A DNA stretch of 64,000 nt from Hyphomicrobiales bacterium (lineage in GTDB: Bacteria > Pseudomonadota > Alphaproteobacteria > Rhizobiales > Rhizobiaceae), in contig UBJR01000017.1 in the NCBI GenBank assembly GCA_900465675.1, positions 62,001 through 126,000 on the forward strand, given 5' to 3'. The position numbers and the translations under genes are program-made. A model generated the notes under the pieces. It searched no databases. It saw only the letters and a list, made by a program, of their open reading frames with translations, and was not told the DNA's origin. How positions within the stretch are numbered: the stretch's first letter is position 1; every line of letters begins with the position of its first letter. This document shows positions 1-64,000 of the stretch, piece after piece.

Positions 1-18
1 TTGTGAAGGAGAAAGTTA

Positions 19-228
19 ATGACAAGCACATCACGGAAACTTGCAGAGGAATATGTGCGCTTAGGCGGACGCAGACTTGCGAATATCGACGACAACATCA
101 TTAGTGTCCGTTCCTGGGACAAGGACACTCCGGAGGCGGAGGCGTTCTGGAAGGAAAAGATATTAACGCTTAGCGAAATAGATCGGCACCAAGTTGAAGT
201 ACACCTGCCGTCCATCAGCGATCGTTGA
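19..228 (+). CDS. Small hypothetical protein, 69 aa
   Basis: I do not recognise this protein. It is soluble and charged, with no signal peptide or membrane segment. The ATG is preceded by a strong GGAGAAAG ribosome binding site about 5 bases upstream, which supports it as a real gene. It stands alone and is followed by about 290 bases without a gene. The C-terminal half (EAFWKEKILTL and onward) looks helical. No function can be proposed. Confidence 0.6.
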   Translation: MTSTSRKLAEEYVRLGGRRLANIDDNIISVRSWDKDTPEAEAFWKEKILTLSEIDRHQVEVHLPSISDR

Positions 229-516
229 CGCTAGCCGTTCAAAATTTGAACTCAAGACAATTTACGTCGACGTATGACGCACGATGCCGGTCGCGGACTC
301 ACTGGATAGATCAACCTTCGACGGCCGGGCCGACCATCCCCACGGTTTAGATATTCAGGGCGGTCCATAATGTCGCCGGAGGAAATCCCACCGATCTAGC
401 GGAAACCCGTACAGCATTGGTGCGATATCGGGAACCTTCAGGCAACGACTAGCTTAGGACATAGCGCCTTCCGATGTGGTGGCCGCGAAATTCCAGCTCG
501 CTCGAAGGATTTCAGA

Positions 517-873
517 ATGACGAGAAACGATGGCGACCAAAGAGATGTGACGGAAACCGCCACGCAAGCAAGGCAGGGAAACCGCGGCAGGCCAGTCCTG
601 ATCGTGCTGATCAGTGGTCTTGTGCTTGCGCTGATCGCCTGGGCTGGCCTCGGTATATGGGGCGAAAGCATTGACACGGATGCCAAACCAACGGCCTCGA
701 CATCGAACGATCCTATAAACACACAGCCATCCGGAGCAGGCACATTCGATAATAACGCGGCCGATGGCAGTGCACGTCCGCCGGAAAAAACAGACCGATC
801 GCCGTCGCCTAGCGGCAGTGGGGGCGGGCCAACCCAGGTCACATCGCCATCGGGTACAGAGAAGATCCAGTAG
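517..873 (+). CDS. Small single-pass membrane protein, 118 aa
   Basis: The first 25 residues are polar and charged. One hydrophobic segment follows at about residues 27-48 (PVLIVLISGLVLALIAWAGL), and then a low-complexity tail rich in Ser, Pro, Thr, Gly and Asn. This is an N-in membrane anchor with a disordered periplasmic tail. A GAAGGA ribosome binding site lies just upstream of the ATG. The reverse strand also has long open frames here, but they lack protein-like composition. Similar short anchored proteins are common orphan genes in rhizobia. The function is unknown. Confidence 0.55.
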   Translation: MTRNDGDQRDVTETATQARQGNRGRPVLIVLISGLVLALIAWAGLGIWGESIDTDAKPTASTSNDPINTQPSGAGTFDNNAADGSARPPEKTDRSPSPSGSGGGPTQVTSPSGTEKIQ

Positions 874-1198
874 GTCAAGGGATAGCGTCAGTGTGGTCCG
901 TCTCATCGAATGGCGAGTGTCGCCTCACGGCATCTAGTTCTACCATCATTCTAGCTCCACCGAACATCGGATGGCTGCTTGATCGGGCTCTTAGTTGTCA
1001 TGAACGAAGGCAGCGTCAGATCGCGCCGAGCGTCTTCCCACCGCGACAAGCATCACAAGCATCTGGTTCATTGCTTTGAGATCCCCAATGGTGGCAGTGC
1101 GAAGGTTGACGCCGTTCACTATCCCTGGCCTGTAAACGCAGGTGTGTTCTCTGACGTCTGCGTTGTAATCGCCTCAACACACTCCAATACGCACACCC

Positions 1199-1223
1199 GC
1201 CCCGCCTTAGAGCGGGCCTTTTT
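1199..1223 (+). terminator. Rho-independent terminator candidate
   Basis: The stem CCCGC / GCGGG encloses the loop CTTAGA. It is extended by further G-C pairs with one mismatch and followed by CCTTTTT. The T-run sits on the plus strand. It would end transcription from the 517-873 gene, or from an unannotated short transcript between 874 and 1198. Confidence 0.5.
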
Positions 1224-1360
1224 CTCGATCTTCAAGGCCGAAGCTAAAAGGGGCGGCTTAACGGGAGCGCTCGGAATTGTTTTCGACGCTGGTCTCTCAT
1301 TTGGGTCTGATGGGTGGCCCCGAAGCGTATAGTAAGCGCCCCTCGCTCACGAGGCGTGGC

Positions 1361-1372
1361 GGAAACGTTTCC
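1361..1372. promoter_or_regulatory. 12-bp palindrome resembling a LacI-family operator
   Basis: GGAAACGTTTCC is a perfect palindrome with a central CG, the usual pattern of LacI/GalR-family operators. No LacI-type gene lies in the window, so any regulator would act from elsewhere. It lies 80 bases upstream of the small gene at 1452. Chance occurrence is possible. Confidence 0.25.
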
Positions 1373-1451
1373 TTATGGCCTCAGTGAGGCTTCCCGCGCC
1401 CGCCTAGTCCCTACCAACCATTGAAAGATTCATTTTGCGCACTACTTATAG

Positions 1452-1649
1452 GTGATGAACAAGCCAGCGACCAAAGCACAAGCCACCCATACGGAATCCA
1501 TGTCGATCATCGCTGCACAGGATGCCGCTCGCGATAAGAAGACATCGCAGCTGCGGGAGTTGCGCTTAGCCCGCGACGCGGAGAGAGCCGCTACGGTCCT
1601 GCTTGAGCCCGTCAAGCCCGTTAAGCCTAGACGAAAGCGAACCGCCTAG
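1452..1649 (+). CDS. Small basic hypothetical protein, 65 aa
   Basis: A short, strongly helical, charged protein with a Lys/Arg/Pro-rich C-terminus (EPVKPVKPRRKRTA). It has no signal peptide or membrane segment. Small proteins of this kind, with an alanine-rich helix and a basic tail, recur in rhizobial genomes without known function. The basic tail could bind nucleic acid, which is only an inference. The ribosome binding site is weak (AGGTG directly before the ATG). Confidence 0.45.
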   Translation: MMNKPATKAQATHTESMSIIAAQDAARDKKTSQLRELRLARDAERAATVLLEPVKPVKPRRKRTA

Positions 1650-1898
1650 TAGGTCGGTTGGTGCACCATCGCGGCAATGTGCTTGACCGGCCCGAGAGCT
1701 ACCATCTAGCGCCGTAGCACTTCTGTGATTATGCCGCCCGAAGCTTGGCTTTTTAATGATATTGCCAACCTTCAGTTTACCCGGAGCTCAACTTTTCCTT
1801 GCGTTCCCGCATGGTCACGGCATCCTTCTGGAATGCCGACACACCGCTCATTTCCGGCCCCACGATACCGAGTGAAGCAGGCGCCACCGCTCTTCTCG

Positions 1899-2165
1899 AT
1901 GAAGGCGTTCTATCTGGCTGTCATCGGCGCAGGCGTGATTGGTTACGGTGCCGTCGATGCGGTCAATCTTCTCACCCCCACATCAGCGCTCAGTGGTGCT
2001 TGCAACATCAAGGGCAACATCAGCATCCAAAGCCGAGAACACATTTACCATGTGCCAGGCCAGGAATATTACGAAGAGACCAAGATTTATCCCCAGTATG
2101 GAGAACGGTGGTTCTGCTCAGAGGCCGAGGCGCGCGCGGCGGGCTGGAGACGCGCGCGCAGTTAG
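1899..2165 (+). CDS. Small exported or anchored protein resembling the tail of rhizobial thermonuclease-like proteins
   Basis: Starting at the internal ATG gives an 88-residue protein. Its N-terminal hydrophobic segment (about residues 2-22, FYLAVIGAGVIGYGAVDAV) acts as a signal or anchor. A compact Cys-containing module follows, with the motifs CNIKGNIS, YHVPGQEYYEETKI and GERWFCSEAEARAAGWRRA. This module is familiar as the C-terminal part of rhizobial secreted nuclease-like (ExoI-type) proteins, where the two cysteines and the W-F-C-S-E-A-E-A block are conserved. Here it stands alone without a nuclease domain. A longer frame from 1725 is open, but its extra N-terminus is not protein-like. 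The precise role is unknown. Confidence 0.7.
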   Translation: MKAFYLAVIGAGVIGYGAVDAVNLLTPTSALSGACNIKGNISIQSREHIYHVPGQEYYEETKIYPQYGERWFCSEAEARAAGWRRARS

Positions 2166-2182
2166 ACGCAAACCTAGGATCC

Positions 2183-2212
2183 CTTCGCGCAAATCACCGC
2201 CATGTCCACTAC
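2183..2212. repeat. Imperfect 30-bp direct repeat, copy 1
   Basis: This stretch matches positions 2888-2917 in 26 of 30 bases in the same orientation. The shared core is GCAAATCACC followed by TCCACTAC. The two copies flank the DUF982 gene and its surroundings. The match could reflect an old duplication or a dispersed intergenic repeat. Confidence 0.45.
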
Positions 2213-2362
2213 ATAAAGCCTAGTGCGCCGTCCACGCTGCGATGAGGCCGCTATCGTTGCGTCCATATCCTATGACGAAGCTAGGCATCTCCTGATGTGA
2301 AAAGCCGCCACCGGAATGAAAGGGCGGCGGGCGTGGAATTTGCGCTGTGTCTATGAAGGCGC

Positions 2363-2656
2363 CTACGAGCCGATGTTCCGATCGCTCTGGCGCTTGGCAA
2401 CAACGGGCACCTCTTCAATGTTTGCGAGCATGTGGTGCTTTATCAGGAACCGACGAAGGTTTTCCCTGAACGCTGGCAAAGGAAAGATACCTTGGGCCGC
2501 CATGCGGCAAGCCTTTTCAATAACCTCATAGGTGGCATCTCTTTGCTCTTCCGCCCATTCGTCGAGGAAGTCAAAGACATCTTCGAGGCTAGCGAGTTCC
2601 TGAATATAATGCCGCTTCCTCAGGAACAACGGAGCGTCAAACGAGGTGTTCGCCAT
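2363..2656 (-). CDS. DUF982 family protein, 97 aa
   Basis: DUF982 proteins are short, of unknown function, and strongly expanded in Rhizobiaceae, often on plasmids. The family pattern is visible here: an aromatic/basic start (LFLRKRHYIQELASLEDVFDFLDEWA), then a helix with a conserved C-R-M-A-A-Q-G block, then F-R-E-N-L-R-R-F. The start at 2656 is chosen because AAGGAG lies 6 bases upstream. The ATG two codons earlier would abut that site. The frame continues further upstream without a start of comparable quality. Confidence 0.7.
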   Translation of the reverse strand: MANTSFDAPLFLRKRHYIQELASLEDVFDFLDEWAEEQRDATYEVIEKACRMAAQGIFPLPAFRENLRRFLIKHHMLANIEEVPVVAKRQSDRNIGS

Positions 2657-3207
2657 GGCCATCTCCTTCCTCGTTGCGTGTTTGACGGCGCAAGATTTAG
2701 GAGAAGGCGGCGGAAAATCAAGACCTGTTTTAACGCACCTAATGGGTGGTGGGCCGCAGCGTTCTCGCTGGTCACAAGCGAGTTTGGCCATCAGGCTCAT
2801 CTTCGCAAGACCGTATTTTTGCAACGGAAGGCGGCCCGATCTCTGAAACGAAAAAGACAACCCGAAGGCGGCCTGATTTGGTGGTCGCTTCGTGCAAATC
2901 ACCACAATATCCACTACGCACTGTAGAATGTTCACCGGGACAACACCCCGGATGAAAGCCCCGATGCACAGCCAAATCCTCTAAGGCGTCTTTCAGGTAA
3001 TCCGCCAAGGTATGGCGAGCGTGTTTGGATATGCCAATCTCAGCTATCCGGCCCTCGCCTCCACATTGTCACCAGATCCTAGTGTCGGCGGCCGAAAAGA
3101 TCGCGGCAGTTCTTGAGTAAGACATCCCGCGGCGGCCTGCAGTACGATGCCTTCCTTGCTAGCGCTGGAGCGTTCGGCACTTCCTGCAATCAATGGGGAG
3201 CACGCGA
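2657..3207. other. Intergenic stretch, only a repeat copy seen
   Basis: About 550 bases. The overlapping open frames on both strands have no ribosome binding site or recognisable family. The second copy of the 30-bp imperfect repeat lies at 2888-2917. Confidence 0.5.
2888..2917. repeat. Imperfect 30-bp direct repeat, copy 2
   Basis: Second copy of the repeat at 2183-2212, with 4 differences in 30 bases. It lies upstream of the DUF982 gene, while copy 1 lies downstream of it. Confidence 0.45.
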
Positions 3208-3363
3208 ATGACTGATCGTCTTTCGAAATGCTTGGCTTGTAACGGTCGCGGCTACTTCCGCTGCGACTGCTGGCCGGGTGACTGCATCTGCGATAGGCGG
3301 TACACAATCGCACGACAGAGTAAAAGGGACATCGTTTTGGCAACAAAACGCTGTCGATCCTGA
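3208..3363 (+). CDS. Cysteine-rich mini-protein with zinc-ribbon-like spacing, 51 aa
   Basis: The ATG at 3208 follows GGGGAG with a 7-base spacer, one of the best ribosome binding sites in the region. The 51-residue product has six Cys within residues 8-28, in the pattern C-L-A-C-N-G-R-G-Y-F-R-C-D-C followed by G-D-C-I-C. The CxxCxGxG start resembles the repeats of DnaJ-type zinc fingers, and the whole would bind one or two metal ions. The C-terminus is basic. It is a free-standing gene with no obvious partner. Metal binding is inferred from the spacing alone. The same region carries long open frames on the other strand that lack such features. Confidence 0.55.
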   Translation: MTDRLSKCLACNGRGYFRCDCWPGDCICDRRYTIARQSKRDIVLATKRCRS

Positions 3364-3844
3364 AGCCGCTGATGGACTGCGCGGAGGAAGCCGGATGGAT
3401 CTCTGAACACCGGATCAAGGGCATACTTTAACCGCAGCGATGTCCCCCGGCGTGTCAAGGGTATTATCGTGACGCTGGCATAAGGAAATTACGATGATCG
3501 AAATTTGCCGATAGTCCACCTTCTTCGCGTTGGGCGGAGATTGCAACGCCGCGAAACTGGAACATTTGTCGCAGCCTGCTGTTTACTCGTTGAATATCTG
3601 CTGTGTTCAAGCAGAACAGTGGAAATATTAGGATGTTCGTTGATTGCGAAGCACGTCAGATGCAACCCGTATCGATCGCCGCCGGAAAAGACAGTCGGAC
3701 CTCGCTGGTTGCGCCATCGCGCTCTTAAAGGTCAACGGGCCGTTTTCCGGGTCACTGGCGGAAGAAGCGGTGGCTTTTTGAGACAATGCGTCTTGCTAAC
3801 ATTAAGCCGCGTTCGTTCGTCGATAACGCCTTGAGGAGTTTGAA
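3364..3844. other. Intergenic stretch, possible decayed small ORF
   Basis: No intact gene was found. A good ribosome binding site (AAGGAAATTACG) precedes an ATG at 3494. That frame stops after 6 codons but is then open for about 38 more codons, which may be a small gene broken by a TAG. The rest shows nothing recognisable. Confidence 0.3.
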
Positions 3845-4570
3845 TTGACCTTTCGCCAGGACGAAGTCGGCAACCGGATGCTCGCCGCATTGATGCCCGC
3901 GGACTTCACGCTTCTGCAACCGTATCTTGAGAAGGTTAAGCTGCCTGCACATTTCGAGATCGCCCGGCCGCGCAGCAGACTTGAGTATCTTTACTTTCCG
4001 GAGTCGGGCATCGGCGCGGTGATGACCGTTTCACCGAATGACAGGTCGGCGGAGGCAGGGATGTTCGGATCGGAAGGTTTTGTTCCAACTTCGACGATCA
4101 TCGGCGATGACATCGTCCCCTACTTGATTGAGATGCATGTTGCTGGCCTGGGTTACCGTGTTCCAATCAAAGTAATGCGGGAGTTGACGGCAAGGAGTTC
4201 CTCACTGCAGATCCCGTTCATCAAGTACATGCATGTGTTCGCAACACAGGTCGCCTATACGGCGCTCGCAAATGCCCGCTATAGGATCGAGCAGCGCCTA
4301 GCGAGGTGGATCTTGATGTGTCACGACCGTCTCCGCTCAGACGAACTCGATATCACGCACGAATATATCGCTTTCATGCTTGGGACACGTCGCCCAAGTG
4401 TGACGACGGCGTTGCACGTGCTTGAGGGCGAGCGGCTGATCCGCTCAAATCGTGGCTTGATCATTGTCCTCGATCGGAAAGGCTTGGAGGAATTCGCTGC
4501 TGGATCCTATGGTATCCCTGAACAGGAATTCGAAAGGCTGATCGGCCGCGCGCATAGGGAAACCGAATAA
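3845..4570 (+). CDS. Crp/Fnr-family transcriptional regulator
   Basis: A 241-residue protein of Crp/Fnr layout. Residues about 15-130 form a cyclic-nucleotide-binding-like beta-roll (for example FEIARPRSRLEYLYFPESG). A dimer helix follows, and then a C-terminal winged helix-turn-helix (about 165-225, with GTRRPSVTTALHVLEGERLI). The four-Cys pattern of oxygen-sensing Fnr is absent, and the classical cAMP-binding Arg/Ser pattern is not clear, so the ligand is unknown. This subgroup is very common in rhizobia and Bradyrhizobium, often next to stress genes. The start is TTG, chosen because GAGGAG lies 6 bases upstream. It is followed by a DUF6894 gene in the same direction. Targets are unknown. 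Confidence 0.85.
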   Translation: MTFRQDEVGNRMLAALMPADFTLLQPYLEKVKLPAHFEIARPRSRLEYLYFPESGIGAVMTVSPNDRSAEAGMFGSEGFVPTSTIIGDDIVPYLIEMHVAGLGYRVPIKVMRELTARSSSLQIPFIKYMHVFATQVAYTALANARYRIEQRLARWILMCHDRLRSDELDITHEYIAFMLGTRRPSVTTALHVLEGERLIRSNRGLIIVLDRKGLEEFAAGSYGIPEQEFERLIGRAHRETE

Positions 4571-4648
4571 TACTCGGAACAATCTGAAGCGCACATCATT
4601 CGGAAAAGAGATATTTCCAAGAAAAGACACTGACCCGCGGAGCAGAAC

Positions 4649-4876
4649 ATGCGCTATTTTTTTAATATTCGAGATGGCGAAACATTTATTGCAGATCCGG
4701 AAGGTAGTGACCTCGGTTCGCTTGAAGCCGCGATCGATGAGGCAAAAGCAAATGCGCGGGAAATGATTGCCGAGCGCTTGAGGACCGGTGCCGCCCTTCG
4801 AGACCAGGTGTTTGAATTGACGAATGAGTCAGGTGACATTGTTGCCCGCATTGACTTCAAAGATGTTCTGCATTGA
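4649..4876 (+). CDS. DUF6894 family protein, 75 aa
   Basis: The protein begins MRYFFNIRDGETFIADPEG and continues with LEAAIDEAKANAREMIAERL, the hallmark pattern of DUF6894. This is a family of small rhizobial and methylobacterial proteins of unknown function, often found near stress or Crp/Fnr-type regulators. It has no signal peptide. GGAG lies 6 bases before the ATG. It lies 78 bases downstream of the Crp/Fnr regulator and could be co-transcribed with it. Confidence 0.8.
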   Translation: MRYFFNIRDGETFIADPEGSDLGSLEAAIDEAKANAREMIAERLRTGAALRDQVFELTNESGDIVARIDFKDVLH

Positions 4877-5297
4877 TCGGTACCGCTTAAACACCGGATG
4901 GATCAGTTCTTAAATCGACCTCGCGAGGCCACAGAGCGGCTTCCCGTTCAATGGCAGTGCGTTTGCGCGGTGATGAGGCCCCGGCACATTGCTCCGTGGA
5001 ACCTATCATCGGATAGTAGCAAATTGCGGCCGATCGCCAAGATCTTATTGCACCTTGAAAAATGACTTCTCGCAGCACGCGCTGCGGCCAGTGAACTATA
5101 AATTTTGCCTGATAAAGAAATGTCTGGCTTGGTTTGCGTCCTGTGAGATCCGGGCTGTAACATCCCCCACGCGAAACAGCGTGTCTATGTGGCCGTAGCT
5201 AACTTGCGTGCTGGCTTCTCGGTTCGATGACGGGCGGGAACAATTGCGACCGGTGGTGGTTTGTGAAGAACGCGAAGACGTTCCTCAGGATAGACCC
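4877..5297. other. Intergenic stretch with a possible stress promoter
   Basis: About 420 bases without a gene. The only signal I can point to is the EcfG-like promoter candidate at 5237-5261, listed separately. Confidence 0.4.
5237..5261 (+). promoter_or_regulatory. Candidate EcfG (general stress sigma) promoter
   Basis: GGAAC is followed after 16 bases by GGTT. This is one base off the alphaproteobacterial EcfG/RpoE2 consensus GGAAC-N16/17-CGTT. It lies about 40 bases upstream of the DUF2231 start codon, in the right place to drive the DUF2231 and sorbosone-dehydrogenase pair. One mismatch in a short consensus makes this tentative. Confidence 0.35.
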
Positions 5298-5735
5298 ATG
5301 ATCCCCGTAGAAGCCTCCATCCCCATCTACAAACCATCCCTTCGCTCAATCCCGCTTCATTTTTCAGCGGCGTGCTTCATTGGTGCGTTGTTCACTGACA
5401 CTGCGTATTGGCAGACGGCAGAAATGACCTGGGCGAATTTCTCTGCATGGCTTCTGGCAGCCGGGCTGGTCACCGGCGGTGTTGCCCTCCTTGCCGGTCT
5501 TGTTGATCTCGCGCGTGGTCGGTTTCGCTTCGCCGGGCTCGCCTCAGCGCTCTACGTTCTTGGTGGCATCGCGATTTTCGCTATTTCATTTGTAAACGCG
5601 CTGATCCATAGCCGCGATGCCTGGACGTCGGTCGTTCCCCTCGGTCTAGCTTTGTCGATCGTGGCGTTTGTGCTCATCGTGGTGGTTTCGATTTGCGGCT
5701 CCATCACCGAGCGGCGGTTCGCCAGAGGATATTGA
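5298..5735 (+). CDS. DUF2231 membrane protein, 145 aa
   Basis: A four-helix inner-membrane protein with the DUF2231 pattern, including PLHFSAACFIGALFTDTAYW near the N-terminus. The hydrophobic stretches fall at about residues 18-36, 49-70, 80-103 and 112-138. DUF2231 proteins in alphaproteobacteria are typically encoded next to a PQQ-type sorbosone/glucose dehydrogenase lipoprotein. Exactly that gene follows here after a single base, so the two form a translationally coupled pair. The internal ATG is chosen as the start because AGGA lies 7 bases upstream. The upstream extension is not protein-like. The role may be to anchor or serve the dehydrogenase, by inference. Confidence 0.8.
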   Translation: MIPVEASIPIYKPSLRSIPLHFSAACFIGALFTDTAYWQTAEMTWANFSAWLLAAGLVTGGVALLAGLVDLARGRFRFAGLASALYVLGGIAIFAISFVNALIHSRDAWTSVVPLGLALSIVAFVLIVVVSICGSITERRFARGY

Positions 5736-5736
5736 T

Positions 5737-7074
5737 ATGATGGCGCGCCAACGTTCCCGCCTTTTTGTTATGGCAACACTTTTCGCCTCGACTGCCCTTT
5801 TGGTTTCCGCCTGCAGCGACAATGAGCCCGATCCAAACGCAGAGATCGGGCCAGATCCAAAGCTTCCCGATCAATCCCAATATCTGATTCCGCCAATGCA
5901 TATAGCCAAGGTCGTAGGATGGAAGGACGGCAAAGTGCCGACTGTCGCGAGCGGTCTTGAAGTAAAGGCGCTTGCCTCCGGATTACAGCATCCGCGCTCA
6001 GTGTATACGTTGCCCAACGGTGATATATTGGCGGTGGAGTCAGTGGCGCCTCCCGAGGTGTCAGCGAAGCGTCCAAAAGACTTGATCATGGGTATAGTTC
6101 AGTCGTTCGCGACTGGAGGAACCGGAAGCAGCGGCAAAAGCAACCGCATCACGCTGCTGAGAGACGCCGATGGCGATGGGACGGCCGAAATTCAAGACGT
6201 TTTCCTCGATCATTTGAACTCGCCCTTCGGCGTAGTTCTTGTCGGAAACGATCTATATGTCGCCAATACCGACGCGGTTGTGCGCTATGCCTATACGCCG
6301 GGCGAGACAAAAATTACCGAGCCTGGCACGGTACTAACAGATCTTCCTGGAGGGCCAATCGACCATCACTGGACAAAAAGCATGACGGCGAGCGCGGACG
6401 GTTCGCTGCTTTACGTGGGTGTCGGCTCAAACAGTAACATTACGGAAAACGGCATCCAGGCGGAGAAAGACCGGGCAGCGATCTGGGAAATCGATCGGCA
6501 GACGGGAATGCACCGCGTTTTCGCAAGCGGTTTGCGCAATCCAAATGGGCTGAGCATCGAACCGCAGACAAAGGCTCTCTGGACGGTGGTCAACGAGCGT
6601 GACGAGCTCGGACCAAACTTGGTGCCTGATTACATGACTTCCGTCAGAGAGGGCGGCTTTTATGGCTGGCCCTACAGTTACTACGGCCAGCACGTCGATC
6701 CGCGCGTCATGCCGCAACGGCCTGACCTCGTCGCCAAAGCGATTGTCCCCGATTATGCGCTCAGTTCCCACGTCGCCCCACTCGGCATGGCGTTTTCTAA
6801 CGGCACGAGCTTGCCTGAAGAATATCGAAGCGGCGCCTTTGTCGGCGAGCATGGCAGCTGGAACCGCAATGCGTTCAACGGCTACAAGGTGATATTCGTG
6901 CCATTTTCAGAGGGAAGGCCCAGTGGCGCGCCGAAGGATGTGGTGTCCGGGTTCTTGAACGATCAGGAACAGGCGCAAGGCCGGCCGGTCGGCGTGACGC
7001 TCGATAAAACCGGCGCTTTACTCATTGCCGACGATGTCGGAAACAAGGTGTGGCGAGTGACGGCCAAGCCTTGA
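5737..7074 (+). CDS. Sorbosone/glucose dehydrogenase-like periplasmic lipoprotein
   Basis: A 445-residue protein starting with a lipoprotein signal (hydrophobic core about residues 9-24, lipobox LVSAC), so it is probably anchored at the outer or inner membrane facing the periplasm. The remainder is a six-bladed beta-propeller of the glucose/sorbosone dehydrogenase family. Motifs include ASGLQHPRSVYTLPNGDILA, NSPFGVVLVGNDLYVANTD, FASGLRNPNGLSIEP and HGSWNRNAFNGYKV. Members oxidise sugars or aldehydes using PQQ, or use another cofactor. The substrate here is unknown. The start ATG has AGAGGA 6 bases upstream and lies 1 base after the DUF2231 stop. Length and motifs appear complete. Confidence 0.85.
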   Translation: MMARQRSRLFVMATLFASTALLVSACSDNEPDPNAEIGPDPKLPDQSQYLIPPMHIAKVVGWKDGKVPTVASGLEVKALASGLQHPRSVYTLPNGDILAVESVAPPEVSAKRPKDLIMGIVQSFATGGTGSSGKSNRITLLRDADGDGTAEIQDVFLDHLNSPFGVVLVGNDLYVANTDAVVRYAYTPGETKITEPGTVLTDLPGGPIDHHWTKSMTASADGSLLYVGVGSNSNITENGIQAEKDRAAIWEIDRQTGMHRVFASGLRNPNGLSIEPQTKALWTVVNERDELGPNLVPDYMTSVREGGFYGWPYSYYGQHVDPRVMPQRPDLVAKAIVPDYALSSHVAPLGMAFSNGTSLPEEYRSGAFVGEHGSWNRNAFNGYKVIFVPFSEGRPSGAPKDVVSGFLNDQEQAQGRPVGVTLDKTGALLIADDVGNKVWRVTAKP

Positions 7075-7182
7075 AGCGCGTCACTGGTTTGCGAGGGCAA
7101 GAGTTGCCCACATTGGCGTTTCGCTGCGACCAAAGGAGAACCACATAACAATGAGGGCCGCTGGCAACGCTAACCCTGGTCG

Positions 7183-8379
7183 ATGGACATCTCAATGAAG
7201 GCGAGAAAATCTGGCCGGGCCTGGCTCCGTGACAAGGACGCGGAAAAGTCGAAAGCAAGCTTCCCAGAGCTGTTTTTCGATCTCGTCTTTGTATTCGGGC
7301 TGATCCAGTTGTCCCACACTCTTGCAGAGGATTTCACCTCAGCGACCGCAGGAGAAGCCCTACTGCTCATCCTGGCGATCTGGTGGCTTTGGATCAATAC
7401 GACCTGGGTCACAAACCTTCTAAATACCGACAGCGAGCCTGTCCGCTTACTTTTGTTCGCGCTCATGTTTGCGGGTATTCTCTTGGCTATCGCCCTTCCT
7501 GAAGCTTTCGGTGACCATCCTCTGCCATTTGCCGTCATTTACGTTGGCATGCAGATCGGAAGGTCACTTTTTGCATGGTTCGCATTTCGCCGTCATGATC
7601 CCAAGTCGGCTTCCACCTTCCTTCGCATCACCGTTTGGGCATGCGCTGCCGGAACGCTCTGGATCGGAGGCGGGCTGGCTTCATTCGAATGGCGGCTGTC
7701 CATCTGGAGCATTGCTCTGGGGCTGGAATATAGTGCGCCATTGTTGCGGTTTCGCTTTCCAGGCCTGGGAGGATCCGAAAAGGAAACGCTGCACCTGAAC
7801 GGTGAGCACCTTGCTGAGCGCTGCGCTTTGTTCGTCATTATCTGCCTCGGCGAGACCATTTTGACAACCGGGCGTAACGCTGCCGAACACATGGGCACAG
7901 ATTTAACTTTTTTGGTATTTTGTGGGGCCTTTCTAACCACAGTCGCCATGTGGTGGATTTATTTTCACCAGGGCCAAGAAGAGGCCGCGGAAAAGGCCGA
8001 GGTGACATCCAAGCCGGAAGCTGTGGCGCACAATCTTTTCACCTACGGTCATCTGCCGATCGTCGCCGGCATCATATTGACAGCGGTTGGCGAAGACTTT
8101 GCGCTCTCGCACCCTCACGAGCAAGCTGACCTGAGGGCCACTGCAGCAATCGCCGGGGGGCCATTCCTGTTCCTATGTGGAAACATTTGGCTAAAACTGG
8201 CCGCGGCGGAGCGGATACCGTTTTCGCATGCCGCAGGCCTCGTTGGACTTCTGGCAATCGCAATCGCTACGCCGCTGCTGCCGCTCTACGGTATGAACAT
8301 CGCCGCCACGGCGGCACTGCTCGCCACAGGCGCTTGGGAGTATGCTGCGCTTCGCCGGCCATCTGCGCAATCGGCATAA
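7183..8379 (+). CDS. LtrA (low temperature requirement A) family membrane protein
   Basis: A polytopic inner-membrane protein of 398 residues with about ten hydrophobic helices. The family signature lies at the start (SFPELFFDLVFVFGLIQLSH), together with GEHLAERCALFVIICLGETI in the middle. LtrA was first linked to growth at low temperature in Listeria. The biochemical role of the family is unknown. The start is ambiguous: ATG at 7183 or ATG at 7195, neither with a strong ribosome binding site. It appears to be transcribed alone and is followed by about 690 bases without a gene. Confidence 0.85.
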   Translation: MDISMKARKSGRAWLRDKDAEKSKASFPELFFDLVFVFGLIQLSHTLAEDFTSATAGEALLLILAIWWLWINTTWVTNLLNTDSEPVRLLLFALMFAGILLAIALPEAFGDHPLPFAVIYVGMQIGRSLFAWFAFRRHDPKSASTFLRITVWACAAGTLWIGGGLASFEWRLSIWSIALGLEYSAPLLRFRFPGLGGSEKETLHLNGEHLAERCALFVIICLGETILTTGRNAAEHMGTDLTFLVFCGAFLTTVAMWWIYFHQGQEEAAEKAEVTSKPEAVAHNLFTYGHLPIVAGIILTAVGEDFALSHPHEQADLRATAAIAGGPFLFLCGNIWLKLAAAERIPFSHAAGLVGLLAIAIATPLLPLYGMNIAATAALLATGAWEYAALRRPSAQSA

Positions 8380-9073
8380 AAACCGCCTCGCGCTGCGCAA
8401 CACCCGTGCGATGAGCAAAGAGATCCGTGGCGTTAGAGCGGAAGCCGCGATCGCTTGTCCGCGGGCTTGGTGACTTCCGGTGGGCAGGCTCCCGAGCGTC
8501 GGTAGGGCAATGGCTGCCACAATGGCGCGATGAAATTGCGGCACCTTGCAATGGGGCAGGATCTTGTTCAACCTTGCATTTTAAATCCCGCAAAAGTGGT
8601 TCTGCGCTCAGAACTAACTGTATGTCCCGCAAGCTAAGGTCATCTTCTGCAGGCCTTTAAGTCGCCCTTCAGGGCACGAAATAGCGCACTATAGTGCGGC
8701 TTGTGACAGTTGTTTGATTGCGTTTTTGGCTTTCCAGGTTTGAATTGACACTTTGACCATCAGACGTGGGCAGCAAAATCAACAAATGATGCAACAGCAG
8801 CCTAGAGCGACCTTACGCGCTCTCGCAAGACATATCGGGGACCACAGCAAGTCGGGCACTCAAGGACAGCCAGAGCTGAACGCGGAGATCATAGATCAAA
8901 ACGCGCTGCTGAAAAGACTTGGTTATCGGCCCAGCACGTGCGATGTCCAACCTTCGCACGGGTCGATCGCAGTCAATGGCGTGGACGCCAACTTGCGCCC
9001 GCACTTCGTTTGAAGTTCTCCGCGATGGCGATCTCTTTGCTACGAAAGGAGCTTCCACGTCAGGCGAGGACGT
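8380..9073. other. Intergenic stretch containing a 14-bp palindrome
   Basis: About 690 bases with overlapping non-protein-like frames on both strands. The only clear structure is the perfect palindrome at 8685-8698. I see no gene, remnant or terminator that I can name. Confidence 0.45.
8685..8698. promoter_or_regulatory. 14-bp perfect palindrome
   Basis: CGCACTATAGTGCG is fully self-complementary. It could be an operator for a dimeric regulator or a short hairpin. It sits in the non-coding region between LtrA and the convergent sugar-acid operon, with no nearby start codon that explains it. Confidence 0.3.
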
Positions 9074-10273
9074 TCAGGCGAAAAAATCCGCATCCTCTTC
9101 CATAAGATATTTCTTAGCACGCTCAGCATCTATATCGACGCCCAGGCCCGGAGCCTCTAACACGTCCACCATGCTGTCCTTTACGATCTTCGGCGGCAGG
9201 CCAATGACCAGATCCTCCCACCAGGCGTCGGAGGCGCTTGGATATTCGAATGCGACATAATTTGCCGGCAAGGTGGCGCAGACATTGATCAGCGCTCCTA
9301 GGCCCAAAAGGCCGTTGGCAGTGCCATGCGGCGCCATCAGGATCGAGTGCATGTACGCATGCTCGGCAACCCATTTGAGTTCGGCAATGCCGCCAATGTC
9401 AGCTGGATCCGGCCCGATGACGCGCACTGCCTGCGTCCCGATCAATTCCTTGAAATTGTGCCGCAGGTAAATTTGCTCACCGGTATGGATCGGTGTCGAG
9501 GTGGAGGTGGTCAGTTCGCGATAGGCCTGGGGATTGACCCAGGGAACATAGTCCCCGGTCAACATATCCTCGAGCCACATCAAATTGTACTTCTCCACCG
9601 CTCGCGCGAACTTAATCGCATCCGGCAGCATCCAGCCCGGCCCGCAGTCGAGCGCTAGACTGACCTTATCGCCCAGCACCTCCTTCATCGCGATCACGCA
9701 GTCGAGCATGTGGTTGAAGCCGCGCTCGCTGATTACGCCCTGATCCATTGCGCCGTGATAGCCAGCCTTCTTCTGCGTTACGCCGTAGTGGAAGCCCTCG
9801 ATGCTGTCTTTCATATTCGAATGGAACGAGATCCCTTGCTTCACCATAAAGAAGTTCTGCGGCTGCTCCATCATCCATTTGACGTCGGCAGCGTAATCCT
9901 CCGGCCGATCGCCGGTGCGCTTCTGGCGGATAGAGCCATTGTAGACGCGCACCTTGTCGCGTACCTTGCCACCGAGCAGCTTGTAAACGGGGACGCTCGC
10001 CGCCTTGCCGGCAATATCCCACAACGCATGCTCTATTGCGCTGACCGCAGCCCCATATGGCTTGAAAGACCCGCGTTGGCGGATTTTCAGCATCACTCTT
10101 TCGACGTCGGTCGGGTCTTCGCCAATCAGCGCATCGCGGAAATGCAGCACAAACGGTTTTAGGTAGGACTTCGTGAATTCGACTTCGCCAAGCCCATAGA
10201 GGCCCTCATCCGTCACGACACGGACGATAGGATGTTTGCCGATAACGGCGCAGCGCAGATCGGTGATCTTCAT
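9074..10273 (-). CDS. Enolase-superfamily sugar-acid dehydratase/racemase (MR/MLE family), third gene of the operon
   Basis: A 399-residue mandelate racemase/muconate lactonising enzyme-type protein. It has an N-terminal capping domain (about 1-120) and a TIM barrel. The three metal ligands are seen in order: Asp in SLALDCGPGW, Glu in MWLEDMLTGD and Glu in HTGEQIYLR. The C-terminal His base is in LMAPHGTANG. The usual K-x-K position reads FMVKQGISF. These enzymes abstract the proton alpha to a carboxylate of a sugar acid. The substrate cannot be read from the sequence. The start is fixed by GAGGAGG upstream. It is the last gene of a leftward operon (GntR regulator, then two related enzymes, then this one), 17 bases after the preceding gene. 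Confidence 0.85.
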   Translation of the reverse strand: MKITDLRCAVIGKHPIVRVVTDEGLYGLGEVEFTKSYLKPFVLHFRDALIGEDPTDVERVMLKIRQRGSFKPYGAAVSAIEHALWDIAGKAASVPVYKLLGGKVRDKVRVYNGSIRQKRTGDRPEDYAADVKWMMEQPQNFFMVKQGISFHSNMKDSIEGFHYGVTQKKAGYHGAMDQGVISERGFNHMLDCVIAMKEVLGDKVSLALDCGPGWMLPDAIKFARAVEKYNLMWLEDMLTGDYVPWVNPQAYRELTTSTSTPIHTGEQIYLRHNFKELIGTQAVRVIGPDPADIGGIAELKWVAEHAYMHSILMAPHGTANGLLGLGALINVCATLPANYVAFEYPSASDAWWEDLVIGLPPKIVKDSMVDVLEAPGLGVDIDAERAKKYLMEEDADFFA

Positions 10274-10290
10274 CTTCGTTCCTCCTCGCT

Positions 10291-11652
10291 TCAGCTCCAG
10301 GTACGATCCCAGGAATACTCGTTGTCCCAGCGGTCGGTAGGCTCCCAAATCCCGGCAACGCCCGGCTGCAGATGACGTGAGATGACTTCATCGACGACGT
10401 CGTCTATCCCCAGGCCCGGCTTGTCCGGTACGGTGATGAAGCCATCTTTGACGAGAGGCTTTGGGAGGCCGGTGACGATGTCGTCCCACCAGTCGACATC
10501 GGCCGAATGATATTCGAGCGCCATGAAATTCTCGGTCGCGGTCGCAACATGGGCAGCCGCCATCGCGGCGATGGGGCTCTCCGCCATGTGGATTGCCATC
10601 GCGACACCGTATTCCTGTGCCATGTCGCCGATTTTCTTGGTTTCCAGTATCCCCCCACTGGTCAGCAGATCCGGATGGATAACGGAGACGCCGCCGCCGT
10701 CGAGAAGCGGCTTGAACCCCTCCTTCAGGTAGATGTCCTCGCCGGTACAGATCGGGACGGTGGTCGAATCCTGCAGCTGACGATATTGCTGCGCATATTG
10801 CCAGGGGATCACGTCTTCGAGCCAGGCCGGGACATATTTCTCGATCCGCCTGGCGAGGCGAATGCCGTTCTGCATCGAAATATGGCCAATATGGTCGATT
10901 GCCAGCGGGATATTCATGCCGATGACTTCACGAACTTCGGCGATGTACTTCTCAAGCAGGTCAAGGCCCTTGTCTGTAAAGTGGAGGCCGGTGAACGGGT
11001 GCTGAACGTTGTGCAGATCGTAGGCGGCATTGCGCAGACGGCGCTCATCCATGGTTTTCAGCGGCCCACGCACCGGGCTTTTGCGGTATCCCTCGAGCGA
11101 TCCTGCGGGAAACACGACAGCTCCTGGCACATCAGCAATCTGCATCAGCCCGAGATCCATCTTCAGGAACGTGAAACCGAGTTCCATGCGCTGCTTCAGG
11201 CGCTTTCCGGTCTCCGTGCCGCTCGGCACGGTGGCGTCGGTATCGCAATAGACGCGCACCTGCTCGCGAAATCGTCCGCCAAGCATCTGGTAGACCGGAA
11301 CGCCATAGGCCTTGCCGGCAAGATCCCACAAAGCAATTTCAACCGCCGACACGCCACCGCCCTGGCGCCCGTGTCCACCAAACTGCTTGATACGCCGGAA
11401 CAGGCGATCGATGTCGCAGGGGTTCTCCCCCAGCAAGCGGCTTTTCAGCATAAGAGCGTAGGTCGCGCTAGCCCCGTCTCTAACCTCGCCGAACCCGACA
11501 ATTCCCTGGTTCGTATAGATCTTGAGAAGCGCAGAGGTGAACGGGGCACCGTTGATCTCGGCGACCCGCATATCCGTGATGCGAAGTTCGGACGGTTTTG
11601 AATTCAAGTTTATCCGATTGAGCGCTTCTTCCGCTCCATCTACCTCTCGCAT
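10291..11652 (-). CDS. Enolase-superfamily sugar-acid dehydratase/racemase (MR/MLE family), second gene of the operon
   Basis: At 453 residues this is longer than the roughly 390 typical of the family. The extra length includes an N-terminal extension of about 25 residues and an insertion around [16 protein letters not shown]. Metal ligands and base: Asp in [10 protein letters not shown], Glu in [10 protein letters not shown], Glu in CTGEDIYLK and His in [10 protein letters not shown] lysine is present in FLKMDLGLM at the K-x-K/D position. The start ATG has GAGGAA 7 bases upstream, which excludes the longer frame. It is a paralogue of the two flanking genes, but divergent enough to suggest a separate substrate or step rather than a recent duplicate. 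Confidence 0.85.
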
Positions 11653-11716
11653 GATTTGATTCCTCGCTAGTCGATAGGGCTTGTCGCCGCACGGCCGACA
11701 CAGCCGAAAACGTCGG

Positions 11717-12883
11717 TCAGTCCAATTCAATCTCGTGGTCTTGAAGGTAGTCGCGGTTCATCTCGACGCCGAGGCCCGGCTTTTGGGCAAGCCTGAGATT
11801 GCCGTTCGAGACATCCAGCGGCCGGTCGATAAGGTGATCATATTTGCCGAGGTTCCATTCCGACGTCTCAAGCTTGTAGAAGTTCGGGACGGTCATCATC
11901 ACCTGCGCGCCCGCAACCACGTTGATCGGGCCGGCGGCGTCATGCGGGGAGACCGGGATATAATAGGCCTCGCACAGCGCCGAGATCTTTTTGAGCTCGG
12001 TAATGCCGCCGGTCCAGGTGACATCCGGCATGATGTAGTCGGCGAGCTTGTTTTCGAGCACGGGAACGAAGTCCCACTTGGTATGACCACGTTCCCCCCA
12101 TGAAATTGCAGCATTTACCTTTTCCCGGACCTGTTTGAGCGCGTTTAGACTCTCGGGTGGGCAAGGCTCTTCGAACCAGTCGATCTGGCCTGCTTCTTCA
12201 AGGCTGCGGCAAAGACGGATGGCGGTTGGGACATCGAACCGGCCGTGGGCGTCAATGAGAATGTCGACGTCCGGGCCTGCTGTCTCGCGGATCAGTTCCG
12301 TCAGCTCGGCGGCTTCGCGTTCGTCCCTGCGGGTCATGCTGCCGTCGAGATAACCGTCCCGCTGTTCACGCGCGATTCCATCGGCACCGCGGCCTTGATG
12401 AGGGAACGGATCGAACTTCAGTCCTGTGTGGCCGGAATCGACAATATCCCGAATTTCGCGGATGACAGCCTCTTTGCTGGTGAATTTCGCCTGGTTGGGA
12501 TGGGTATAGAGGGCGATCTCGTCGCGCACAGGCCCGCCAAGTAACTCGTAGATCGGCTTGCCGAGGACCTTGCCGCGGATATCCCACAGAGCGATGTCGA
12601 TGGCGCTTACGCATTCGACCGCAGCACCCCTGCTGCCCATGTATGTGAAGCTGCGGAATATTTTGTGCCACAGATATTCGATACGGGCGGGATCTTCGCC
12701 TCTGAGAGCCTGACCGATCTGGCGAAGGATTGTGCAGAGCGCGCGATTGGCGAGCTTCGTCGTGGTTGTTATTTCGCCCCAGCCACTCACCCCCTCGTCT
12801 GTCGTTACCTCCACGAAAAGGAATTCTCCCCAGTAAGACGCATCGGACTTGATGAGCCACGGCCGTACGCTTGTGATTTTCAT
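11717..12883 (-). CDS. Galactonate-dehydratase-like enzyme (enolase superfamily)
   Basis: A 388-residue MR/MLE family protein. It shows the D-x-H motif of D-galactonate dehydratases ([10 protein letters not shown]), Glu in [10 protein letters not shown], Glu in [10 protein letters not shown] and the C-terminal His in VSPHDAAGP. In DgoD-type enzymes the His of D-x-H and the C-terminal His are the catalytic acid and base for removing water, giving a 2-keto-3-deoxy acid. Dehydration of an aldonic acid is therefore likely. The exact sugar is not known. It follows the GntR regulator by 42 bases in the same direction and is the first enzyme of the leftward operon. AAGG lies upstream of the ATG. Confidence 0.85.
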
Positions 12884-12925
12884 CTGGGCTACCTTTTGAA
12901 CTGAGCAGATGTTTGCCGGCTTGTC

Positions 12926-13678
12926 CTATCCCGCGCGGGCCGCGCTACGTGCCCTCATATGTTCCAGGAGATGTCGGCCCGAACCCTCGACGTGGCGCGC
13001 AATGAGTTCGGCTGCCGCATCAGCATTTCCGGCCTTCACGAGCGCAATAAGTTCACGGTGTTCGCTGAGGATGGCTGCGCGCCGGGCGAGCGTGAAGTTG
13101 AAACGCCGGCCGACCGCCCTCAGAACTTCACGATGCTTCCACCAAAGCTCGGCGGCGTGACGGTTATAGTGTTTCTGATACATCACCGTGTGGAAAGCGG
13201 TATCCAGCTCACTATGCTTGAATGGGTCGCTGAAGTTGTTCTGCTCGATCAAATCCTGAATGCGCTCGAGTTCTGCGATGTCTTCCACGGTCGCCATGGT
13301 GACGAACCATCGCGTCAGTGCCGGCTCGATCAACACGCCAATCTCGTAGACATCCCGAACGAAGTCCTGATCGATAGGCCGCACACGCGCACCGCGGTTT
13401 GGCACGAAGGTAACGAAACCTTCGCCACGCAACAGCTGCAAGGCCTCGCGAACCGGATTGGTCGATGTGCCGTGGCGTCGGGCGAGATCGGTCGCAACCA
13501 GCCGCTCGTTTGCTGCAAGCCGACCCTCGATGATGTCATCTCTGATCAGTTTGTAGAGGGTGGCTCCCTCGCTCGATGCGCCATCTGCGTCGATGCCTTC
13601 GGGTGGCATGGCTCTGAACTCAGTCGTCTCGGTCAAAATGTTCCCCATGAATACTGTATTTTCCCAATTATCATGCAA
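12926..13678 (-). CDS. GntR-family (FadR/FCD subfamily) transcriptional regulator
   Basis: A 250-residue regulator with an N-terminal winged helix-turn-helix (about residues 40-105: LYKLIRDDIIEGRL, ATDLARRHGTSTNPVREAL, VTFVPNRGARV). An all-helical FCD ligand-binding domain follows (about 115-240), with the metal-binding-type residues D, H and H in DTAFHTVMYQKH and the closing HEGSGRHLLEHM-like segment. FCD regulators of sugar-acid pathways normally repress and are released by the substrate or an intermediate. It is encoded divergently from the ABC transporter and is first in the catabolic operon, so it most likely controls both. The N-terminal start is uncertain (13678 or 13648). Confidence 0.88.
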   Translation of the reverse strand: MHDNWENTVFMGNILTETTEFRAMPPEGIDADGASSEGATLYKLIRDDIIEGRLAANERLVATDLARRHGTSTNPVREALQLLRGEGFVTFVPNRGARVRPIDQDFVRDVYEIGVLIEPALTRWFVTMATVEDIAELERIQDLIEQNNFSDPFKHSELDTAFHTVMYQKHYNRHAAELWWKHREVLRAVGRRFNFTLARRAAILSEHRELIALVKAGNADAAAELIARHVEGSGRHLLEHMRARSAARAG

Positions 13679-13691
13679 ATCTCAGCCAAAC

Positions 13692-13743
13692 AATGTACGA
13701 TTTTGTCGATTGACATACATTCCTTGATCTGAAAACGTATAAT
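13692..13743 (+). promoter_or_regulatory. Divergent control region with operator-like inverted repeats
   Basis: Between the GntR gene and the binding-protein gene lie a perfect inverted repeat TGTC-GATT-GACA (13704-13715) and an outer pair AATGTA (13692-13697) / TACATT (13716-13721). TTGACA at 13710-13715 and TATAAT at 13738-13743 look like promoter boxes. Their 22-base spacing is too long for a standard promoter, so the pairing is doubtful. The nested symmetry suits a dimeric FadR-type regulator sitting over a -35 element. Confidence 0.45.
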
Positions 13744-13839
13744 CTGCGTCATGGGATACACTGGCTTGAGGAGGTCAGTCCCACGAGCGTGGACCGCCTG
13801 CCCTGAGCAGAGCGGCTTGGGAGAACCTGGAGGATACCT

Positions 13840-15318
13840 ATGACGAGGATTTCACTCGGAGGTGCCGTCCTGCGCAGCACCGTCTCGACTGCTATGCTGG
13901 TGTCTATGCTGTCTACTTCCGCTTTTGGCGCGTCGGTGGACCTGAGCAAGTGGTCACCGGACTACGTTCGTTCTATTGCTGGCACACAGGACTTCGATAC
14001 CGCGGCCGATTGCAGCAAGGTTACGCCCCTGGACTACAAAGGACGTCTGACGTTCTGGTACCAGGGTATCTTCGAAGGCGATCCAGACTCGCTGCGGCAA
14101 TATTACAAGGATTTCTTTGCGACCTTCCGCAAGACCTACCCGAATATTCAGCTCGAGGAACAGGGGCTGACTTACAACGACCTGCTCGATAAATTCCGCA
14201 CCGCACTGCTCGGCAATGCCGCTCCGATGGCGGTTCGCCTGCAGATCCTGGGAGGCGTCGAGTTTGCTGCCAAGGGCTATCTTCAGCCTCTGAAGCCAGA
14301 GGATGTTGGTTATTCAACGGATGATTTCTGGCCTGGCGCCATGAAGGCCGTCAGCTGGGACGGTGTGCCCTACGGCATTCCGACCAATAACGAAACGATG
14401 GCCTTCATCTGGAATGCCGACATATTCAAAAGAGCTGGCCTCGACCCCGACAAGGCTCCAGCAACCTGGGACGATGTTGTCAAGTATTCCAAGCAGATCC
14501 ACGACAAGCTTGGAATCTCGGGCTACGGCCTCGTGGCTCGCAAGAACGCCGGCAATACGCCTTACCGCTTTATGCCGCAGCTTTGGGCCTATGGCGGAGG
14601 TGTCTTTGACGAGGCATCCAAGGATCCGACCTACAAAGAGGTTGAACTTGCCAGCCCTCAAAGCAAGGCCGCATTGCAGGCTTCCTATGACATGTATGTT
14701 CGTGACAAATCCGTACCTGTCTCAGCTCTTACAAACCAGCAGGCAGACAATCAGCCGCTTTTCCTGGCTGGCCAGCTTGGTATGATGGTTTCTCATCCGT
14801 CTGACTACGACGTCATGCTGGATCTGCAAAAGAAGGCGACCGCTACGGATAAGGAGAAGGCGCAGACGGTCATCGACAATATGCGTTACGGACTCATTCC
14901 GACCGGCCCCGACGGCAAGCGTGCCGTTGTCTTTGGCGGTTCAAACATTCATATCCTCAAACCCGAATACGTGGAAGGAGGCAAGGTGGACGAACCAGCC
15001 GCGAAGGCTATCGTCTGCATGTGGTCCAGCCCTGAATGGTCCTTGAAGTTGGCCTATGTCGGCTCGAACCCAGGCAACCTCAACGGCTTCAAGACCAAGT
15101 GGATGAAGGACCGTCTGGACAAGATCAAATTCCTTGACGTCACCACATCGATGCTGCCGTTTGGCATTCCGTTCCCCGCACTACCGCAGTCTCCCGAGAT
15201 CATGAACATCATCGTACCGGACATGCTGCAGAACGCTTTGACTGGTGCGATGACGGTCGACCAGGCAGCCGACGATGCCGCCAAGAAAGTTAAAGAAATA
15301 ATGGACGGTGGGCTCTAG
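13840..15318 (+). CDS. ABC transporter extracellular solute-binding protein
   Basis: A 492-residue periplasmic binding protein with an N-terminal signal peptide (hydrophobic stretch about residues 8-28, cleavage near SAFGA). It has the layout of family 1 sugar-binding proteins: LTFWYQGIFEGD near the N-terminus, YGIPTNNETMAFIWNADIFKRAG-like hinge segments and a Pro-rich C-terminus. It captures the substrate and delivers it to the permease pair encoded downstream. GGAGG precedes the ATG. As usual it is first in the operon and is separated from the permease genes by a stable hairpin. The ligand is probably a sugar acid or its oligomer, judging only from the neighbouring dehydratases. Confidence 0.9.
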   Translation: MTRISLGGAVLRSTVSTAMLVSMLSTSAFGASVDLSKWSPDYVRSIAGTQDFDTAADCSKVTPLDYKGRLTFWYQGIFEGDPDSLRQYYKDFFATFRKTYPNIQLEEQGLTYNDLLDKFRTALLGNAAPMAVRLQILGGVEFAAKGYLQPLKPEDVGYSTDDFWPGAMKAVSWDGVPYGIPTNNETMAFIWNADIFKRAGLDPDKAPATWDDVVKYSKQIHDKLGISGYGLVARKNAGNTPYRFMPQLWAYGGGVFDEASKDPTYKEVELASPQSKAALQASYDMYVRDKSVPVSALTNQQADNQPLFLAGQLGMMVSHPSDYDVMLDLQKKATATDKEKAQTVIDNMRYGLIPTGPDGKRAVVFGGSNIHILKPEYVEGGKVDEPAAKAIVCMWSSPEWSLKLAYVGSNPGNLNGFKTKWMKDRLDKIKFLDVTTSMLPFGIPFPALPQSPEIMNIIVPDMLQNALTGAMTVDQAADDAAKKVKEIMDGGL

Positions 15319-15337
15319 CCCAGATCCGACGATCTAA

Positions 15338-15363
15338 CCGGCTGCTGAGATTCCCGCAGCCGG
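15338..15363 (+). terminator. Intercistronic hairpin after the binding-protein gene
   Basis: A perfect 8-bp stem CCGGCTGC / GCAGCCGG with a 10-base loop, followed by CTTTGTC. Such hairpins between a binding-protein gene and its permeases commonly protect or attenuate the mRNA so that the binding protein is made in excess. Confidence 0.6.
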
Positions 15364-15393
15364 CTTTGTCTCAAAGGATGAGGGCCTAGCGTA

Positions 15394-16353
15394 GTGGCGA
15401 TCTTGACTGGAAAGGCAGACGTTTCCCGGCCGCTTGAACAATACAGGCCCGGTTTGTTGCGAAAGATCTGGGACCATCGTGCTGACTACGCATACGTTCT
15501 GCCGTCGATCGCAGTGATGCTCATCGTGATAGCATACCCGATCTACTATACGATCGAGCTGTCTTTCTTTAACACGCCGCCCGGCCTACAGCTCAAAGAC
15601 AAGATTTTCGTCGGCCTCGACAACTACACTGCCATCCTTAAAAGTTCGGTGTTTTGGACTGTGACCAAAAACACCCTCATCTGGACCCTCGGGTCAACTT
15701 TCATCTCCTTCGTTCTTGGGTTCGCCTGTGCTTTGGCGCTCCATCGTGACTTCGCCGGCCGTGCAATCCTGCGAGCCATCCTGATCATCCCCTGGGTTAT
15801 CAGTGCAGTCGCCGCATCCTACATCTGGAAGTGGATCTACCATTCGGACTTTGGTGTGATCGGCGCGGTATTGGTCGGCGTAGGCCTTGCCGACCGGCCA
15901 CCGAATTTCATCGACAGTGTCGATACGGTGCTGCCCTCGCTTATCGTCGTCAACATCTGGAGAGAGTTCCCGTTTGCCATGATCATGATGATGGCTGGCC
16001 TACAAACAGTGCCCGATCAACTGCTGCGTGCGGCGAAAGTTGACGGCGCCAATGCCTGGCAGCGGTTCTGGCACGTCACCTTCCCGCATGTCAGAAATGT
16101 CTCCACGGTAACGATCCTGCTCTTGGCGGTGGCCAACTTCAATTCCTTCATCATCCCATGGATCATGACGGGCGGGGGACCATCGAACGCATCGCACATC
16201 TGGATCACGCATATCTATGAACTCGCGTTCGGACGCCAGCGGTGGGGTGTGGCATCGGCCTACTCGGTCCTGCTGTTCTTGATACTGATGTCTTTCGGCT
16301 ACTTCTATGTTCGCGCGCTAAGCGCCAATGGGCAAAAGGAAGGAAGCGAATGA
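15394..16353 (+). CDS. ABC transporter permease (MalF/UgpA type)
   Basis: A 319-residue inner-membrane protein with six predicted helices, the first at about residues 33-55. The conserved cytoplasmic EAA loop that contacts the ATPase reads LLRAAKVDGANAWQRFWHVT. The start is GTG; GAGGG lies about 11 bases upstream. It forms the channel together with the next gene product. Its stop overlaps the start of that gene (ATGA), a sign of coupled translation. Confidence 0.9.
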   Translation: MAILTGKADVSRPLEQYRPGLLRKIWDHRADYAYVLPSIAVMLIVIAYPIYYTIELSFFNTPPGLQLKDKIFVGLDNYTAILKSSVFWTVTKNTLIWTLGSTFISFVLGFACALALHRDFAGRAILRAILIIPWVISAVAASYIWKWIYHSDFGVIGAVLVGVGLADRPPNFIDSVDTVLPSLIVVNIWREFPFAMIMMMAGLQTVPDQLLRAAKVDGANAWQRFWHVTFPHVRNVSTVTILLLAVANFNSFIIPWIMTGGGPSNASHIWITHIYELAFGRQRWGVASAYSVLLFLILMSFGYFYVRALSANGQKEGSE

Positions 16354-17240
16354 GCACAATTCCCGGGACCGCGCAGACCAGGCAGGCACGCGGCCGCACA
16401 ACCATCGACGGATGGCGGTGGGGCGGCCGGGTGTTCCTGCTCTTCATGCTGCTCTACACAGCTTTGCCGATGGTCTGGATGCTGCTGACATCAATCAAAT
16501 CTGGTTTTGCCGCAATGCAGTTCCCGCCCCAATGGTGGCCGGACCAACCCACTCTTGCCAGCTACCAAAAGCTGCTTGATCCCCAAAACAGCGTCGGCCA
16601 AGACTTCCTGCGTTTCTTTTGGAATAGCCTCTTCGTGTCCACGGCGACTACAATAATGTCGGTTGTCGTGGCGGTACCGGCTGCTTACGCGTTTTCCCGC
16701 TTCACCTTCCCGGGACGGAACTTCCTGTTTTTCGCTGTCTTGCTTCGCAATATGTTCCCGGCAGTCATCTTCCTCGTGCCGCTGTTTATTCTCATGCGCG
16801 CATTAGGGCTGGTGAACACCCATGGGTCCCTCGTCCTGACCTACCTTACATTTGGCTTGCCGCTCGCAATCTGGCTCCTCAAAGGCTTCTACGACAATAT
16901 TCCGATCCAACTGGAGCAGGCCGCACGCATTGACGGGGCGACCCGTTTCCAGGCCTTCGTGCTGATTGTCGTGCCACTCTCAACGCCTGGGATCATCGCT
17001 ACAGCGATCTATTCGTTTATCGGCGCATGGAACGAATACATTTATGCCTACACGTTCCTGTCGAAGAATGAACAGTTGACCCTACCCGTTGGCATCCAGC
17101 GTTTCTTCTCGGAGAACACCACCGACTTTCCCGGTCTCATGGCGGCCAGCTTCATCATGAGCGTACCGGTCGTCGTCCTTTTTCTGCTTCTGCAACGATA
17201 CTTCGTACGCGCCCTCACCGAAGGCGCAGTCAAGCATTAG
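16350..17240 (+). CDS. ABC transporter permease (MalG/UgpE type)
   Basis: A 296-residue six-helix permease. The EAA loop is present as [20 protein letters not shown], followed by P-L-S-T-P-G, typical of the MalG side. GGAAGGAAG precedes the ATG, which overlaps the previous stop codon. The longer open frame upstream lies inside the preceding gene and is discarded. Paired with the upstream permease and the downstream ATPase, it completes a CUT1-type carbohydrate importer. Confidence 0.9.
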
Positions 17241-17250
17241 GGAGTTGCTC

Positions 17251-18348
17251 GTGGCCCATGTGGTCCTCAAAGATCTGATCAAGAATTATGGCAGCTTCAA
17301 TGCTGTGAAGAGCGTCACGCTGACTGTTAACGACGGCGAGTTCGTGGCACTCGTCGGCCCGTCAGGCTGCGGCAAGACGACAACGCTCAACTTGGTGGCG
17401 GGGCTGACGTCTGTGACGTCTGGCGATATTGTCATCGGCGACCGGGTGGTCAATGATCTCGACCCCAAGGACAGGGACATCGCGATGGTGTTCCAGAACT
17501 ACGCTCTCTATCCTCAGAAGTCGGTCTATAAAAACCTGGCCTTCCCGCTGCAGATGCGCAAACTGCCAAAGGACGAGATCGACAGGAAAGTCAGGGAAGC
17601 TGCACGCGTCCTGGACATGACGCAGTTGCTGGAGCGCAAGCCGCGGGAGCTTTCGGGCGGCCAACAGCAGCGCGTGGCGCTCGGCCGCGCCCTCGTACGC
17701 GATCCGGCCGTGTTCCTGATGGACGAGCCGCTCTCCAATCTCGACGCCAAGCTCCGCGTGCAGATGCGTTCGGAGATCAAGCGTTTTCACCAAGATCTGA
17801 AAGCCACAATCATCTACGTGACGCACGATCAGCTTGAAGCGGTCACGATGGCCGACCGGATGGCGGTGATGAACGGTGGCTATCTGCAGCAATACGATAC
17901 GCCGGCACAAGTCTTTGCCAATCCCGTGAACATGTTCGTGGCAAGCTTCGTCGGCAGTCCGGCGATGAGCCTCGTTCCGCTGGAAGCATCCACCGCAGGA
18001 GGCAATACGGTCTTGACCAGCGCGGAAGGTTGGCGACTGGAACTTTCGCCGGAGAATGTCAGGAAGGTCGCCAAAGCGGCATCCAAGAAGGTCGTGCTCG
18101 GTGCGCGTCATTCGACCATCAAACTGCATAAGACTGCGATCCCAGGAACTGTCCCCGCCAAAGCCTACACGGTTGAACCGACAGGAGACGTCACTTTCGT
18201 ACAGGCCTTCCTGTCCGGCGCTATCGTCAATATCAGCGTGCCGCCAGCCGTTGTCGTCGCTCCAGATGAACCGATCTGGCTGGAGTTCGATCAGGAGCGG
18301 ATCCACTTGTTCGACGGCGAAACAGAAATGGCTCTCAAGGCAGATTGA
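17251..18348 (+). CDS. ABC transporter ATP-binding protein (MalK/UgpC type)
   Basis: A 365-residue ATPase with Walker [10 protein letters not shown], signature LSGGQQQR, Walker [13 protein letters not shown] and the switch His in [11 protein letters not shown]-terminal TOBE/OB-like regulatory domain follows (about residues 240-365). It energises the importer of the two preceding permeases. The start is taken as GTG at 17251 because GGGAG lies 6 bases upstream. The TTG two codons earlier touches the ribosome binding site and is unlikely. Confidence 0.93.
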
Positions 18349-18378
18349 GATGACGCGCATGCGCAACACGAGGCGTCG

Positions 18379-19542
18379 ATGACGACGAAACTTAAAATCA
18401 CGGCGATCAAGCCATATCCGATCTGGGTCGGCATCCGCAATCAGATGCTGGTCAAAGTCGAAACAGATTGCGGGATCTTCGGGTGGGGCGAGAGCGGCTT
18501 AAGCGGACGAGAGCAAGCAGTTGCGGGCGCAATCGAACATTATCGCGAATTCCTGATCGGCCGCGATCCGATGCAGATAGGGCGGATATGGCAAGAGCTT
18601 TATCGCAGCCAGTATTTCGAAGGCGGGCGCGTTTTGCAGGCAGCGATTTCCGCGATCGATATTGCCCTCCATGACATCAAGGGTAAGGCGCTGGGCGTAC
18701 CGGTCTACGACCTTCTGGGTGGCAAACAGCGCGAGCGCATACCGACCTTTGCCTCTACCGGCGATGAGGCGGAGGGCGATGCTGCGATTGACCGTGCGAG
18801 CGAGCTGCGCGAACAGGGTTGGCAGGCGATCCGCTTCTTTCCGGCCGGACAAAGCAACCGCGAGGTCTTCGAACCACGAGAGTCGATTGGCGCGACTGCG
18901 GCGGTGCTGAACAAGGCCCGCGAGGTTCTGGGCGACAACGTCGTCCTCGGCATCGACTATCATCACCGGCTATCGGTTGCGGAAGCTGCAAGCTTCTGCA
19001 GCAAGCTCGGGAGTGGCGTACTGGATTTTCTTGAGGAGCCAATCAGGGATGAGACCCCAAGCGCATATGAATCCTTACGCAAGATGACCAACATTCCATT
19101 TGCCATAGGGGAAGAGTTCGCCAGCAAATGGCAGTTTCTACCCTTCATCGAGCAAGATCTTCACCAGTTCAACCGGATCGACGTCTGCAATGTCGGCGGC
19201 CTTACCGAAGCTATGAAGGTCGCCGGTTGGAGTGAGGCGCATTATGTCGATCTGATGCCGCACAATCCGCTTGGTCCTGTATGCACGGCCGCGACGATCC
19301 ATTTTGCGGCTGCTGTAGCCAACTTTGCTTGGTTGGAGACCAGAGCTCCTGAGACGAAACTTGGCTTTGATAACTCTGACTTCTTTCCCGTGCAGCCGAG
19401 GCTCGACGGGACCGACTACCCGGTCAACGCCCTGCCTGGGCTCGGCGTTGAGGTAAACGAGGATGCAATTGCGGCACAAAGCTTCCGCTTCTGGGAAGCC
19501 CCTCACCTCAGGCGCCGTGATGGTTCCGTCACCAACTGGTAA
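18379..19542 (+). CDS. Galactonate-dehydratase-like enzyme (enolase superfamily), transporter-side copy
   Basis: A 387-residue MR/MLE protein and the fourth enolase-superfamily enzyme in this locus. It has the D-x-H motif (GIDYHHRLSV), Glu in FLEEPIRDE, Glu in AIGEEFASKW and the C-terminal His in LMPHNPLGP, as in D-galactonate dehydratases. The K-x-K segment of racemases is replaced by IRFFPAG, so no lysine base is available there. That fits a His/His dehydratase rather than a racemase. GAGGCG precedes the ATG. It lies between the ATPase gene and the aldolase gene, so dehydration followed by aldol cleavage is the likely route. Confidence 0.87.
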   Translation: MTTKLKITAIKPYPIWVGIRNQMLVKVETDCGIFGWGESGLSGREQAVAGAIEHYREFLIGRDPMQIGRIWQELYRSQYFEGGRVLQAAISAIDIALHDIKGKALGVPVYDLLGGKQRERIPTFASTGDEAEGDAAIDRASELREQGWQAIRFFPAGQSNREVFEPRESIGATAAVLNKAREVLGDNVVLGIDYHHRLSVAEAASFCSKLGSGVLDFLEEPIRDETPSAYESLRKMTNIPFAIGEEFASKWQFLPFIEQDLHQFNRIDVCNVGGLTEAMKVAGWSEAHYVDLMPHNPLGPVCTAATIHFAAAVANFAWLETRAPETKLGFDNSDFFPVQPRLDGTDYPVNALPGLGVEVNEDAIAAQSFRFWEAPHLRRRDGSVTNW

Positions 19543-19565
19543 TCCACTCAACATTGGAGCTTGTC

Positions 19566-20312
19566 ATGACGCAGACGCCCGACATTACGCGACCGCCCAA
19601 GGAATTGATCGATGCATTAAAGGAGATTGGCGCGGCGACGATTGCCGGCACACTCGGGCATATGGGGTTTCGCTATCCGCACATGGTCGGTCCCACTTCA
19701 CAGAGGCGAGGCAAGTCGATCGTCGGACCGGCACTGACGCTCCAGTTCATGCCCCAGCGGCCGGATCTCTTTAGCGAAGGAGAGTATGCTGATCCTGAAA
19801 CGCAGCTGCATCGCCACGTCCTCTACCACGTCCAGGAAGGCGATGTCGTCGTCGTCGATGCACGTGGCGACATGAGCTCCGGCGTCTTCGGCGACATGAT
19901 GTCGACCTATTTCAAAGGCCGCGGCGGTGCTGGCATCGTCATCGACGGATGCATGAGAGACAGGCCCAATGTCGAAAAGCTAGATCTTTCCCTGTGGCTT
20001 CGCGGCTGGACGCCAAATTATCACGTCCAGACGAGCATCTACCCTAACGCTGTCAATGTTCCGATTGCCTGTGGCGGTGTCACGGTAATTCCAGGTGACA
20101 TCATCGTGGCTGATGATGACGGCGTGGTGGTGCTTCCCGTCGCGATGGCCCGCAAGGTTATCGAAGAATCGCAAACGCATCACGACTGGGAAGAATTTTC
20201 GCGGATGAAACTCATGCAGGGCGGATCTCTGCAACGCTATTATCCACTGCACGACGATGCCCGCAGTGAATACGAGGAATGGAGCAGGACCAATCCGCCT
20301 GGAAGAAGGTAG
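19566..20312 (+). CDS. RraA-like / HMG-CHA aldolase family protein
   Basis: A 248-residue member of the RraA-like family (class II pyruvate aldolases such as 4-hydroxy-4-methyl-2-oxoglutarate aldolase, with RNase E inhibitor homologues). The substrate and metal-site region is visible as GDMSSGVFGDMMSTYFKG, followed by GIVIDGCMRDRPNV, which carries the conserved Arg-Asp pair. Next to sugar-acid dehydratases, the simplest role is retro-aldol cleavage of a 2-keto-3-deoxy acid to pyruvate and an aldehyde. That is an inference from context. The ATG at 19566 is chosen because GGAG lies 6 bases upstream. It is the last gene of the rightward operon. Confidence 0.82.
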   Translation: MTQTPDITRPPKELIDALKEIGAATIAGTLGHMGFRYPHMVGPTSQRRGKSIVGPALTLQFMPQRPDLFSEGEYADPETQLHRHVLYHVQEGDVVVVDARGDMSSGVFGDMMSTYFKGRGGAGIVIDGCMRDRPNVEKLDLSLWLRGWTPNYHVQTSIYPNAVNVPIACGGVTVIPGDIIVADDDGVVVLPVAMARKVIEESQTHHDWEEFSRMKLMQGGSLQRYYPLHDDARSEYEEWSRTNPPGRR

Positions 20313-20537
20313 GCGATGGGCGGGACGGGTATCCAATGATCTGTGTGATACCTGTGCGATCTCCAAGAAACGAGATATGGGCTTTTTTTATAACTCGATG
20401 TCTAGCCTGGTGAACCGAGACCTCCAAAGGCGCAGATCTCTATTCGCTGGTCTGCGAAACGATCGTATTTTTCGGCTTGTTGACTGATCTGCGGGTGAAC
20501 AGTACCTTACGAGGCAGGTCGTTAGGCTTGTCCTCAT

Positions 20538-22244
20538 ATGACAGATCAATCTCTTCAACGCCGCCTTGCTGCCATTGTCGTTGCTGACGTGGTAGGATAT
20601 TCGGGCCTTATGGAAGCCAATGAAGCCGCAACCTTGGCAAACGTCAGGGAGCTGCGCTTTGGAATTATCGAGCCTGCTGCGACGCGCCACAAAGGTCGCA
20701 TCTTCAAGGTTCTGGGCGACGGATTCCTGATCGAGTTCGGTAGCGCAATGGATGCGGTCAAAGCAGCGTTGGAAATTCAACGAGCCACCCTTGCTGTTGA
20801 GGATCTCGGAGACCGGCGCCTCCTCTTGCGGATAGGCGTGAACCTGGGGGATGTCATCGACGACGGTTCAGATCTGCTTGGCGACGGGGTAAATGTCGCG
20901 GCGCGCCTTCAAACGGCGGCCGCACCGGGCGGCATTTGCATTTCAGCGGACGTTCATGGCGAGATCGCCGGCAGTATCGACGAGCGGTTCTTCGACGCAG
21001 GCCAATGCCACCTGAAGAACCTTATCCGCCCGGTCCACGTCTGGCACTGGCCAGATCAGTTGCAAAGCATATTCCCGCTGCCCGATGGCCCCTCGATCGC
21101 GGTGTTGCCTTTCACCAATATAACCGGGGATGAAGCGGACGGCTATTTTGTCGACGGCTTGACAGAGGATCTGATCACCGACCTCTCTCGAAGGCCTGGA
21201 CTGTTCGTCATCGCGCGCAGCTCGGTGTTCGCGTACAAGGGCAAGCAGATCGACGTGCGGGTGGTGGCCCAGGACCTCGGTGTCCGCTTTGTCCTGGAAG
21301 GGAGCGCGAGACGCTCAGCGGGCCGTGTTCGCATCAATGCGCAGCTGTTCGATGCCCGTGCCGGCCAGCACCTGTGGGCTGATCGCTTTGACAGAACGAT
21401 GGAAGATGTCTTCGAGCTACAGGACGAAGTTAATGCCAAGATTGTTGAGGCGCTTGTCGGACGGCTGGCTGTGCCGATACAACGTAATCGGCCGAAGCAC
21501 TTTGAGGCGTACGATCTTTGTGTCCGCGCTCGGCGCTTGACGGAAGAGTCGCCGCATACCGCGCGCGAGGCCTATATGCTGCTCCAACGTGCTGTTGAGC
21601 TTGAGCCATCATATGCCGAGGCGCTTGGGCTGCTCGCCTATAATCGGTGGCTCGCCTGGTCTCATTTTGGAGAACCGGAAGATCTCAATCGCCGGACAGC
21701 GACGACGTTCGCGCAGAGAGCAGTCAGCCTCGATCCAAACGATGCCGGGTGCCGTTATGTTCTGGGGACCATTTTAGCTTACGAGCGGCGATGGGAGGAA
21801 TCAGAGGCGGCCTTCGCCAAGGCCTTGGAGCTGGATCCCAACCATGCTGATACCTGGGCTGCGATGTCGGACATGTCAGTTCTCGACGGCAGGGTCGCCG
21901 ACGGACTGGCACAGATCGAGAAGGCGCTGCGGCTCAATCCGCATCCACCCTGCTGGTATCTTTGTCATCTTGGACAGGCCCAATACGCTACCCGCAATTA
22001 TGACGGGGCGAAGGCCACTCTCCGCCGGGATGAAACCTACCGAACCAACTCACGTAAATTTCTTGCTGCCTCGCTTGCACAATTGGACGACCTAGAAGAG
22101 GCTCGTCGCGAGGCAGAGCTGTTCTTGATCGCCCACCCCCATTTCACGATCAACCATTGGCTCAGTTCCCAACCGCTGCGTGATCCATCTGTTGGAGACC
22201 ATTTTGTCGACGGTTTCCGCAAGGCGGGCCTTCCGGAGGGATGA
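20538..22244 (+). CDS. Class III adenylate/guanylate cyclase with TolB-like and TPR domains
   Basis: A soluble 568-residue protein. Residues about 10-165 are a class III cyclase domain. The first metal Asp is in VADVVGYS, the second in KVLGDGFL, and the transition-state region is LLGDGVNVAARL. Residues about 180-320 (SIAVLPFTNITGDE and LITDLSRRPGLFVIARSS) match the TolB-like N-terminal module often fused to such cyclases. The rest consists of TPR helices, for example AEALGLLAYNRWLAW and DPNHADTWAAMSDMS. This architecture is abundant in rhizobia. It probably makes a cyclic nucleotide in response to a protein partner bound by the TPRs. It is transcribed alone; the ribosome binding site is weak. 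Confidence 0.85.
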   Translation: MTDQSLQRRLAAIVVADVVGYSGLMEANEAATLANVRELRFGIIEPAATRHKGRIFKVLGDGFLIEFGSAMDAVKAALEIQRATLAVEDLGDRRLLLRIGVNLGDVIDDGSDLLGDGVNVAARLQTAAAPGGICISADVHGEIAGSIDERFFDAGQCHLKNLIRPVHVWHWPDQLQSIFPLPDGPSIAVLPFTNITGDEADGYFVDGLTEDLITDLSRRPGLFVIARSSVFAYKGKQIDVRVVAQDLGVRFVLEGSARRSAGRVRINAQLFDARAGQHLWADRFDRTMEDVFELQDEVNAKIVEALVGRLAVPIQRNRPKHFEAYDLCVRARRLTEESPHTAREAYMLLQRAVELEPSYAEALGLLAYNRWLAWSHFGEPEDLNRRTATTFAQRAVSLDPNDAGCRYVLGTILAYERRWEESEAAFAKALELDPNHADTWAAMSDMSVLDGRVADGLAQIEKALRLNPHPPCWYLCHLGQAQYATRNYDGAKATLRRDETYRTNSRKFLAASLAQLDDLEEARREAELFLIAHPHFTINHWLSSQPLRDPSVGDHFVDGFRKAGLPEG

Positions 22245-22422
22245 CAGAAGAGTTGAGCAACTCCACTAACAATGCGATCTTGTCGCCACGGACACCGAGT
22301 TAACGTGCCCAGGCGGCATACTTGCGGAGTCCGCGGAGGCCGTCCGCTGTTTCGAATTGAACAAGTCCGGCGAACTTCCTGAGCGCCGGTCCGTTCGCAC
22401 CCAAGAACGTTGCGGCAACACA

Positions 22423-22671
22423 TCACTGTGACGGCTTGAGCAGGCCAGAGGATGCCGGAAATTCAACGGTCGCTGCCAGTCCCCCACCTTCCCTCTGCTT
22501 GAGATGAAGCGGTCCGCCGAAGAGCCCGACAAGCTCCCGTGCTATCGAAAGGCCGAAACCGTGTCCGGGGAAGTCTCATCCAGCCGCACGCCAGGTGAGA
22601 CCGCCCCGGGGTCAAAGCCAGCGTCGATGCCCGGCCCATCATCCGTCGTCTTCGACCAGCAATATGCGCAT
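22423..22671 (-). pseudogene. Remnant of a two-component system: response-regulator start joined to histidine-kinase end
   Basis: On the minus strand an ATG at 22671 opens MRILLVEDD, the first residues of an OmpR-type response regulator. The sequence then passes at once into a histidine kinase ATP-binding end. With one base shifted it reads DDGPGIDAGFDPGA, VSPGVRLDETSP and, after another one-base shift, GHGFGLSIARELVGLFGG, then GGGLAATVEFP and a stop at 22423. These are the G1, F and G2 boxes of a PhoQ-type kinase. Both the regulator start and the G1 box encode VEDD, so a deletion between the short shared GAAGACGA-like sequences would explain the junction. It faces away from the OB-fold/RND operon it may once have controlled. 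Confidence 0.75.
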
Positions 22672-22807
22672 CGTGAACCCAGTTTCTCTGATGTCTTCAT
22701 GAGAACTAGGGCGCGTTTGCTTAACTGAAACTGAACCGCGACGTTCAGCCTGCGTCGATCCGGACACGCCTATCATCCTCCAGTCAAAACGAACTGGAGA
22801 CAGCATC

Positions 22808-23314
22808 ATGTCCATGGAAAACGACGCTCCCGGCACCTCGCCTGAGCGGCCGGTCCGCAGGGGCCGCCCTCGCCGGCCGGCAACGCATCTGGCGGCTTTT
22901 GGAATTGCGGCCTTTGCGGTCCTTGCAATCGGTGCGGCCGGCGGTGCCGCGGCAATGAAATTCACCCGGCCCGGCATCGAGCTTGCACCCTTGACACCCA
23001 CCTCGATCTCCAGCCTCAAGGACGATTGGGGCGTGGTGACGCTCAAAGGCAAGGTCACGGAGATCTACGGTAACAAGTTCATCGTTCAAGACGAAACCGG
23101 CAAGGCCTTGATCGAGACCGGTCCGGCCGGCGATGACGGCAAGCTCGTTGCTGTCGGCGAACCCATCAGTGTCCAAGGCCGCTTCGACGACGGGTTCCTG
23201 CATGCGAGCTACGTTGTTCATCAGGATGGCAAGACCGACGCCCTTCGCCCGCCGCCTGGACCTCCCCCGCATGGCGGACCGCTCGGCAATATGTCGCACG
23301 AGATGAAGCCCTGA
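22808..23314 (+). CDS. Membrane-anchored periplasmic OB-fold protein, 168 aa
   Basis: A cytoplasmic basic N-terminus (RRGRPRRP) is followed by one hydrophobic segment at about residues 27-48. The periplasmic part has the pattern VTLKGKVTEIYGNKFIVQDETGKALIETGP, a single bacterial OB-fold as in YgiW/YdeI-type stress proteins. The C-terminus is rich in Pro, Gly and His, a possible metal-binding tail. In rhizobia similar genes sit beside an OmpR/PhoQ-type two-component system, whose remnant lies just upstream on the opposite strand. GGAGA precedes the ATG. It may be co-transcribed with the efflux genes despite the hairpin in between. Confidence 0.75.
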   Translation: MSMENDAPGTSPERPVRRGRPRRPATHLAAFGIAAFAVLAIGAAGGAAAMKFTRPGIELAPLTPTSISSLKDDWGVVTLKGKVTEIYGNKFIVQDETGKALIETGPAGDDGKLVAVGEPISVQGRFDDGFLHASYVVHQDGKTDALRPPPGPPPHGGPLGNMSHEMKP

Positions 23315-23335
23315 AGCTTCCAAAAACGACGCCTG

Positions 23336-23366
23336 GCGCGCCGTTGAACCAAAATCAACGGCGCGC
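23336..23366 (+). terminator. Strong hairpin between the OB-fold gene and the RND genes
   Basis: A perfect 11-bp stem, GCGCGCCGTTG / CAACGGCGCGC, with a 9-base A-rich loop. No T-run follows, so it may attenuate or stabilise the transcript rather than end it. It covers the TTG at 23344 and so argues against that codon as the start of the efflux adaptor. Confidence 0.55.
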
Positions 23367-23397
23367 GTTATCTGGCGGATTTCCGGGAGTGGCACGC

Positions 23398-24555
23398 ATG
23401 ATCAAACCTATTGTTCGATTGCTTGCCTCTCCTGGCAAGTCCGTCTTCTTCACGGCATGCGTCGTCACCGCGGCCTTTCAAGGCAGTTCAACAATCGCAG
23501 CGGATGCCGCCGCAGTGCCGGTAACCGCAATCGCTGCGCGGACGGGAACGATCGACCGCGTCATCAATGGCATCGGAACCGTTGCACCCCTGCAGTCTGT
23601 GACGGTCAGGCCCAGGATCGACGGGCAAGTCGTCGACATCTCCTTTGCTGAAGGGCAGATGGTGCAAAAAGGCAGTGTTCTTCTCAAGCTGGACGATCGC
23701 GAATTGATTTCCGCTCTCGCGTCTGCAAAGGCGAAAAAGGCCCAGGACGAGGCGCAGCTAAACAGTGCCCGGACAGACGCACAGCGGTATGCGGCACTCG
23801 CCGAGAAGGGCGTTGCGTCGGCTTCGACGCTTGAGCAAAAGACCGCGTCGAGTCAACAATATGCGGCGGCCGTCCAATATGACGACGCGCTTATCAAAAG
23901 CGCGGAAACCCAGCTCGGGTTTGCCACGATCACCGCCCCCTTTGAAGGACGCACCGGATTCAAGCAGGTCGATGTCGGCAGCGTCGTAAACGCGAGCTCC
24001 ACGACTGGCATCGTGACGATCACGCAGATGGATCCGATCGGGGTATCGTTCGTGGCGCCGGGCGACAAGTTTGGCGAGATCAGGGACGCTCTGAATCAGG
24101 GTATAGCAGAGGTCAAACTGACGAGCACCGACGGCAGCCGCACACTTGCCACCGGGAAACTGACCACTCTCGACAACTCCGTCGATGCCTCGAACGGCTC
24201 CATCCATCTCAAGGCGACATTCGACAATGCCAAGGCGGTGCTCTGGCCCGGTCTGCCCGTCGCAACAACGCTGACGGTCGAGAAACGCACTGGTGTCATC
24301 GTTCCTGACAAGGCGCTCGCCCGCGGTCGCGACGGACTCTACGCCTACGTCTTCGGCGCCGGCGGAAAAGCGGTCCGCCGCGCGGTCAAGACCGCCTTCG
24401 TCACCGATGCGATGGCGCTGGTTACAGAAGGTATCAGTGACGGCGATCAGGTCGTCATGGACGGTCAGTCACGCATCGGCGACGGCGCGTTGGTTTCGGT
24501 CACCCCATGGACCGGCTCCCCGGCAGGTGAGCTCGCAGACAAGGCAACGCCATAA
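23398..24555 (+). CDS. RND efflux periplasmic adaptor (HlyD/MFP family)
   Basis: A 385-residue adaptor with an N-terminal signal peptide or anchor (about residues 10-32). The barrel-sandwich hybrid halves are seen at VTVRPRIDGQVVDISFAEGQ and ATITAPFEGRTGFKQVDVGS. They flank an alpha-hairpin (about 100-165), with beta-barrel and membrane-proximal domains to the C-terminus. It links the RND pump to an outer-membrane channel. No TolC-type gene is present here, so a channel from elsewhere must be used. The ATG has GGGAG 8 bases upstream. Its stop overlaps the start of the pump gene by one base (TAATG). Confidence 0.92.
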   Translation: MIKPIVRLLASPGKSVFFTACVVTAAFQGSSTIAADAAAVPVTAIAARTGTIDRVINGIGTVAPLQSVTVRPRIDGQVVDISFAEGQMVQKGSVLLKLDDRELISALASAKAKKAQDEAQLNSARTDAQRYAALAEKGVASASTLEQKTASSQQYAAAVQYDDALIKSAETQLGFATITAPFEGRTGFKQVDVGSVVNASSTTGIVTITQMDPIGVSFVAPGDKFGEIRDALNQGIAEVKLTSTDGSRTLATGKLTTLDNSVDASNGSIHLKATFDNAKAVLWPGLPVATTLTVEKRTGVIVPDKALARGRDGLYAYVFGAGGKAVRRAVKTAFVTDAMALVTEGISDGDQVVMDGQSRIGDGALVSVTPWTGSPAGELADKATP

Positions 24556-27500
24556 TGATCGATCGCGAGCGTAAGCCCGGAGAACCAGCAGGATTTTTCG
24601 ATTTCTTTATCGTTCATCCGGTCGCGACCGGGCTGATCATGTGCGGCATCTTCCTTCTCGGGGCCATCTGTTATCCGTTTATGCCGGTCTCGGCTTTGCC
24701 GCAGATCGACTTCCCGACGATCCAGATCGCAGCAAACCTTCCCGGCGCCTCGCCTGAGACCATGGCTGCCAGCGTCGCCCAGCCGATCGAAGACGCGTTG
24801 TCGCGCGTCAGCGGCATATCCGAAATGACCTCGAACAGTTCGCTCGGTACGACCTCGATCACGGTGCAGTTTGGACTCGACCAGGATATCCAGACGGCCG
24901 CAAGCGACGTTCAGACGGCAATTAGCGAAGCGGCTGGTCAGCTTCCGAAGGACATGACGTCTCTGCCCACGGTGCATAAGGCGAACCCCGCCGACGCACC
25001 CATCATGCAACTGTCGGCAAGCTCCGATGTTCTAACCTTGCCTGAACTGGATGAGTTTATCGAACGCAATGTGGCATCCAAGATCGGTCAGGTATCGGGT
25101 GTCGCTTTCGTAAACATCGGCGGCAAGCAGAAGCCCGCGATCCGGATCGCGGTCGATCCCGGGCGGCTGGCGCAGGCGGATATCACACTCGAGGACGTGC
25201 GAACGGCGATCGGCAATCTCAGCCTCAGCGCGCCCAAGGGAAATATCGACGATCCGACCAGGACCTTTCCGATCTACACGAATGACCAGATCGGCAGCAG
25301 CGCGCAGTGGAACGACGCAGTCATCGCGTATAGCAGCGGCGGTCCGGTTCGTATCCGCGATATCGGTCAGGCGGTCGATGGCGCCGAAGACAACAAGATG
25401 GCGCATTGGACCAATGGCGAGCGCGGTATTGCACTCGACGTCTTCCGTCAGCCGGGCGCAAACGTCATTGCTGTCGTAAACGCCGTGAAGGAACAGCTCC
25501 CGGCGCTTCAGGCGTCACTGCCCAAGTCGATCAAGCTCGAACTCGTCACTGATCGCACGACAACGATCAGGGCATCAGTCAATGATGTTCAGTTCACGCT
25601 GATGCTGACGATCGGACTGGTCGTGGTGGTGATTTTCCTTTTCCTGCGAAACCTCCGCGCGACTGTCATTCCGGTGCTTACTCTGCCGATTGCGCTCGTC
25701 GGTGCGTTGGCGCCGATGTGGGTGCTCGGTTTCAGTCTCGACAACCTGTCTCTCATGGCGCTCGTCGTGGCTGTCGGATTTGTCGTCGATGATGCGATCG
25801 TCATGCTGGAAAACATCACCCGCCATATCGAAGACGGCGTCGATCCCGGTGATGCCGCCCGCCGAGGGGCACGTGAGATCGGTTTTACCATCGTCTCGAT
25901 CAGCCTGTCGCTGATCGCTGTTCTCATCCCGGTCCTATTGATGGGCGGCATCGTTGGACGCCTGTTTCGCGAATTTGCGATCACCTTAACGGTCGCGATC
26001 GTCATTTCCGCCATCGTGTCGCTGACGTTGACCCCGATGCTGGCTTCCAAGCTGATCCGCCCGATCGATGAACGCCAACGGGGGCGGTTCTACCGCCTCG
26101 GAGAAGCGTTCTTCGATCGCCTCACGTCGCTTTATATCGCGAGCCTGAGGCCGGTGATCCGCCATAGGATATTGACGCTTGGCGTCTTCATCGCGACGAT
26201 CGCAGGAACAGCCTATCTGTTCATTGTTATCCCCAAGGGCTTCTTTCCGGAGCAAGATACAGGTTTCATTGGCGGGCTATCGCAAGCCTCTCCGGATATT
26301 TCCTTCTCGGAGATGTCAAAACTGCAGGAGCGGGTTAGCGCCATCATCCTGAAGGATCCGGCGGTCTACAGCGTGTTCATGGACATCGGCGGCGGCAATG
26401 GCGGCAACGCGCTCAATCAGGGCCACGTGAACATTACACTGAAGCCATTGGAGAGCCGGAACGTGAGCGCCAGGCAAGTCATCGAACGGCTCGGCCAGGC
26501 TTTGAATGCGCAGCAAGGCATCAAGCTTTTCATGCAGTCCGCCCAGGATATCAATATCGGCGCGCGGCCTGCCAAGACCCAATATCAGTTCACCCTTCAG
26601 GACGCCGATATCGAGGAGCTTGGTACCTGGGCATCGAAGGTTACCAGCCGCCTTCAAGGCGTCTCGCAACTGCGGGATGTTGGCAGCGACCAGCAAGCCG
26701 AAGCGCCCAATCTGTCGATCAAGATCGATCGCGCCGCAGCGACGCTTTACGGGGTCTTGCCCTCCGCCATCGACGACACGCTTTACGATGCCTTCGGTCA
26801 GCGGCAGGTCGCGTCCTACTCGACGCAAACGGATACGTTCCGGGTGATCCTCGAAGTTCTTCCCAACCTGCAGCGCGACATTGCAACGCTGGACCGGCTT
26901 TCCATTCGTGCCAGCAACGGCACCTTGGTTCCGCTTTCGGTGGTGGCGAAGTGGTCGACGGACGGCGTCTCACCCGTCTCCATATCGCACCAGGGTCAGT
27001 CGCCCGCGGTCACGATCTCGTTCAACCTTGCCCCGAATGTCGCGCTTGGCGAAGCAACACAGGCAATCGAGTCAACAGTGGCCGACATGCATCCGCCGGC
27101 TTCGCTGCAGACAAGTTTCTCCGGAAGCGCCAAGGCGTTCAAGGATTCGCTCGGAACTGTCCCCTTGCTGATCCTCGCGTCGCTCGTCGTCGTCTACATT
27201 ATTCTCGGCGTCTTGTATGAGAGCCTCATCCATCCATTGACGATCCTGTCGACGCTGCCATCAGCGGGCCTTGGGGCATTGCTTGCACTCAAACTGGCAG
27301 GTTTCGACTTCGGCCTCGTCGCAATGATCGGGGTCATCCTGCTGATCGGCATCGTCAAGAAGAATGGCATCATGCTGGTGGATTTCGCGATCCAGGCAGA
27401 GCGCGAAGAAGGTCTCGGAAGCGAGGACTCGATCGTCAAGGCAGCACAGATGCGGTTTCGCCCGATCCTGATGACCACGATGGCGGCATTGCTTGGAGGG

Positions 27501-27692
27501 CTGCCTCTCGCCATCGGTCACGGATCTGGCTCCGAATTGCGGCAGCCGCTCGGCTACGCGATTGTCGGGGGTCTCCTCGTGAGCCAGTTGCTCACCCTCT
27601 ATACGACGCCCGTCATCTATCTGCTGCTCGACAAGCTACGCAAAAATCGTACAGAGACGGCGGGCAGTCAGAGCAGCGCCTCAGCCGCATAG
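24555..27692 (+). CDS. RND multidrug efflux permease (HAE-1 family)
   Basis: A 1045-residue inner-membrane proton-driven pump of AcrB/MdtB type. A first helix at about 17-40 is followed by the porter domain. The second helix bundle has VGFVVDDAIVMLENITRHIEDG, containing the conserved Asp pair that carries protons. The second half repeats the plan, with a Lys-containing IGIVKKNGIMLVDFAIQ segment. The usual length and both halves are intact. It works with the preceding adaptor. Substrates cannot be read from the sequence. An ArsB-type transporter follows 21 bases later, probably in the same operon. Confidence 0.95.
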   Translation: MIDRERKPGEPAGFFDFFIVHPVATGLIMCGIFLLGAICYPFMPVSALPQIDFPTIQIAANLPGASPETMAASVAQPIEDALSRVSGISEMTSNSSLGTTSITVQFGLDQDIQTAASDVQTAISEAAGQLPKDMTSLPTVHKANPADAPIMQLSASSDVLTLPELDEFIERNVASKIGQVSGVAFVNIGGKQKPAIRIAVDPGRLAQADITLEDVRTAIGNLSLSAPKGNIDDPTRTFPIYTNDQIGSSAQWNDAVIAYSSGGPVRIRDIGQAVDGAEDNKMAHWTNGERGIALDVFRQPGANVIAVVNAVKEQLPALQASLPKSIKLELVTDRTTTIRASVNDVQFTLMLTIGLVVVVIFLFLRNLRATVIPVLTLPIALVGALAPMWVLGFSLDNLSLMALVVAVGFVVDDAIVMLENITRHIEDGVDPGDAARRGAREIGFTIVSISLSLIAVLIPVLLMGGIVGRLFREFAITLTVAIVISAIVSLTLTPMLASKLIRPIDERQRGRFYRLGEAFFDRLTSLYIASLRPVIRHRILTLGVFIATIAGTAYLFIVIPKGFFPEQDTGFIGGLSQASPDISFSEMSKLQERVSAIILKDPAVYSVFMDIGGGNGGNALNQGHVNITLKPLESRNVSARQVIERLGQALNAQQGIKLFMQSAQDINIGARPAKTQYQFTLQDADIEELGTWASKVTSRLQGVSQLRDVGSDQQAEAPNLSIKIDRAAATLYGVLPSAIDDTLYDAFGQRQVASYSTQTDTFRVILEVLPNLQRDIATLDRLSIRASNGTLVPLSVVAKWSTDGVSPVSISHQGQSPAVTISFNLAPNVALGEATQAIESTVADMHPPASLQTSFSGSAKAFKDSLGTVPLLILASLVVVYIILGVLYESLIHPLTILSTLPSAGLGALLALKLAGFDFGLVAMIGVILLIGIVKKNGIMLVDFAIQAEREEGLGSEDSIVKAAQMRFRPILMTTMAALLGGLPLAIGHGSGSELRQPLGYAIVGGLLVSQLLTLYTTPVIYLLLDKLRKNRTETAGSQSSASAA

Positions 27693-27713
27693 CTTCCAAG
27701 CACGGGGACAGAT

Positions 27714-28967
27714 ATGAACACATCCTTCTACACCTGTGCCATCGCGAGCGTCACAGCCGCCGGTGTTGTTGTCCGGCCGTTTCGTCTGCCTGAGGCAATC
27801 TGGGCCGTTGGCGGAGCTTTGCTCATCCTTCTATCCGGCATCCTCAACCCTATGGAAGTCTGGGCCGGGGTGGCAAAGGGTACCGACGTCTATCTGTTTC
27901 TGATCGGCATGATGCTCCTATCCGAGCTTGCCCGGAAAGAAGGGCTGTTTGACTGGCTTGCAGCCATTGCCACGTCCTATGCAAGAGGATCGCCAACGCG
28001 GCTCTTCGCTCTTGTTTATGGTGTCGGCATTCTCGTCACCGCATTCCTGTCCAACGACGCGACGGCTGTTGTTCTCACGCCCGCTGTCTACGCCGCATGC
28101 CGCGCGGCAAAGGTCAGGGATCCGTTACCTTACCTGCTGATCTGTGCCTTTGTTGCCAATGCCGCAAGTTTCGTCTTGCCGATATCCAATCCTGCAAATC
28201 TCGTGATTTTCGCAGGCGGCGAGATTCCATCGCTGTCTCGCTGGATGAGTACCTTTGTGCTGCCATCCATCTCTTCTATCGTCGTGACTTATTTGACGCT
28301 CTATTGGTCGCAACGCCAGACGCTCGTCGTTGACACCGTGGACACCGCGATCGCGCATCCGCATCTCGGCATCTCTGCGCAGCTTGCCGGAGCCGGGCTG
28401 GTCGTGACCGCTGCCGTTCTCCTGTGGGCCTCAGCGATGCATGTCAGTCTTGGCCTGCCTACGTTTCTCGCCGGCACGATAACGACGCTGGCCGTGCTCG
28501 CCGTTATCCGGCAAAACCCAATCAACGTCTTGCGCGATGTCAGTTGGGGCGTCATCCCTTTGGTCGGCGGATTGTTCGTCGTCGTCGAGGCGATAAATCA
28601 AACGGGCGTCGCAACCATACTTGCGGACCATCTCAGGACGCTCGGCGCACATTCCGAAGCGCAAGCAACCGCAGTTGCAGGGACCGGTGTCGCCCTGCTT
28701 TCGAATCTCATCAATAATCTGCCCGCCGGTCTTTTCGCCGGAAGCGCGGTCCAGGCTGCGGAGGTCTCCGATCGCATCGCTGGCGCGGTGCTGATCGGCG
28801 TGGATCTCGGCCCAAACCTTTCGGTGACTGGTTCCCTTGCGACAATCCTTTGGCTGACGTCATTGCGCCGGGAGGGCATCGAAGTCAGCGCGCTATCGTT
28901 TCTGAAAATTGGCGGCGTCGTGATGTTCCCCGCACTGTTGTTGTCGCTTGCCGTTCTCTTGGCCTGA
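27714..28967 (+). CDS. ArsB/NhaD-type (ion transporter superfamily) membrane transporter
   Basis: A 417-residue polytopic protein with about eleven helices. The family signatures are DVYLFLIGMMLLSELARKEG, TAFLSNDATAVVLTPAVY and NAASFVLPISNPANLVIFA in the first half, and LLSNLINNLPAGLFAGSA in the second. These match the arsenite carrier ArsB and related SLC13-fold exchangers. No arsenate reductase or ArsR regulator is nearby, so arsenite export is plausible but unproven. Linkage to the RND genes suggests a combined resistance operon. GGGGA lies before the ATG. Confidence 0.82.
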   Translation: MNTSFYTCAIASVTAAGVVVRPFRLPEAIWAVGGALLILLSGILNPMEVWAGVAKGTDVYLFLIGMMLLSELARKEGLFDWLAAIATSYARGSPTRLFALVYGVGILVTAFLSNDATAVVLTPAVYAACRAAKVRDPLPYLLICAFVANAASFVLPISNPANLVIFAGGEIPSLSRWMSTFVLPSISSIVVTYLTLYWSQRQTLVVDTVDTAIAHPHLGISAQLAGAGLVVTAAVLLWASAMHVSLGLPTFLAGTITTLAVLAVIRQNPINVLRDVSWGVIPLVGGLFVVVEAINQTGVATILADHLRTLGAHSEAQATAVAGTGVALLSNLINNLPAGLFAGSAVQAAEVSDRIAGAVLIGVDLGPNLSVTGSLATILWLTSLRREGIEVSALSFLKIGGVVMFPALLLSLAVLLA

Positions 28968-29133
28968 TCGAGAGGGGTCCCATCAACACCGTGCTGCAGT
29001 CGCATCTCTGAAAAAAATTTATGTTCAGGGATACTTGAAGAATGAATTCTCCGCTGGTCGCCAATCTTCAACCGATGCCGGAACATTTGGTCACCGATTT
29101 GATTATCCCTGCTCCACAAAGGAGGAAATAATC

Positions 29134-29433
29134 ATGGATCATACAAACCACGTACGGCTGACGGCATCCGAGTTGACGCCCGCCGTTCTCGAAGGTGCCA
29201 CGATCTACGGCGTCGATGATCATAAGGTCGGCAAGATCGATCATATCCATGCTGCTGGCGGCGCCGGCGGATCCGCAGTGATCGATGTTGGCGGGTTCCT
29301 CGGCATTGGCGCCAAGCCGGTCGCAGTTCCGATTTCGGACCTCGAGTTTATGCGTGACGAGGACGGCGATGTTCACGCCGTCACCAGTTGGACCAAGGAT
29401 CAGCTCAAGCAAATGCCTGAGCACCGAGACTGA
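29134..29433 (+). CDS. PRC-barrel domain protein, 99 aa
   Basis: The single PRC-barrel domain is visible as GATIYGVDDHKVGKIDHIHA, then AVIDVGGFLGIGAKPVAVPI and LEFMRDEDGDVHAVTSWTKD. Small free-standing PRC-barrel proteins of this kind are frequent stress-induced proteins in rhizobia and related soil bacteria. Their binding partners are unknown. A near-ideal ribosome binding site (AAAGGAGG) lies before the ATG at 29134. The frame is open further upstream but without protein-like composition. It has its own 165-base leader and is probably a single-gene unit. Confidence 0.85.
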   Translation: MDHTNHVRLTASELTPAVLEGATIYGVDDHKVGKIDHIHAAGGAGGSAVIDVGGFLGIGAKPVAVPISDLEFMRDEDGDVHAVTSWTKDQLKQMPEHRD

Positions 29434-29609
29434 GATCGTCTCGAACTGTTCTCCAGCACCGCAATTGGCGGTGCTGGAGAGATCGCACCCGATCTACAGT
29501 ATCTCGGTCCATGCTCGACAGTTCGGCGACTAGCCTCCAGCTTAGTGAGTTTGTATTTTCTTAACCGGCAAGTGACGGAGGTAGGCGCGAACGGTACGTC
29601 GACTGGGTC

Positions 29610-29912
29610 TTATAGGCCGGGCGGGAGCCTGCCCCTATTGACAACTCTATAGCCAAGGAACCGCAAACCACGGACAAGCGACAGTGGTCCCTCTTTTTCA
29701 TCCACTCTAATCTCTCCGACACCGTCCCAGTGTCGGCGCTGCCAGCTTTTGAACAAGGTCTCGAACGCTGCATAGTCAGCATCGGACATGGGAAATGGCT
29801 CCGGAAAATGCGCGACATAAATTTCGCCGGCGTTCAATGGTTCCCATTCGATGACTATCGCTCTCAACGCGTTAATTTCCCGATTTTTGGTTAGGCGGCT
29901 AGCCAAGCTCAC
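29610..29912 (-). CDS. Hypothetical protein, 100 aa
   Basis: I do not recognise this family. The start is GTG with GGAAG 7 bases upstream. Composition is protein-like and soluble, with an acidic central part (HFPEPFPMSDADYAAFETLFKSW) and a more basic C-terminus (SLVRGLRFLGYRVVNRGRL). It has no signal peptide or helix suited to a membrane. It is an isolated leftward gene, with no partner visible. Confidence 0.5.
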   Translation of the reverse strand: MSLASRLTKNREINALRAIVIEWEPLNAGEIYVAHFPEPFPMSDADYAAFETLFKSWQRRHWDGVGEIRVDEKEGPLSLVRGLRFLGYRVVNRGRLPPGL

Positions 29913-30344
29913 GCCGCAGATCTTCCAGAATCGGCCGCTCCCCGCTCAAGTTTGCACTTTGTCCTCTCGAGCGAATCCACCCGGTTAACTTCTGGAAAAC
30001 TAGCCATCGTCCGAGACTTGTGTGGCTAACCAATCTCGCACTTTACACTGTCTATATAGCAAGCTCGAGGGGCCAGTCTGCCTCGATCGTCCACGCCACT
30101 GCGCTTGGCGCCTGGTTGCAGGTACCCGCCGAGCCAGGCGAAATCCCCCTTGATCGCTATGCCTCTACGGCCCTCCGAAACGGCGGCCTTAAGGCCTGCT
30201 TCGGCAATGCCTCTGCGGATCGGCCATGCCCTCTTTCGCAACGCGTCCAAAAGGGGCCAGCGGGATTAGCACGCCTCACCTGAGGTTCTTGATCTGCGGT
30301 GCGATATGAGGACCCCCCGCTCCGTACCGCCATCGTCGTCACGA
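29913..30344. other. Intergenic stretch, nothing recognised
   Basis: Open frames exist on both strands (for example 30026-30250 on the minus strand) but lack ribosome binding sites and recognisable motifs. No hairpin or repeat stands out. Confidence 0.4.
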
Positions 30345-30827
30345 CTACTTTTGGCAGAGTTTGGACACGTTGCGTTGGAGACCCCGAAGCAGCGCTTGAG
30401 CGATTTCATCTTTTAAACCTTGGACGATATCGCCGAACGGGCCACTGGTGCGGATGATCTCGAACGAGCTTTCCGTGGTTTTGCAGGAAGATAGATCGAA
30501 ATGCAGGCTGACATCAGCTGTTGCCGAAAACCCGCCTTGCACCAAAGTATTGTCTGATGTCTTGCAAGCCAAGGTTCCCCGGGCTTTTGCCTCGGCAAGG
30601 TCACCATTCACGGACACGTCGAGCCTCTCGATCTTCACATAATCTAGCTTGTCGACGCCAACTTCAACGCTGATGCCAAAGCTCGATGCGTTTACCTTAA
30701 GCGCCCGGCACGGCTGTGCGTCACCGATCGCTCGCTCCAGCACATTCTCTGCTGCGGCAGGACGCTGTGCAACCATCAGCGCTATTGCTGTAAACACTGC
30801 AAAGGCGCCCACCCATCCTGGCATCAT
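30345..30827 (-). CDS. Secreted periplasmic hypothetical protein, 160 aa
   Basis: An N-terminal signal peptide (hydrophobic about residues 5-20, cleavage after RPAAA) precedes a mature domain of about 135 residues rich in beta-forming stretches. Two or three cysteines (PCRAL, LACKTSD, SSCKTTE, SKLCQK) could form disulfides in the periplasm. GGAAGG lies just before the ATG. The family is not recognised. It lies downstream of the 83-residue gene on the same strand, with 45 bases between, and the two may be co-transcribed. Confidence 0.65.
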   Translation of the reverse strand: MMPGWVGAFAVFTAIALMVAQRPAAAENVLERAIGDAQPCRALKVNASSFGISVEVGVDKLDYVKIERLDVSVNGDLAEAKARGTLACKTSDNTLVQGGFSATADVSLHFDLSSCKTTESSFEIIRTSGPFGDIVQGLKDEIAQALLRGLQRNVSKLCQK

Positions 30828-30872
30828 TCTTTACCTTCCGCGAGGCTCGAGCCGTGAAACCCGACCCGTGAG

Positions 30873-31124
30873 TTAATGGCTGCTGTAGAGTTCGGAGCGG
30901 AAATCCTCATCCGCTCTTTCGGGGAACAAGTGCCGCCGGGTCTGCCGCAGGCCGTCAGCTTGGCGTCGATGCTTCTCGACCACGTGATTTGTCACGTCAA
31001 TAAGCGGGCCGCCATCTCGCTCAGCAATGCGGACCGTGCCTCCTTGAGAAAGAAAATCGCAAAACGCCTCGACCGATCTGAGGTGGGCCGTGAGCTCGAC
31101 GTATCGGTGATCGTATTCTTTCAT
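30873..31124 (-). CDS. Hypothetical protein, 83 aa
   Basis: Start ATG with a strong GGAGGATGTC leader. The sequence is polar and helical (YVELTAHLRSVEAFCDFLSQGG) with a His/Arg-rich second half. It has no membrane segment or signal. The family is not recognised. It probably precedes the secreted protein gene in one transcript. Confidence 0.55.
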   Translation of the reverse strand: MKEYDHRYVELTAHLRSVEAFCDFLSQGGTVRIAERDGGPLIDVTNHVVEKHRRQADGLRQTRRHLFPERADEDFRSELYSSH

Positions 31125-31509
31125 GACATCCTCCAGCGGAAAAGATCACAAGAGACTTCGGCGAGAAAATGGCTGCGCGCTGAGATTTGCGGTTAGGGGT
31201 TATCCAGCCGTTCAACCGTCTATGCATCAGCCCTCGAACTTCCACCCGACTGGCTGCCAGCAACTGGAGGAGCTATCCAGCGTGATTGGCAGGTCGCGTA
31301 CTTGCTTGCAAGCGCCGATTTAGACCATTCCGATTCCGTCGAAGTGATCGTGTGACGCCGGATGCGTTGGGAGCGGGTGCTCCTTGTGTAATCATCAGTT
31401 CTCTCTAGGCAGATGCTGGAGATTGGGCATGCGAGTCTCCATCCCAGCCGGGCTCTACGGTGATTGCCGCCGCCTCTCACAAAATCTTTATGGCAGTTCC
31501 TTGGGCTCG
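31125..31509. other. Intergenic stretch, no gene seen
   Basis: About 385 bases between the 83-residue gene and the decayed PIN-domain toxin. No intact frame with a ribosome binding site and no strong hairpin are present. Confidence 0.4.
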
Positions 31510-31776
31510 TCACGAACCGACAAATACCGTTCCCTGATCCTGAATGTTACGCGCCACAACTGCTAATCCGTGAACGAGCGCGGTGGCGACCGCGATCGCA
31601 TCAGCTTCGTTGGGGCGATCAGGAATATGTAAGTGGGCCTACCGCTTAGGGATAGCGCCATCGATCGTTATAACTCGCTCTGAAAACTCCGGCCGAACGC
31701 GGCTATCCATCCATGCTCGCAAGTGCGGTCCCAGTGCGCAGTCTCGGGGTGGCATGCAGAGTATTCCACGCTCAAG
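31510..31776 (-). pseudogene. Remnant of a VapC/FitB-type PIN-domain toxin gene
   Basis: One minus-strand frame reads LERGILCMPPRDCALGPHLR, WMDSRVRPEFSERVITIDG, AIPKR, a TAG stop, then AHLHIPDRPNEADAIAVATA and LVHGLAVVARNIQD. This is the C-terminal two-thirds of a PIN toxin: the D-A-x-I-A-A-T-A block and the V-V-x-R-N segment are the family hallmarks. The stop replaces the tryptophan usually found after A-K-R (TGG to TAG). The N-terminus with the first catalytic Asp is missing, the extreme C-terminus is altered, and no antitoxin gene lies upstream. The gene is dead. Confidence 0.72.
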
Positions 31777-31848
31777 TTATAACATAATTTAATAGATTAT
31801 TAATTCCCACCGGTTTGCTCAATGCCAATGCTCATACTCTGACGCGCT

Positions 31849-32247
31849 TCAGAAAGCCCGTTTTCGCACTCCGCCTACCCTGCAATCAAGGATTGCCGTC
31901 ATGTCGCCAACCATCGAGACAATGGTTTCCAGCCGATAGGGTTTTGCGATGAAGGTTGCTCCGCCAGGCAACTCGTCAGGGCGCAGGCAATGACCTCCTG
32001 AAGCGATGATCACTGGAACGGGCATGCTGGTCAACGAGATCATCCCGGCCAGATCGAGCCCGCTCAGTCCACCGGGCATATCAATGTCCGTAACGACGGC
32101 GTCGATCTTGCGCCGAGCGAGAGCCGCGATTGCCTCAAGGACATTTTCGGCTTCGACAACGTCGTAACCCTCATCCCTAAGGGTGTCTGCCAACATCATC
32201 CTGATGAGAAATTCGTCTTCAACGATGAGAACTGTGCGCTGATACAT
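31849..32247 (-). CDS. Single-domain response regulator (CheY-like receiver)
   Basis: A 132-residue protein made of one receiver domain only. Acidic pocket residues are E10 and D11 (VLIVEDEF), the phospho-acceptor is D54 (VVTDIDMPGG), and the conserved Lys is K102 (FIAKPYR). This subgroup, with IDMPGGLSGLDLA and a short C-terminus, is expanded in rhizobia and acts downstream of HWE-family kinases. One such kinase lies at 51994. A frameshifted paralogue lies at 40322. The gene stands alone on the minus strand; no output domain is present. Confidence 0.88.
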   Translation of the reverse strand: MYQRTVLIVEDEFLIRMMLADTLRDEGYDVVEAENVLEAIAALARRKIDAVVTDIDMPGGLSGLDLAGMISLTSMPVPVIIASGGHCLRPDELPGGATFIAKPYRLETIVSMVGDMTAILDCRVGGVRKRAF

Positions 32248-32425
32248 GTCAGTTTCGCTCCGTGGTCACGAGATGAACTCGCAGCGACCCGAATAGATCG
32301 TCTTTCAGACAGGAGTATTCGCAGACATATTTAATAAAATACGAATGAACCACGGCTCTATGCCGCGAACCAGATGCCGGAACGTTTATTGTCTGGTTGG
32401 TCAGCCTCGGTTGCTTCCAGAAACC

Positions 32426-32962
32426 TCATCGGCTGTTCAATATGCGGTCTAGTTCCTTCAACCGGGATAAAAGCAGCCCGGCTTCGGAGGCGAAGGCGGG
32501 CCAACGGCCCACGGTTGCTCGAAGCTCGTTGATGATCTCGTTCGCAATTCGTGCTGGTATCGAAGCTGCCTTGGCGATCAGCAGCGGCATGGCTAGAATG
32601 TCGGGCGCATATTCGAAATTGCTTCGCCTCTCGGTGCCGCTTCACGCCAAGGTACCGAGCTTGCGCGACCGCCCCTCCAGATCAATCATCACAGCCATTT
32701 GTTGACAGGTTCGAATTTGACGATTGCGCACCCTTTTCCTCAGTGGCCGGTCGATGACGTCATCAATGGTTGTGGGCGCCTGCGGGGGGGACAACTGGCC
32801 GAATTCGACTTCGGCACGAAGCACGAAAGCAATCTTGACCAGGGCTTCGATCGAGATCTCGCCAGCTTCCTCGAAAAGGCGCAGCGAACTATAGGATAAG
32901 CCTGCTTTGGCAGCGAGATCGCGCTGCGTCGAACCTAGGACGAGAGCGGCCTCAACGATCAT
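32426..32962 (-). pseudogene. Remnant of a HipB/HipA-like regulator-toxin pair
   Basis: The frame begins with a Cro/C1-type helix-turn-helix (VLGSTQRDLAAKAGLSYSSL and RLFEEAGEISIEALVKIA). After RPLRKRVRNR it runs into MIDLEGRSRKLGTLA and then a TGA at 32642. Beyond that stop the same frame continues to 32426 with NFEYAPDILAMPLLIAKAAS, IPARIANEIINELRATVGRW and PAFASEAG. The last parts resemble the first and last residues of a HipA kinase toxin with the catalytic middle deleted. I read this as an antitoxin fused to a gutted toxin. The helix-turn-helix part is clear, and the HipA assignment is moderately sure. Confidence 0.6.
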
Positions 32963-33111
32963 AGCGTGATGGAGCGGTATGGTCCTTCGATAGCGACGGC
33001 CATGGCCGATTTTTGGCCTACCATTGAACGGATGGTACGGGACCACTTCAGGAGACGCAGGTCACATTCGGCTTTAAGCAGTACGCTGCGGGACCGTCAT
33101 GCGCAGACATA

Positions 33112-33651
33112 TCAGGCCGCGATAAGCAACATCACATAGGCGACTACAGTCACCATCAGTCCGCGGAAGGCGAGCGTCACGCAGCGGTACTTGCCGCGAG
33201 CGATCGCCGAGAGAATATCAGCGTTGTCGAGATACTCGGCAAAGAGGTAACGCTGGTCGTGGCGCGCAGCCGCTTCCCAGAAAAGCTGCCGGTGCTTGCC
33301 CCAGCTTCCCCAGAACATCGAAGTCGACTTGTTCACGTGACGAGGCAACACGACGAGTATCGCCGATAGAATCGAGAAGACCGATGCCGCAGCCAGAAGC
33401 CCGGAGAACAGCAGTGTCTTTGGATCGCCACCGACATAGCGCGTCCATGTAAAGACGGCCCTGACATCCCCCGAGCTAACGAGGAACGCAAGCATGAAGG
33501 TGAAGATGTAAGCCGCCTTTTGATCAGATATCTTGATCTGGTCGTAGAAGATATCGTTTATCTTCTTGATTTGATCGAAATATTCCGATCCTATGACATT
33601 CGTCGAAGGAAAACTTTCCATCAACTCAGTAGCACCTTCAAGATCGCTCAC
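33112..33651 (-). CDS. Pycsar-effector-like membrane protein (PycTM / DUF5706 family)
   Basis: A 179-residue protein with the PycTM pattern. A short cytoplasmic start leads to IYDQIK-like and ISDQKAAYIFTFMLAFLVSS, the conserved D-x-K-A entry into the first helix. A second helix follows (LLAAASVFSILSAILVVLPR), then a cytoplasmic segment with FWGSWGKHRQLFWEAAARHD and NADILSAIARGKYRCV, and a last C-terminal helix. In Pycsar defence, PycTM opens or disrupts the membrane when cyclic pyrimidine nucleotides bind. Rhizobia carry many members, and defence is proven for few. The GTG start has GGAG 8 bases upstream. The frame extends to 33933, but that part is antisense to the divergent FecR gene and is rejected. 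Confidence 0.72.
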   Translation of the reverse strand: MSDLEGATELMESFPSTNVIGSEYFDQIKKINDIFYDQIKISDQKAAYIFTFMLAFLVSSGDVRAVFTWTRYVGGDPKTLLFSGLLAAASVFSILSAILVVLPRHVNKSTSMFWGSWGKHRQLFWEAAARHDQRYLFAEYLDNADILSAIARGKYRCVTLAFRGLMVTVVAYVMLLIAA

Positions 33652-33763
33652 CCAAACATCTCCACCGTCAAGTGTCTCCCTGATATTACACTTAGCCGCC
33701 AAAGCAAGATGAGCGGTACAACTTCTATTGACTTTTCGCGACGGCGAGGACAAACGCTTTGCT

Positions 33764-36700
33764 ATGAGGGGTAGCTTTACACATTCCATGTCCGCCATGA
33801 TGGTGTTGACGGTGGCCGCATCCGTTGCTGCGCTGCCGGCCGGTGCCGAGCCGCTGTCTCGTGCTGAGCCGGCTGCCGGATCGGTGATCGACCGGAAGAT
33901 GGGCGAGGAAGTCCGCTTCGTCGATCTTTCCAACTGGCAGGATGTCGATCTTCACCAGGATCTGCTTGGCGGCGACGTGCTGCGCACCAATGCGACCGGC
34001 CAGCTTGCTATACTGTTCGCAGATCGCACCCAGGTGCGCCTAGGCCGCAACTCGGCGCTCCAGGTAAAGCAGATGGCCCGGCAGGGCGACACCGTTCTCA
34101 ACCTGCAATCCGGAACCATGTGGGCCCGCGCCCAGCGCGGCGGCACGGGGTTGACGGTGGAAACGCCGGCGGCGGCCGCCGCCATCCGCGGCACCGACTG
34201 GACATTGACGGTCAAGGGCGACCAGACTTCGCTGATCGTGCTCGAGGGCCAGGTCGAGCTGAAGAACGACTATGGCAGCGTGCAGGTAGCCGAAGGCGAA
34301 GGCGCGGTGGCGACGATTGGCCAAGCGCCACGCAAGCTCGTCATCGTCACGCCTGACGATCGCGAGCAGATGCTGTTCTACCTGACGCTGCGCAGCGGCT
34401 TCACCTTCATGCCGGCCTCCCCCCTGCCGGTGCAAACGATGCGCCGCGAACGCAGCCGTATCGAGGACAAGGCCGAGGAGGCGCGAAACGCCGAAGACTG
34501 GCTGACGCTGGCGGAAATACAGATATCGCTCGACGGCCGGCAGAAGGCGCTGAACTCGCTTGCGAGAGCGCGTGCCTTACGCTTGTCCGCAACACAACGC
34601 GCCCGTGCCGATCTCATTGAGGCGCTGATTGCAGGCGCCGAAAAGCGCTACAGCGAGGCGGCGAAACTGTTCGTGAGAGCCGAACGCGGCCTCGATCCGC
34701 TCCGCCGCAGCATCGCCGCCTATGGCGGCTACTACGCCCGCTCGCTGCAGGATCCATCCCGCAACGAACATCCACCGGCCAATGTCACCGGCCCCTACGC
34801 CGCCGTGATGAAAGCCTATACGGCAGGCTTCCTGGAAGATATTCCGGCTGCGATCGCAACGATGAAGGCGGCCGAAGCGCGCTATCCCGATGACTCGACG
34901 CTCCCTGCCCTGCGCGCGCAGCTGGCGCTGCTGATCAACGATCGCGTCCAGATGCAGGAGGCGATCGACAGGTCGCTTTCGATCGACCCGGACGATCCGA
35001 ATGCGCTGCAGGCCCGCGCCCGCATGCGCGCCGATTATCAGGGCGATCTCGAGGGAGCACTGAGCGATCTGAATGCCGCGCTCAAGGTGGCCCCCGGCTC
35101 CTCCATGGCCTGGAACGACCTCGGCCTGCTGCAGAATGCCCGTGGTGCAGCGCGCGAAGCCGAAGCGGCGCTGAAACATGCCATCGAACTCGACCGCGAC
35201 GATCCGATCGGCCACGCCAATCTAGCGATCCTTTATCTCGACCAGTCGCGGATGAAGGAAGCAAAGCGCGAAATCGATCTGGCGCTCGCCGCCGACCCGG
35301 CTTTCGACATCGCCCTCCTGGCCCGCGGCCGCTACTATCTGCAGATGGGCGCGATGGACAAGGCGATCGACGACCTGCTGGCCTCCTCGACCGCCAATCC
35401 GGCGCATTCCCAGGCGCAGCTCGTGCTCGCTGCCGGTCACTACGAAAAGGGCGACCGTGTTCTATCCGAACAAGCGCTCGACAATGCCGACAGACTGGAC
35501 AGGAACGACCCGGTCATTTCCTCCTTCCGCACAGCCGTTGCCATCGACGACTACGACTCCGATGGCGCGCTGGACTACGCCCAGGAGTTCCTGCGGCGGT
35601 CGAAGGCGCGCGGCGGCCATTACGGCTCGCTCGGCGCCAATCAGGATGCCGGCTCAACGCTCAATAACGCCTTCCGCCTGCGCGGATTGAATGCTTGGGG
35701 CCGATATTACGGCGACGCGGTCTTCGATCCCTTCGCCGGCAGCGGCTACGTTGACCAGTCTATCCGCGGCAATATTCGCCCCTTCGCCACTAACGAGATC
35801 TTCGACGACGAGATCGATCTCTACAAGCTGAACTCCAACAGCTTTTCGGCGCTCTTGCAGGGCCTGCTTCTTGACCCGCACATGCTGTCCGGCCGCTCGC
35901 GCTCGGCCAATCTACTACGCCGACCGTTCCTCGAAGGCTCGATCGGCGGCGGCGTGATCAACTCCTCCGGTGAAACCAAGCCGATCGGCGAGGCTGAACT
36001 GCAGGGCTTTGCCAACGAGCCGTTCCCGGTCAGCGGCTATCTGAACCTGAAATGGGAACAGACGCCTTACGGCGGTGACTATGGTTCATTCCTGACAACC
36101 CCTTTCGCTAGCCCCGGCAGCCTTGATGGGGATATCCGCAGCCTTTCCGGCAACGGCTATCTTACGGCAACGCCAAATCCGGACGACCGGTTCGTGCTTT
36201 ACGCCAACCACTCCGACAGCAAGCTTGACCAGGCAATCGACTTTCCGGCTGCGGGCTATAACGAGAGCGGTGATATCGATACGAAATCCACAGCCGCGGG
36301 TATCGGCTGGAGCCATACGTTCGGCTATCGCAACGTCGTCAATGCCGCATTCTTCTACACCAGCACCGAGCAAAACGTAGAGCAGGAAGTCATCGCCCCA
36401 CCGCCGCGCATCGCAGACAGTCTGCAGCGCAATTACGTCGCAGCAATCAACCATCTTTACGGCGTCGATGATCTGACCTGGCGCTACGGCATAGAGGGCG
36501 GGTTCGTCGATATTAAAGCCGACGATTCGCTGCTTGGGACATCGGTCGACGAGCGGATAGGAATCGGCAGAGCCTACGTCGATCTGCTTCACGACATCAC
36601 ACCAAACCTAAAGGCGGAATACGCACTCTTCGGAACGGCCATAGACGGCGGCTCGACGGATGTGAAGCGGCTTGAGCCACGCCTGGGCATTGCCTGGGCG

Positions 36701-37411
36701 CCGCTCGACGGCCAATGGCTGCGCGCTGCTTTCATGCGGCAAAGCTATGATATGGGCTCCCCGACCTTGTCGCCGATCGGCGTCGTTGGCATTCAACCCA
36801 ATCAACCTTATTCGGGCATCGACGGATACACCGATACGATCGCGCTTCAGTGGGACGCGCAATGGACTGAACGCTTGTTCACTAGCATCGAATACCAGCA
36901 TCAGGAAATTCGTGACCTCGATTTGGCCTACCCGGTCGGCGGTCCATTTCTCCCCTATCTTCCGGGTGGCTTGACCATCAGCAAAGCAAATGTCGATCGC
37001 GTTAGCGCAACCGCAAACGTCGCCCTCCTTTATGGATTCGGTGTCTCAGCAACCGTGGCCTATTCTCATTCGAAGAACGAGGATGCTGGCAGCATCGGGT
37101 TTGACGAGGCGCTGCCTTACATTCCGGAGAGAAGCGGGCAACTCGCTCTGACCTGGGTCAATGAGGCCAACGTCAAGGCAACGCTTGCAGCGAACTATAC
37201 CGGAGAGCGTCAAGGTGATGGCGGCATCCTCGGCCCCGAGGTGCTCGACGACTACTGGACCCTTGATGCCAACCTGATTTGGGAGCCGATCGACAAGCGC
37301 TTTGCCCTCGAAGCTTCGGCCTTCAATCTTCTTGACGAAGATTTCGAGGTGGCGCCTGGTGTTCCAGGCTGGGGCCGCGCGGTCAAGGGCAGCCTGAAGA
37401 TCCGCTTCTGA
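33764..37411 (+). CDS. FecR-domain, TPR and outer-membrane beta-barrel protein
   Basis: About 1215 residues with a signal peptide (hydrophobic about 9-26, cleavage near LPAGAEP). A FecR-like domain lies at about 60-190 (GGDVLRTNATGQLAILFADR, IRGTDWTLTVKGDQTSL). TPR repeats follow at about 240-620 (NDLGLLQNARGAAREAEAAL and similar). The C-terminal half alternates polar and hydrophobic residues, is rich in Tyr, Gly and Asn, and ends in SLKIRF with a terminal Phe, as expected of an outer-membrane barrel. FecR modules normally receive signals from TonB-type receptors. Here sensor, TPR and barrel are one chain. Its stop overlaps the start of a CHASE2 cyclase (TGATG), so the two surely work together. 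Confidence 0.82.
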   Translation: MRGSFTHSMSAMMVLTVAASVAALPAGAEPLSRAEPAAGSVIDRKMGEEVRFVDLSNWQDVDLHQDLLGGDVLRTNATGQLAILFADRTQVRLGRNSALQVKQMARQGDTVLNLQSGTMWARAQRGGTGLTVETPAAAAAIRGTDWTLTVKGDQTSLIVLEGQVELKNDYGSVQVAEGEGAVATIGQAPRKLVIVTPDDREQMLFYLTLRSGFTFMPASPLPVQTMRRERSRIEDKAEEARNAEDWLTLAEIQISLDGRQKALNSLARARALRLSATQRARADLIEALIAGAEKRYSEAAKLFVRAERGLDPLRRSIAAYGGYYARSLQDPSRNEHPPANVTGPYAAVMKAYTAGFLEDIPAAIATMKAAEARYPDDSTLPALRAQLALLINDRVQMQEAIDRSLSIDPDDPNALQARARMRADYQGDLEGALSDLNAALKVAPGSSMAWNDLGLLQNARGAAREAEAALKHAIELDRDDPIGHANLAILYLDQSRMKEAKREIDLALAADPAFDIALLARGRYYLQMGAMDKAIDDLLASSTANPAHSQAQLVLAAGHYEKGDRVLSEQALDNADRLDRNDPVISSFRTAVAIDDYDSDGALDYAQEFLRRSKARGGHYGSLGANQDAGSTLNNAFRLRGLNAWGRYYGDAVFDPFAGSGYVDQSIRGNIRPFATNEIFDDEIDLYKLNSNSFSALLQGLLLDPHMLSGRSRSANLLRRPFLEGSIGGGVINSSGETKPIGEAELQGFANEPFPVSGYLNLKWEQTPYGGDYGSFLTTPFASPGSLDGDIRSLSGNGYLTATPNPDDRFVLYANHSDSKLDQAIDFPAAGYNESGDIDTKSTAAGIGWSHTFGYRNVVNAAFFYTSTEQNVEQEVIAPPPRIADSLQRNYVAAINHLYGVDDLTWRYGIEGGFVDIKADDSLLGTSVDERIGIGRAYVDLLHDITPNLKAEYALFGTAIDGGSTDVKRLEPRLGIAWAPLDGQWLRAAFMRQSYDMGSPTLSPIGVVGIQPNQPYSGIDGYTDTIALQWDAQWTERLFTSIEYQHQEIRDLDLAYPVGGPFLPYLPGGLTISKANVDRVSATANVALLYGFGVSATVAYSHSKNEDAGSIGFDEALPYIPERSGQLALTWVNEANVKATLAANYTGERQGDGGILGPEVLDDYWTLDANLIWEPIDKRFALEASAFNLLDEDFEVAPGVPGWGRAVKGSLKIRF

Positions 37412-39390
37412 TGCCGGGCAGAAAGACACAATCCACCCGCCCAACCGGCTGGCCCGTCTCCAGCCGTCCGGTCAGACTAGCCGTCCTCGTACTGGTGACA
37501 CTGGTGGCGATTTCGCTGCTCTCGCGTCTGCCGGCATGGTCGCTGCTGGAGCTCAGGAGCTTCGACTATCTCTCGACCGTCGATGATCCGCTGCCACCCG
37601 AGGAAGCGCCTGTGATCGTCGCGATCGACGAGCCGGCACTGGCGCAGATCAACGAACAATGGCCGTGGCCACGCAGTCTGCACGCCCGCCTGATCACCGC
37701 CCTGCGGGCTGCGGGCGCAAAGGCTGTCGGGCTTGATATCATCATGGCTGAACCCTCGTCGCCTGATAACGACGGCGCGGTGACCGCAGCTGTCGGCCCC
37801 GATGTCGTGTTGGCCGGCGACGAGACGCTGATCCAGGCGCCGCAGGCAGACCAGCTCATTCGCACCACGCCACTGCCTCAATTTACCGCTGCCGGCGCAA
37901 GAACCGGGATCGCCTCAATTGATCTCGGCGGCGACGGCATCTTCCGCACCATTCCGTCCTATAAGGACGGATTTGCCGTAACGCTGGCTGCTGCAGCTGG
38001 CAGGACGCCAATGAAGACGTCAAAAAATGCGATGATCCAGTCCTTCGGACCGTCTCGCAGCTATCCCACCGTGTCCTATTATCAGGCGCTTGACCCGCAG
38101 AATTTTCTGCCTCCGGATTTTTTCAAGGATCGCATCGTCCTGGTCGGCCTCAGCCTACAAAATGCGCCTGAGATCGACAAAGGCGGCGCCGATACATTCG
38201 CGACGCCCTATACAGTGCACACCGGCAAGCTGGTCGCCGGAGTCGAAATCCAGGCGACGATCTACGACAACATCGTCCACGGTTTCTTCATCGAAAAAGC
38301 CGGACTACCACTCGTCGCCCTAGTGATCCTTGTGGCCGCCGTGCTTGCAGCTGCAAGCGTCCTTCGCTCGACCAGCTGGCTAGCGATGGCGGCGGCCGTT
38401 ACTGCCGTCTGCCTTTTCTCGGCCGCAAGTTTCGTAGGCATCCGCTTCGGCCATATCTTCGTTTCGCCGCTCGGCCCGTCAATCGCCTATATCGCCGTCG
38501 TCTTCGGCCAGACGGCATTCGACTTCGCCGAGGAGCGGCGCAACAAGCTGCAGATCACCCGCGCCTTCTCGCAATATCTCTCGCCCGACCTCGTCAAGCG
38601 CCTCTCTGAAGACCCCTCGCAGCTTAAGCTCGGCGGCGAGCGGCGAACCCTTTCGATCCTGTTCTCCGATGTGCGCGGGTTCACGACCATCGCCGAGACG
38701 CTGAGGGACGATCCCGAACAGCTGACCGCGCTGATCAATCGGCTACTGACGCCACTATCTGAAGTGGTGATGAACCATGGCGGCACGATCGACAAATATA
38801 TGGGCGACTGCATCATGGCCTTCTGGAACGCGCCGCTCGACGATCCCGATCACGCGATGCATGCCGTCGTCGCGTCGCTGGCCATGCAGGAGGAAATTGC
38901 CAAGTTGAATCTGGAGCTGGAGGCCGAATCCGAAGCCAGCGGCATGCAGCTGCATGTCCTCAAGATGGGCGTTGGCATCAACACTGGCGAATGCGTCGTC
39001 GGCAACATGGGCTCCACCCGCCGCTTCGACTATTCCTGCCTCGGCGACAGCGTCAATCTTGCCTCGCGCCTCGAAGGCGCCTCGAAGAATTATGGCGTTG
39101 CATTGCTGCTTGGCGAGACCACCGCATCCCTGGTGAGCGGCCGGTATACGATCGCAGAGCTCGACCGTGTCATCGTCAAGGGCAAGACGGTTCCCGCTCC
39201 CGTTTTCACCATCCTGCACCGTGCCGAGGAGGACGCACTGGCGGCGCACGCCCAGTTTCTCCAGGCGAAATATGCGGGCGAATTGCGGGAAGACGATCCG
39301 CGCTTCGATGCAATGGCCGGGATGATACCGGAGCTATCGGGCTATTACACGATCATGCGCCATCATGAACGCACTGCGCGCGACCGGTAG
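37411..39390 (+). CDS. CHASE2-domain adenylate/guanylate cyclase
   Basis: A 659-residue membrane cyclase. A first helix lies at about 25-45. A periplasmic CHASE2 sensor follows at about 50-300 (VIVAIDEPALAQINEQWPWP, AVGLDIIMAEPSSPDNDGA), then three helices at about 300-370. The cytoplasmic class III cyclase domain spans about 410-600, with metal Asp residues in LFSDVRGFT and KYMGDCIMA and the transition-state segment CLGDSVNLASRLEG. All catalytic positions look present, so it should make a cyclic nucleotide on sensing a periplasmic cue. FecR proteins and CHASE2 cyclases are a recurring pair in proteobacteria. The gene is translationally coupled to the FecR-barrel gene. Confidence 0.9.
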   Translation: MPGRKTQSTRPTGWPVSSRPVRLAVLVLVTLVAISLLSRLPAWSLLELRSFDYLSTVDDPLPPEEAPVIVAIDEPALAQINEQWPWPRSLHARLITALRAAGAKAVGLDIIMAEPSSPDNDGAVTAAVGPDVVLAGDETLIQAPQADQLIRTTPLPQFTAAGARTGIASIDLGGDGIFRTIPSYKDGFAVTLAAAAGRTPMKTSKNAMIQSFGPSRSYPTVSYYQALDPQNFLPPDFFKDRIVLVGLSLQNAPEIDKGGADTFATPYTVHTGKLVAGVEIQATIYDNIVHGFFIEKAGLPLVALVILVAAVLAAASVLRSTSWLAMAAAVTAVCLFSAASFVGIRFGHIFVSPLGPSIAYIAVVFGQTAFDFAEERRNKLQITRAFSQYLSPDLVKRLSEDPSQLKLGGERRTLSILFSDVRGFTTIAETLRDDPEQLTALINRLLTPLSEVVMNHGGTIDKYMGDCIMAFWNAPLDDPDHAMHAVVASLAMQEEIAKLNLELEAESEASGMQLHVLKMGVGINTGECVVGNMGSTRRFDYSCLGDSVNLASRLEGASKNYGVALLLGETTASLVSGRYTIAELDRVIVKGKTVPAPVFTILHRAEEDALAAHAQFLQAKYAGELREDDPRFDAMAGMIPELSGYYTIMRHHERTARDR

Positions 39391-39510
39391 TCCCGCGCGC
39401 GCGTTTGATTTATCGGCTAACGTGCCGCAGCGCCCGCATGGTACTCCCGACAACCTAAACGATGCTGTAACGCTAGCAGCCCCGGCCCGTTTGGGCGGGC
39501 GACTCAAAGG

Positions 39511-39541
39511 AAAAACCCTTACGGCTGCAACCGCAAGGGTT
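39511..39541 (-). terminator. Rho-independent terminator on the minus strand
   Basis: The stem AACCCTT-a-CGG / CCG-c-AAGGGTT has one mismatch and a 6-base loop. On the minus strand it is followed by TTTTT. It would end a leftward transcript that starts downstream of the second terminator, or act as a backup to it. Confidence 0.6.
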
Positions 39542-39636
39542 CTGCTGCGGTTGAGGTCACAGCGCGCGGACGCGTCAGGAGGGCATTCTAACGACGTCCA
39601 CTGCTTACAACCACGATTGCATTCGATGGTTCCAAC

Positions 39637-39664
39637 AAAAAAGCGCCACCTTTTACGGTGACGC
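39637..39664 (-). terminator. Rho-independent terminator on the minus strand
   Basis: The stem GCGtCACC / GGTGgCGC (read on the minus strand) has one mismatched pair and a 6-base loop, and is followed by TTTTTT. It lies about 80 bases beyond the stop of the leftward 39742-40155 gene and fits as its terminator. Confidence 0.65.
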
Positions 39665-39684
39665 TATAGTTGAGGATACAGGAA

Positions 39685-39765
39685 ATCACTCGACAAAGAC
39701 CGAGAGGTCATCACGACTGAGTACACTTGTGTGTCGAGTGATCAGGGTGAGAACAGTCTCACCCT
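39685..39765 (-). ncRNA. Candidate structured RNA or 3' UTR element
   Basis: ATCACTCGACA (39685-39695) pairs perfectly with TGTCGAGTGAT (39732-39742). The adjacent AGGGTGAG-aacagt-CTCACCCT (39744-39765) forms a perfect 8-bp hairpin overlapping the end of the leftward gene. Together with the terminator at 39637 this makes a three-element structure of about 130 bases. Whether it is a separate small RNA is unknown. Confidence 0.35.
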
Positions 39766-40155
39766 CTGTATGTTCCTAGGGCTTTGAAAATAAATGGGGT
39801 TCGCGCCATCATGTTTTGCTAAGCCGCCGAACACCTCCCCAGCTTCCAACATTCCCATATGATGAGGTCGGCGGGTATTGATGACGGCCAGATCACTTCT
39901 TAGCTTTGGGCGGTGGGACTTAGTCGAAGATAGGATCCAGGCAAAGCTCCACGCTTCGATCGTACCGGAGCCGCGGAGAAAATCTGCCGCACCGTTCGCA
40001 TCTTCGTTTTTCTGGAGGTGGTCGATCAGCGCCTTGGGCGAGGAAAGTCCTGGCAGGGTCATCAGAGAAAGGGAATGCTCGATTTCATCAACATCACCAA
40101 GCCCGACGACTGGCGGCGAACCCGGCGTCATTAATGTCCAACTGTACTGTTTCAT
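39742..40155 (-). CDS. Hypothetical protein, 137 aa
   Basis: I do not recognise this family. The ATG has GGGGAG 6 bases upstream, which supports it as a gene. The N-terminal part (VVGLGDVDEIEHSLSLMTLPG) looks like a regular soluble fold. The last 40 residues are richer in Arg, His and Pro. It has no membrane segment. A minus-strand terminator follows at 39637-39664. The last codons overlap a perfect hairpin. It stands between the cyclase pair and a decayed response regulator. Confidence 0.5.
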   Translation of the reverse strand: MKQYSWTLMTPGSPPVVGLGDVDEIEHSLSLMTLPGLSSPKALIDHLQKNEDANGAADFLRGSGTIEAWSFAWILSSTKSHRPKLRSDLAVINTRRPHHMGMLEAGEVFGGLAKHDGANPIYFQSPRNIQRVRLFSP

Positions 40156-40321
40156 TCCCCGCTCCCCAAGACCGAATAAGGCCCGCCCCTGTCACAGTGG
40201 TGAGCCTATAGCCTACAGCCGACCACGTCCCTTATGAAAGTATTTACCCACCTCGAACCGTTTGGATGATTTGGCGTTTCCAATGCAAATTACCCACTTC
40301 AATCTTGGGTGCGATCTCGGC

Positions 40322-40661
40322 ATGGCCACTGACGCAAATCTTGTGTCGGTTAGTGAGGACGAGTTCCTAATCCGCATGAACCTTATGGAAGAGCTTGGAA
40401 ACGGCGACCGCGGATGAAGCACCGGCGGTTCTGAATGACTGCCCAGATATCGAAGCGATCTTAGCTGGCATCGACATGCCTGGCTCTTCAAACGGCTGGG
40501 GCTGGCCAAGGTCGTGCATGGCTCCCTTCCGGAATGGCGATCATGGTGGCGTCGGGCTTCCTCAAGGTTCCCAGCAATGGCCTTCCGGCCGGAATTCCAT
40601 TTCTGCCAAATCTTGTGACGTCAGTCACGTCATAAACCATATCCGCGAGCTGGTCCGTTAG
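40322..40661 (+). pseudogene. Frameshifted CheY-like response regulator
   Basis: Reading across frames gives a nearly complete receiver. From ATG 40322 it reads LVSVSEDEFLIRMNLMEEL. After a shift it reads TATADEAPAVLNDCPDIEAI and LAGIDMPGSSNG, then LGLAKVVHGSLPE, then MAIMVASGFLKVPSNGLPAG with IPFLP, and finally KSCDVSHVINHIRELVR with a stop at 40659-40661. At least three or four single-base shifts separate these pieces. Acidic pocket, phospho-Asp (IDMPGS) and Lys are all still visible. It is a close relative of the rhizobial single-domain regulator type found intact at 31849. It is certainly not translated as one protein. Confidence 0.78.
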
Positions 40662-40788
40662 CAGGGCAAGAGAGATTGCTTTGCCAAGCCCTTTAAGCCA
40701 TAAAAATCAAGTGAGTTAGCTGCCTTGTGCTTGCTCGGCGCCTTCCGTCGTGGGCGCGCATCCGAGGCCCAAAGACAACGGAAATCCT

Positions 40789-42726
40789 ATGGCACTGGTC
40801 AAGACCTCCCAACTGGGCGCAAAGCCGGCCTCCAGCAAACTGGTAACATCCGCTCCGGCGGCAACCGCCGTTGGCGACAAATCGGCGGCCTCCCGCCGTT
40901 CTCAAGATCGCACCCGCGTTCGCCAGCAGAAGGCGGCCGAGCGCATTGGTGCTGCAACGGAAGAATTGTCGACCGGTGTCGCCGAGGCGGCAGCGGCAGC
41001 CGAGCAACTCCAGCGCGCACTCGAGCAGATTGCTACCGGCGCTGAAGAAGCAGCAGGGGCTGCCCATGAATCCCTCTCCGCAACCACGCAACTTTCATCA
41101 AGGTTCGGTGATGCCCGGTCCGAAGCCCAGGCTGCACGGGCGCGGACCGAAAGGCTGCAGGCTTCAGTGCTGGAAGCCGCCGCACAGATCGACACATCGG
41201 TCACCGCCATCGACACGAACGCTTCGCGACAGATCGCATCCGTTGCCATCATCGAAAGACTTCAATCTCAGGCTGAGAAGATTGCCGCGACCACGGTCGC
41301 TGTTACCGATATCTCGGATCGCACTAACCTCTTGGCCTTGAATGCCGCGATCGAGGCCGCCCGCGCCGGTGGAGAAGGTCGGGGATTTGCAGTCGTTGCC
41401 GACGAAGTCCGTTTGCTGGCGGAAGTCGCCGAACGCAGTTCGCGTAACGTCAACCAGCATGCCGAGACCATTGTCGACGGGGTCCGTCGTATTACCGAGC
41501 GCATGAACGCTGCGGCGGCTAAGGCGCGGGAACAAACGGTATCGGGACGGGCGGTCGCCGAAAAACTGCACGCCGTCCGCTCGGGGCTGACCTCCTTGTC
41601 GCAGAGCAGCCAGACTATCCTCATCGCCGCTGTCGAGGCGGAGATGGCCACCCGCGAGGCGCAGAAAGGTGCCGAAACGGTGGCGGCAGCCGCAGAGCAA
41701 CAGTCCGCGGCGGCCAGTGAGGCGCAACGCTCCGTCCTGCAGCAGAGTTCGGCGCTGGAGGAAAGCCAAAAGACTGCCCAATCGCTAGCCATCCTTGCCG
41801 ACGAGCTCATGAATGAAGGGGGCCGGGCCTCACGGGCGGAAGAACTGAGTTCGGCCGCCGAGGAACTTTCCGCGACCGTCCAAGAGCTTTCCGGCGCCGC
41901 CAGCGAGATCCTGATCGCCGTCGAGCAGATAAGCCGCGGCGCTGAGGCCCAAGCGGCCGCCACGCAGCAGGCCAACGCCGCGATGGTCCAGATCGAGAAA
42001 AGCGCCTCACAGGCCCAGGTCAGTGCGGAAAACGCAAGCGAGCGAGCTCAGGAAATCAAGGCGTTGCTGGCAAGAAACAAAACGGGCCTGACGGGTCTTG
42101 CATCCGGCATCTCCGATGCCCTGACAGAAACCCGCAACGCACTGTCAGACCTTAATTTGCTCGGCGAAATCGGCTTCCAGATCGAACGCACCGTCGACCG
42201 GATGGTGCTTGTCGCCGTCCAGACCAACATGCTGGCCGTCAGCGGCTCGGTGGAAGCGGCGAGAGCCGGCGACGCGGGCCGCGGTTTTGCCGTGGTCTCT
42301 ACCGATATCCGCAAGCTCGCCCAGGACGCAGCAGAAAATATCGATGGCGTGAAGGACATTGTCCGGTCGATCCAGATCCAGATCCTCGTGGTCCAGCGCG
42401 AGCTGGAAGCGATTATGGTGGCTTCCGAGGCGGAGATCGCCAAGAGCAAGCTGACCGTCGATCTTCTGTCCGTAGCAGAAGCCGATATCGAGACGACGGT
42501 GCGCGGCAATGCCACAATCCTGGAAGCCGCGCAGGCAATTCTCATTGCGGCCAAGCAGGTTCAGGTCGGCACTCAGCAGATCGCCTCCGTCGCCGAGGAA
42601 GCAAGCGCAGCCTCGGAGCAGGCCGCCACCGCGGCACGGCAGCAGTCCCGCGGGGCAGAAGACCTGGCAGCGGCCGTCGAGGAGATCGCGTCGCTGGCCG
42701 ACGAACTCCAGATGTCTGGAAGCTGA
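40789..42726 (+). CDS. Soluble chemoreceptor with two signalling tips (double MCP)
   Basis: A 645-residue, almost entirely helical, Ala/Glu/Gln-rich protein without any membrane helix or known sensor domain. It holds two separate receptor hairpin tips. The first is at about residues 173-215 ([36 protein letters not shown]). The second is at about 470-512 ([36 protein letters not shown]). Each tip is the part that contacts CheA and CheW. The second is more divergent (VSGSVEAA for LNAAIEAA). The N-terminus of about 40 residues is disordered. It is first in a full che operon. The ATG at 40789 is preferred over the GTG-like start at 40750, which lacks a ribosome binding site. Confidence 0.88.
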
Positions 42727-42730
42727 CACG

Positions 42731-44164
42731 ATGGAAAGCTCCCCCCCGAAGGCGGACCTGCGACGCCGGCTTGCGTTCAGGGTTGGACAGAGACGCCACG
42801 AGATTGACGCCGATCGGGTTCTGGAAGTGGTCAGGGCCGGCCACATCACCCGGGTGCCGAACGCTCCCGCGGCCCTGAGTGGCATTGCCAGTCTGCGCGG
42901 CCGCCCGATACCTATACTGTCGATGGGGCGGATCCTAAGCGGCGACGATAGCGCTTCCCCTCACGACGGCAAGATCATCGTCTATGATCACGGTGGAGCG
43001 GTTGGCCTGCTCGTCGATGACGTGCTCACGCTTTCGGAAGAAACCACCGCAGCACCGCTCGAGGGCTTGAGCGGTCTTCTCGATGCCGCGTTCAAGACCA
43101 CGCGGCGTGCGCAGGCGGGGCGAACGGGCTCTATCGCACCCGATGCAGGCAGCCAGGCAAGCGTGACTTTGGCGCCGATTTTGTCGTTTCACGTCGCCGG
43201 CCAGCTTTACGGACTGCCGCTCAAACACGTGAGAGAAGTGGCTATCATGCCGAACGACGTCGCGGTCCTTGCCAACGGACAGGGAGCGGTGATGGGGCTT
43301 ATGTCCCTGCGCAATAGCCTCCTGCCTCTGGTCTCGCTCGCCTCGCTGATGGGCCTGGAAATCACCCGATCGACAGCGGAAAATGCACGAGTCGTGGTTG
43401 TCCAGCATGAGGGTGATCTGTTCGGTCTTGTCGTCAACGCGATGGACGTCATCTATCGCCTGCCCGAGCAGGCCATCGATCCCGTGCCGGAAGTCCTGCA
43501 GCGTGGGCGCGGCGATGGCCAGATTGCGGCGATCGGCCGGATTGCGGATGGCAGACGACTGATCTCGATCCTGTCACCGGAAAAGCTTTTCGCTCACGAC
43601 GAGGTCGCGAGGGTCATCGGCCAGAAAACAGGAGCCGCACCAATGGACACAGCGCCTGAAGCGGACGATGCAGTGGAACAAGTCCTGATCTTTCAGCTGG
43701 GCGAGGAAAACTTCGGCATTCCGATCGCCTCGGTGGACGAAGTCATCAGGGTGCCACTCGATGTCACTCGCATACCAGGAGCGCCTGCCTTCGTTATCGG
43801 GGTCATCAACCTGCGCGGCAGGGCCGTTCCCCTGATCGATCAGCGAAGTCGCTTCGACAGCCCGGCCTCGATGCAGACAGCCGCCGCGCGCGCCATCGTG
43901 GTGACGATCGGCAAGCTACAGGCCGGCTTCGTCGTCGATACCGTGTCGGAGGTCAAGGCCCTGCCGGCGGCGGCCGTTTCCGTAGCTCCCGAGTTTGCTT
44001 CTCAACAGACGGATGTCTTCGACCGCATCGCCCATATCGAGGCCGATGGCCGGATGGTACTGCTGGTCGATCCCCAGGAGCTTCTGACGAAGGCAGAGCG
44101 GGACGTGGTTGCCGCCATCACCGAAGGCAAGGCCGGCACCAGGGAAAAGACGGGCGGCACCTGA
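42731..44164 (+). CDS. Protein with three CheW domains
   Basis: A 477-residue soluble protein made of three successive CheW-like couplers. They lie at about residues 10-145 (LAFRVGQRRHEIDADRVLEV), 148-290 (LSFHVAGQLYGLPLKHVREV) and 318-465 (LIFQLGEENFGIPIASVDEV). Each carries the R-G-x-x-x-P-L/I segment of CheW (SLRGRPIPILSMG, SLRNSLLPLVSLA, NLRGRAVPLIDQR). Standard couplers have one domain of about 150 residues. A triple coupler may bridge the two-tip receptor and the kinase in a fixed array. The ATG has GGAAG 8 bases upstream and lies 4 bases after the receptor stop. CheB follows after 2 bases. Confidence 0.9.
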   Translation: MESSPPKADLRRRLAFRVGQRRHEIDADRVLEVVRAGHITRVPNAPAALSGIASLRGRPIPILSMGRILSGDDSASPHDGKIIVYDHGGAVGLLVDDVLTLSEETTAAPLEGLSGLLDAAFKTTRRAQAGRTGSIAPDAGSQASVTLAPILSFHVAGQLYGLPLKHVREVAIMPNDVAVLANGQGAVMGLMSLRNSLLPLVSLASLMGLEITRSTAENARVVVVQHEGDLFGLVVNAMDVIYRLPEQAIDPVPEVLQRGRGDGQIAAIGRIADGRRLISILSPEKLFAHDEVARVIGQKTGAAPMDTAPEADDAVEQVLIFQLGEENFGIPIASVDEVIRVPLDVTRIPGAPAFVIGVINLRGRAVPLIDQRSRFDSPASMQTAAARAIVVTIGKLQAGFVVDTVSEVKALPAAAVSVAPEFASQQTDVFDRIAHIEADGRMVLLVDPQELLTKAERDVVAAITEGKAGTREKTGGT

Positions 44165-44166
44165 CT

Positions 44167-45252
44167 ATGATCCGTCTCCTCATCGTCGAAGATTCCGCCC
44201 TTATGCGGAAGCTGCTCGGCCAGATTTTCGGCACTGAGCCTGATTTCCAAATCGGGTTCGCCCGCGATGGCGATGAGGCGCTGAAGATCATCTCGGACTT
44301 TCGCCCTGACGTCGTAACGCTCGACATCCACATGCCACGGATGAACGGCCTGGAATGTCTCGACCGCATCATGCTAGAGCACCCCTGCCCGGTGGTGATG
44401 GTCTCCTCTCTCACCGAAGAAGGAGCGGAAGAGACTTTGGCGGCACTCGAGATCGGTGCTGTCGATTTCATCGCAAAACCGAGCGGCGCCATTTCCCTTG
44501 GCATCGAGGAACTGGCGCCTCGCCTGGTCGAAAAGGTCCGCATCGCCGCTTCGGTGCGCATCCGGCGCAGCCGCCGGCTCGCAGAGCGCGTCCGTTTCGC
44601 CCGGTCCGTGCCGTCTGCACCGGTATCCTCGTCCAAGCTTCGCGACACCACCTCTAGTCCCGTGACCCAAGACGCGGCGGCCCACGGGCTGGTGCTGGTC
44701 GGCACGTCGACAGGTGGCCCGCCGGCGCTGGACGCGGTGCTTACCCGTTTGCCGTCCGACTTTAAATGGCCGGTCGTGGTCGCGCAGCACATGCCCGCCT
44801 CCTTCACCGGAGCCCTTGCCAAGCGTCTCGACAGGATATGTGCGATGACCGTCACAGAAGTCACCCGGCCGATACGTCTGGATCCGGGCAATATCTACAT
44901 CGCCAGGGGTGACGCCGATATCCTCATCTCTTCCCGCGCCGGAAATCTGGTCGCCATGGCGGCACCGAACAATCCCGAGTTCCGTTGGCATCCGAGCGTC
45001 GATCGCATGGTGCGCTCGGCCATGAAGCATGTTCCGGCAAGATCCTTGATCGGCGTCCTTATGACCGGCATGGGCAATGACGGCGCGGCGGCTATGGCCG
45101 ATCTCAGATCAGCCGGCGGTTATACGATTGCCGAGGCCGAAGAGACCGCCGTCGTCTGGGGAATGCCGGGCGAGCTGGTGCAGCGCGGCGGAGCGAGCGA
45201 GGTGAAGCGGCTCGACCAGATCGGGCAACATCTGATGGATCAGGTCTGCTGA
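44167..45252 (+). CDS. cheB: CheB protein-glutamate methylesterase
   Basis: A 361-residue CheB. The N-terminal receiver has E8/D9, phospho-acceptor D53 (TLDIHMPRMNG) and K104 (FIAKPSG). The C-terminal methylesterase domain has the catalytic triad S181 (GTSTGGP), H208 (QHMPASF) and D305 (GMGNDGA). It removes methyl groups from receptor glutamates (or deamidates them) when phosphorylated by CheA, giving adaptation. Its stop overlaps the cheR start (TGATG). Confidence 0.95.
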   Translation: MIRLLIVEDSALMRKLLGQIFGTEPDFQIGFARDGDEALKIISDFRPDVVTLDIHMPRMNGLECLDRIMLEHPCPVVMVSSLTEEGAEETLAALEIGAVDFIAKPSGAISLGIEELAPRLVEKVRIAASVRIRRSRRLAERVRFARSVPSAPVSSSKLRDTTSSPVTQDAAAHGLVLVGTSTGGPPALDAVLTRLPSDFKWPVVVAQHMPASFTGALAKRLDRICAMTVTEVTRPIRLDPGNIYIARGDADILISSRAGNLVAMAAPNNPEFRWHPSVDRMVRSAMKHVPARSLIGVLMTGMGNDGAAAMADLRSAGGYTIAEAEETAVVWGMPGELVQRGGASEVKRLDQIGQHLMDQVC

Positions 45253-46118
45253 TGGCCATGCCACCGATCACCTCGAAAGAATACGGGCTGGAGCCTCTGT
45301 CTGCGGCTGACCTCGAGGAAATCTGCGCCCTCATCTACAAGCGCAGCGGCATGGTGTTTGGTGAGACGAAGCGCTATTATATCGAGCGCCGCATTACGGA
45401 CCTGTTGCGCCAGCGGCGGGCGCGATCCGTCAGGGACTACATTTCGATACTGCGCAGCGATTTCGGTGAATCCGAACTGCTGATCAACAGCTTCACAATT
45501 AACGAGACGTATTTCTATCGCGAATTGCACCAGCTTTCGTGCCTGAGCAATTCGATCCTTCCCGACCTCATCCGCGCAAAGGGTCCGGGCGACCGGATCC
45601 GCATCTGGTCCATGCCCTGCTCCAGCGGCGAGGAACCGTATTCCATCGCGATCTGGCTGCTCGAAAACTGGCCGCTCGTGGATGCCTATAATATCGAGAT
45701 CGTCGGGTCAGATATAGATACAGAGATCCTGCGCCGCGCGGTCGATGGCTATTTCGGCCAGCGGGCGCTCTCAAAGCTGTCCCCGGATCTTCTCGACCGC
45801 TATTTCGAACCAGAGCGGGATCAGCAGCGCCGGCTGATCGGCGATCTGAGGGAGTCCGTCACCTTTGCGAAGGGCAATATCATCGATCGCCAGAGCCTTG
45901 CCGCGCTCGGTCATTTTGACGTGATATTCTGCCGCAACCTGCTCATCTATTTTGACGAAGCGGCCCGCGAGACCGCAGCACGAAACATTCGCGAAATGTT
46001 GAATCCCCGCGGCTATGTTTGCCTTGGCCATACGGAGTCTATGTCGAGAATGTCGAAGTCCTTCGACACGGTGCGCTTTCCCGATGCCATCGTTTATCGC
46101 GAGACGAGAGATATATAG
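45252..46118 (+). CDS. cheR: CheR chemoreceptor methyltransferase
   Basis: A 288-residue CheR. The all-helical N-terminal domain (about 15-85, GMVFGETKRYYIERRITDLL) precedes the SAM-binding domain with FTINETYFYRE and IWSMPCSSGEEPYSIAI. The catalytic region has DVIFCRNLLIYFDEAARETA and GYVCLGHTESM. It methylates receptor glutamates using S-adenosylmethionine and opposes CheB. There is no C-terminal pentapeptide-binding or TPR extension. CheA begins at the base after its stop codon. Confidence 0.95.
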   Translation: MAMPPITSKEYGLEPLSAADLEEICALIYKRSGMVFGETKRYYIERRITDLLRQRRARSVRDYISILRSDFGESELLINSFTINETYFYRELHQLSCLSNSILPDLIRAKGPGDRIRIWSMPCSSGEEPYSIAIWLLENWPLVDAYNIEIVGSDIDTEILRRAVDGYFGQRALSKLSPDLLDRYFEPERDQQRRLIGDLRESVTFAKGNIIDRQSLAALGHFDVIFCRNLLIYFDEAARETAARNIREMLNPRGYVCLGHTESMSRMSKSFDTVRFPDAIVYRETRDI

Positions 46119-48077
46119 ATGGATGAATTGATCGAACAGTTCGCCATCGAGGCGCGCGAGCTCGTCCAGCAGGCCTCAGACGACCTGATGGCGCTGGAGG
46201 CCGACGCCGGCAATCGAGAACATCTGGAAAGCGCTTTCCGGGCAATCCATACGCTCAAGGGTTCCGTGGGCCTTTTCGACCTCGGCCCGATGAAGGACGT
46301 GCTGCATCACGCCGAAAACCTCCTGTCCCACGCGCGCGCCGGCATGATCGCGGTGGATGCGACCCTTGTCGATCCACTTCTGTCGGTGGTCGAATGGGTG
46401 GAAGACAGCATCGACGCGATCGTTGAAACCGGCCATCTGTCCGACGCCCAGGACAAACAAGCCTCCCGGCTTTTCGGTCTTTTGAAAGGCGAGATGACCG
46501 CGCGCGAAACCGTTGAGGCAATCCGTTCCTCGACGACAATACCGGAATGGGCGCTCGCACTTGCCGAACGCCTACCGTCCTCTGGCACCCCAGGCACCGT
46601 GATCGCCATTCGCTACGAACCGCACCCTGAATGCTTTTTCAACGGCGACGATCCTCTGGCGACCATCTCGCGCCTGCCGGACCTTCAACATCTGTCACTC
46701 TCGCTTACAGAGCCGCCTCCGTCGCCGAAAAACTACGATCCCTTCCGCTGTAGCCTGGTGATCGAGGCCGTTTGCGGTGGGCCGCTGTCGAAGCTGGAAC
46801 CAGAGTTCCGCCTGATCCCCGATCAGGTGAAGCTGGTAGAACTGCCCCGGCCGGGCGATCAACGGACATCCGCCGCAATTGATAGATCGCCGCAACGCCT
46901 CACTGATCGCCAGGCGACTATGCGGGTGGATTCGGCGCGAATCGACAGGCTCATCGAGATTGCCGGCGAGCTGGTCACTGCCAAGAACGGCCTCGTGCCA
47001 CTCGCCGAGGAGGCGCAAAACCATGGTGAAGGCGCGCTTGCTAGACGCATCGGCTCCAGCCACGAGGAGATCGAACGGCTTGTGGCCTCGCTTTACAGCG
47101 CCGTCACCCAGGCCAGGATGATCCCCCTGGAGCAGACGTTCCGCCGTTTTCCGCGGCTGGTCCGCGAGACATCCACGAAGCTCGGCAAAGCACTCGATCT
47201 GGTGATCGAAGGCGAAACCGTCGAAGCCGACCGGGAAATCGTCGAAAACCTGTTCGAACCGCTGCTCCACCTCATTCGAAACGGGCTTGACCACGGTATC
47301 GAACACGACGGCGAACGCTTGCAATCGTCGAAGTCGGCGAGAGGGCGCATCCTCCTGCGCGCACGCCAGCGCGGCGACCAGGTCGAAATCGAAGTGACCG
47401 ACGATGGCCGGGGTATGGACCCGGAGCGCATCCGCAAGACCGCCGTGGACAGGGGCCTGTTGACCGCAACCAGGGCGGCCTCCCTGCCCGACAGGGATGC
47501 GCTGCAGCTTGTCTTCGCGCCAGGTTTCTCGACCGCGTCGGCAGTATCCGACCTTTCGGGCCGCGGCGTCGGCCTCGACGTTGTGCAACGTTCCATCCAC
47601 CGGCTCGGCGGTACACTTGACATGCAAACTGCGCTTGGATCGGGAACATCCTTTACGCTCAGGCTCCCGATCAGCTTCTCGATGACCCAACTGATGGTCG
47701 TCGAAGTGGGAGGCGAACGTTACGGCATCCCCATTTCCGACATAGTTGAGACCCAGAGACTACCGCTGCGGGCCGTTCAGCCGATCAGGGCCGGCCGCGC
47801 ATTCATCCTGCGAGATCGCACCATCCCCTTGCTTTATCTCGCCGACCTGCTTCAGATCCCGCAGACCGGCGCAGCGTCCGCGGACCTGAAGGTTCTCGTG
47901 GTTCGGGCCGGGGAAGACCAAATCGGCGTGGTGGTCGATGCAATTACAGAACGGGCCGAAACCCTGACGCGGCCGCTATCCGGTTTCCTTCAGGGAGTGA
48001 CGGGGATAGCTGGTACCACCCTACTCGGCGACGGCAGGGTCCTGCTCGTGCTCGATCTGGAGGAGCTGATACAATGA
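46119..48077 (+). CDS. cheA: CheA chemotaxis histidine kinase
   Basis: A 652-residue CheA. The HPt domain comes first, with the phosphorylated His44 (AIHTLKGSVG). A middle region follows at about 120-260 (VIAIRYEPHPECFFNGDDPL, YDPFRCSLVIEA) of the kind found in non-flagellar-type CheA proteins, in the place of P2. The dimerisation helices (IDRLIEIAGELVTAKNGL), the ATPase with N box (LHLIRNGLDHGIE), G1 (DDGRGMDPE) and G2 (GRGVGLDVV), and a C-terminal CheW-like domain (VEVGGERYGIPISDIVET) complete it. All catalytic boxes are intact. Its end overlaps the next small gene by 4 bases. Confidence 0.95.
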   Translation: MDELIEQFAIEARELVQQASDDLMALEADAGNREHLESAFRAIHTLKGSVGLFDLGPMKDVLHHAENLLSHARAGMIAVDATLVDPLLSVVEWVEDSIDAIVETGHLSDAQDKQASRLFGLLKGEMTARETVEAIRSSTTIPEWALALAERLPSSGTPGTVIAIRYEPHPECFFNGDDPLATISRLPDLQHLSLSLTEPPPSPKNYDPFRCSLVIEAVCGGPLSKLEPEFRLIPDQVKLVELPRPGDQRTSAAIDRSPQRLTDRQATMRVDSARIDRLIEIAGELVTAKNGLVPLAEEAQNHGEGALARRIGSSHEEIERLVASLYSAVTQARMIPLEQTFRRFPRLVRETSTKLGKALDLVIEGETVEADREIVENLFEPLLHLIRNGLDHGIEHDGERLQSSKSARGRILLRARQRGDQVEIEVTDDGRGMDPERIRKTAVDRGLLTATRAASLPDRDALQLVFAPGFSTASAVSDLSGRGVGLDVVQRSIHRLGGTLDMQTALGSGTSFTLRLPISFSMTQLMVVEVGGERYGIPISDIVETQRLPLRAVQPIRAGRAFILRDRTIPLLYLADLLQIPQTGAASADLKVLVVRAGEDQIGVVVDAITERAETLTRPLSGFLQGVTGIAGTTLLGDGRVLLVLDLEELIQ

Positions 48078-48331
48078 CTATAAGCGTCGATGACAAGGCA
48101 ATTCGATTGGAAGGTCAATGTGGCGTCGAGGAAGTCGAGACACTTGTGGACTACATGGATCGCCATCCCGACCTACATATAGACCTGAGCGCCGCGACAA
48201 CGATCCATACTTCCATTTTGCAAGCATTGATGGTTTTCCGGCCAACTCTTATGAGCCCCCCTGTATCATCCTTGATATCGGATAGTGTACTACGAGAAAT
48301 TTACGCTTGTTGCAGGCAATCCGGCCAGTGA
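48074..48331 (+). CDS. Small STAS-like accessory protein of the che operon, 85 aa
   Basis: The ATG overlaps the cheA stop (ATGA), showing coupled translation. The sequence IRLEGQCGVEEVETLVDYMD then LHIDLSAATTIHTSILQALM follows the beta-alpha-beta pattern of STAS-type domains, with a Thr/Ser pair at the place where anti-sigma-antagonist-like proteins are phosphorylated (by resemblance only). Such proteins accompany CheA in some alternative chemosensory operons. At 85 residues the domain is somewhat short. Its target is unknown. CheY follows after about 90 bases. Confidence 0.65.
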   Translation: MTISVDDKAIRLEGQCGVEEVETLVDYMDRHPDLHIDLSAATTIHTSILQALMVFRPTLMSPPVSSLISDSVLREIYACCRQSGQ

Positions 48332-48423
48332 TAGGCTATCCAACGAGCGAATGCTCCTGCACAAACATACGTGTTACAGGTCATAAGTATGCATAGGTTC
48401 GCAATGATATGTCGGGGAATGAA

Positions 48424-48807
48424 ATGACTGTTACAGTCCTGGTCGTGGATGATAGCAAACTGGCTCGCATTGTCGCGGGCAAGGCGATTGCCGCCTTGCA
48501 GCCCGATTGGACGCGTGTCGAAGCCGGCAGTGCTGCGGATGCCTTGACGCTCGTGGGCTCCCAGCATATCGACGTGGCGATACTGGATTTCAATATGCCG
48601 GATAAAGATGGCCTTGAGCTGGCATCGGAGCTGCGGTCCGCCCACCCTCACATGCCGATCGCGGTGATTACCGCGAACGTCCAGGACGAAATTGTCGCTC
48701 GCGTGCGTGCCCTTAACGCCACATTCGTCGCCAAGCCGGTAACACAGGACGCGCTCAGCCCTTTTATTGCAGGGGCCGCTCTTCGGCTCAAGAAAGCCGG
48801 CACATGA
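48424..48807 (+). CDS. CheY-like response regulator
   Basis: A 127-residue receiver. The acidic pair is D9/D10 (VLVVDDSKLAR), the phospho-acceptor is D55 (AILDFNMPDKDG), the switch residue is T83 (VITANVQ) and the conserved Lys is K104 (FVAKPVT). It is the likely output of this CheA. The ATG at 48424 is preferred because GGGGA lies 5 bases upstream. The ATG five codons earlier has none. Its stop overlaps the start of the CheC gene, so regulator and phosphatase are made together. Confidence 0.9.
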   Translation: MTVTVLVVDDSKLARIVAGKAIAALQPDWTRVEAGSAADALTLVGSQHIDVAILDFNMPDKDGLELASELRSAHPHMPIAVITANVQDEIVARVRALNATFVAKPVTQDALSPFIAGAALRLKKAGT

Positions 48808-49442
48808 CGGACGATACGATCGACCTCAACGAACTCGAGCGCGACGCGCTGACCGAACTCGTGAATATCGGCGTCAGCCGCGCGGCCGCAAGCCTGCGCA
48901 AGATGGTCGAAAAAGAAGTCATCCTTTCGGTGCCATCGGTCGAGATCGTTACCAGGAAATCCGCCGCGTCCCTGATCGGCCAACGGGAGAGCGAAGCTCT
49001 CATAGCCGTGCAGCAGCAGTTCGAGGGCCCGTTCTCTGGCCGGGCGCTGCTGATCTTCCCGCAAAGCAACGGCCTGTCGCTCGTGCGCGCCATTGTTGGT
49101 GATGAAATGGAAGAGGCAGAGCTTCTCGAGATGGAAGACGAGGCGCTCGCCGAGACCGGCAACGTCATACTCAACGGCTGTCTCGGCTCCATGGCGAACA
49201 TGCTGCAGCATAGCTTGAAAATGTCGCTCCCAGATGTGCTGCGCGGCGACAGCAGCCTGCTCTTCGAGGTTTACAACCGAAGCGGCGAAGGAAGTTTCGT
49301 GCTATTCCTGTACATTAACTTTTCTGTCCGGGAACGTGATATCCGCGGCTACATCGCGATGATCATGGACTTGCCGTCCATGGAGAAGCTGAAGCAGCTC
49401 ATTGGCGATTTTATCGACCGTGTAATGACGGATACCGAGTAG
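48804..49442 (+). CDS. CheC-family CheY-P phosphatase
   Basis: A 212-residue CheC-type protein with both phosphatase signatures of the form E-x-x-N: E18/N21 in ELVNIGVSRAA and E117/N120 in ETGNVILNG. Two sites are typical of CheC/FliY rather than CheX, which has one. It would dephosphorylate the CheY encoded just upstream, with which it overlaps by 4 bases (ATGA). CheC is unusual in alphaproteobacteria, where CheY-P decay normally relies on CheZ or on phosphate sinks. This sets the operon apart from the standard rhizobial flagellar chemotaxis operon. Confidence 0.88.
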   Translation: MTDDTIDLNELERDALTELVNIGVSRAAASLRKMVEKEVILSVPSVEIVTRKSAASLIGQRESEALIAVQQQFEGPFSGRALLIFPQSNGLSLVRAIVGDEMEEAELLEMEDEALAETGNVILNGCLGSMANMLQHSLKMSLPDVLRGDSSLLFEVYNRSGEGSFVLFLYINFSVRERDIRGYIAMIMDLPSMEKLKQLIGDFIDRVMTDTE

Positions 49443-49472
49443 CACAAACCCGAATTAGCATTGGCGAACTTC

Positions 49473-51833
49473 ATGACAAATAGTGCCGATAACCCGGTGA
49501 TCGACCGTGAACGTTCGCAGATGGACGCGGCACAACGACGTCTGCAGTTGGTTCTGGAAGCAGCTGGCGCGACTTGCAGCTGGGAATGGGATATTGCCGA
49601 AAAGCGCCTTGTGGCAGACGCGCGTTTTGCCTCCATAACCGACCAAGACCCAGTCGCGCTGGCCGAAGGCGTCGCGACCGACCGGTTCTTCGCCTCCATC
49701 CATCCCGACGACCTGAAGCGGGTGAAAATTGCTGTTGCGGGGATTCTGGCCGGCTCGGAGGTCTTTTCCAAGGAATATAGGCTGCTGCGCAACGATGGTG
49801 GTTATCGCTGGGTCCGTGCCAGCGGACGGGCGATCCGCAACGCAGACGACGAGCCGGTAAAGTTCGTCGGCACTCTTGTCGACATCACCGAACAGAAGCG
49901 CAGCGACGAGCAACTTCGCATCGCCCAGTCTGCAGGCGGCATCGGTACTTTCGAATATATCGTCGGCTACGGCACGATCCGCGTCTCGGAACAGTTCTGT
50001 CGACTGTTCGGCCTACATCCGACAAAAATATTACCGGTCAAGACCCTCAACGACCTCATTTATCCCGGCGACAAACCTATTATTGATCTCAGCGATCCCA
50101 ATAGTCTTCAGAGCGAACATAACATCGAGTTTCGGGTCGCGCGCGCCGACGACGGAGAAGAGCGCTGGCTCGCACGCCGCGGCGAATATGTGGAGAACAT
50201 CGAGACCAGCGGCCGGCGCTACGTCGGCGTCATCTTTGATATAACCGATGCCAGGAAAACGCAGGAAAGTCTGCGGCATGCCAACGAGAAGCTTGCCGAG
50301 ATAGCGCGTGACAGCATTCGTGAGCGGGACCGCGTCTGGAAAAACTCGCGAGACCTTCTCGTCGTAATCGATACGAATGGGGTGTTCAGGGATGTCAGCC
50401 CGTCCTGGCGTGACATTCTCGGTCACATACCGGGTGAGGTCATCGGCAAAAGAGTACTCGACTTCGTCTGGGCGGAGGACCGTGACCAGACGCAGCCCGA
50501 CCTAAAGAGGGCCTCAGAGAACACCCATACAGCGCTTGAAGTGCGACTCACCCATCACGATGGTTCGCCTCGGGTGATTTCTTGGATGACCTCCCGCGAA
50601 GACGACCGCATCTACGCATATGGTCGCGATGTCACGCTCGACAAGCAACAGAAAGCGGTCCTTGAGGAAACGGAAGCCCAATTGCGGCAAGCTCAAAAAA
50701 TGGAAGCTGTTGGTCAGCTCACTGGTGGTATCGCGCACGATTTCAATAACATGCTCACGGGGGTGATCGGCGCTCTATCCATCATCAAGAGACGGATTGC
50801 TGCCAAAAAAACCGATGATCTCGACAAGTTTATCGATGCAGCGACATCGTCCGCGCATCGCGCTGCATCACTCACTCATCGCCTACTTGCCTTTTCCCGC
50901 CGCCAGTCCCTTGATCGGCAACCTGTCGACGTAACGAAACTCGTTGTTTCCATGGAGGAGTTGTTTCGTCGGACCCTTGGGGAGCAGGTAAAACTGCAGA
51001 TTATTCCGGCACCCGAGACCTGGAACGCGATCACCGATGCCAACCAGCTCGAGAGCGCTATCCTCAATCTGGTCATCAATGCCCGCGATGCGATGCCGGA
51101 TGGTGGTCAGTTGACCATTGAGACTGCAAATGTTGGTTTTACCAAGGCCGACCTCGCCCACGGCGAGACCTTGGAACCCGGGAATTACGTCGTGATCGCC
51201 GTGAGTGACACCGGCACGGGCATGTCGCAAGCGACGATTGATAAGGCATTTGATCCCTTTTTCACGACAAAGCCGATCGGACAGGGTACGGGTCTCGGTT
51301 TGTCGATGATTTATGGCTTTGCGCAGCAATCGGGGGGCCATGCCCGCATTTATAGCGAAATCGGCATCGGCACGACGATCAAGCTGTACCTTCCGGGAGG
51401 AACGGCAACCGAAGCAGGGGCGCCCACCCAACAGAAACCCGCAATTTCCCTGCCGCGCGGCGACGGGGAAACCGTCCTTGTTATCGAGGATGATGACTCC
51501 GTTCGCATGCTCGTCGTCGACGTACTCAAGGAGCTCGGGTACCGCGTGATTGAAACAGTTGACGGCAACCAAGCCCTGCCCGTGATCGAAGGGTCTGAAC
51601 GTATCGATTTGCTGGTTTCGGACGTTGGCCTTCCGGGATTGAACGGGCGCCAAATCGCGGAAATCGCCGTCGCCGCCCGTCCCGGTCTGAAAGTTCTATT
51701 CATCACCGGCTACGCCGCAGCCGCCGCCGCCAGAGCTGAATTTCTCGGCCCTGGTATGGAGATGATCACAAAACCCTTTGCGATTGATGATCTTGCCCAG
51801 AAAGTGAGAATGATGCTGACGGTTATCGGCTGA
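49473..51833 (+). CDS. PAS-domain hybrid sensor histidine kinase
   Basis: A soluble protein of about 786 residues with three PAS folds (about 20-140, 148-262 and 288-395). The first has the PAS3 pattern FFASIHPDDLKRV and YRWVRASGRAI. A HisKA domain follows with H422 (GGIAHDFNNMLTG), then a HATPase with N box NLVINARDAMPDGG, G1 DTGTGM and G2 GQGTGLGLS. A C-terminal receiver spans about 670-783 (VLVIEDDDSV, phospho-Asp in LLVSDVGLPGLNG, Lys in ITKPF). No membrane helix is present, so it senses an internal cue. It lies 30 bases after cheC in the same direction and may be an additional input to that operon. The start is uncertain (TTG 49461 or ATG 49473; no good ribosome binding site). Confidence 0.88.
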   Translation: MTNSADNPVIDRERSQMDAAQRRLQLVLEAAGATCSWEWDIAEKRLVADARFASITDQDPVALAEGVATDRFFASIHPDDLKRVKIAVAGILAGSEVFSKEYRLLRNDGGYRWVRASGRAIRNADDEPVKFVGTLVDITEQKRSDEQLRIAQSAGGIGTFEYIVGYGTIRVSEQFCRLFGLHPTKILPVKTLNDLIYPGDKPIIDLSDPNSLQSEHNIEFRVARADDGEERWLARRGEYVENIETSGRRYVGVIFDITDARKTQESLRHANEKLAEIARDSIRERDRVWKNSRDLLVVIDTNGVFRDVSPSWRDILGHIPGEVIGKRVLDFVWAEDRDQTQPDLKRASENTHTALEVRLTHHDGSPRVISWMTSREDDRIYAYGRDVTLDKQQKAVLEETEAQLRQAQKMEAVGQLTGGIAHDFNNMLTGVIGALSIIKRRIAAKKTDDLDKFIDAATSSAHRAASLTHRLLAFSRRQSLDRQPVDVTKLVVSMEELFRRTLGEQVKLQIIPAPETWNAITDANQLESAILNLVINARDAMPDGGQLTIETANVGFTKADLAHGETLEPGNYVVIAVSDTGTGMSQATIDKAFDPFFTTKPIGQGTGLGLSMIYGFAQQSGGHARIYSEIGIGTTIKLYLPGGTATEAGAPTQQKPAISLPRGDGETVLVIEDDDSVRMLVVDVLKELGYRVIETVDGNQALPVIEGSERIDLLVSDVGLPGLNGRQIAEIAVAARPGLKVLFITGYAAAAAARAEFLGPGMEMITKPFAIDDLAQKVRMMLTVIG

Positions 51834-51993
51834 GATGCCTACCTGACGTCCACACTCGCTTCCATCGTAATGGCTGGCAGAGTCGGATCGACGAAGTGAT
51901 TCCGTGGAGGGAAAGCGTTCGCAAACCTTTCCGCCGACCAGACTGCGCCTCCGTCTGCAACAGCTCGCTCTTCGTCGGTCCCGACAGCAGGTG

Positions 51994-53040
51994 TCAAGGT
52001 TTGGATCTGAGACTGGCGCCGACACGGTTCAGCGACGGCAGCTCGACCCTGACGTGAAGGTCTTGGTCGCGCCACTCCCGACTTATTTTGCCACCAAGTT
52101 GCTTCTCCAGCACGGCGCCAAGCAAAACAGTGCCGAAGCCCTTCCGGGGCGTAGCGCCGTTCTTGATGCCCTGCTCGCGCCACTCAATCGTCAGCCCGTT
52201 GTCCGCCTGTCGCCAGGTGACAGTCAGGCTTCCCTCAGGATGCGAGAGCGCTCCATGCACCGCAGCGTTTGCGGCAAGCTCATGAATTGCCAGTCCGAGT
52301 GGCTGAACCGAAGGCGCGGGGATCATGACCGACGGACCGCTGATCTCGACAGCTTTAGCCCCGTAGGCACTGATCTGCAGCGATATGATGTCGTGGAGCG
52401 AGGCCTCCTGCCAGCCATTCTCGGCGAGCAGCATGTGGGTTCTGGCAAGCGCCTGAACCCGCTGCTGAACGGACGCGGCATAGGCAGCGGCGTTGTCGGA
52501 TCGTGTCAGGCGCACGATGCTATCGACGATGGCCAGCACGTTCTTCGTTCTGTGGTCCACCTCCAGCAGCAAACGGTGCTCAGCCTCTTCGAGCGTCTGG
52601 ACCTTCCGATATTCGGTGACGTCGATCTGGGACGCAAAATAATAGGCAAGACGACCGTCGTCGTCCCTGATGGGGCTGAGATGAAGCTGGTTCCAAAAGG
52701 CACTTCCGTCCTTCCTATAGTTGAGGATTTCGACTGTGCCCTCGCGCTCAGCGCCGATGATGGCCCGTATCTGGGCGACAGACTCTCTCGATGTGTTCTC
52801 TCCCTGCAGAAGCCGACAGTTCCGTCCCACGAGATCTTGCGCGTCATAGCCGGTGAGGTGAAGGAAAGCTTCGTTTGCAAGAACAAGTGGGTAGTCGGGC
52901 TGACGGGCATCCGCGACCACAATAGGCATCCGCGTTCGCTGAAACGCGAATGCAGCGAGCTCCTTGTGATCGACCATCCCTTGTGTGGAGGCCGCGGCCG
53001 GCTTGTCCCCATGAATGTCTGACGGCTTGGCTTCGATCAC
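51994..53040 (-). CDS. LOV-domain HWE-family histidine kinase (blue-light sensor candidate)
   Basis: A 348-residue soluble kinase. The N-terminal PAS domain (about 28-145) carries the LOV flavin signature GRNCRLLQG with the adduct-forming Cys75, plus NYRKDGSAFWNQLHLSPI. Blue light would form a flavin-cysteine bond and change kinase activity. The kinase part is HWE type: H163 in EVDHRTKN, HELAANAAVHG (His253 to Asn258) and the Trp-x-Glu at 287-289 (IEWREQG). HWE kinases in rhizobia signal to single-domain regulators like the one at 31849. It is convergent with the PAS hybrid kinase gene and transcribed alone. Confidence 0.9.
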   Translation of the reverse strand: MIEAKPSDIHGDKPAAASTQGMVDHKELAAFAFQRTRMPIVVADARQPDYPLVLANEAFLHLTGYDAQDLVGRNCRLLQGENTSRESVAQIRAIIGAEREGTVEILNYRKDGSAFWNQLHLSPIRDDDGRLAYYFASQIDVTEYRKVQTLEEAEHRLLLEVDHRTKNVLAIVDSIVRLTRSDNAAAYAASVQQRVQALARTHMLLAENGWQEASLHDIISLQISAYGAKAVEISGPSVMIPAPSVQPLGLAIHELAANAAVHGALSHPEGSLTVTWRQADNGLTIEWREQGIKNGATPRKGFGTVLLGAVLEKQLGGKISREWRDQDLHVRVELPSLNRVGASLRSKP

Positions 53041-53159
53041 GGCTCACCCTGTGTGCTCACTGGATTAATACAACGTCGAAGCCAGACAAATGTTTCGCCG
53101 AACACGACATCGGGCAGCGTCTTGAGGTCCGAGACCGTTTGGAACATGCAAGTCTTCGG

Positions 53160-53381
53160 TTAAACGCTATAAGCAGGCTCTGCGGCACCGCAGGTCAGAT
53201 CACTCGATCTATTTTCCGTGATGTCGTACGGCTTCGGATAGGAAGCTTCGTAACGGGGATGGCAGCAGGTTGCGGCAATGACGGCCATCATGAGCACGAC
53301 GATCGAGATGGTGACCAAGACGATCCTCATCGGATTCTTCTGTTTCGTATGAACTACTGCGACGCTCGCGGGTTCCGCCAT
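53160..53381 (-). CDS. Small single-pass membrane protein, 73 aa
   Basis: A polar N-terminus (MAEPASVAVVHTKQKNPM) is followed by one strongly hydrophobic helix at about residues 19-38 (RIVLVTISIVVLMMAVIAAT) and a polar tail with two adjacent cysteines. AAGG lies upstream of the ATG. The family is not recognised. The frame is short, but its clean membrane segment and upstream signal support it. Confidence 0.5.
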   Translation of the reverse strand: MAEPASVAVVHTKQKNPMRIVLVTISIVVLMMAVIAATCCHPRYEASYPKPYDITENRSSDLTCGAAEPAYSV

Positions 53382-53587
53382 CGCGCCTTATCCGCCCATT
53401 TACGGAAAGCTTGCGTTGTCAGTGGAGCTCGAGCTTTTGAAGAAAAATTCGATCACAACGAATTCGATCAGCTCTTTAGTGTCACACACGTCCGCAGCAG
53501 CGACGTCTCGGAACTGGATCCTTCTCTGGAAGTTAAGTGGTAGTGCCGCCTCACAGACTACCGTGTCGACATCAATTAGGTATGTTT

Positions 53588-54736
53588 ATGAAGCTGCGCC
53601 GTATCGTCATCATTAGCGACTATCAGGACGGAGCGTTGGGTGATGACGACATTCCGTCCGTAAACGCATATCGCCACCAATGGCTGAGTGGGTCGAGAGG
53701 CTGCTTCCCCAAGCCGGTTTCGGACCTTGGAGCCGTGACGGTCGATGGAGGATATCTCGAACGGTTACCGTTGGCCGCACTCAAGGACGGTCTTGTAGAT
53801 TGCTGTGAAATCTGGACGCACTGGCGTGGCAATGCGCCGCCTCCAGACTGGACGACAGGTAGTCGATTTCTTACGCGCCGTGCGTTTCGCATGAACGGAC
53901 CGGAAGCCCCTTTCGCATCGAACGATATGCTCGGGCATATTGCGGCATTTGGGCCACCGGACATTCTCTGCGTGTGGGGCCTTGGTGTCTGCGAAGACAT
54001 CATTCTTGCCTGCCAAGACAGCTTCAAGATCTACAATTCTATCGATGCACCGGCGCTTCGGGTGCCCTCGGAGGTGAGCCGTCATTTCGATCTCGTGTTG
54101 ACCGGCGCCGAATGGCAGTCGGACGTGGTGAAGGCCCGTCATCCAGCAATGCGAACGGAGGTTATGCCGGTCGGTCCTGAATTCGCCTCCGATGTGACAT
54201 TCCGCCCATTAAACATCCCGAAGACGCACGACATAATCTACGTGGCAGCCGCGCAGCACTACAAACGACACGATATCCTGTTCGACGCGCTCGCGCGGCT
54301 TCCAAGGTCGCTGCGCGCATTGTGCGTATCCGGCTATGGCGAACTCGTCCCGGAATTGCGCAACCACGCACAACGGCTGGGCATCGACGTCGAGTTCTTC
54401 GGACCGCCCGGAGTTCCCTTCGACGAGGTCAATCGCCTGATGAACCGGGCACGGATCGGCGTTGTCTGTGGTATAGACGACGGAGCGCCGGCAATCCTGA
54501 CGGAATACATGCTGGCAGGCATTCCGGTTCTGGCCAACAGCGAGCTCTGCTGCGGGCTCCAGTACCTGACCCCGGAAACTGGTCGCACGGCGTCCGCGAT
54601 GGACTTTCACGAGGGTATTCTCGACTTGCTTGGATGTGCAGACACGTTGCGTCCTCGCGTCGTTGTGCTCGCTCGCTGGACCTGGCCGCATAGCGCACGC
54701 AAACTCAGGCAGTTGATCACAGGCACCGAAAACTGA
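53588..54736 (+). CDS. Glycosyltransferase (GT-B fold, group 1 type)
   Basis: A 382-residue soluble or peripheral enzyme. The C-terminal half shows the GT4-like pattern: KTHDIIYVAAAQHYKRHDIL, LRALCVSGYGELVPEL, and DDGAPAILTEYMLAGIPVLA, the sugar-nucleotide-binding E-x-x-x-x-G-x-P block. The N-terminal half is unlike standard GT4 and includes WLSGSRGCFPKPVSDLGAV. The ATG at 53588 has AGG 7 bases upstream. It opens a rightward cluster of glycan genes with only 68 bases before the next gene. Donor and acceptor are unknown. Confidence 0.8.
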   Translation: MKLRRIVIISDYQDGALGDDDIPSVNAYRHQWLSGSRGCFPKPVSDLGAVTVDGGYLERLPLAALKDGLVDCCEIWTHWRGNAPPPDWTTGSRFLTRRAFRMNGPEAPFASNDMLGHIAAFGPPDILCVWGLGVCEDIILACQDSFKIYNSIDAPALRVPSEVSRHFDLVLTGAEWQSDVVKARHPAMRTEVMPVGPEFASDVTFRPLNIPKTHDIIYVAAAQHYKRHDILFDALARLPRSLRALCVSGYGELVPELRNHAQRLGIDVEFFGPPGVPFDEVNRLMNRARIGVVCGIDDGAPAILTEYMLAGIPVLANSELCCGLQYLTPETGRTASAMDFHEGILDLLGCADTLRPRVVVLARWTWPHSARKLRQLITGTEN

Positions 54737-54804
54737 CGCCCATTTCGCCCGACGGAACTTTCGCAAGGAACCGAAGTTGGGGTTATGAAGTAACGAGGTG
54801 TTTG

Positions 54805-57153
54805 ATGGACGTGTTGAATTCCACATTGCAGACGCCTGAACCCTGCGCTTCCCGTAACCCTCCCCTCGTTTGTTTTTCGCATCTTCGATGGGATTTCGTG
54901 CTGCAGAGACCGCAGCATCTGATGCAGAGATTTTCTCGCGAACGGGAGGTCTTCTTCTTCGAAGAATTCATCCCGACCGACCACCATCTCGCCTATCTGG
55001 AAATCCACCCTTTCGTGGATACCAACGTCAAGGCTGTCCGGCCGCGGATACCGCATTGGTGGAGCGAGGCTGAGCAGGAAAAGGCGCTCGGTGAACTTCT
55101 TGACGAGTTGATTGCGCTAGGCGGCGGACGCCGCCCGGTCCTTTGGTTTTACACGCCTATGATGTTCAGCTTCGCTGGACATGTGGATGCCGAAGCAGTG
55201 ATCTACGATTGCATGGACGAACTGGCCAATTTCAAGTTCGCGCCGCCCCGGTTGAAGGAAACGGAAGATGCGCTGATCGCGCGCGCTGATGCCGTCTTCA
55301 CTGGCGGCGCCAGTCTCTACGAGGCGAAGAAGCACCGGCACGACAACATCCATGCCTTCCCGTCCAGCGTCGACGCGCATCATTTCCGCAGAGCCCGCGA
55401 GGTACAGGGGGACCCGGCAGATCAGGCCGCGATCCCGCATCCCCGGCTCGGCTATTATGGCGTGATCGACGAGCGGCTCGACCTCGATCTGATCCGCGAG
55501 ACGGCAAATGCCCGGCCGGATCACTCGTTCGTTTTCATCGGTCCGGTAGTCAAGATTTCGCCCGAAGATCTGCCAAAGGCAGCGAACATTTATTATCTCG
55601 GGCAGAAATCCTATAAGGATCTCCCGGCCTACCTATCCGGTTGGCAGGCGGCCATAATGCCTTTTGCGCTGAACGAGGCAACCCGCTTCATTAGTCCCAC
55701 CAAGACACCCGAATATCTTGCGGCTGGACGGCCGGTGGTGAGCACCCGCATTACAGACGTAGAACGCAGCTACGGCGATGTCGAGGGCGTTTTCCTAGCC
55801 GATGGCGCTGTCGCGTTTGCGCGAGCCTGCGACGCCGCGCTGACGCTTTCGCGTTCAGGTGACGCATGGAGGAAGGCAGCGGATGTCACACTTGCCAGTT
55901 CGTCCTGGGATGCCACCTTTCGCTCGATGTCACATTTCGTCGAGCAGGCGGTTGCTGACAGAAACCCGCCTGCCGTTTCGAGAGACGCATCGTTCGCGTT
56001 TCACCGCAGTTCGGTTCGTCGGGGCTACGACTACCTGGTAGTTGGCGCCGGCTTTGCCGGATCGGTGATGGCCGAACGTCTCGCCAGCGACGGCCGTTCG
56101 GTCCTTGTCTGCGATCGGCGGCCGCATATCGCCGGAAATGCCTATGATCATCGCGATGAGGCGGGCATACTCGTGCACAAATACGGGCCGCATATTTTCC
56201 ATACCAATAGCGAGGACGTGTTCGCCTATCTTTCCCGGTTCACCGCCTGGCGGGGCTATGAGCATAGAGTGCTGGCGCAGGTTGGCGATCTGAGGCTGCC
56301 CATTCCCATCAACCGCACGACGCTGAACGGGCTGTTCGGCCTCAACCTCTCGAACGAGACAGAGGCTGCGCAGTTTCTGGCAAGCCGCGCCGAACCCTGC
56401 GAGCCGATCCGCACATCGCGAGACGTCGTTGTGTCGCAGGTTGGCGGCGAGCTATACAGGACCTTCTTCGAGGGCTATACGCGCAAGCAATGGGGTCTTG
56501 ACCCTTCCGAACTCGACCGTTCCGTCACGGCACGGATTTCGACCCGCACCAGCGACGACGACCGTTACTTCCTTGACATGTTTCAAGCGATGCCGCGCGA
56601 CGGATATACGCGGATGTTCGAGCGCATGCTTGACCACCAGAACATCACGGTCTTGCTCGATACGGACTACGCCGACTTGCGTAACGACGCCTTGGCGAAA
56701 CACACGATCTTTACCGGTCCGATCGACGAATACTACGATTTCTGCTTCGGGCACCTGCCCTATCGCAGCCTCGAATTTCGGCACGAAACGCATGACGCAC
56801 GACGACTTTTGCCCGTCGGCGTAGTCAACTATCCTTCTGAAGACGTGCCTTACACACGCATTACCGAATACAAGCATCTGACCGGTCAGGTTCATCCCAA
56901 AACGAGCATCAGCTACGAGTTCGCATGCGCCGAAGGCGACCCCTACTATCCGATCCCCAGATTTGAGAACCAGGCACTTTACCGGCAGTACGAAGCCCTT
57001 GCGCGGGTGCAGAGCGACGTCACGTTCGTGGGCAGGCTTGGCACCTATAAATACTACAACATGGACCAGGTTGTTGGACAGGCCCTTGCGACGCACCGGC
57101 GCTTACAGAAGCGGCTGGGACATAGCGTCATGGCGGATTCGCAGCTTGACTAA
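54805..57153 (+). CDS. Glycosyltransferase fused to UDP-galactopyranose mutase
   Basis: A 782-residue fusion. Residues about 20-385 are a GT-B glycosyltransferase of the kind beginning VCFSHLRWDFVLQRPQHLMQ, with the donor-site segment FISPTKTPEYLAAGRPVVST. Residues about 408-782 are a complete UDP-galactopyranose mutase. It has the FAD motif VVGAGFAGSVMAERL, then HIAGNAYDHRDE, KYGPHIFHTN, FEGYTRKQWGLDP, and PYTRITEYKHLTGQ near the active site. The mutase converts UDP-galactopyranose to UDP-galactofuranose using reduced FAD. The transferase half may use that product, so the two active sites would be in one chain. The ATG at 54805 has GAGG 6 bases upstream. Separate genes are the usual arrangement. 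Confidence 0.9.
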   Translation: MDVLNSTLQTPEPCASRNPPLVCFSHLRWDFVLQRPQHLMQRFSREREVFFFEEFIPTDHHLAYLEIHPFVDTNVKAVRPRIPHWWSEAEQEKALGELLDELIALGGGRRPVLWFYTPMMFSFAGHVDAEAVIYDCMDELANFKFAPPRLKETEDALIARADAVFTGGASLYEAKKHRHDNIHAFPSSVDAHHFRRAREVQGDPADQAAIPHPRLGYYGVIDERLDLDLIRETANARPDHSFVFIGPVVKISPEDLPKAANIYYLGQKSYKDLPAYLSGWQAAIMPFALNEATRFISPTKTPEYLAAGRPVVSTRITDVERSYGDVEGVFLADGAVAFARACDAALTLSRSGDAWRKAADVTLASSSWDATFRSMSHFVEQAVADRNPPAVSRDASFAFHRSSVRRGYDYLVVGAGFAGSVMAERLASDGRSVLVCDRRPHIAGNAYDHRDEAGILVHKYGPHIFHTNSEDVFAYLSRFTAWRGYEHRVLAQVGDLRLPIPINRTTLNGLFGLNLSNETEAAQFLASRAEPCEPIRTSRDVVVSQVGGELYRTFFEGYTRKQWGLDPSELDRSVTARISTRTSDDDRYFLDMFQAMPRDGYTRMFERMLDHQNITVLLDTDYADLRNDALAKHTIFTGPIDEYYDFCFGHLPYRSLEFRHETHDARRLLPVGVVNYPSEDVPYTRITEYKHLTGQVHPKTSISYEFACAEGDPYYPIPRFENQALYRQYEALARVQSDVTFVGRLGTYKYYNMDQVVGQALATHRRLQKRLGHSVMADSQLD

Positions 57154-60100
57154 AAAAGCACATATCGTTCTGGCGACGGATAGTCTCGACCCGTCGGGAA
57201 TGGGCGAGCACATGCTCGCGCTTGCGCGCGGCTGCGCTCACGAGTGGGATGTGACGATTGCGCTGATCGGGGAGGATCGCAATGGTCTACTGCCCCGCGC
57301 CGCGCGTTTCGGCGTTAGGATACGGCTTGCCCGCGATGAAGAGGATTTCGCAGACTGGCTCTCTCAGGCCGGTAGCGATCTCCTTCATGTTCATGCTGGA
57401 ATAGGCTGGGAAGGACTTAATCTCAGCGCAGTCGGCGTGGCAAAGGGCATTCCGGTCATCCGCACCGAACACCTGCCCTATCTTCTGACCAACCATCGGC
57501 AACAAGAGGACTATCGCCTTGCGTCGCGGAACATCTCCCATCACATCGTCGTCTCCGACGCTTCGCTAGCCAGTTACGAGGCACACATCGCAACGGACCG
57601 ACTGACGGTGATCCGCAATGGCATCTATGCGCGTGAGCCAATCGCAGCAGCGATGGAACGGACACAAAACCTCGCATCCGACAATGCGCCTGTTCTGCTG
57701 ACCGTAGCACGACTGACCGCGCAAAAGGATCATGCGACATTGCTGCGCGCCTTGCCGCAAGTCTTGAGGCGGCATCCCTCCACCATGCTTCTGCTGGCAG
57801 GATCGGGCGAGGAACAGGAGACCCTCAAGGCGCTTGCCCAAAGTCTCGGCGTAGCCGCCCATATCCGTTTTCTGGGCCAGCGTGCAGATGTCGCTGAGCT
57901 CGTTGCAGGCAGCGATCTCTTCGTCCTGCCGTCACTGTTCGAAGGGCTGCCGCTCGTCGTGCTGGAAGCGATGTCGCTTGGTACGCCTGTGGTCGCGACG
58001 CGTATTGGCGGTACCCTGGAAGCGCTCGGCGAAGAACACCCGTTTTTTGCAGTGCCAGGCGATGTCCAGTCGCTAGCCGATACAATCATTTTGGCGCTTG
58101 CCGATCCGATTCGGCTGGCTGGCGTCGGCGCCGCCGCGGGAGAACGCTTCCGACAGCTCTTTTCTGCCGATCGGATGGCGGCAGAAACCGGCGCGATTTA
58201 CGGCCGCTTTGCAGGAAAATCAGGCCCAACGCAAAAGGATCTCTCAATGCAAAAGACACGTCTGGCCTTTATCGGCGTCGGCGGGATCGCACAACGACAC
58301 CTCGACATCATCGCCGGCTTTGACGACGTCGAACTGGTCGGCTTTGCGGATCCCGATCTTGGCCGGGCAGATGCGGCCGCGATGCGTTTTGGCGCCAAAG
58401 CCTTCTCCCATCATAAGGAGATGCTCGACGCGGTCAGTCCGGACGCCGTGTATGTCTGCGTCCCGCCCTTTGCCCATGGCGAACCGGAACGCGCGCTCGT
58501 CGAGCGGGGAATTCCGTTCTTCGTCGAAAAACCGGTGGCGCTCGATTTGGCAATCGCGGAGGAGATTTCGGCGGCGGTGAGCGCTCGGGGTCTGATTACC
58601 GGCGTCGGCTATCATTGGCGCTATCTGGACATCGTCGACGAAGCGCGCGGCTTGTTGAAGGACAATCCGGCGCAACTTTTGTCCGGCTACTGGCTGGATT
58701 CCACTCCGCCGCCGAAATGGTGGTGGAAGGAAGATAAGTCGGGCGGACAGATGGTGGAGCAGACGACCCATCTTCTCGATCTTGCGCGATTTCTGGTGGG
58801 CGAAGTCACCGAAGTTTACGGGCGTGCCGGGCATCTCGACCGGACCGACTTTCCAGATCTCGACGTGCCAACGGTGACGACTGCCAACCTAACGTTCGAA
58901 ACCGGTGTCGTTGCAAACATTGCCTCCACCTGCCTGCTCGGATGGAACCATCGCGTTGGTCTGCACATCTTCGCAAACCAGTTGGCGATCGAGTTGACCG
59001 ACCGTGAGATCATGGTGGATGTCGGCCGAGGACGTCCGGTGCGCGGGGCCGATGGCGACCCGGTGTGGCGCGAGGACCGAGATTTCATCGACGCAGTGCG
59101 CGGCGGCGAAAACCGAATACGTTGTCCCTATGCGGAAGCGCTAACGACGCATCGGCTTGCACTTGCCGTGGTGTCCTCGGCAAAATCAGGTCAGGTCGTC
59201 AGGCTCCATCCGCCGAGCACGCAAAGACCGAACCCGGCTCCCCTGCAGTTCCAGCGACGCCCAGAACCGCCGCCGCTCGAACTGGCGCCGGGGCACAGGA
59301 CAATCTGCTCGCTTGGCGTCGAGGCACCGGGCCGCCCGTATTTCTTCGAATATGATGAAGGGCCGCCAGCGAATGGCGAGGTTCGCCTCGACACTCTCTA
59401 CACCGGCCTCTCAGCAGGGACCGAACTGACCTTTCTCAAAAACACCAATCCCTATTTTCGATCGCGTTTCGATGGGGAGCGCGGCGCTTTCATCGAGAAC
59501 GAGGCGGACCTTCACTTCCCGGTGCCGTTTCTCGGCTATATGGAAGTTGCGCGCGTAGCGGAATCGCGCGCACACGGCTTCTCAGACGGGGATGTGGTTG
59601 CCACGACCTATGCCCACAAGTCCGGGCACACCGCCAACCCGTTCAATGACCTTCTGGTGCCGATGCCGAAGGACATAGATCCACTGCTCGGCGTGCTTGT
59701 CGCGCAGATGGGTCCAATCTGCGCCAACGGCATATTGCATGCCGACGCTGAGGCTTTCGGAGGCCAAGTGCCCTTCCTCGGCGCCAGCGTGAAGGATCGC
59801 CCGGTCATCGTCATCGGCGGCGGTACGGTGGGGCTGATAACGGCGCTGTTTGCCCGCGCGCTCGGTGCCTCGGACGTGCTCGTGACGGACCCTTCCGAGT
59901 TCCGCCGCGGCAAGGCGGAGGCGATGGGACTGATGGCTATGACGGAGGATCAGGCCTGGCAGCATGCCAAGGCGCGTTGGCATGACGGTGCGATGGGCCG
60001 GGGCGCCGACTTGGTATTCCAGACCCGGGCGCAGTCCGCGAGCCTGCATACCGCGCTAAAGGCCCTGCGACCGCAGGGCACGGTGATCGACCTCGCCTTC

Positions 60101-60385
60101 TACCAACGCGGCGCCGAGGCGCTCCGACTTGGGGAGGAGTTTCACCACAATGGCCTCACCATACGCTGTGCCCAGATCAACCGCGTGCCTCGTGGACTAG
60201 CACCGCTGTGGAACCGCCGACGGCTTGCGCTGGCAACTGTCGATCTTATCCGACGTGAGGGTAGCGCGATCCGCGAGCACATGATCACCCATGTCATTCC
60301 GATGACCGACGCGCCGGCCTTTTTAACCGACCTCATCGAAAACCGGCCGGATTTCCTGCAGGTCGTCTTCCAGGTAGGCGAATGA
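57146..60385 (+). CDS. Three-part fusion: glycosyltransferase, Gfo/Idh/MocA oxidoreductase and MDR dehydrogenase
   Basis: A 1079-residue single frame. Residues 1-355 form a GT4 glycosyltransferase (HIVLATDSLDPSGMGEHML, donor site FEGLPLVVLEAMSLGTPVVA). Residues about 370-700 form a Gfo/Idh/MocA oxidoreductase with the NAD site FIGVGGIAQRHL and catalytic EKPVALD. Residues about 730-1079 form an MDR dehydrogenase (GLSAGTELTF, VIVIGGGTVGLITALFARAL) with no obvious zinc-ligand Cys/His set, similar to BchC-type proteins. The start is TTG at 57146, overlapping the previous stop by 8 bases with GGCGGA upstream. An in-frame ATG at 58247, preceded by AAGGA at 7 bases, could also start a shorter two-domain product. 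The oxidoreductases may make or alter a nucleotide sugar for the cluster. Confidence 0.87.
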   Translation: MTKKAHIVLATDSLDPSGMGEHMLALARGCAHEWDVTIALIGEDRNGLLPRAARFGVRIRLARDEEDFADWLSQAGSDLLHVHAGIGWEGLNLSAVGVAKGIPVIRTEHLPYLLTNHRQQEDYRLASRNISHHIVVSDASLASYEAHIATDRLTVIRNGIYAREPIAAAMERTQNLASDNAPVLLTVARLTAQKDHATLLRALPQVLRRHPSTMLLLAGSGEEQETLKALAQSLGVAAHIRFLGQRADVAELVAGSDLFVLPSLFEGLPLVVLEAMSLGTPVVATRIGGTLEALGEEHPFFAVPGDVQSLADTIILALADPIRLAGVGAAAGERFRQLFSADRMAAETGAIYGRFAGKSGPTQKDLSMQKTRLAFIGVGGIAQRHLDIIAGFDDVELVGFADPDLGRADAAAMRFGAKAFSHHKEMLDAVSPDAVYVCVPPFAHGEPERALVERGIPFFVEKPVALDLAIAEEISAAVSARGLITGVGYHWRYLDIVDEARGLLKDNPAQLLSGYWLDSTPPPKWWWKEDKSGGQMVEQTTHLLDLARFLVGEVTEVYGRAGHLDRTDFPDLDVPTVTTANLTFETGVVANIASTCLLGWNHRVGLHIFANQLAIELTDREIMVDVGRGRPVRGADGDPVWREDRDFIDAVRGGENRIRCPYAEALTTHRLALAVVSSAKSGQVVRLHPPSTQRPNPAPLQFQRRPEPPPLELAPGHRTICSLGVEAPGRPYFFEYDEGPPANGEVRLDTLYTGLSAGTELTFLKNTNPYFRSRFDGERGAFIENEADLHFPVPFLGYMEVARVAESRAHGFSDGDVVATTYAHKSGHTANPFNDLLVPMPKDIDPLLGVLVAQMGPICANGILHADAEAFGGQVPFLGASVKDRPVIVIGGGTVGLITALFARALGASDVLVTDPSEFRRGKAEAMGLMAMTEDQAWQHAKARWHDGAMGRGADLVFQTRAQSASLHTALKALRPQGTVIDLAFYQRGAEALRLGEEFHHNGLTIRCAQINRVPRGLAPLWNRRRLALATVDLIRREGSAIREHMITHVIPMTDAPAFLTDLIENRPDFLQVVFQVGE

Positions 60386-62679
60386 CAGAGGAAACCGCGC
60401 CGATCCGCATCCTGTTCGTATTTGCCTGGTTGGTGGTCGGCGGCGAGGAAACTGAGGTGCGGCTGCTGGCCGGAAATCTCGACCCGCGGCGCTTTCGCAT
60501 CGACGTGGTCACCTGCTTCCGCAAGCCGGGCATGCCGGAGCAGACGCATGAACAACTGGCCGCGCTTGGCGTCGATGTCGATACGACACCCTACAAACTG
60601 TCGTTCGAAGCTACCGTCGACTATCTGGCTGCCAAGATCCCTTGCTACGATATCGTGGTGTCATGCCAGAACGTCGCCGATATCTATCCGGCCCTGGAAC
60701 GGCTGCACCTGCGCCCCCCGCTTGTCGAGCATGGCGGGCTCGTCTCGGAGGCCTTGGCCGGACCAAAACACCTGACGAACCGATATATCGGCGTCTGCCG
60801 TTCGATTCGCGACGCCGCGGCATCGCATATGCCGGGGCGTGAGCATCATGCGCTCGAGATCCCGTCCATGGTCGATCTGGCGAGTTTCGACCCGTCGTTC
60901 CGTGGGGCGACCCGGCGGGCGCTTGGGATAACCGACAACCAGATGCTGATCGGCTGGGTCGGCCGGCTCGACCCCAAGAAGAATGTCGAGGATTTTATCG
61001 AGGCTGCCGCCCTTGTCGGCCTGCGCGACAGCCGGGCCCGCTTTGTGATCGTCGGCGGCCCGGACGCCTTCATGCCGGAGTATGCTGACCGCCTTAAGGC
61101 GCTGGCTCAGCAGCGTGGACTGGCAGCGAAATTGCAGTTTCTCGGCGACCGGAAGGATGTTCCCGAGCTACTGTCTGCCTTCGACATCTTCGTCTGGCTT
61201 TCTCGCGGCGAAGGTATGCCGCATGTGATCGCCGAGGCCGGGGCCGCCTCTCTTCCAGTCATCGCAACGCCCGACAACGGCGCGCTGCAGCAGATCGAAG
61301 ACGAGATTTCCGGTCTTTTTGTTTCTTACAGCGACCCTGAGGCCGTGGCGAAAAACATCGCCCGGCTGATCGATGACCCTGCACTGCGGCGGTCGCTCGG
61401 CGCTGCACTGCGGGATAGCGTCAAGGAGCGCTATGCCACGGAAGCTGTGGTCCCCCACTGGAGAAAACTGTTTTCCGACGTGCTAGCAGAAAGGGTGCCG
61501 TCGGGGCCAACCGGCCTTTTTCAATCCTTCCTGCAGGGCGGATTCGAATGCTCGAGCCACCGGCTTCGTCCCCATAAGGACGAGAAGGTCGGCCGCCGGC
61601 TCGACATGCTTGCCGCGATCGGCCACGACCGCCATGCCGCCCAGGATTATCGTCAACTGGCGGAGTTCGGCATTCGTACGGTGCGCGACGGCTTTCGCTG
61701 GCACCTGATCGACCGGGCCGGTCACTACGACTGGTCAAGCATTAGGCCCATGTTGCAAGCGGCGCAAACGACCGGTACGCAGGTGATCTGGGACCTGCTC
61801 CATTATGGCTGGCCCGACGATCTGGACATCTGGTCACCGGGCTTCGCTGACCGTTTCGCACGCTTTGCGGGCGAATGTGCCAAAATTGTTCGGGAAGAAT
61901 GCGACACAGTTCCGTTTTATTGTCCCGTCAACGAGATTTCTTTCTTCTCATGGGGGGGTGGCGACGCCGGGTACCTCAATCCCTTTGCTAGCGGGCGTGG
62001 GTTCGAGCTGAAGGTGCAACTGGCACGCGCTGCGATCGCTGCCATGGAAGCGATCCTTGCCGCAGACGGCCGAGCGCGTTTCGTCCATTGCGATCCGGTG
62101 ATAAACGTCATCACTGACCCATCTCGCCCATGGGAACGGGGCGTTGCCGAAAGTCATCGGCAATCACAATTTCAGGGGTGGGACCTGATCTCAGGCCGCC
62201 TCTGGCCGCAGATCGGCGGCCAGGAGCGCTATCTCGATGTCATCGGCGTTAATTACTACTTCAATAATCAGTGGATCCATGGCGGTCCGCCGATTGACAT
62301 CGGTCATCCTCTTTATAAGCCGTTTAGCAATATCCTGATCGAGACCTATGCCCGCTATGGCAGGCCTTTGATAATCGCAGAAACGGGCATCGAGGGTGAA
62401 CGACGCGCTGCGTGGTACAGCTATGTTTCTTCACAGGCGCGCTTGGCGATGAAAGCAGGCGTGCCATTGGAAGGGCTATGTCTATATCCAATCGCCGATC
62501 ATCCGGGATGGGACGACAATCGTATGTGTGAAAACGGGCTCCTGTCTGCAGAGGTGTCGATCGGAGGGCGGCAAGCCGATGCGGCGTTGTCTTCGGCTAT
62601 CCGGCGAGTCGGGCCGATCCCGAACGCGATAGTAACGCAGGCGGCGAGGATAACAGGCCCGCCAGCAATCACTCACTGA
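60382..62679 (+). CDS. Glycosyltransferase fused to a clan GH-A glycoside hydrolase
   Basis: A 765-residue fusion. Residues 1-375 are a GT4 glycosyltransferase (FVFAWLVVGGEETEVRLLAG, GRLDPKKNVEDFIEAAALV, donor site SRGEGMPHVIAEAGAASLPV). Residues about 385-740 are a TIM-barrel hydrolase like GH1 and its relatives. The acid/base Glu518 is in PVNEISFF and the nucleophile Glu667 is in IIAETGIEG, with GVNYYFNN and the closing ADHPGWDDNRMCENGL. It lacks a signal peptide, so the hydrolase half is cytoplasmic and may act on lipid-linked or nucleotide-linked sugars, or work as a transglycosidase. The ATG overlaps the previous stop (ATGA), so the three fusion genes are translationally coupled. Confidence 0.87.
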   Translation: MTEETAPIRILFVFAWLVVGGEETEVRLLAGNLDPRRFRIDVVTCFRKPGMPEQTHEQLAALGVDVDTTPYKLSFEATVDYLAAKIPCYDIVVSCQNVADIYPALERLHLRPPLVEHGGLVSEALAGPKHLTNRYIGVCRSIRDAAASHMPGREHHALEIPSMVDLASFDPSFRGATRRALGITDNQMLIGWVGRLDPKKNVEDFIEAAALVGLRDSRARFVIVGGPDAFMPEYADRLKALAQQRGLAAKLQFLGDRKDVPELLSAFDIFVWLSRGEGMPHVIAEAGAASLPVIATPDNGALQQIEDEISGLFVSYSDPEAVAKNIARLIDDPALRRSLGAALRDSVKERYATEAVVPHWRKLFSDVLAERVPSGPTGLFQSFLQGGFECSSHRLRPHKDEKVGRRLDMLAAIGHDRHAAQDYRQLAEFGIRTVRDGFRWHLIDRAGHYDWSSIRPMLQAAQTTGTQVIWDLLHYGWPDDLDIWSPGFADRFARFAGECAKIVREECDTVPFYCPVNEISFFSWGGGDAGYLNPFASGRGFELKVQLARAAIAAMEAILAADGRARFVHCDPVINVITDPSRPWERGVAESHRQSQFQGWDLISGRLWPQIGGQERYLDVIGVNYYFNNQWIHGGPPIDIGHPLYKPFSNILIETYARYGRPLIIAETGIEGERRAAWYSYVSSQARLAMKAGVPLEGLCLYPIADHPGWDDNRMCENGLLSAEVSIGGRQADAALSSAIRRVGPIPNAIVTQAARITGPPAITH

Positions 62680-63162
62680 CCAATGTCTGGGTATAAAATT
62701 TGTTCACTGGCGCGGGAATTTTGGTAGGATATCCATGCTCGATGCCAAATCAGTCAGTCTGGGACGCGTGAGACCTTCGCCGTAGGTATCAATCCGCCAA
62801 TTTCGACTGCGCGATAGTGACTTCCAAGGCGGGCTTTGAACCGAGACGCTTTCAGAAACCGAAAGTTTAGGCCTTGTGTCTCGATCTGTTTAGTCGAGCC
62901 GCCTCACGAAACTGGAAGCGTGCCGCGCGCGGCTAGACACCTAGACAACATCAAACGGCCGCATTAACGCGATACATGGTGAGCGAACTGCGATGCCGCG
63001 CCGAGGCGGCGATGCCGATGACAAAGTAGCCCGCACTTAGCGGTCGAAGTTTCCCGAAATCATTACGTTTATGGAGCAAGCCTTGTAACGGCTTGAATTA
63101 TTTTTTTGAAATCACCAAGCCAAAATTCCCCTTCGTCGGCCAGCCGACCGGCACGCGCCAGC
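62680..63162. other. Intergenic stretch, no gene seen
   Basis: About 480 bases between the fusion cluster and the desaturase pair. A short ATG frame with AGGA upstream (62733, 16 codons) ends at once. No terminator with a T-run or long repeat stands out. The promoter of the desaturase pair is presumably here but cannot be pinned down. Confidence 0.4.
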
Positions 63163-63339
63163 ATGGATGCCACCGCAACAACCAATTCGCAGAGCCTGAT
63201 GAGGCGATACGAGCAGTATATGCTTCTGGCGCGAGAGGCCGCCCAGACCGGTGACCGGATCGAGGCCGAGAACCTCTCTCAGCACGCGGAACACTTTTAT
63301 CGCACGGCCGCCCTGCAGAGAGCTGGCCAGCCACAATGA
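63163..63339 (+). CDS. Short DUF4167-like protein
   Basis: A 58-residue protein carrying only the conserved helical pair of DUF4167 (RRYEQYMLLAREAAQTGDRI then EAENLSQHAEHFYRTAA). Full DUF4167 proteins in rhizobia have a long basic Gly/Asn-rich region before this motif, which is absent here. The frame is open upstream to a TTG at 63106, and the start is uncertain for lack of a clear ribosome binding site. Its stop overlaps the ATG of the desaturase gene (ATGA), so the two are translated together. Confidence 0.6.
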   Translation: MDATATTNSQSLMRRYEQYMLLAREAAQTGDRIEAENLSQHAEHFYRTAALQRAGQPQ

Positions 63340-64000
63340 ACACGAAGCCAATGTACACCGCTCCTGAGAGCAGGGATGAAAAGGCGTGGCTTAAAATCCT
63401 TGCAAAATATCGCACGCCGCATGCGGGCCGGAGCGTATTTGAGCTGGTGGTCACAGCCATCCCGTTCGCCGCCTTCTGGACGCTGACCTGGTTGGCGGTC
63501 CATTACGGCTTCTGGTGGGGTTTGGTCCTGATCATGCCTGCAGCGGGATTTCTGCTACGGCTATTCATGATCCAGCACGATTGCGGCCACGGCTCCTTTT
63601 TCGCCCGGCGGCACTTCGATGACTGGACAGGCCGTGTTTTAGGCGTCCTTACCCTGACCCCGTATGATTACTGGCGCAGGGCGCACGCTGCGCATCACGC
63701 GTCAGCCGGCAATCTCGATGAGCGGGGCGTCGGAGACATCACCACTCTTACTGTGACGGAATATTATGAACGGTCTCGGTGGGGACGGGTCGGCTATCGT
63801 CTCTACCGGCATCCACTGGTGATGTTTGGCATAGGCCCGGCTTGGCTCTTCCTGTTTCAGCAGCGCCTGCCGATGGGCATGATGCGCAATGGCATGCTGC
63901 CATGGGTGTCGACGATGGCCACCAATGTCGCAGTTGTCGCGATTGCCGCGCTCCTGATCTGGGTGATCGGCCCTGTCTCCTTTCTAATCGTCCACCTACC
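63336..64000 (+). CDS. Fatty acid desaturase, cut by the window end
   Basis: The ATG at 63336 overlaps the previous stop. The 221 residues visible have membrane helices at about 34-75 and 160-215. Two of the three histidine boxes are present: HDCGHGS (around residue 86) and RRAHAAHH (around residue 120). These bind the diiron centre that inserts a double bond into acyl chains. The third box would lie beyond the window. It is a membrane-bound desaturase of the omega-type group. The next stretch is not visible, so completeness cannot be judged. Its proximity to the glycan cluster suggests a lipid-linked or membrane-lipid context, by inference. Confidence 0.88.
   Translation, partial: MNTKPMYTAPESRDEKAWLKILAKYRTPHAGRSVFELVVTAIPFAAFWTLTWLAVHYGFWWGLVLIMPAAGFLLRLFMIQHDCGHGSFFARRHFDDWTGRVLGVLTLTPYDYWRRAHAAHHASAGNLDERGVGDITTLTVTEYYERSRWGRVGYRLYRHPLVMFGIGPAWLFLFQQRLPMGMMRNGMLPWVSTMATNVAVVAIAALLIWVIGPVSFLIVHL

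Follow-up and report, generated by a model that had tools for sequence, protein, structure and literature searches.

A recurrent cassette of fused glycosyltransferase genes with putative EcfG-type promoters, proposed to make a galactofuranose-type glycoconjugate in rhizobia and other alphaproteobacteria

A cassette of four consecutive glycosyltransferase (GT) genes, three of them fused to other enzyme domains, is conserved in rhizobia and some other alphaproteobacteria. The same genes occur together in 80 named loci, the 80 best of 88 located by way of protein C, a sample that is uninformative on genomes with A, B or D but lacking C. Putative EcfG-type promoter motifs of the cassette, which are new here, make control by the general stress response through the sigma factor EcfG a well supported prediction. 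With somewhat better than even confidence, we propose that the cassette would provide a stress-controlled, self-contained route to a galactofuranose-type glycoconjugate; the product that we infer is perhaps a membrane glycolipid. What appeared as odd fusions can now be addressed as a testable unit of 9 kb, often plasmid-borne, with a probable galactofuranose pathway tied to the alphaproteobacterial general stress response. Galactofuranose is not known from plants or mammals, and if the proposal is true, a stress-induced galactofuranose product carried by plant-associated bacteria would matter for both survival and host recognition. The cassette is apparently undescribed so far: no description of it was found in the titles and abstract openings of the open-access literature.

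In the window, i.e. the whole stretch of 64,000 nucleotides analysed, genes A to D follow one another on the forward strand (53588-62679; start codons as chosen by us). Gene C begins with TTG inside B, sharing its first 8 bases with the end of that gene, and D overlaps C by 4 bases (Table 1). The tight row of four GT genes, the three fusions (to a mutase, to a pair of oxidoreductases and to a glycoside hydrolase), and the DUF4167-like protein and desaturase after them had been read from the sequence in the original prediction, and all were confirmed by coordinates, domain scans and, for the hydrolase, a predicted structure. Co-inheritance with the fusions had been proposed as a check for the desaturase, which was found in 0 of the 80 loci and was rejected as a member of the cassette, as were a downstream esterase (F) and a transglutaminase-type protein (G), with one match each (L028, L034) in the 80. 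A homologue of gene A is present in 73 of the 80, and four of the seven misses are contigs ending on that side. All counts of loci given below are drawn from the same best 80 of 88.

Table 1. Features of the cassette region, with positions in the window.
Feature	Position	Strand	Basis
EcfG-type promoter motif (putative), GGAAC-N17-GTT, starting 78 bases before A	53510-53534	+	motif search
Gene A: GT4-like glycosyltransferase, 382 aa, DX7E-like motif	53588-54736	+	Pfam/NCBIfam GT group 1
EcfG-type promoter motif (putative), GGAAC-N17-GTT, starting 51 bases before B	54754-54778	+	motif search
Gene B: glycosyltransferase + UDP-galactopyranose mutase (GLF) fusion	54805-57153	+	Pfam/NCBIfam Glyco_trans_1_4 + GLF
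Gene C: GT4 + Gfo/Idh/MocA oxidoreductase + MDR oxidoreductase fusion	57146-60385	+	Glycos_transf_1 + GFO_IDH_MocA + ADH_zinc_N
Gene D: GT4 + divergent GH1-fold glycoside hydrolase-like domain fusion	60382-62679	+	Glycos_transf_1 + predicted structure
DUF4167 protein	63163-63339		PF13763 2.9e-12
Desaturase, extending past the window end	63336 to about 64385		PF00487 4.5e-31

The GT of protein B (about residues 1-395) is weakly TuaH-like and has no match among solved structures at E<=0.01. It is followed by the GLF domain (about residues 401-782), which matches PF03275 (2.5e-77), exceeds the cut-off of the TIGR00031 equivalog model (366.4 bits, cut-off 303.75) and has as its best solved match 3hdq (1.1e-164), which we take to be the Deinococcus radiodurans enzyme. 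The likeness to UDP-galactopyranose mutases extends over nearly the whole length of the domain, but here the mutase sits behind a GT in one chain and under a putative stress-type promoter. B is likely to catalyse the step to UDP-galactofuranose (UDP-Galf), and the cassette is likely to use this donor. The GLF domain is fused in B at 52 of 77 loci and absent from B at the other 25. A GLF gene adjoins the cassette in four of these 25; for the remaining 21, GLF was found elsewhere in the genome in all 21 genomes searched (in one, the sole GLF scores just under the TIGR00031 cut-off); among genomes of the window's genus without the cassette, the figure is 19 of 49. The score above the cut-off and the presence of GLF in all 21 of these genomes make a UDP-Galf step the best guess, in line with the Galf-containing product guessed originally. 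As a correlated change, this complementarity did not reach significance, being confounded by kinship (about 4:0 independent pairs, median p 0.125). The standalone GLFs are distant in sequence (40-45% identity), and their own control by EcfG was rejected, with the motif in 2 of 30 regions (23 from GLF-less genomes).

Protein C consists of a GT4 domain (about 1-362), a Gfo/Idh/MocA domain with intact EKP motif (about 365-700) and an MDR domain (about 716-1079). Of the NCBIfam models, inositol 2-dehydrogenase scores highest on the Gfo/Idh part, at a level far under its cut-off, and among solved chains 8w9s and DgpA come ahead of inositol dehydrogenases. Zinc-dependent alcohol dehydrogenases of the MDR type hold the catalytic zinc with a Cys and a GHE motif; read by eye, the MDR part of C has conserved SAGTE and GYME stretches at the usual place of such motifs. 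Protein D joins a GT4 domain (about 1-372, with an EX7E motif) to a GH1-fold domain (about 375-765). The GT of C matches PimB'- and PimA-type enzymes and 2jjm, presumably a BshA-type enzyme, and that of D also matches 2jjm. Despite these matches and the EX7E motif, both score far under the equivalog cut-offs, so that donor and acceptor are not deducible from the matches.

The hydrolase part of D has no Pfam match at E<=0.01, PF00232 included. Its predicted structure (pLDDT 87.8) aligns with GH1 beta-glycosidases (Z 35.4 to 3zjk, 345 aligned residues, 2.9 A) at 14-20% identity in the rows shown, and the candidate catalytic glutamates in PVNE and AETG, assigned by analogy with GH1 motifs, are invariant in 47 sequences. 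By this model the domain is GH1-like in fold, (beta/alpha)8, so the earlier label of a GH-A enzyme was correct at the level of the fold and can be made more specific. It differs from GH1 beta-glycosidases in being fused to a GT4 domain and encoded among biosynthetic genes. In an alignment-based search across the class it was found in 4 of 385 genomes, the window's own included, and is rare as sampled.

These assignments suggest the following scheme. Stress would activate the EcfG-type promoters before B (and before A in the window and some relatives) and so the expression of the cassette. The GLF domain of B would convert UDP-Galp to UDP-Galf, its GT half would transfer Galf, and the GTs of A, C and D would attach further sugars. 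The Gfo/Idh and MDR domains of C may oxidise and reduce a hydroxyl of a sugar or cyclitol, e.g. via a keto intermediate to an epimer, and the GH1-like half of D may trim the product or transfer a sugar by transglycosylation. Assembly is probably cytoplasmic, because none of the A to D proteins is membrane-protein-like by hydropathy, and would take place on a small or lipid acceptor.

The same cytosolic appearance of all four proteins would fit a soluble stress glycoside that stays in the cytoplasm, either a compatible solute or a small glycoside of the redox type; Gfo/Idh and MDR would then modify a core of inositol or sugar, and the hydrolase would recycle the product. The stress promoters, the inositol 2-dehydrogenase model and the GT resemblances of C and D point in this direction as well, PimA/PimB'- and BshA-type enzymes acting on small or lipid acceptors. 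We consider such a solute a possible product, though on balance an improbable one, in view of the Azospirillaceae and Caballeronia arrangements described next. A smaller core, composed of a GT, GLF (or a related flavoenzyme) and a GH1-like enzyme, is found linked or fused outside the cassette group, in other phyla too. It was encountered in Azospirillum, Skermanella, Pantoea, Comamonas, Chryseobacterium and one Deinococcus, so that the predicted GT of B, mutase-type flavoenzyme and GH1-like enzyme are associated far outside this group. An ABC transporter lies directly 3' of the core in the four Azospirillaceae regions read (4/4), and a GT-GLF pair adjoins capsule-type genes in Caballeronia. 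The Azospirillaceae transporter may serve to flip the product, a role that suits a membrane glycolipid better than a free solute. The original prediction had noted neither this core and transporter nor the promoters and stress-type neighbours described below. In Deinococcus the hydrolase is fused to an acyl-CoA dehydrogenase and adjoins PIG-L; in Deinococcus radiodurans the hydrolase gene and the GT-GLF gene are distant from each other.

The Caballeronia arrangement might also suggest a role of the cassette in decorating a surface polysaccharide (LPS, capsule or EPS) that is exported by genes at another site, since O-antigen and EPS loci typically encode GLF and GT4 enzymes. This is rather unlikely: no Wzx/Wzy, polysaccharide-export, polymerase or priming gene occurs among the neighbour families recurring in at least 6 loci, and the flanks vary between loci while the cassette remains closed. 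Export, polymerase and priming genes were likewise not found among the scanned genes of the window, nor an exporter linked to the cassette in Rhizobiaceae. The original statement that no such gene is linked therefore stands for the neighbour families scanned, but its corollary, that the product is not exported, is weakened by the transporter of Azospirillaceae. ACAD and PIG-L genes converge on the cassette in two Paracoccus loci (domains scanned in L086). As obligate partners, ACAD, PIG-L and a NodS-type methyltransferase were rejected, none being found in 60 genomes of the window's genus in a search with no positive control.

A broader extension of the glycolipid proposal, which we put forward as speculation and consider unlikely, is stress-switched glycolipid remodelling by a conserved core of a GT, a furanose-sugar mutase and a GH1-fold enzyme that is shared by rhizobia, Pantoea, Chryseobacterium and Deinococcus. 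The GH1-like enzyme would act as a transglycosidase, and the bacteria would remodel their envelope with galactofuranosyl lipids upon drying or oxidative stress. There is a parallel in SFR2, the plant freezing-tolerance enzyme, which is a transglycosidase rather than a hydrolase.

Stress control is suggested by the motif before B, present about 52 bases upstream in all 43 Rhizobium/Agrobacterium-type loci, where its distance from B hardly changes although the remaining positions vary, and in 49 of 77 loci overall. In a spacing test on 78 rows including the window, 49 rows had the two elements 17 bases apart, one had 18, and the remaining spacings in the range 8-30 had 0-5 rows each; permuted -35 words, most of them rare, gave a mean of 0.6 rows against 50 for the real word. 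The motif also precedes B in five of five Hyphomicrobiales plasmid records outside the 80 (two being nearly identical to each other and to L041). With a spacing of 17 or 18 it was absent before C (80 rows) and D (81 rows); before A its share falls to 11 of 42 Rhizobium/Agrobacterium-type loci. Stress-type genes adjoin the cassette, with raw counts in the best 80 of 88 loci of 16 for DUF892, 13 for Ku, 11 for catalase, 9 each for LigD and YflT, 7 each for DUF4142 and an ECF sigma factor with a PhyR_sigma2 match, and 6 for HWE kinase.

That these motifs arose by chance or serve another sigma factor, the cassette having no role in stress, is very unlikely given this constancy, the sharp spacing and word specificity, the records outside the 80 and the adjoining genes, even though the motif before B is absent from 17 of 19 Paracoccaceae, 4 of 8 Aureimonas and all three Sphingomonas loci. 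NepR, a general-stress regulator taken as marker of the system, is present in the window's own genome and in all 40 cassette genomes searched (of 41), including those searched from Paracoccaceae, Aureimonas and Sphingomonas; a missing stress system was thus rejected as the reason for the absence in Paracoccus. The account of the EcfG regulon of Sphingomonas melonis Fr1 gives the motif as GGAAC-N17-20-GTT and some glycosyltransferases as EcfG-dependent (PMC6599016). The cassette has the same motif, likewise at most 100 bases from the start codon, but the EcfG-dependent glycosyltransferases of that report could not be matched to cassette genes, and the term "galactopyranose" has 0 occurrences in its main text.

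Regarding the fusions themselves, protein C is one chain in 54 loci, two genes in 20 and three in 5 of the 80 (L091, with C1 off the contig, is scored as undetermined), and D is fused in all 78 loci with both parts on the contig. In a Devosia locus (L071) the Gfo/Idh part is itself broken across two frames. The suggestion that activities are hard-wired into three chains describes one state among several, since 25 of 77 loci have a B without GLF and 25 of 80 have a split C. Such natural states of fusion and fission represent a built-in map of cooperating activities. Even with parts carried as separate genes in some relatives and the broken Devosia frame, frameshift or assembly artefacts are a practically negligible explanation, the same fused frames recurring in 54/80 (C), 52/77 (B) and 78/78 (D) loci with the same neighbours, as expected for genuine, co-travelling fusions. 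A quick tree, excluding L036 and L068 (truncated D) and with L091 mis-scored as C1|2|3, gave change counts of 7 and 8. Protein C matches 57 plasmid records, 39 of them predicted to be conjugative.

The cassette lies 5′ of a DUF4167 protein and a desaturase and consists of four glycosyltransferase (GT) genes, A to D, of which B and C overlap by 8 bases and C and D by 4. Domain matches and a structure alignment bear out this gene content, including the three fusions, as originally predicted. The UDP-galactopyranose mutase (GLF) part of B scores 366.4 bits against TIGR00031 (cut-off 303.75). The second domain of D has no Pfam match; its structure, predicted from a fold with 46 homologues (pLDDT 87.8), aligns with GH1 beta-glycosidases (best Z 35.4, 345 residues, 2.9 Å, 19% identity), and its PVNE and AETG glutamates are invariant across 47 sequences. 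The GT domains of C and D keep the EX7E motif, A has a DX7E-like motif, and the Gfo/Idh part of C keeps EKP. Hydropathy revealed no strong hydrophobic stretch in A, B or D, and a few windows slightly above the usual limit in the MDR part of C. Every domain of the cassette belongs to a known family.

Coordinates of the cassette genes, neighbouring signalling genes and selected features of related loci
Feature	Coordinates	Strand	Content
Gene A, window	53588-54736	+	GT4-like glycosyltransferase
Gene B, window	54805-57153	+	GT, weakly TuaH-like, then full UDP-galactopyranose mutase
Gene C, window	57146-60385	+	GT4, then Gfo/Idh/MocA, then MDR oxidoreductase
Gene D, window	60382-62679	+	GT4, then GH1-fold domain
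Histidine kinase, window	51994-53040	-	PAS + HWE-type; divergent from A
Hybrid histidine kinase, window	49461-51833		PAS (domain scan); follows the chemotaxis-type genes
Chemotaxis-type stretch, window	~40750-51833		Signalling genes just 5′ of the cassette (translations read by eye)
L097, Sinorhizobium meliloti RCAM1115	~6122-6564		A as fragments in different frames; B, C and D annotated whole
L051	15496-16383		Second GH1-like copy
L071	15479-16438		Second GH1-like copy
L133, Pantoea soli	7834-11562		1242-aa chain: GH1-like + glycosyltransferase + amine-oxidase-type flavoenzyme
L131, Deinococcus radiodurans	8932-11271		GH1-like fused to acyl-CoA dehydrogenase-like domain (domain scan)
L142, Deinococcus sp. 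AJ005	7935-10298		Same fusion (annotation)
L086, Paracoccus	~15430-17949		NodS-like methyltransferase, PIG-L and acyl-CoA dehydrogenase genes converging on the cassette (domain scan)

The cassette fusions are real, and A to D form one unit. One genome per species was scanned with protein C, and the best 80 of 88 were kept as loci, which span Rhizobium, Agrobacterium, Neorhizobium, Aureimonas, Devosia, Mesorhizobium, Sphingomonas, Paracoccus and relatives. Homologues of A occur in 73/80 loci (in four of the seven loci without it, the contig is cut on the A side) and of B in 77/80 (all three misses are cut contigs), with A preceding B wherever both are present, locus L066 excepted. D combines GT and the glycoside hydrolase-like domain (GH) in all 78 loci with both parts on the contig. 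C is a single chain in 54/80 loci, two genes in 20 (GT with Gfo/Idh, then MDR), at least three pieces in 5, and not assignable in one. GLF is fused to B in 52/77 loci; among the 25 others, a GLF gene adjoins the cassette in 4. A quick tree of D implies at least 7 changes in the state of C, a count that may partly reflect one mis-scored row (L091), and at least 8 in that of GLF, so fusion and fission are frequent. The original prediction suggested looking for co-inheritance of the three fusions and the desaturase; the fusions do travel together, but the desaturase, found in 0/80 loci, is ruled out as a member. Protein C (E≤1e-60) occurs in 11/60 genomes of the window's genus, its own included, and in 0/40 genomes from elsewhere in the order. 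It is matched by 57 plasmid records, 39 of them predicted to be conjugative. In some Aureimonas and Devosia (L051, L052, L056, L071) a second, distant GH1-like copy (24–27% identity) directly follows the cassette.

The motif of EcfG, the alphaproteobacterial general stress response sigma factor, is given in one account of Sphingomonas melonis Fr1 as GGAAC-N17-20-GTT (PMC6599016). In the window, GGAAC-N17-GTT begins 51 bases 5′ of B and again 78 bases 5′ of A. It precedes B in 49/77 loci, whereas random 410-base windows drawn from these loci contain it in 4.1% of cases. Among 78 rows including the window, spacing 17 gave 49, spacing 18 gave 1, and the remaining spacings between 8 and 30 gave 0 to 5 apiece. 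Permuted −35 words averaged 0.6 rows against 50 for the real word; the only high one, CGGAA with spacing 16, we read as largely the same sites taken one base early. At spacing 17 or 18, the motif is absent 5′ of C (80 rows) and D (81 rows). With loci grouped by their record titles, it precedes B in 43/43 Rhizobium/Agrobacterium-type loci, 4/8 Aureimonas, 2/19 Paracoccaceae, 0/2 Devosia, 0/3 Sphingomonas and 0/1 Mesorhizobium, and precedes A in 11/42 Rhizobium/Agrobacterium-type loci, 3/18 Paracoccaceae, 1/2 Devosia, 0/8 Aureimonas and 0/3 Sphingomonas; a Devosia MAG locus (L068) lacking the motif stands outside these counts. In 36 of the 43 Rhizobium/Agrobacterium-type loci the motif lies 51–55 bases from B, and positions outside it carry little information across the 43 (0.01 to 0.9 bits). 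Five of five Hyphomicrobiales plasmid records beyond the 80 loci have it at −51 to −54 of B, two being near copies of one another and of L041; ten records from more distant relatives lack it. NepR, a general-stress regulator and marker of that system, is encoded in the window's own genome and in 40/40 cassette genomes searched, so absence of the motif from most Paracoccaceae and from Sphingomonas does not stem from a missing stress system.

Stress and repair functions make up much of the recurrent neighbourhood. Frames of 110 aa or more from the 80 loci were clustered, and one representative was scanned for each family that lies outside the cassette and occurs in at least 6 loci, one small 7-locus family being left out. 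Families neither inside nor antisense to cassette frames reach at most 16 loci each; raw counts are 16/80 for an ABC-type ATPase and for DUF892, 13 for Ku, 11 for long catalase, 9 for LigD and for the YflT heat-induced stress domain, 8 for a TRCF-type repair helicase and for YetF/DUF421, 7 for DUF4142 and for an ECF sigma factor with a PhyR_sigma2 match, and 6 each for an HWE histidine kinase (L057 representative scanned), an SDR, an FAD/NAD(P)-binding protein and a tRNA thiolase-type enzyme. Scanning gave no domain match for one small frame and for two that run opposite catalase. As the original prediction had noted for the window, polysaccharide export, polymerase and priming genes are lacking, here among the scanned families. 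Annotated records agree with a general-stress promoter: they show imuA, DUF892 and DUF4142 in R. leguminosarum WSM1325, Hsp20, catalase and a ferritin-like protein in Phyllobacterium, catalase with a general stress protein next to the A. larrymoorei copy, and catalase with Dps in a Deinococcus. HWE kinases can act on the EcfG-type general stress system; the PAS domain of the divergent window kinase contains an NCRLLQG stretch, which we take to resemble LOV photosensor domains. Ku and LigD, the bacterial end-joining pair, lie within 10 kb of the cassette in L079, L083, L084, L085, L087, L088 and other loci.

If the GT of B needs UDP-galactofuranose (UDP-Galf), genomes whose B lost GLF would be expected to encode another. 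One was found in 21/21 such genomes searched (one just under the TIGR00031 cut-off), a second GLF in 6/22 named genomes with the fused form (none in the window's own), and a GLF in 19/49 cassette-free genomes of the genus. This distribution fits the proposed need, weakened by kinship among the genomes, independent pairs standing at about 4:0 (median p 0.125). Standalone GLFs share only 40–45% identity with that of the window, and 2/30 carry the stress motif.

Outside the main groups, a B-type GT, a mutase-type flavoenzyme and a GH1-like enzyme occur together without A and C, which argues that the three serve one shared pathway. In Azospirillum argentinense and A. brasilense a GT-GLF chain is followed by GH and an ABC transporter (ABC_membrane and ABC_tran domains, from a scan in A. 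argentinense alone); all four are separate genes in A. lipoferum and Skermanella. Chryseobacterium has GT, GLF and GH together, Comamonas a GH-GT gene followed by GLF, and Pantoea a single chain whose flavoenzyme matches PRK07208-type models, not TIGR00031. In Methylomagnum, GT-flavoenzyme and GH accompany galT and galK (annotation, match positions), and in Caballeronia GT and GLF adjoin a GH1-RmlD fusion and capsule-type genes. Among the matches listed (60 of 106), 39 plasmid records with a GH match fall outside Rhizobiaceae and Aureimonas, and for at least 31 of these a B-type GT lies no more than 10 kb away (GT matches listed: 60 of 140); many are near copies, five Deinococcus records could not be judged among the matches listed, and A. 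thermophilum, D. radiodurans and D. wulumuqiensis show no such GT there. GH and GT matches adjoin in 16/16 enterobacterial-type plasmid records among those listed, one labelled Acinetobacter.

We propose that stress would lead EcfG to switch on B, together with A in some strains. B would form UDP-Galf and use it, C would add a sugar while its two oxidoreductases alter a hydroxyl, and D would add a sugar and trim or transfer one. The likely acceptor is a small molecule or a lipid. The Azospirillaceae transporter favours a product at the membrane or surface; in Rhizobiaceae any exporter would need to work in trans. The cassette as a whole, its putative stress control and the cross-phylum core are apparently new, no description having been found in the open-access literature searched.

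In both Deinococcus loci (L131, L142) PIG-L adjoins the GH1-like fusion and a methyltransferase lies nearby; in strain AJ005 the fusion is also close to a GT-GLF pair, catalase and Dps (annotation). A second Paracoccus locus, L088, shows the same convergence on the cassette as L086, methyltransferase included, with PIG-L and acyl-CoA dehydrogenase identified by BLAST.
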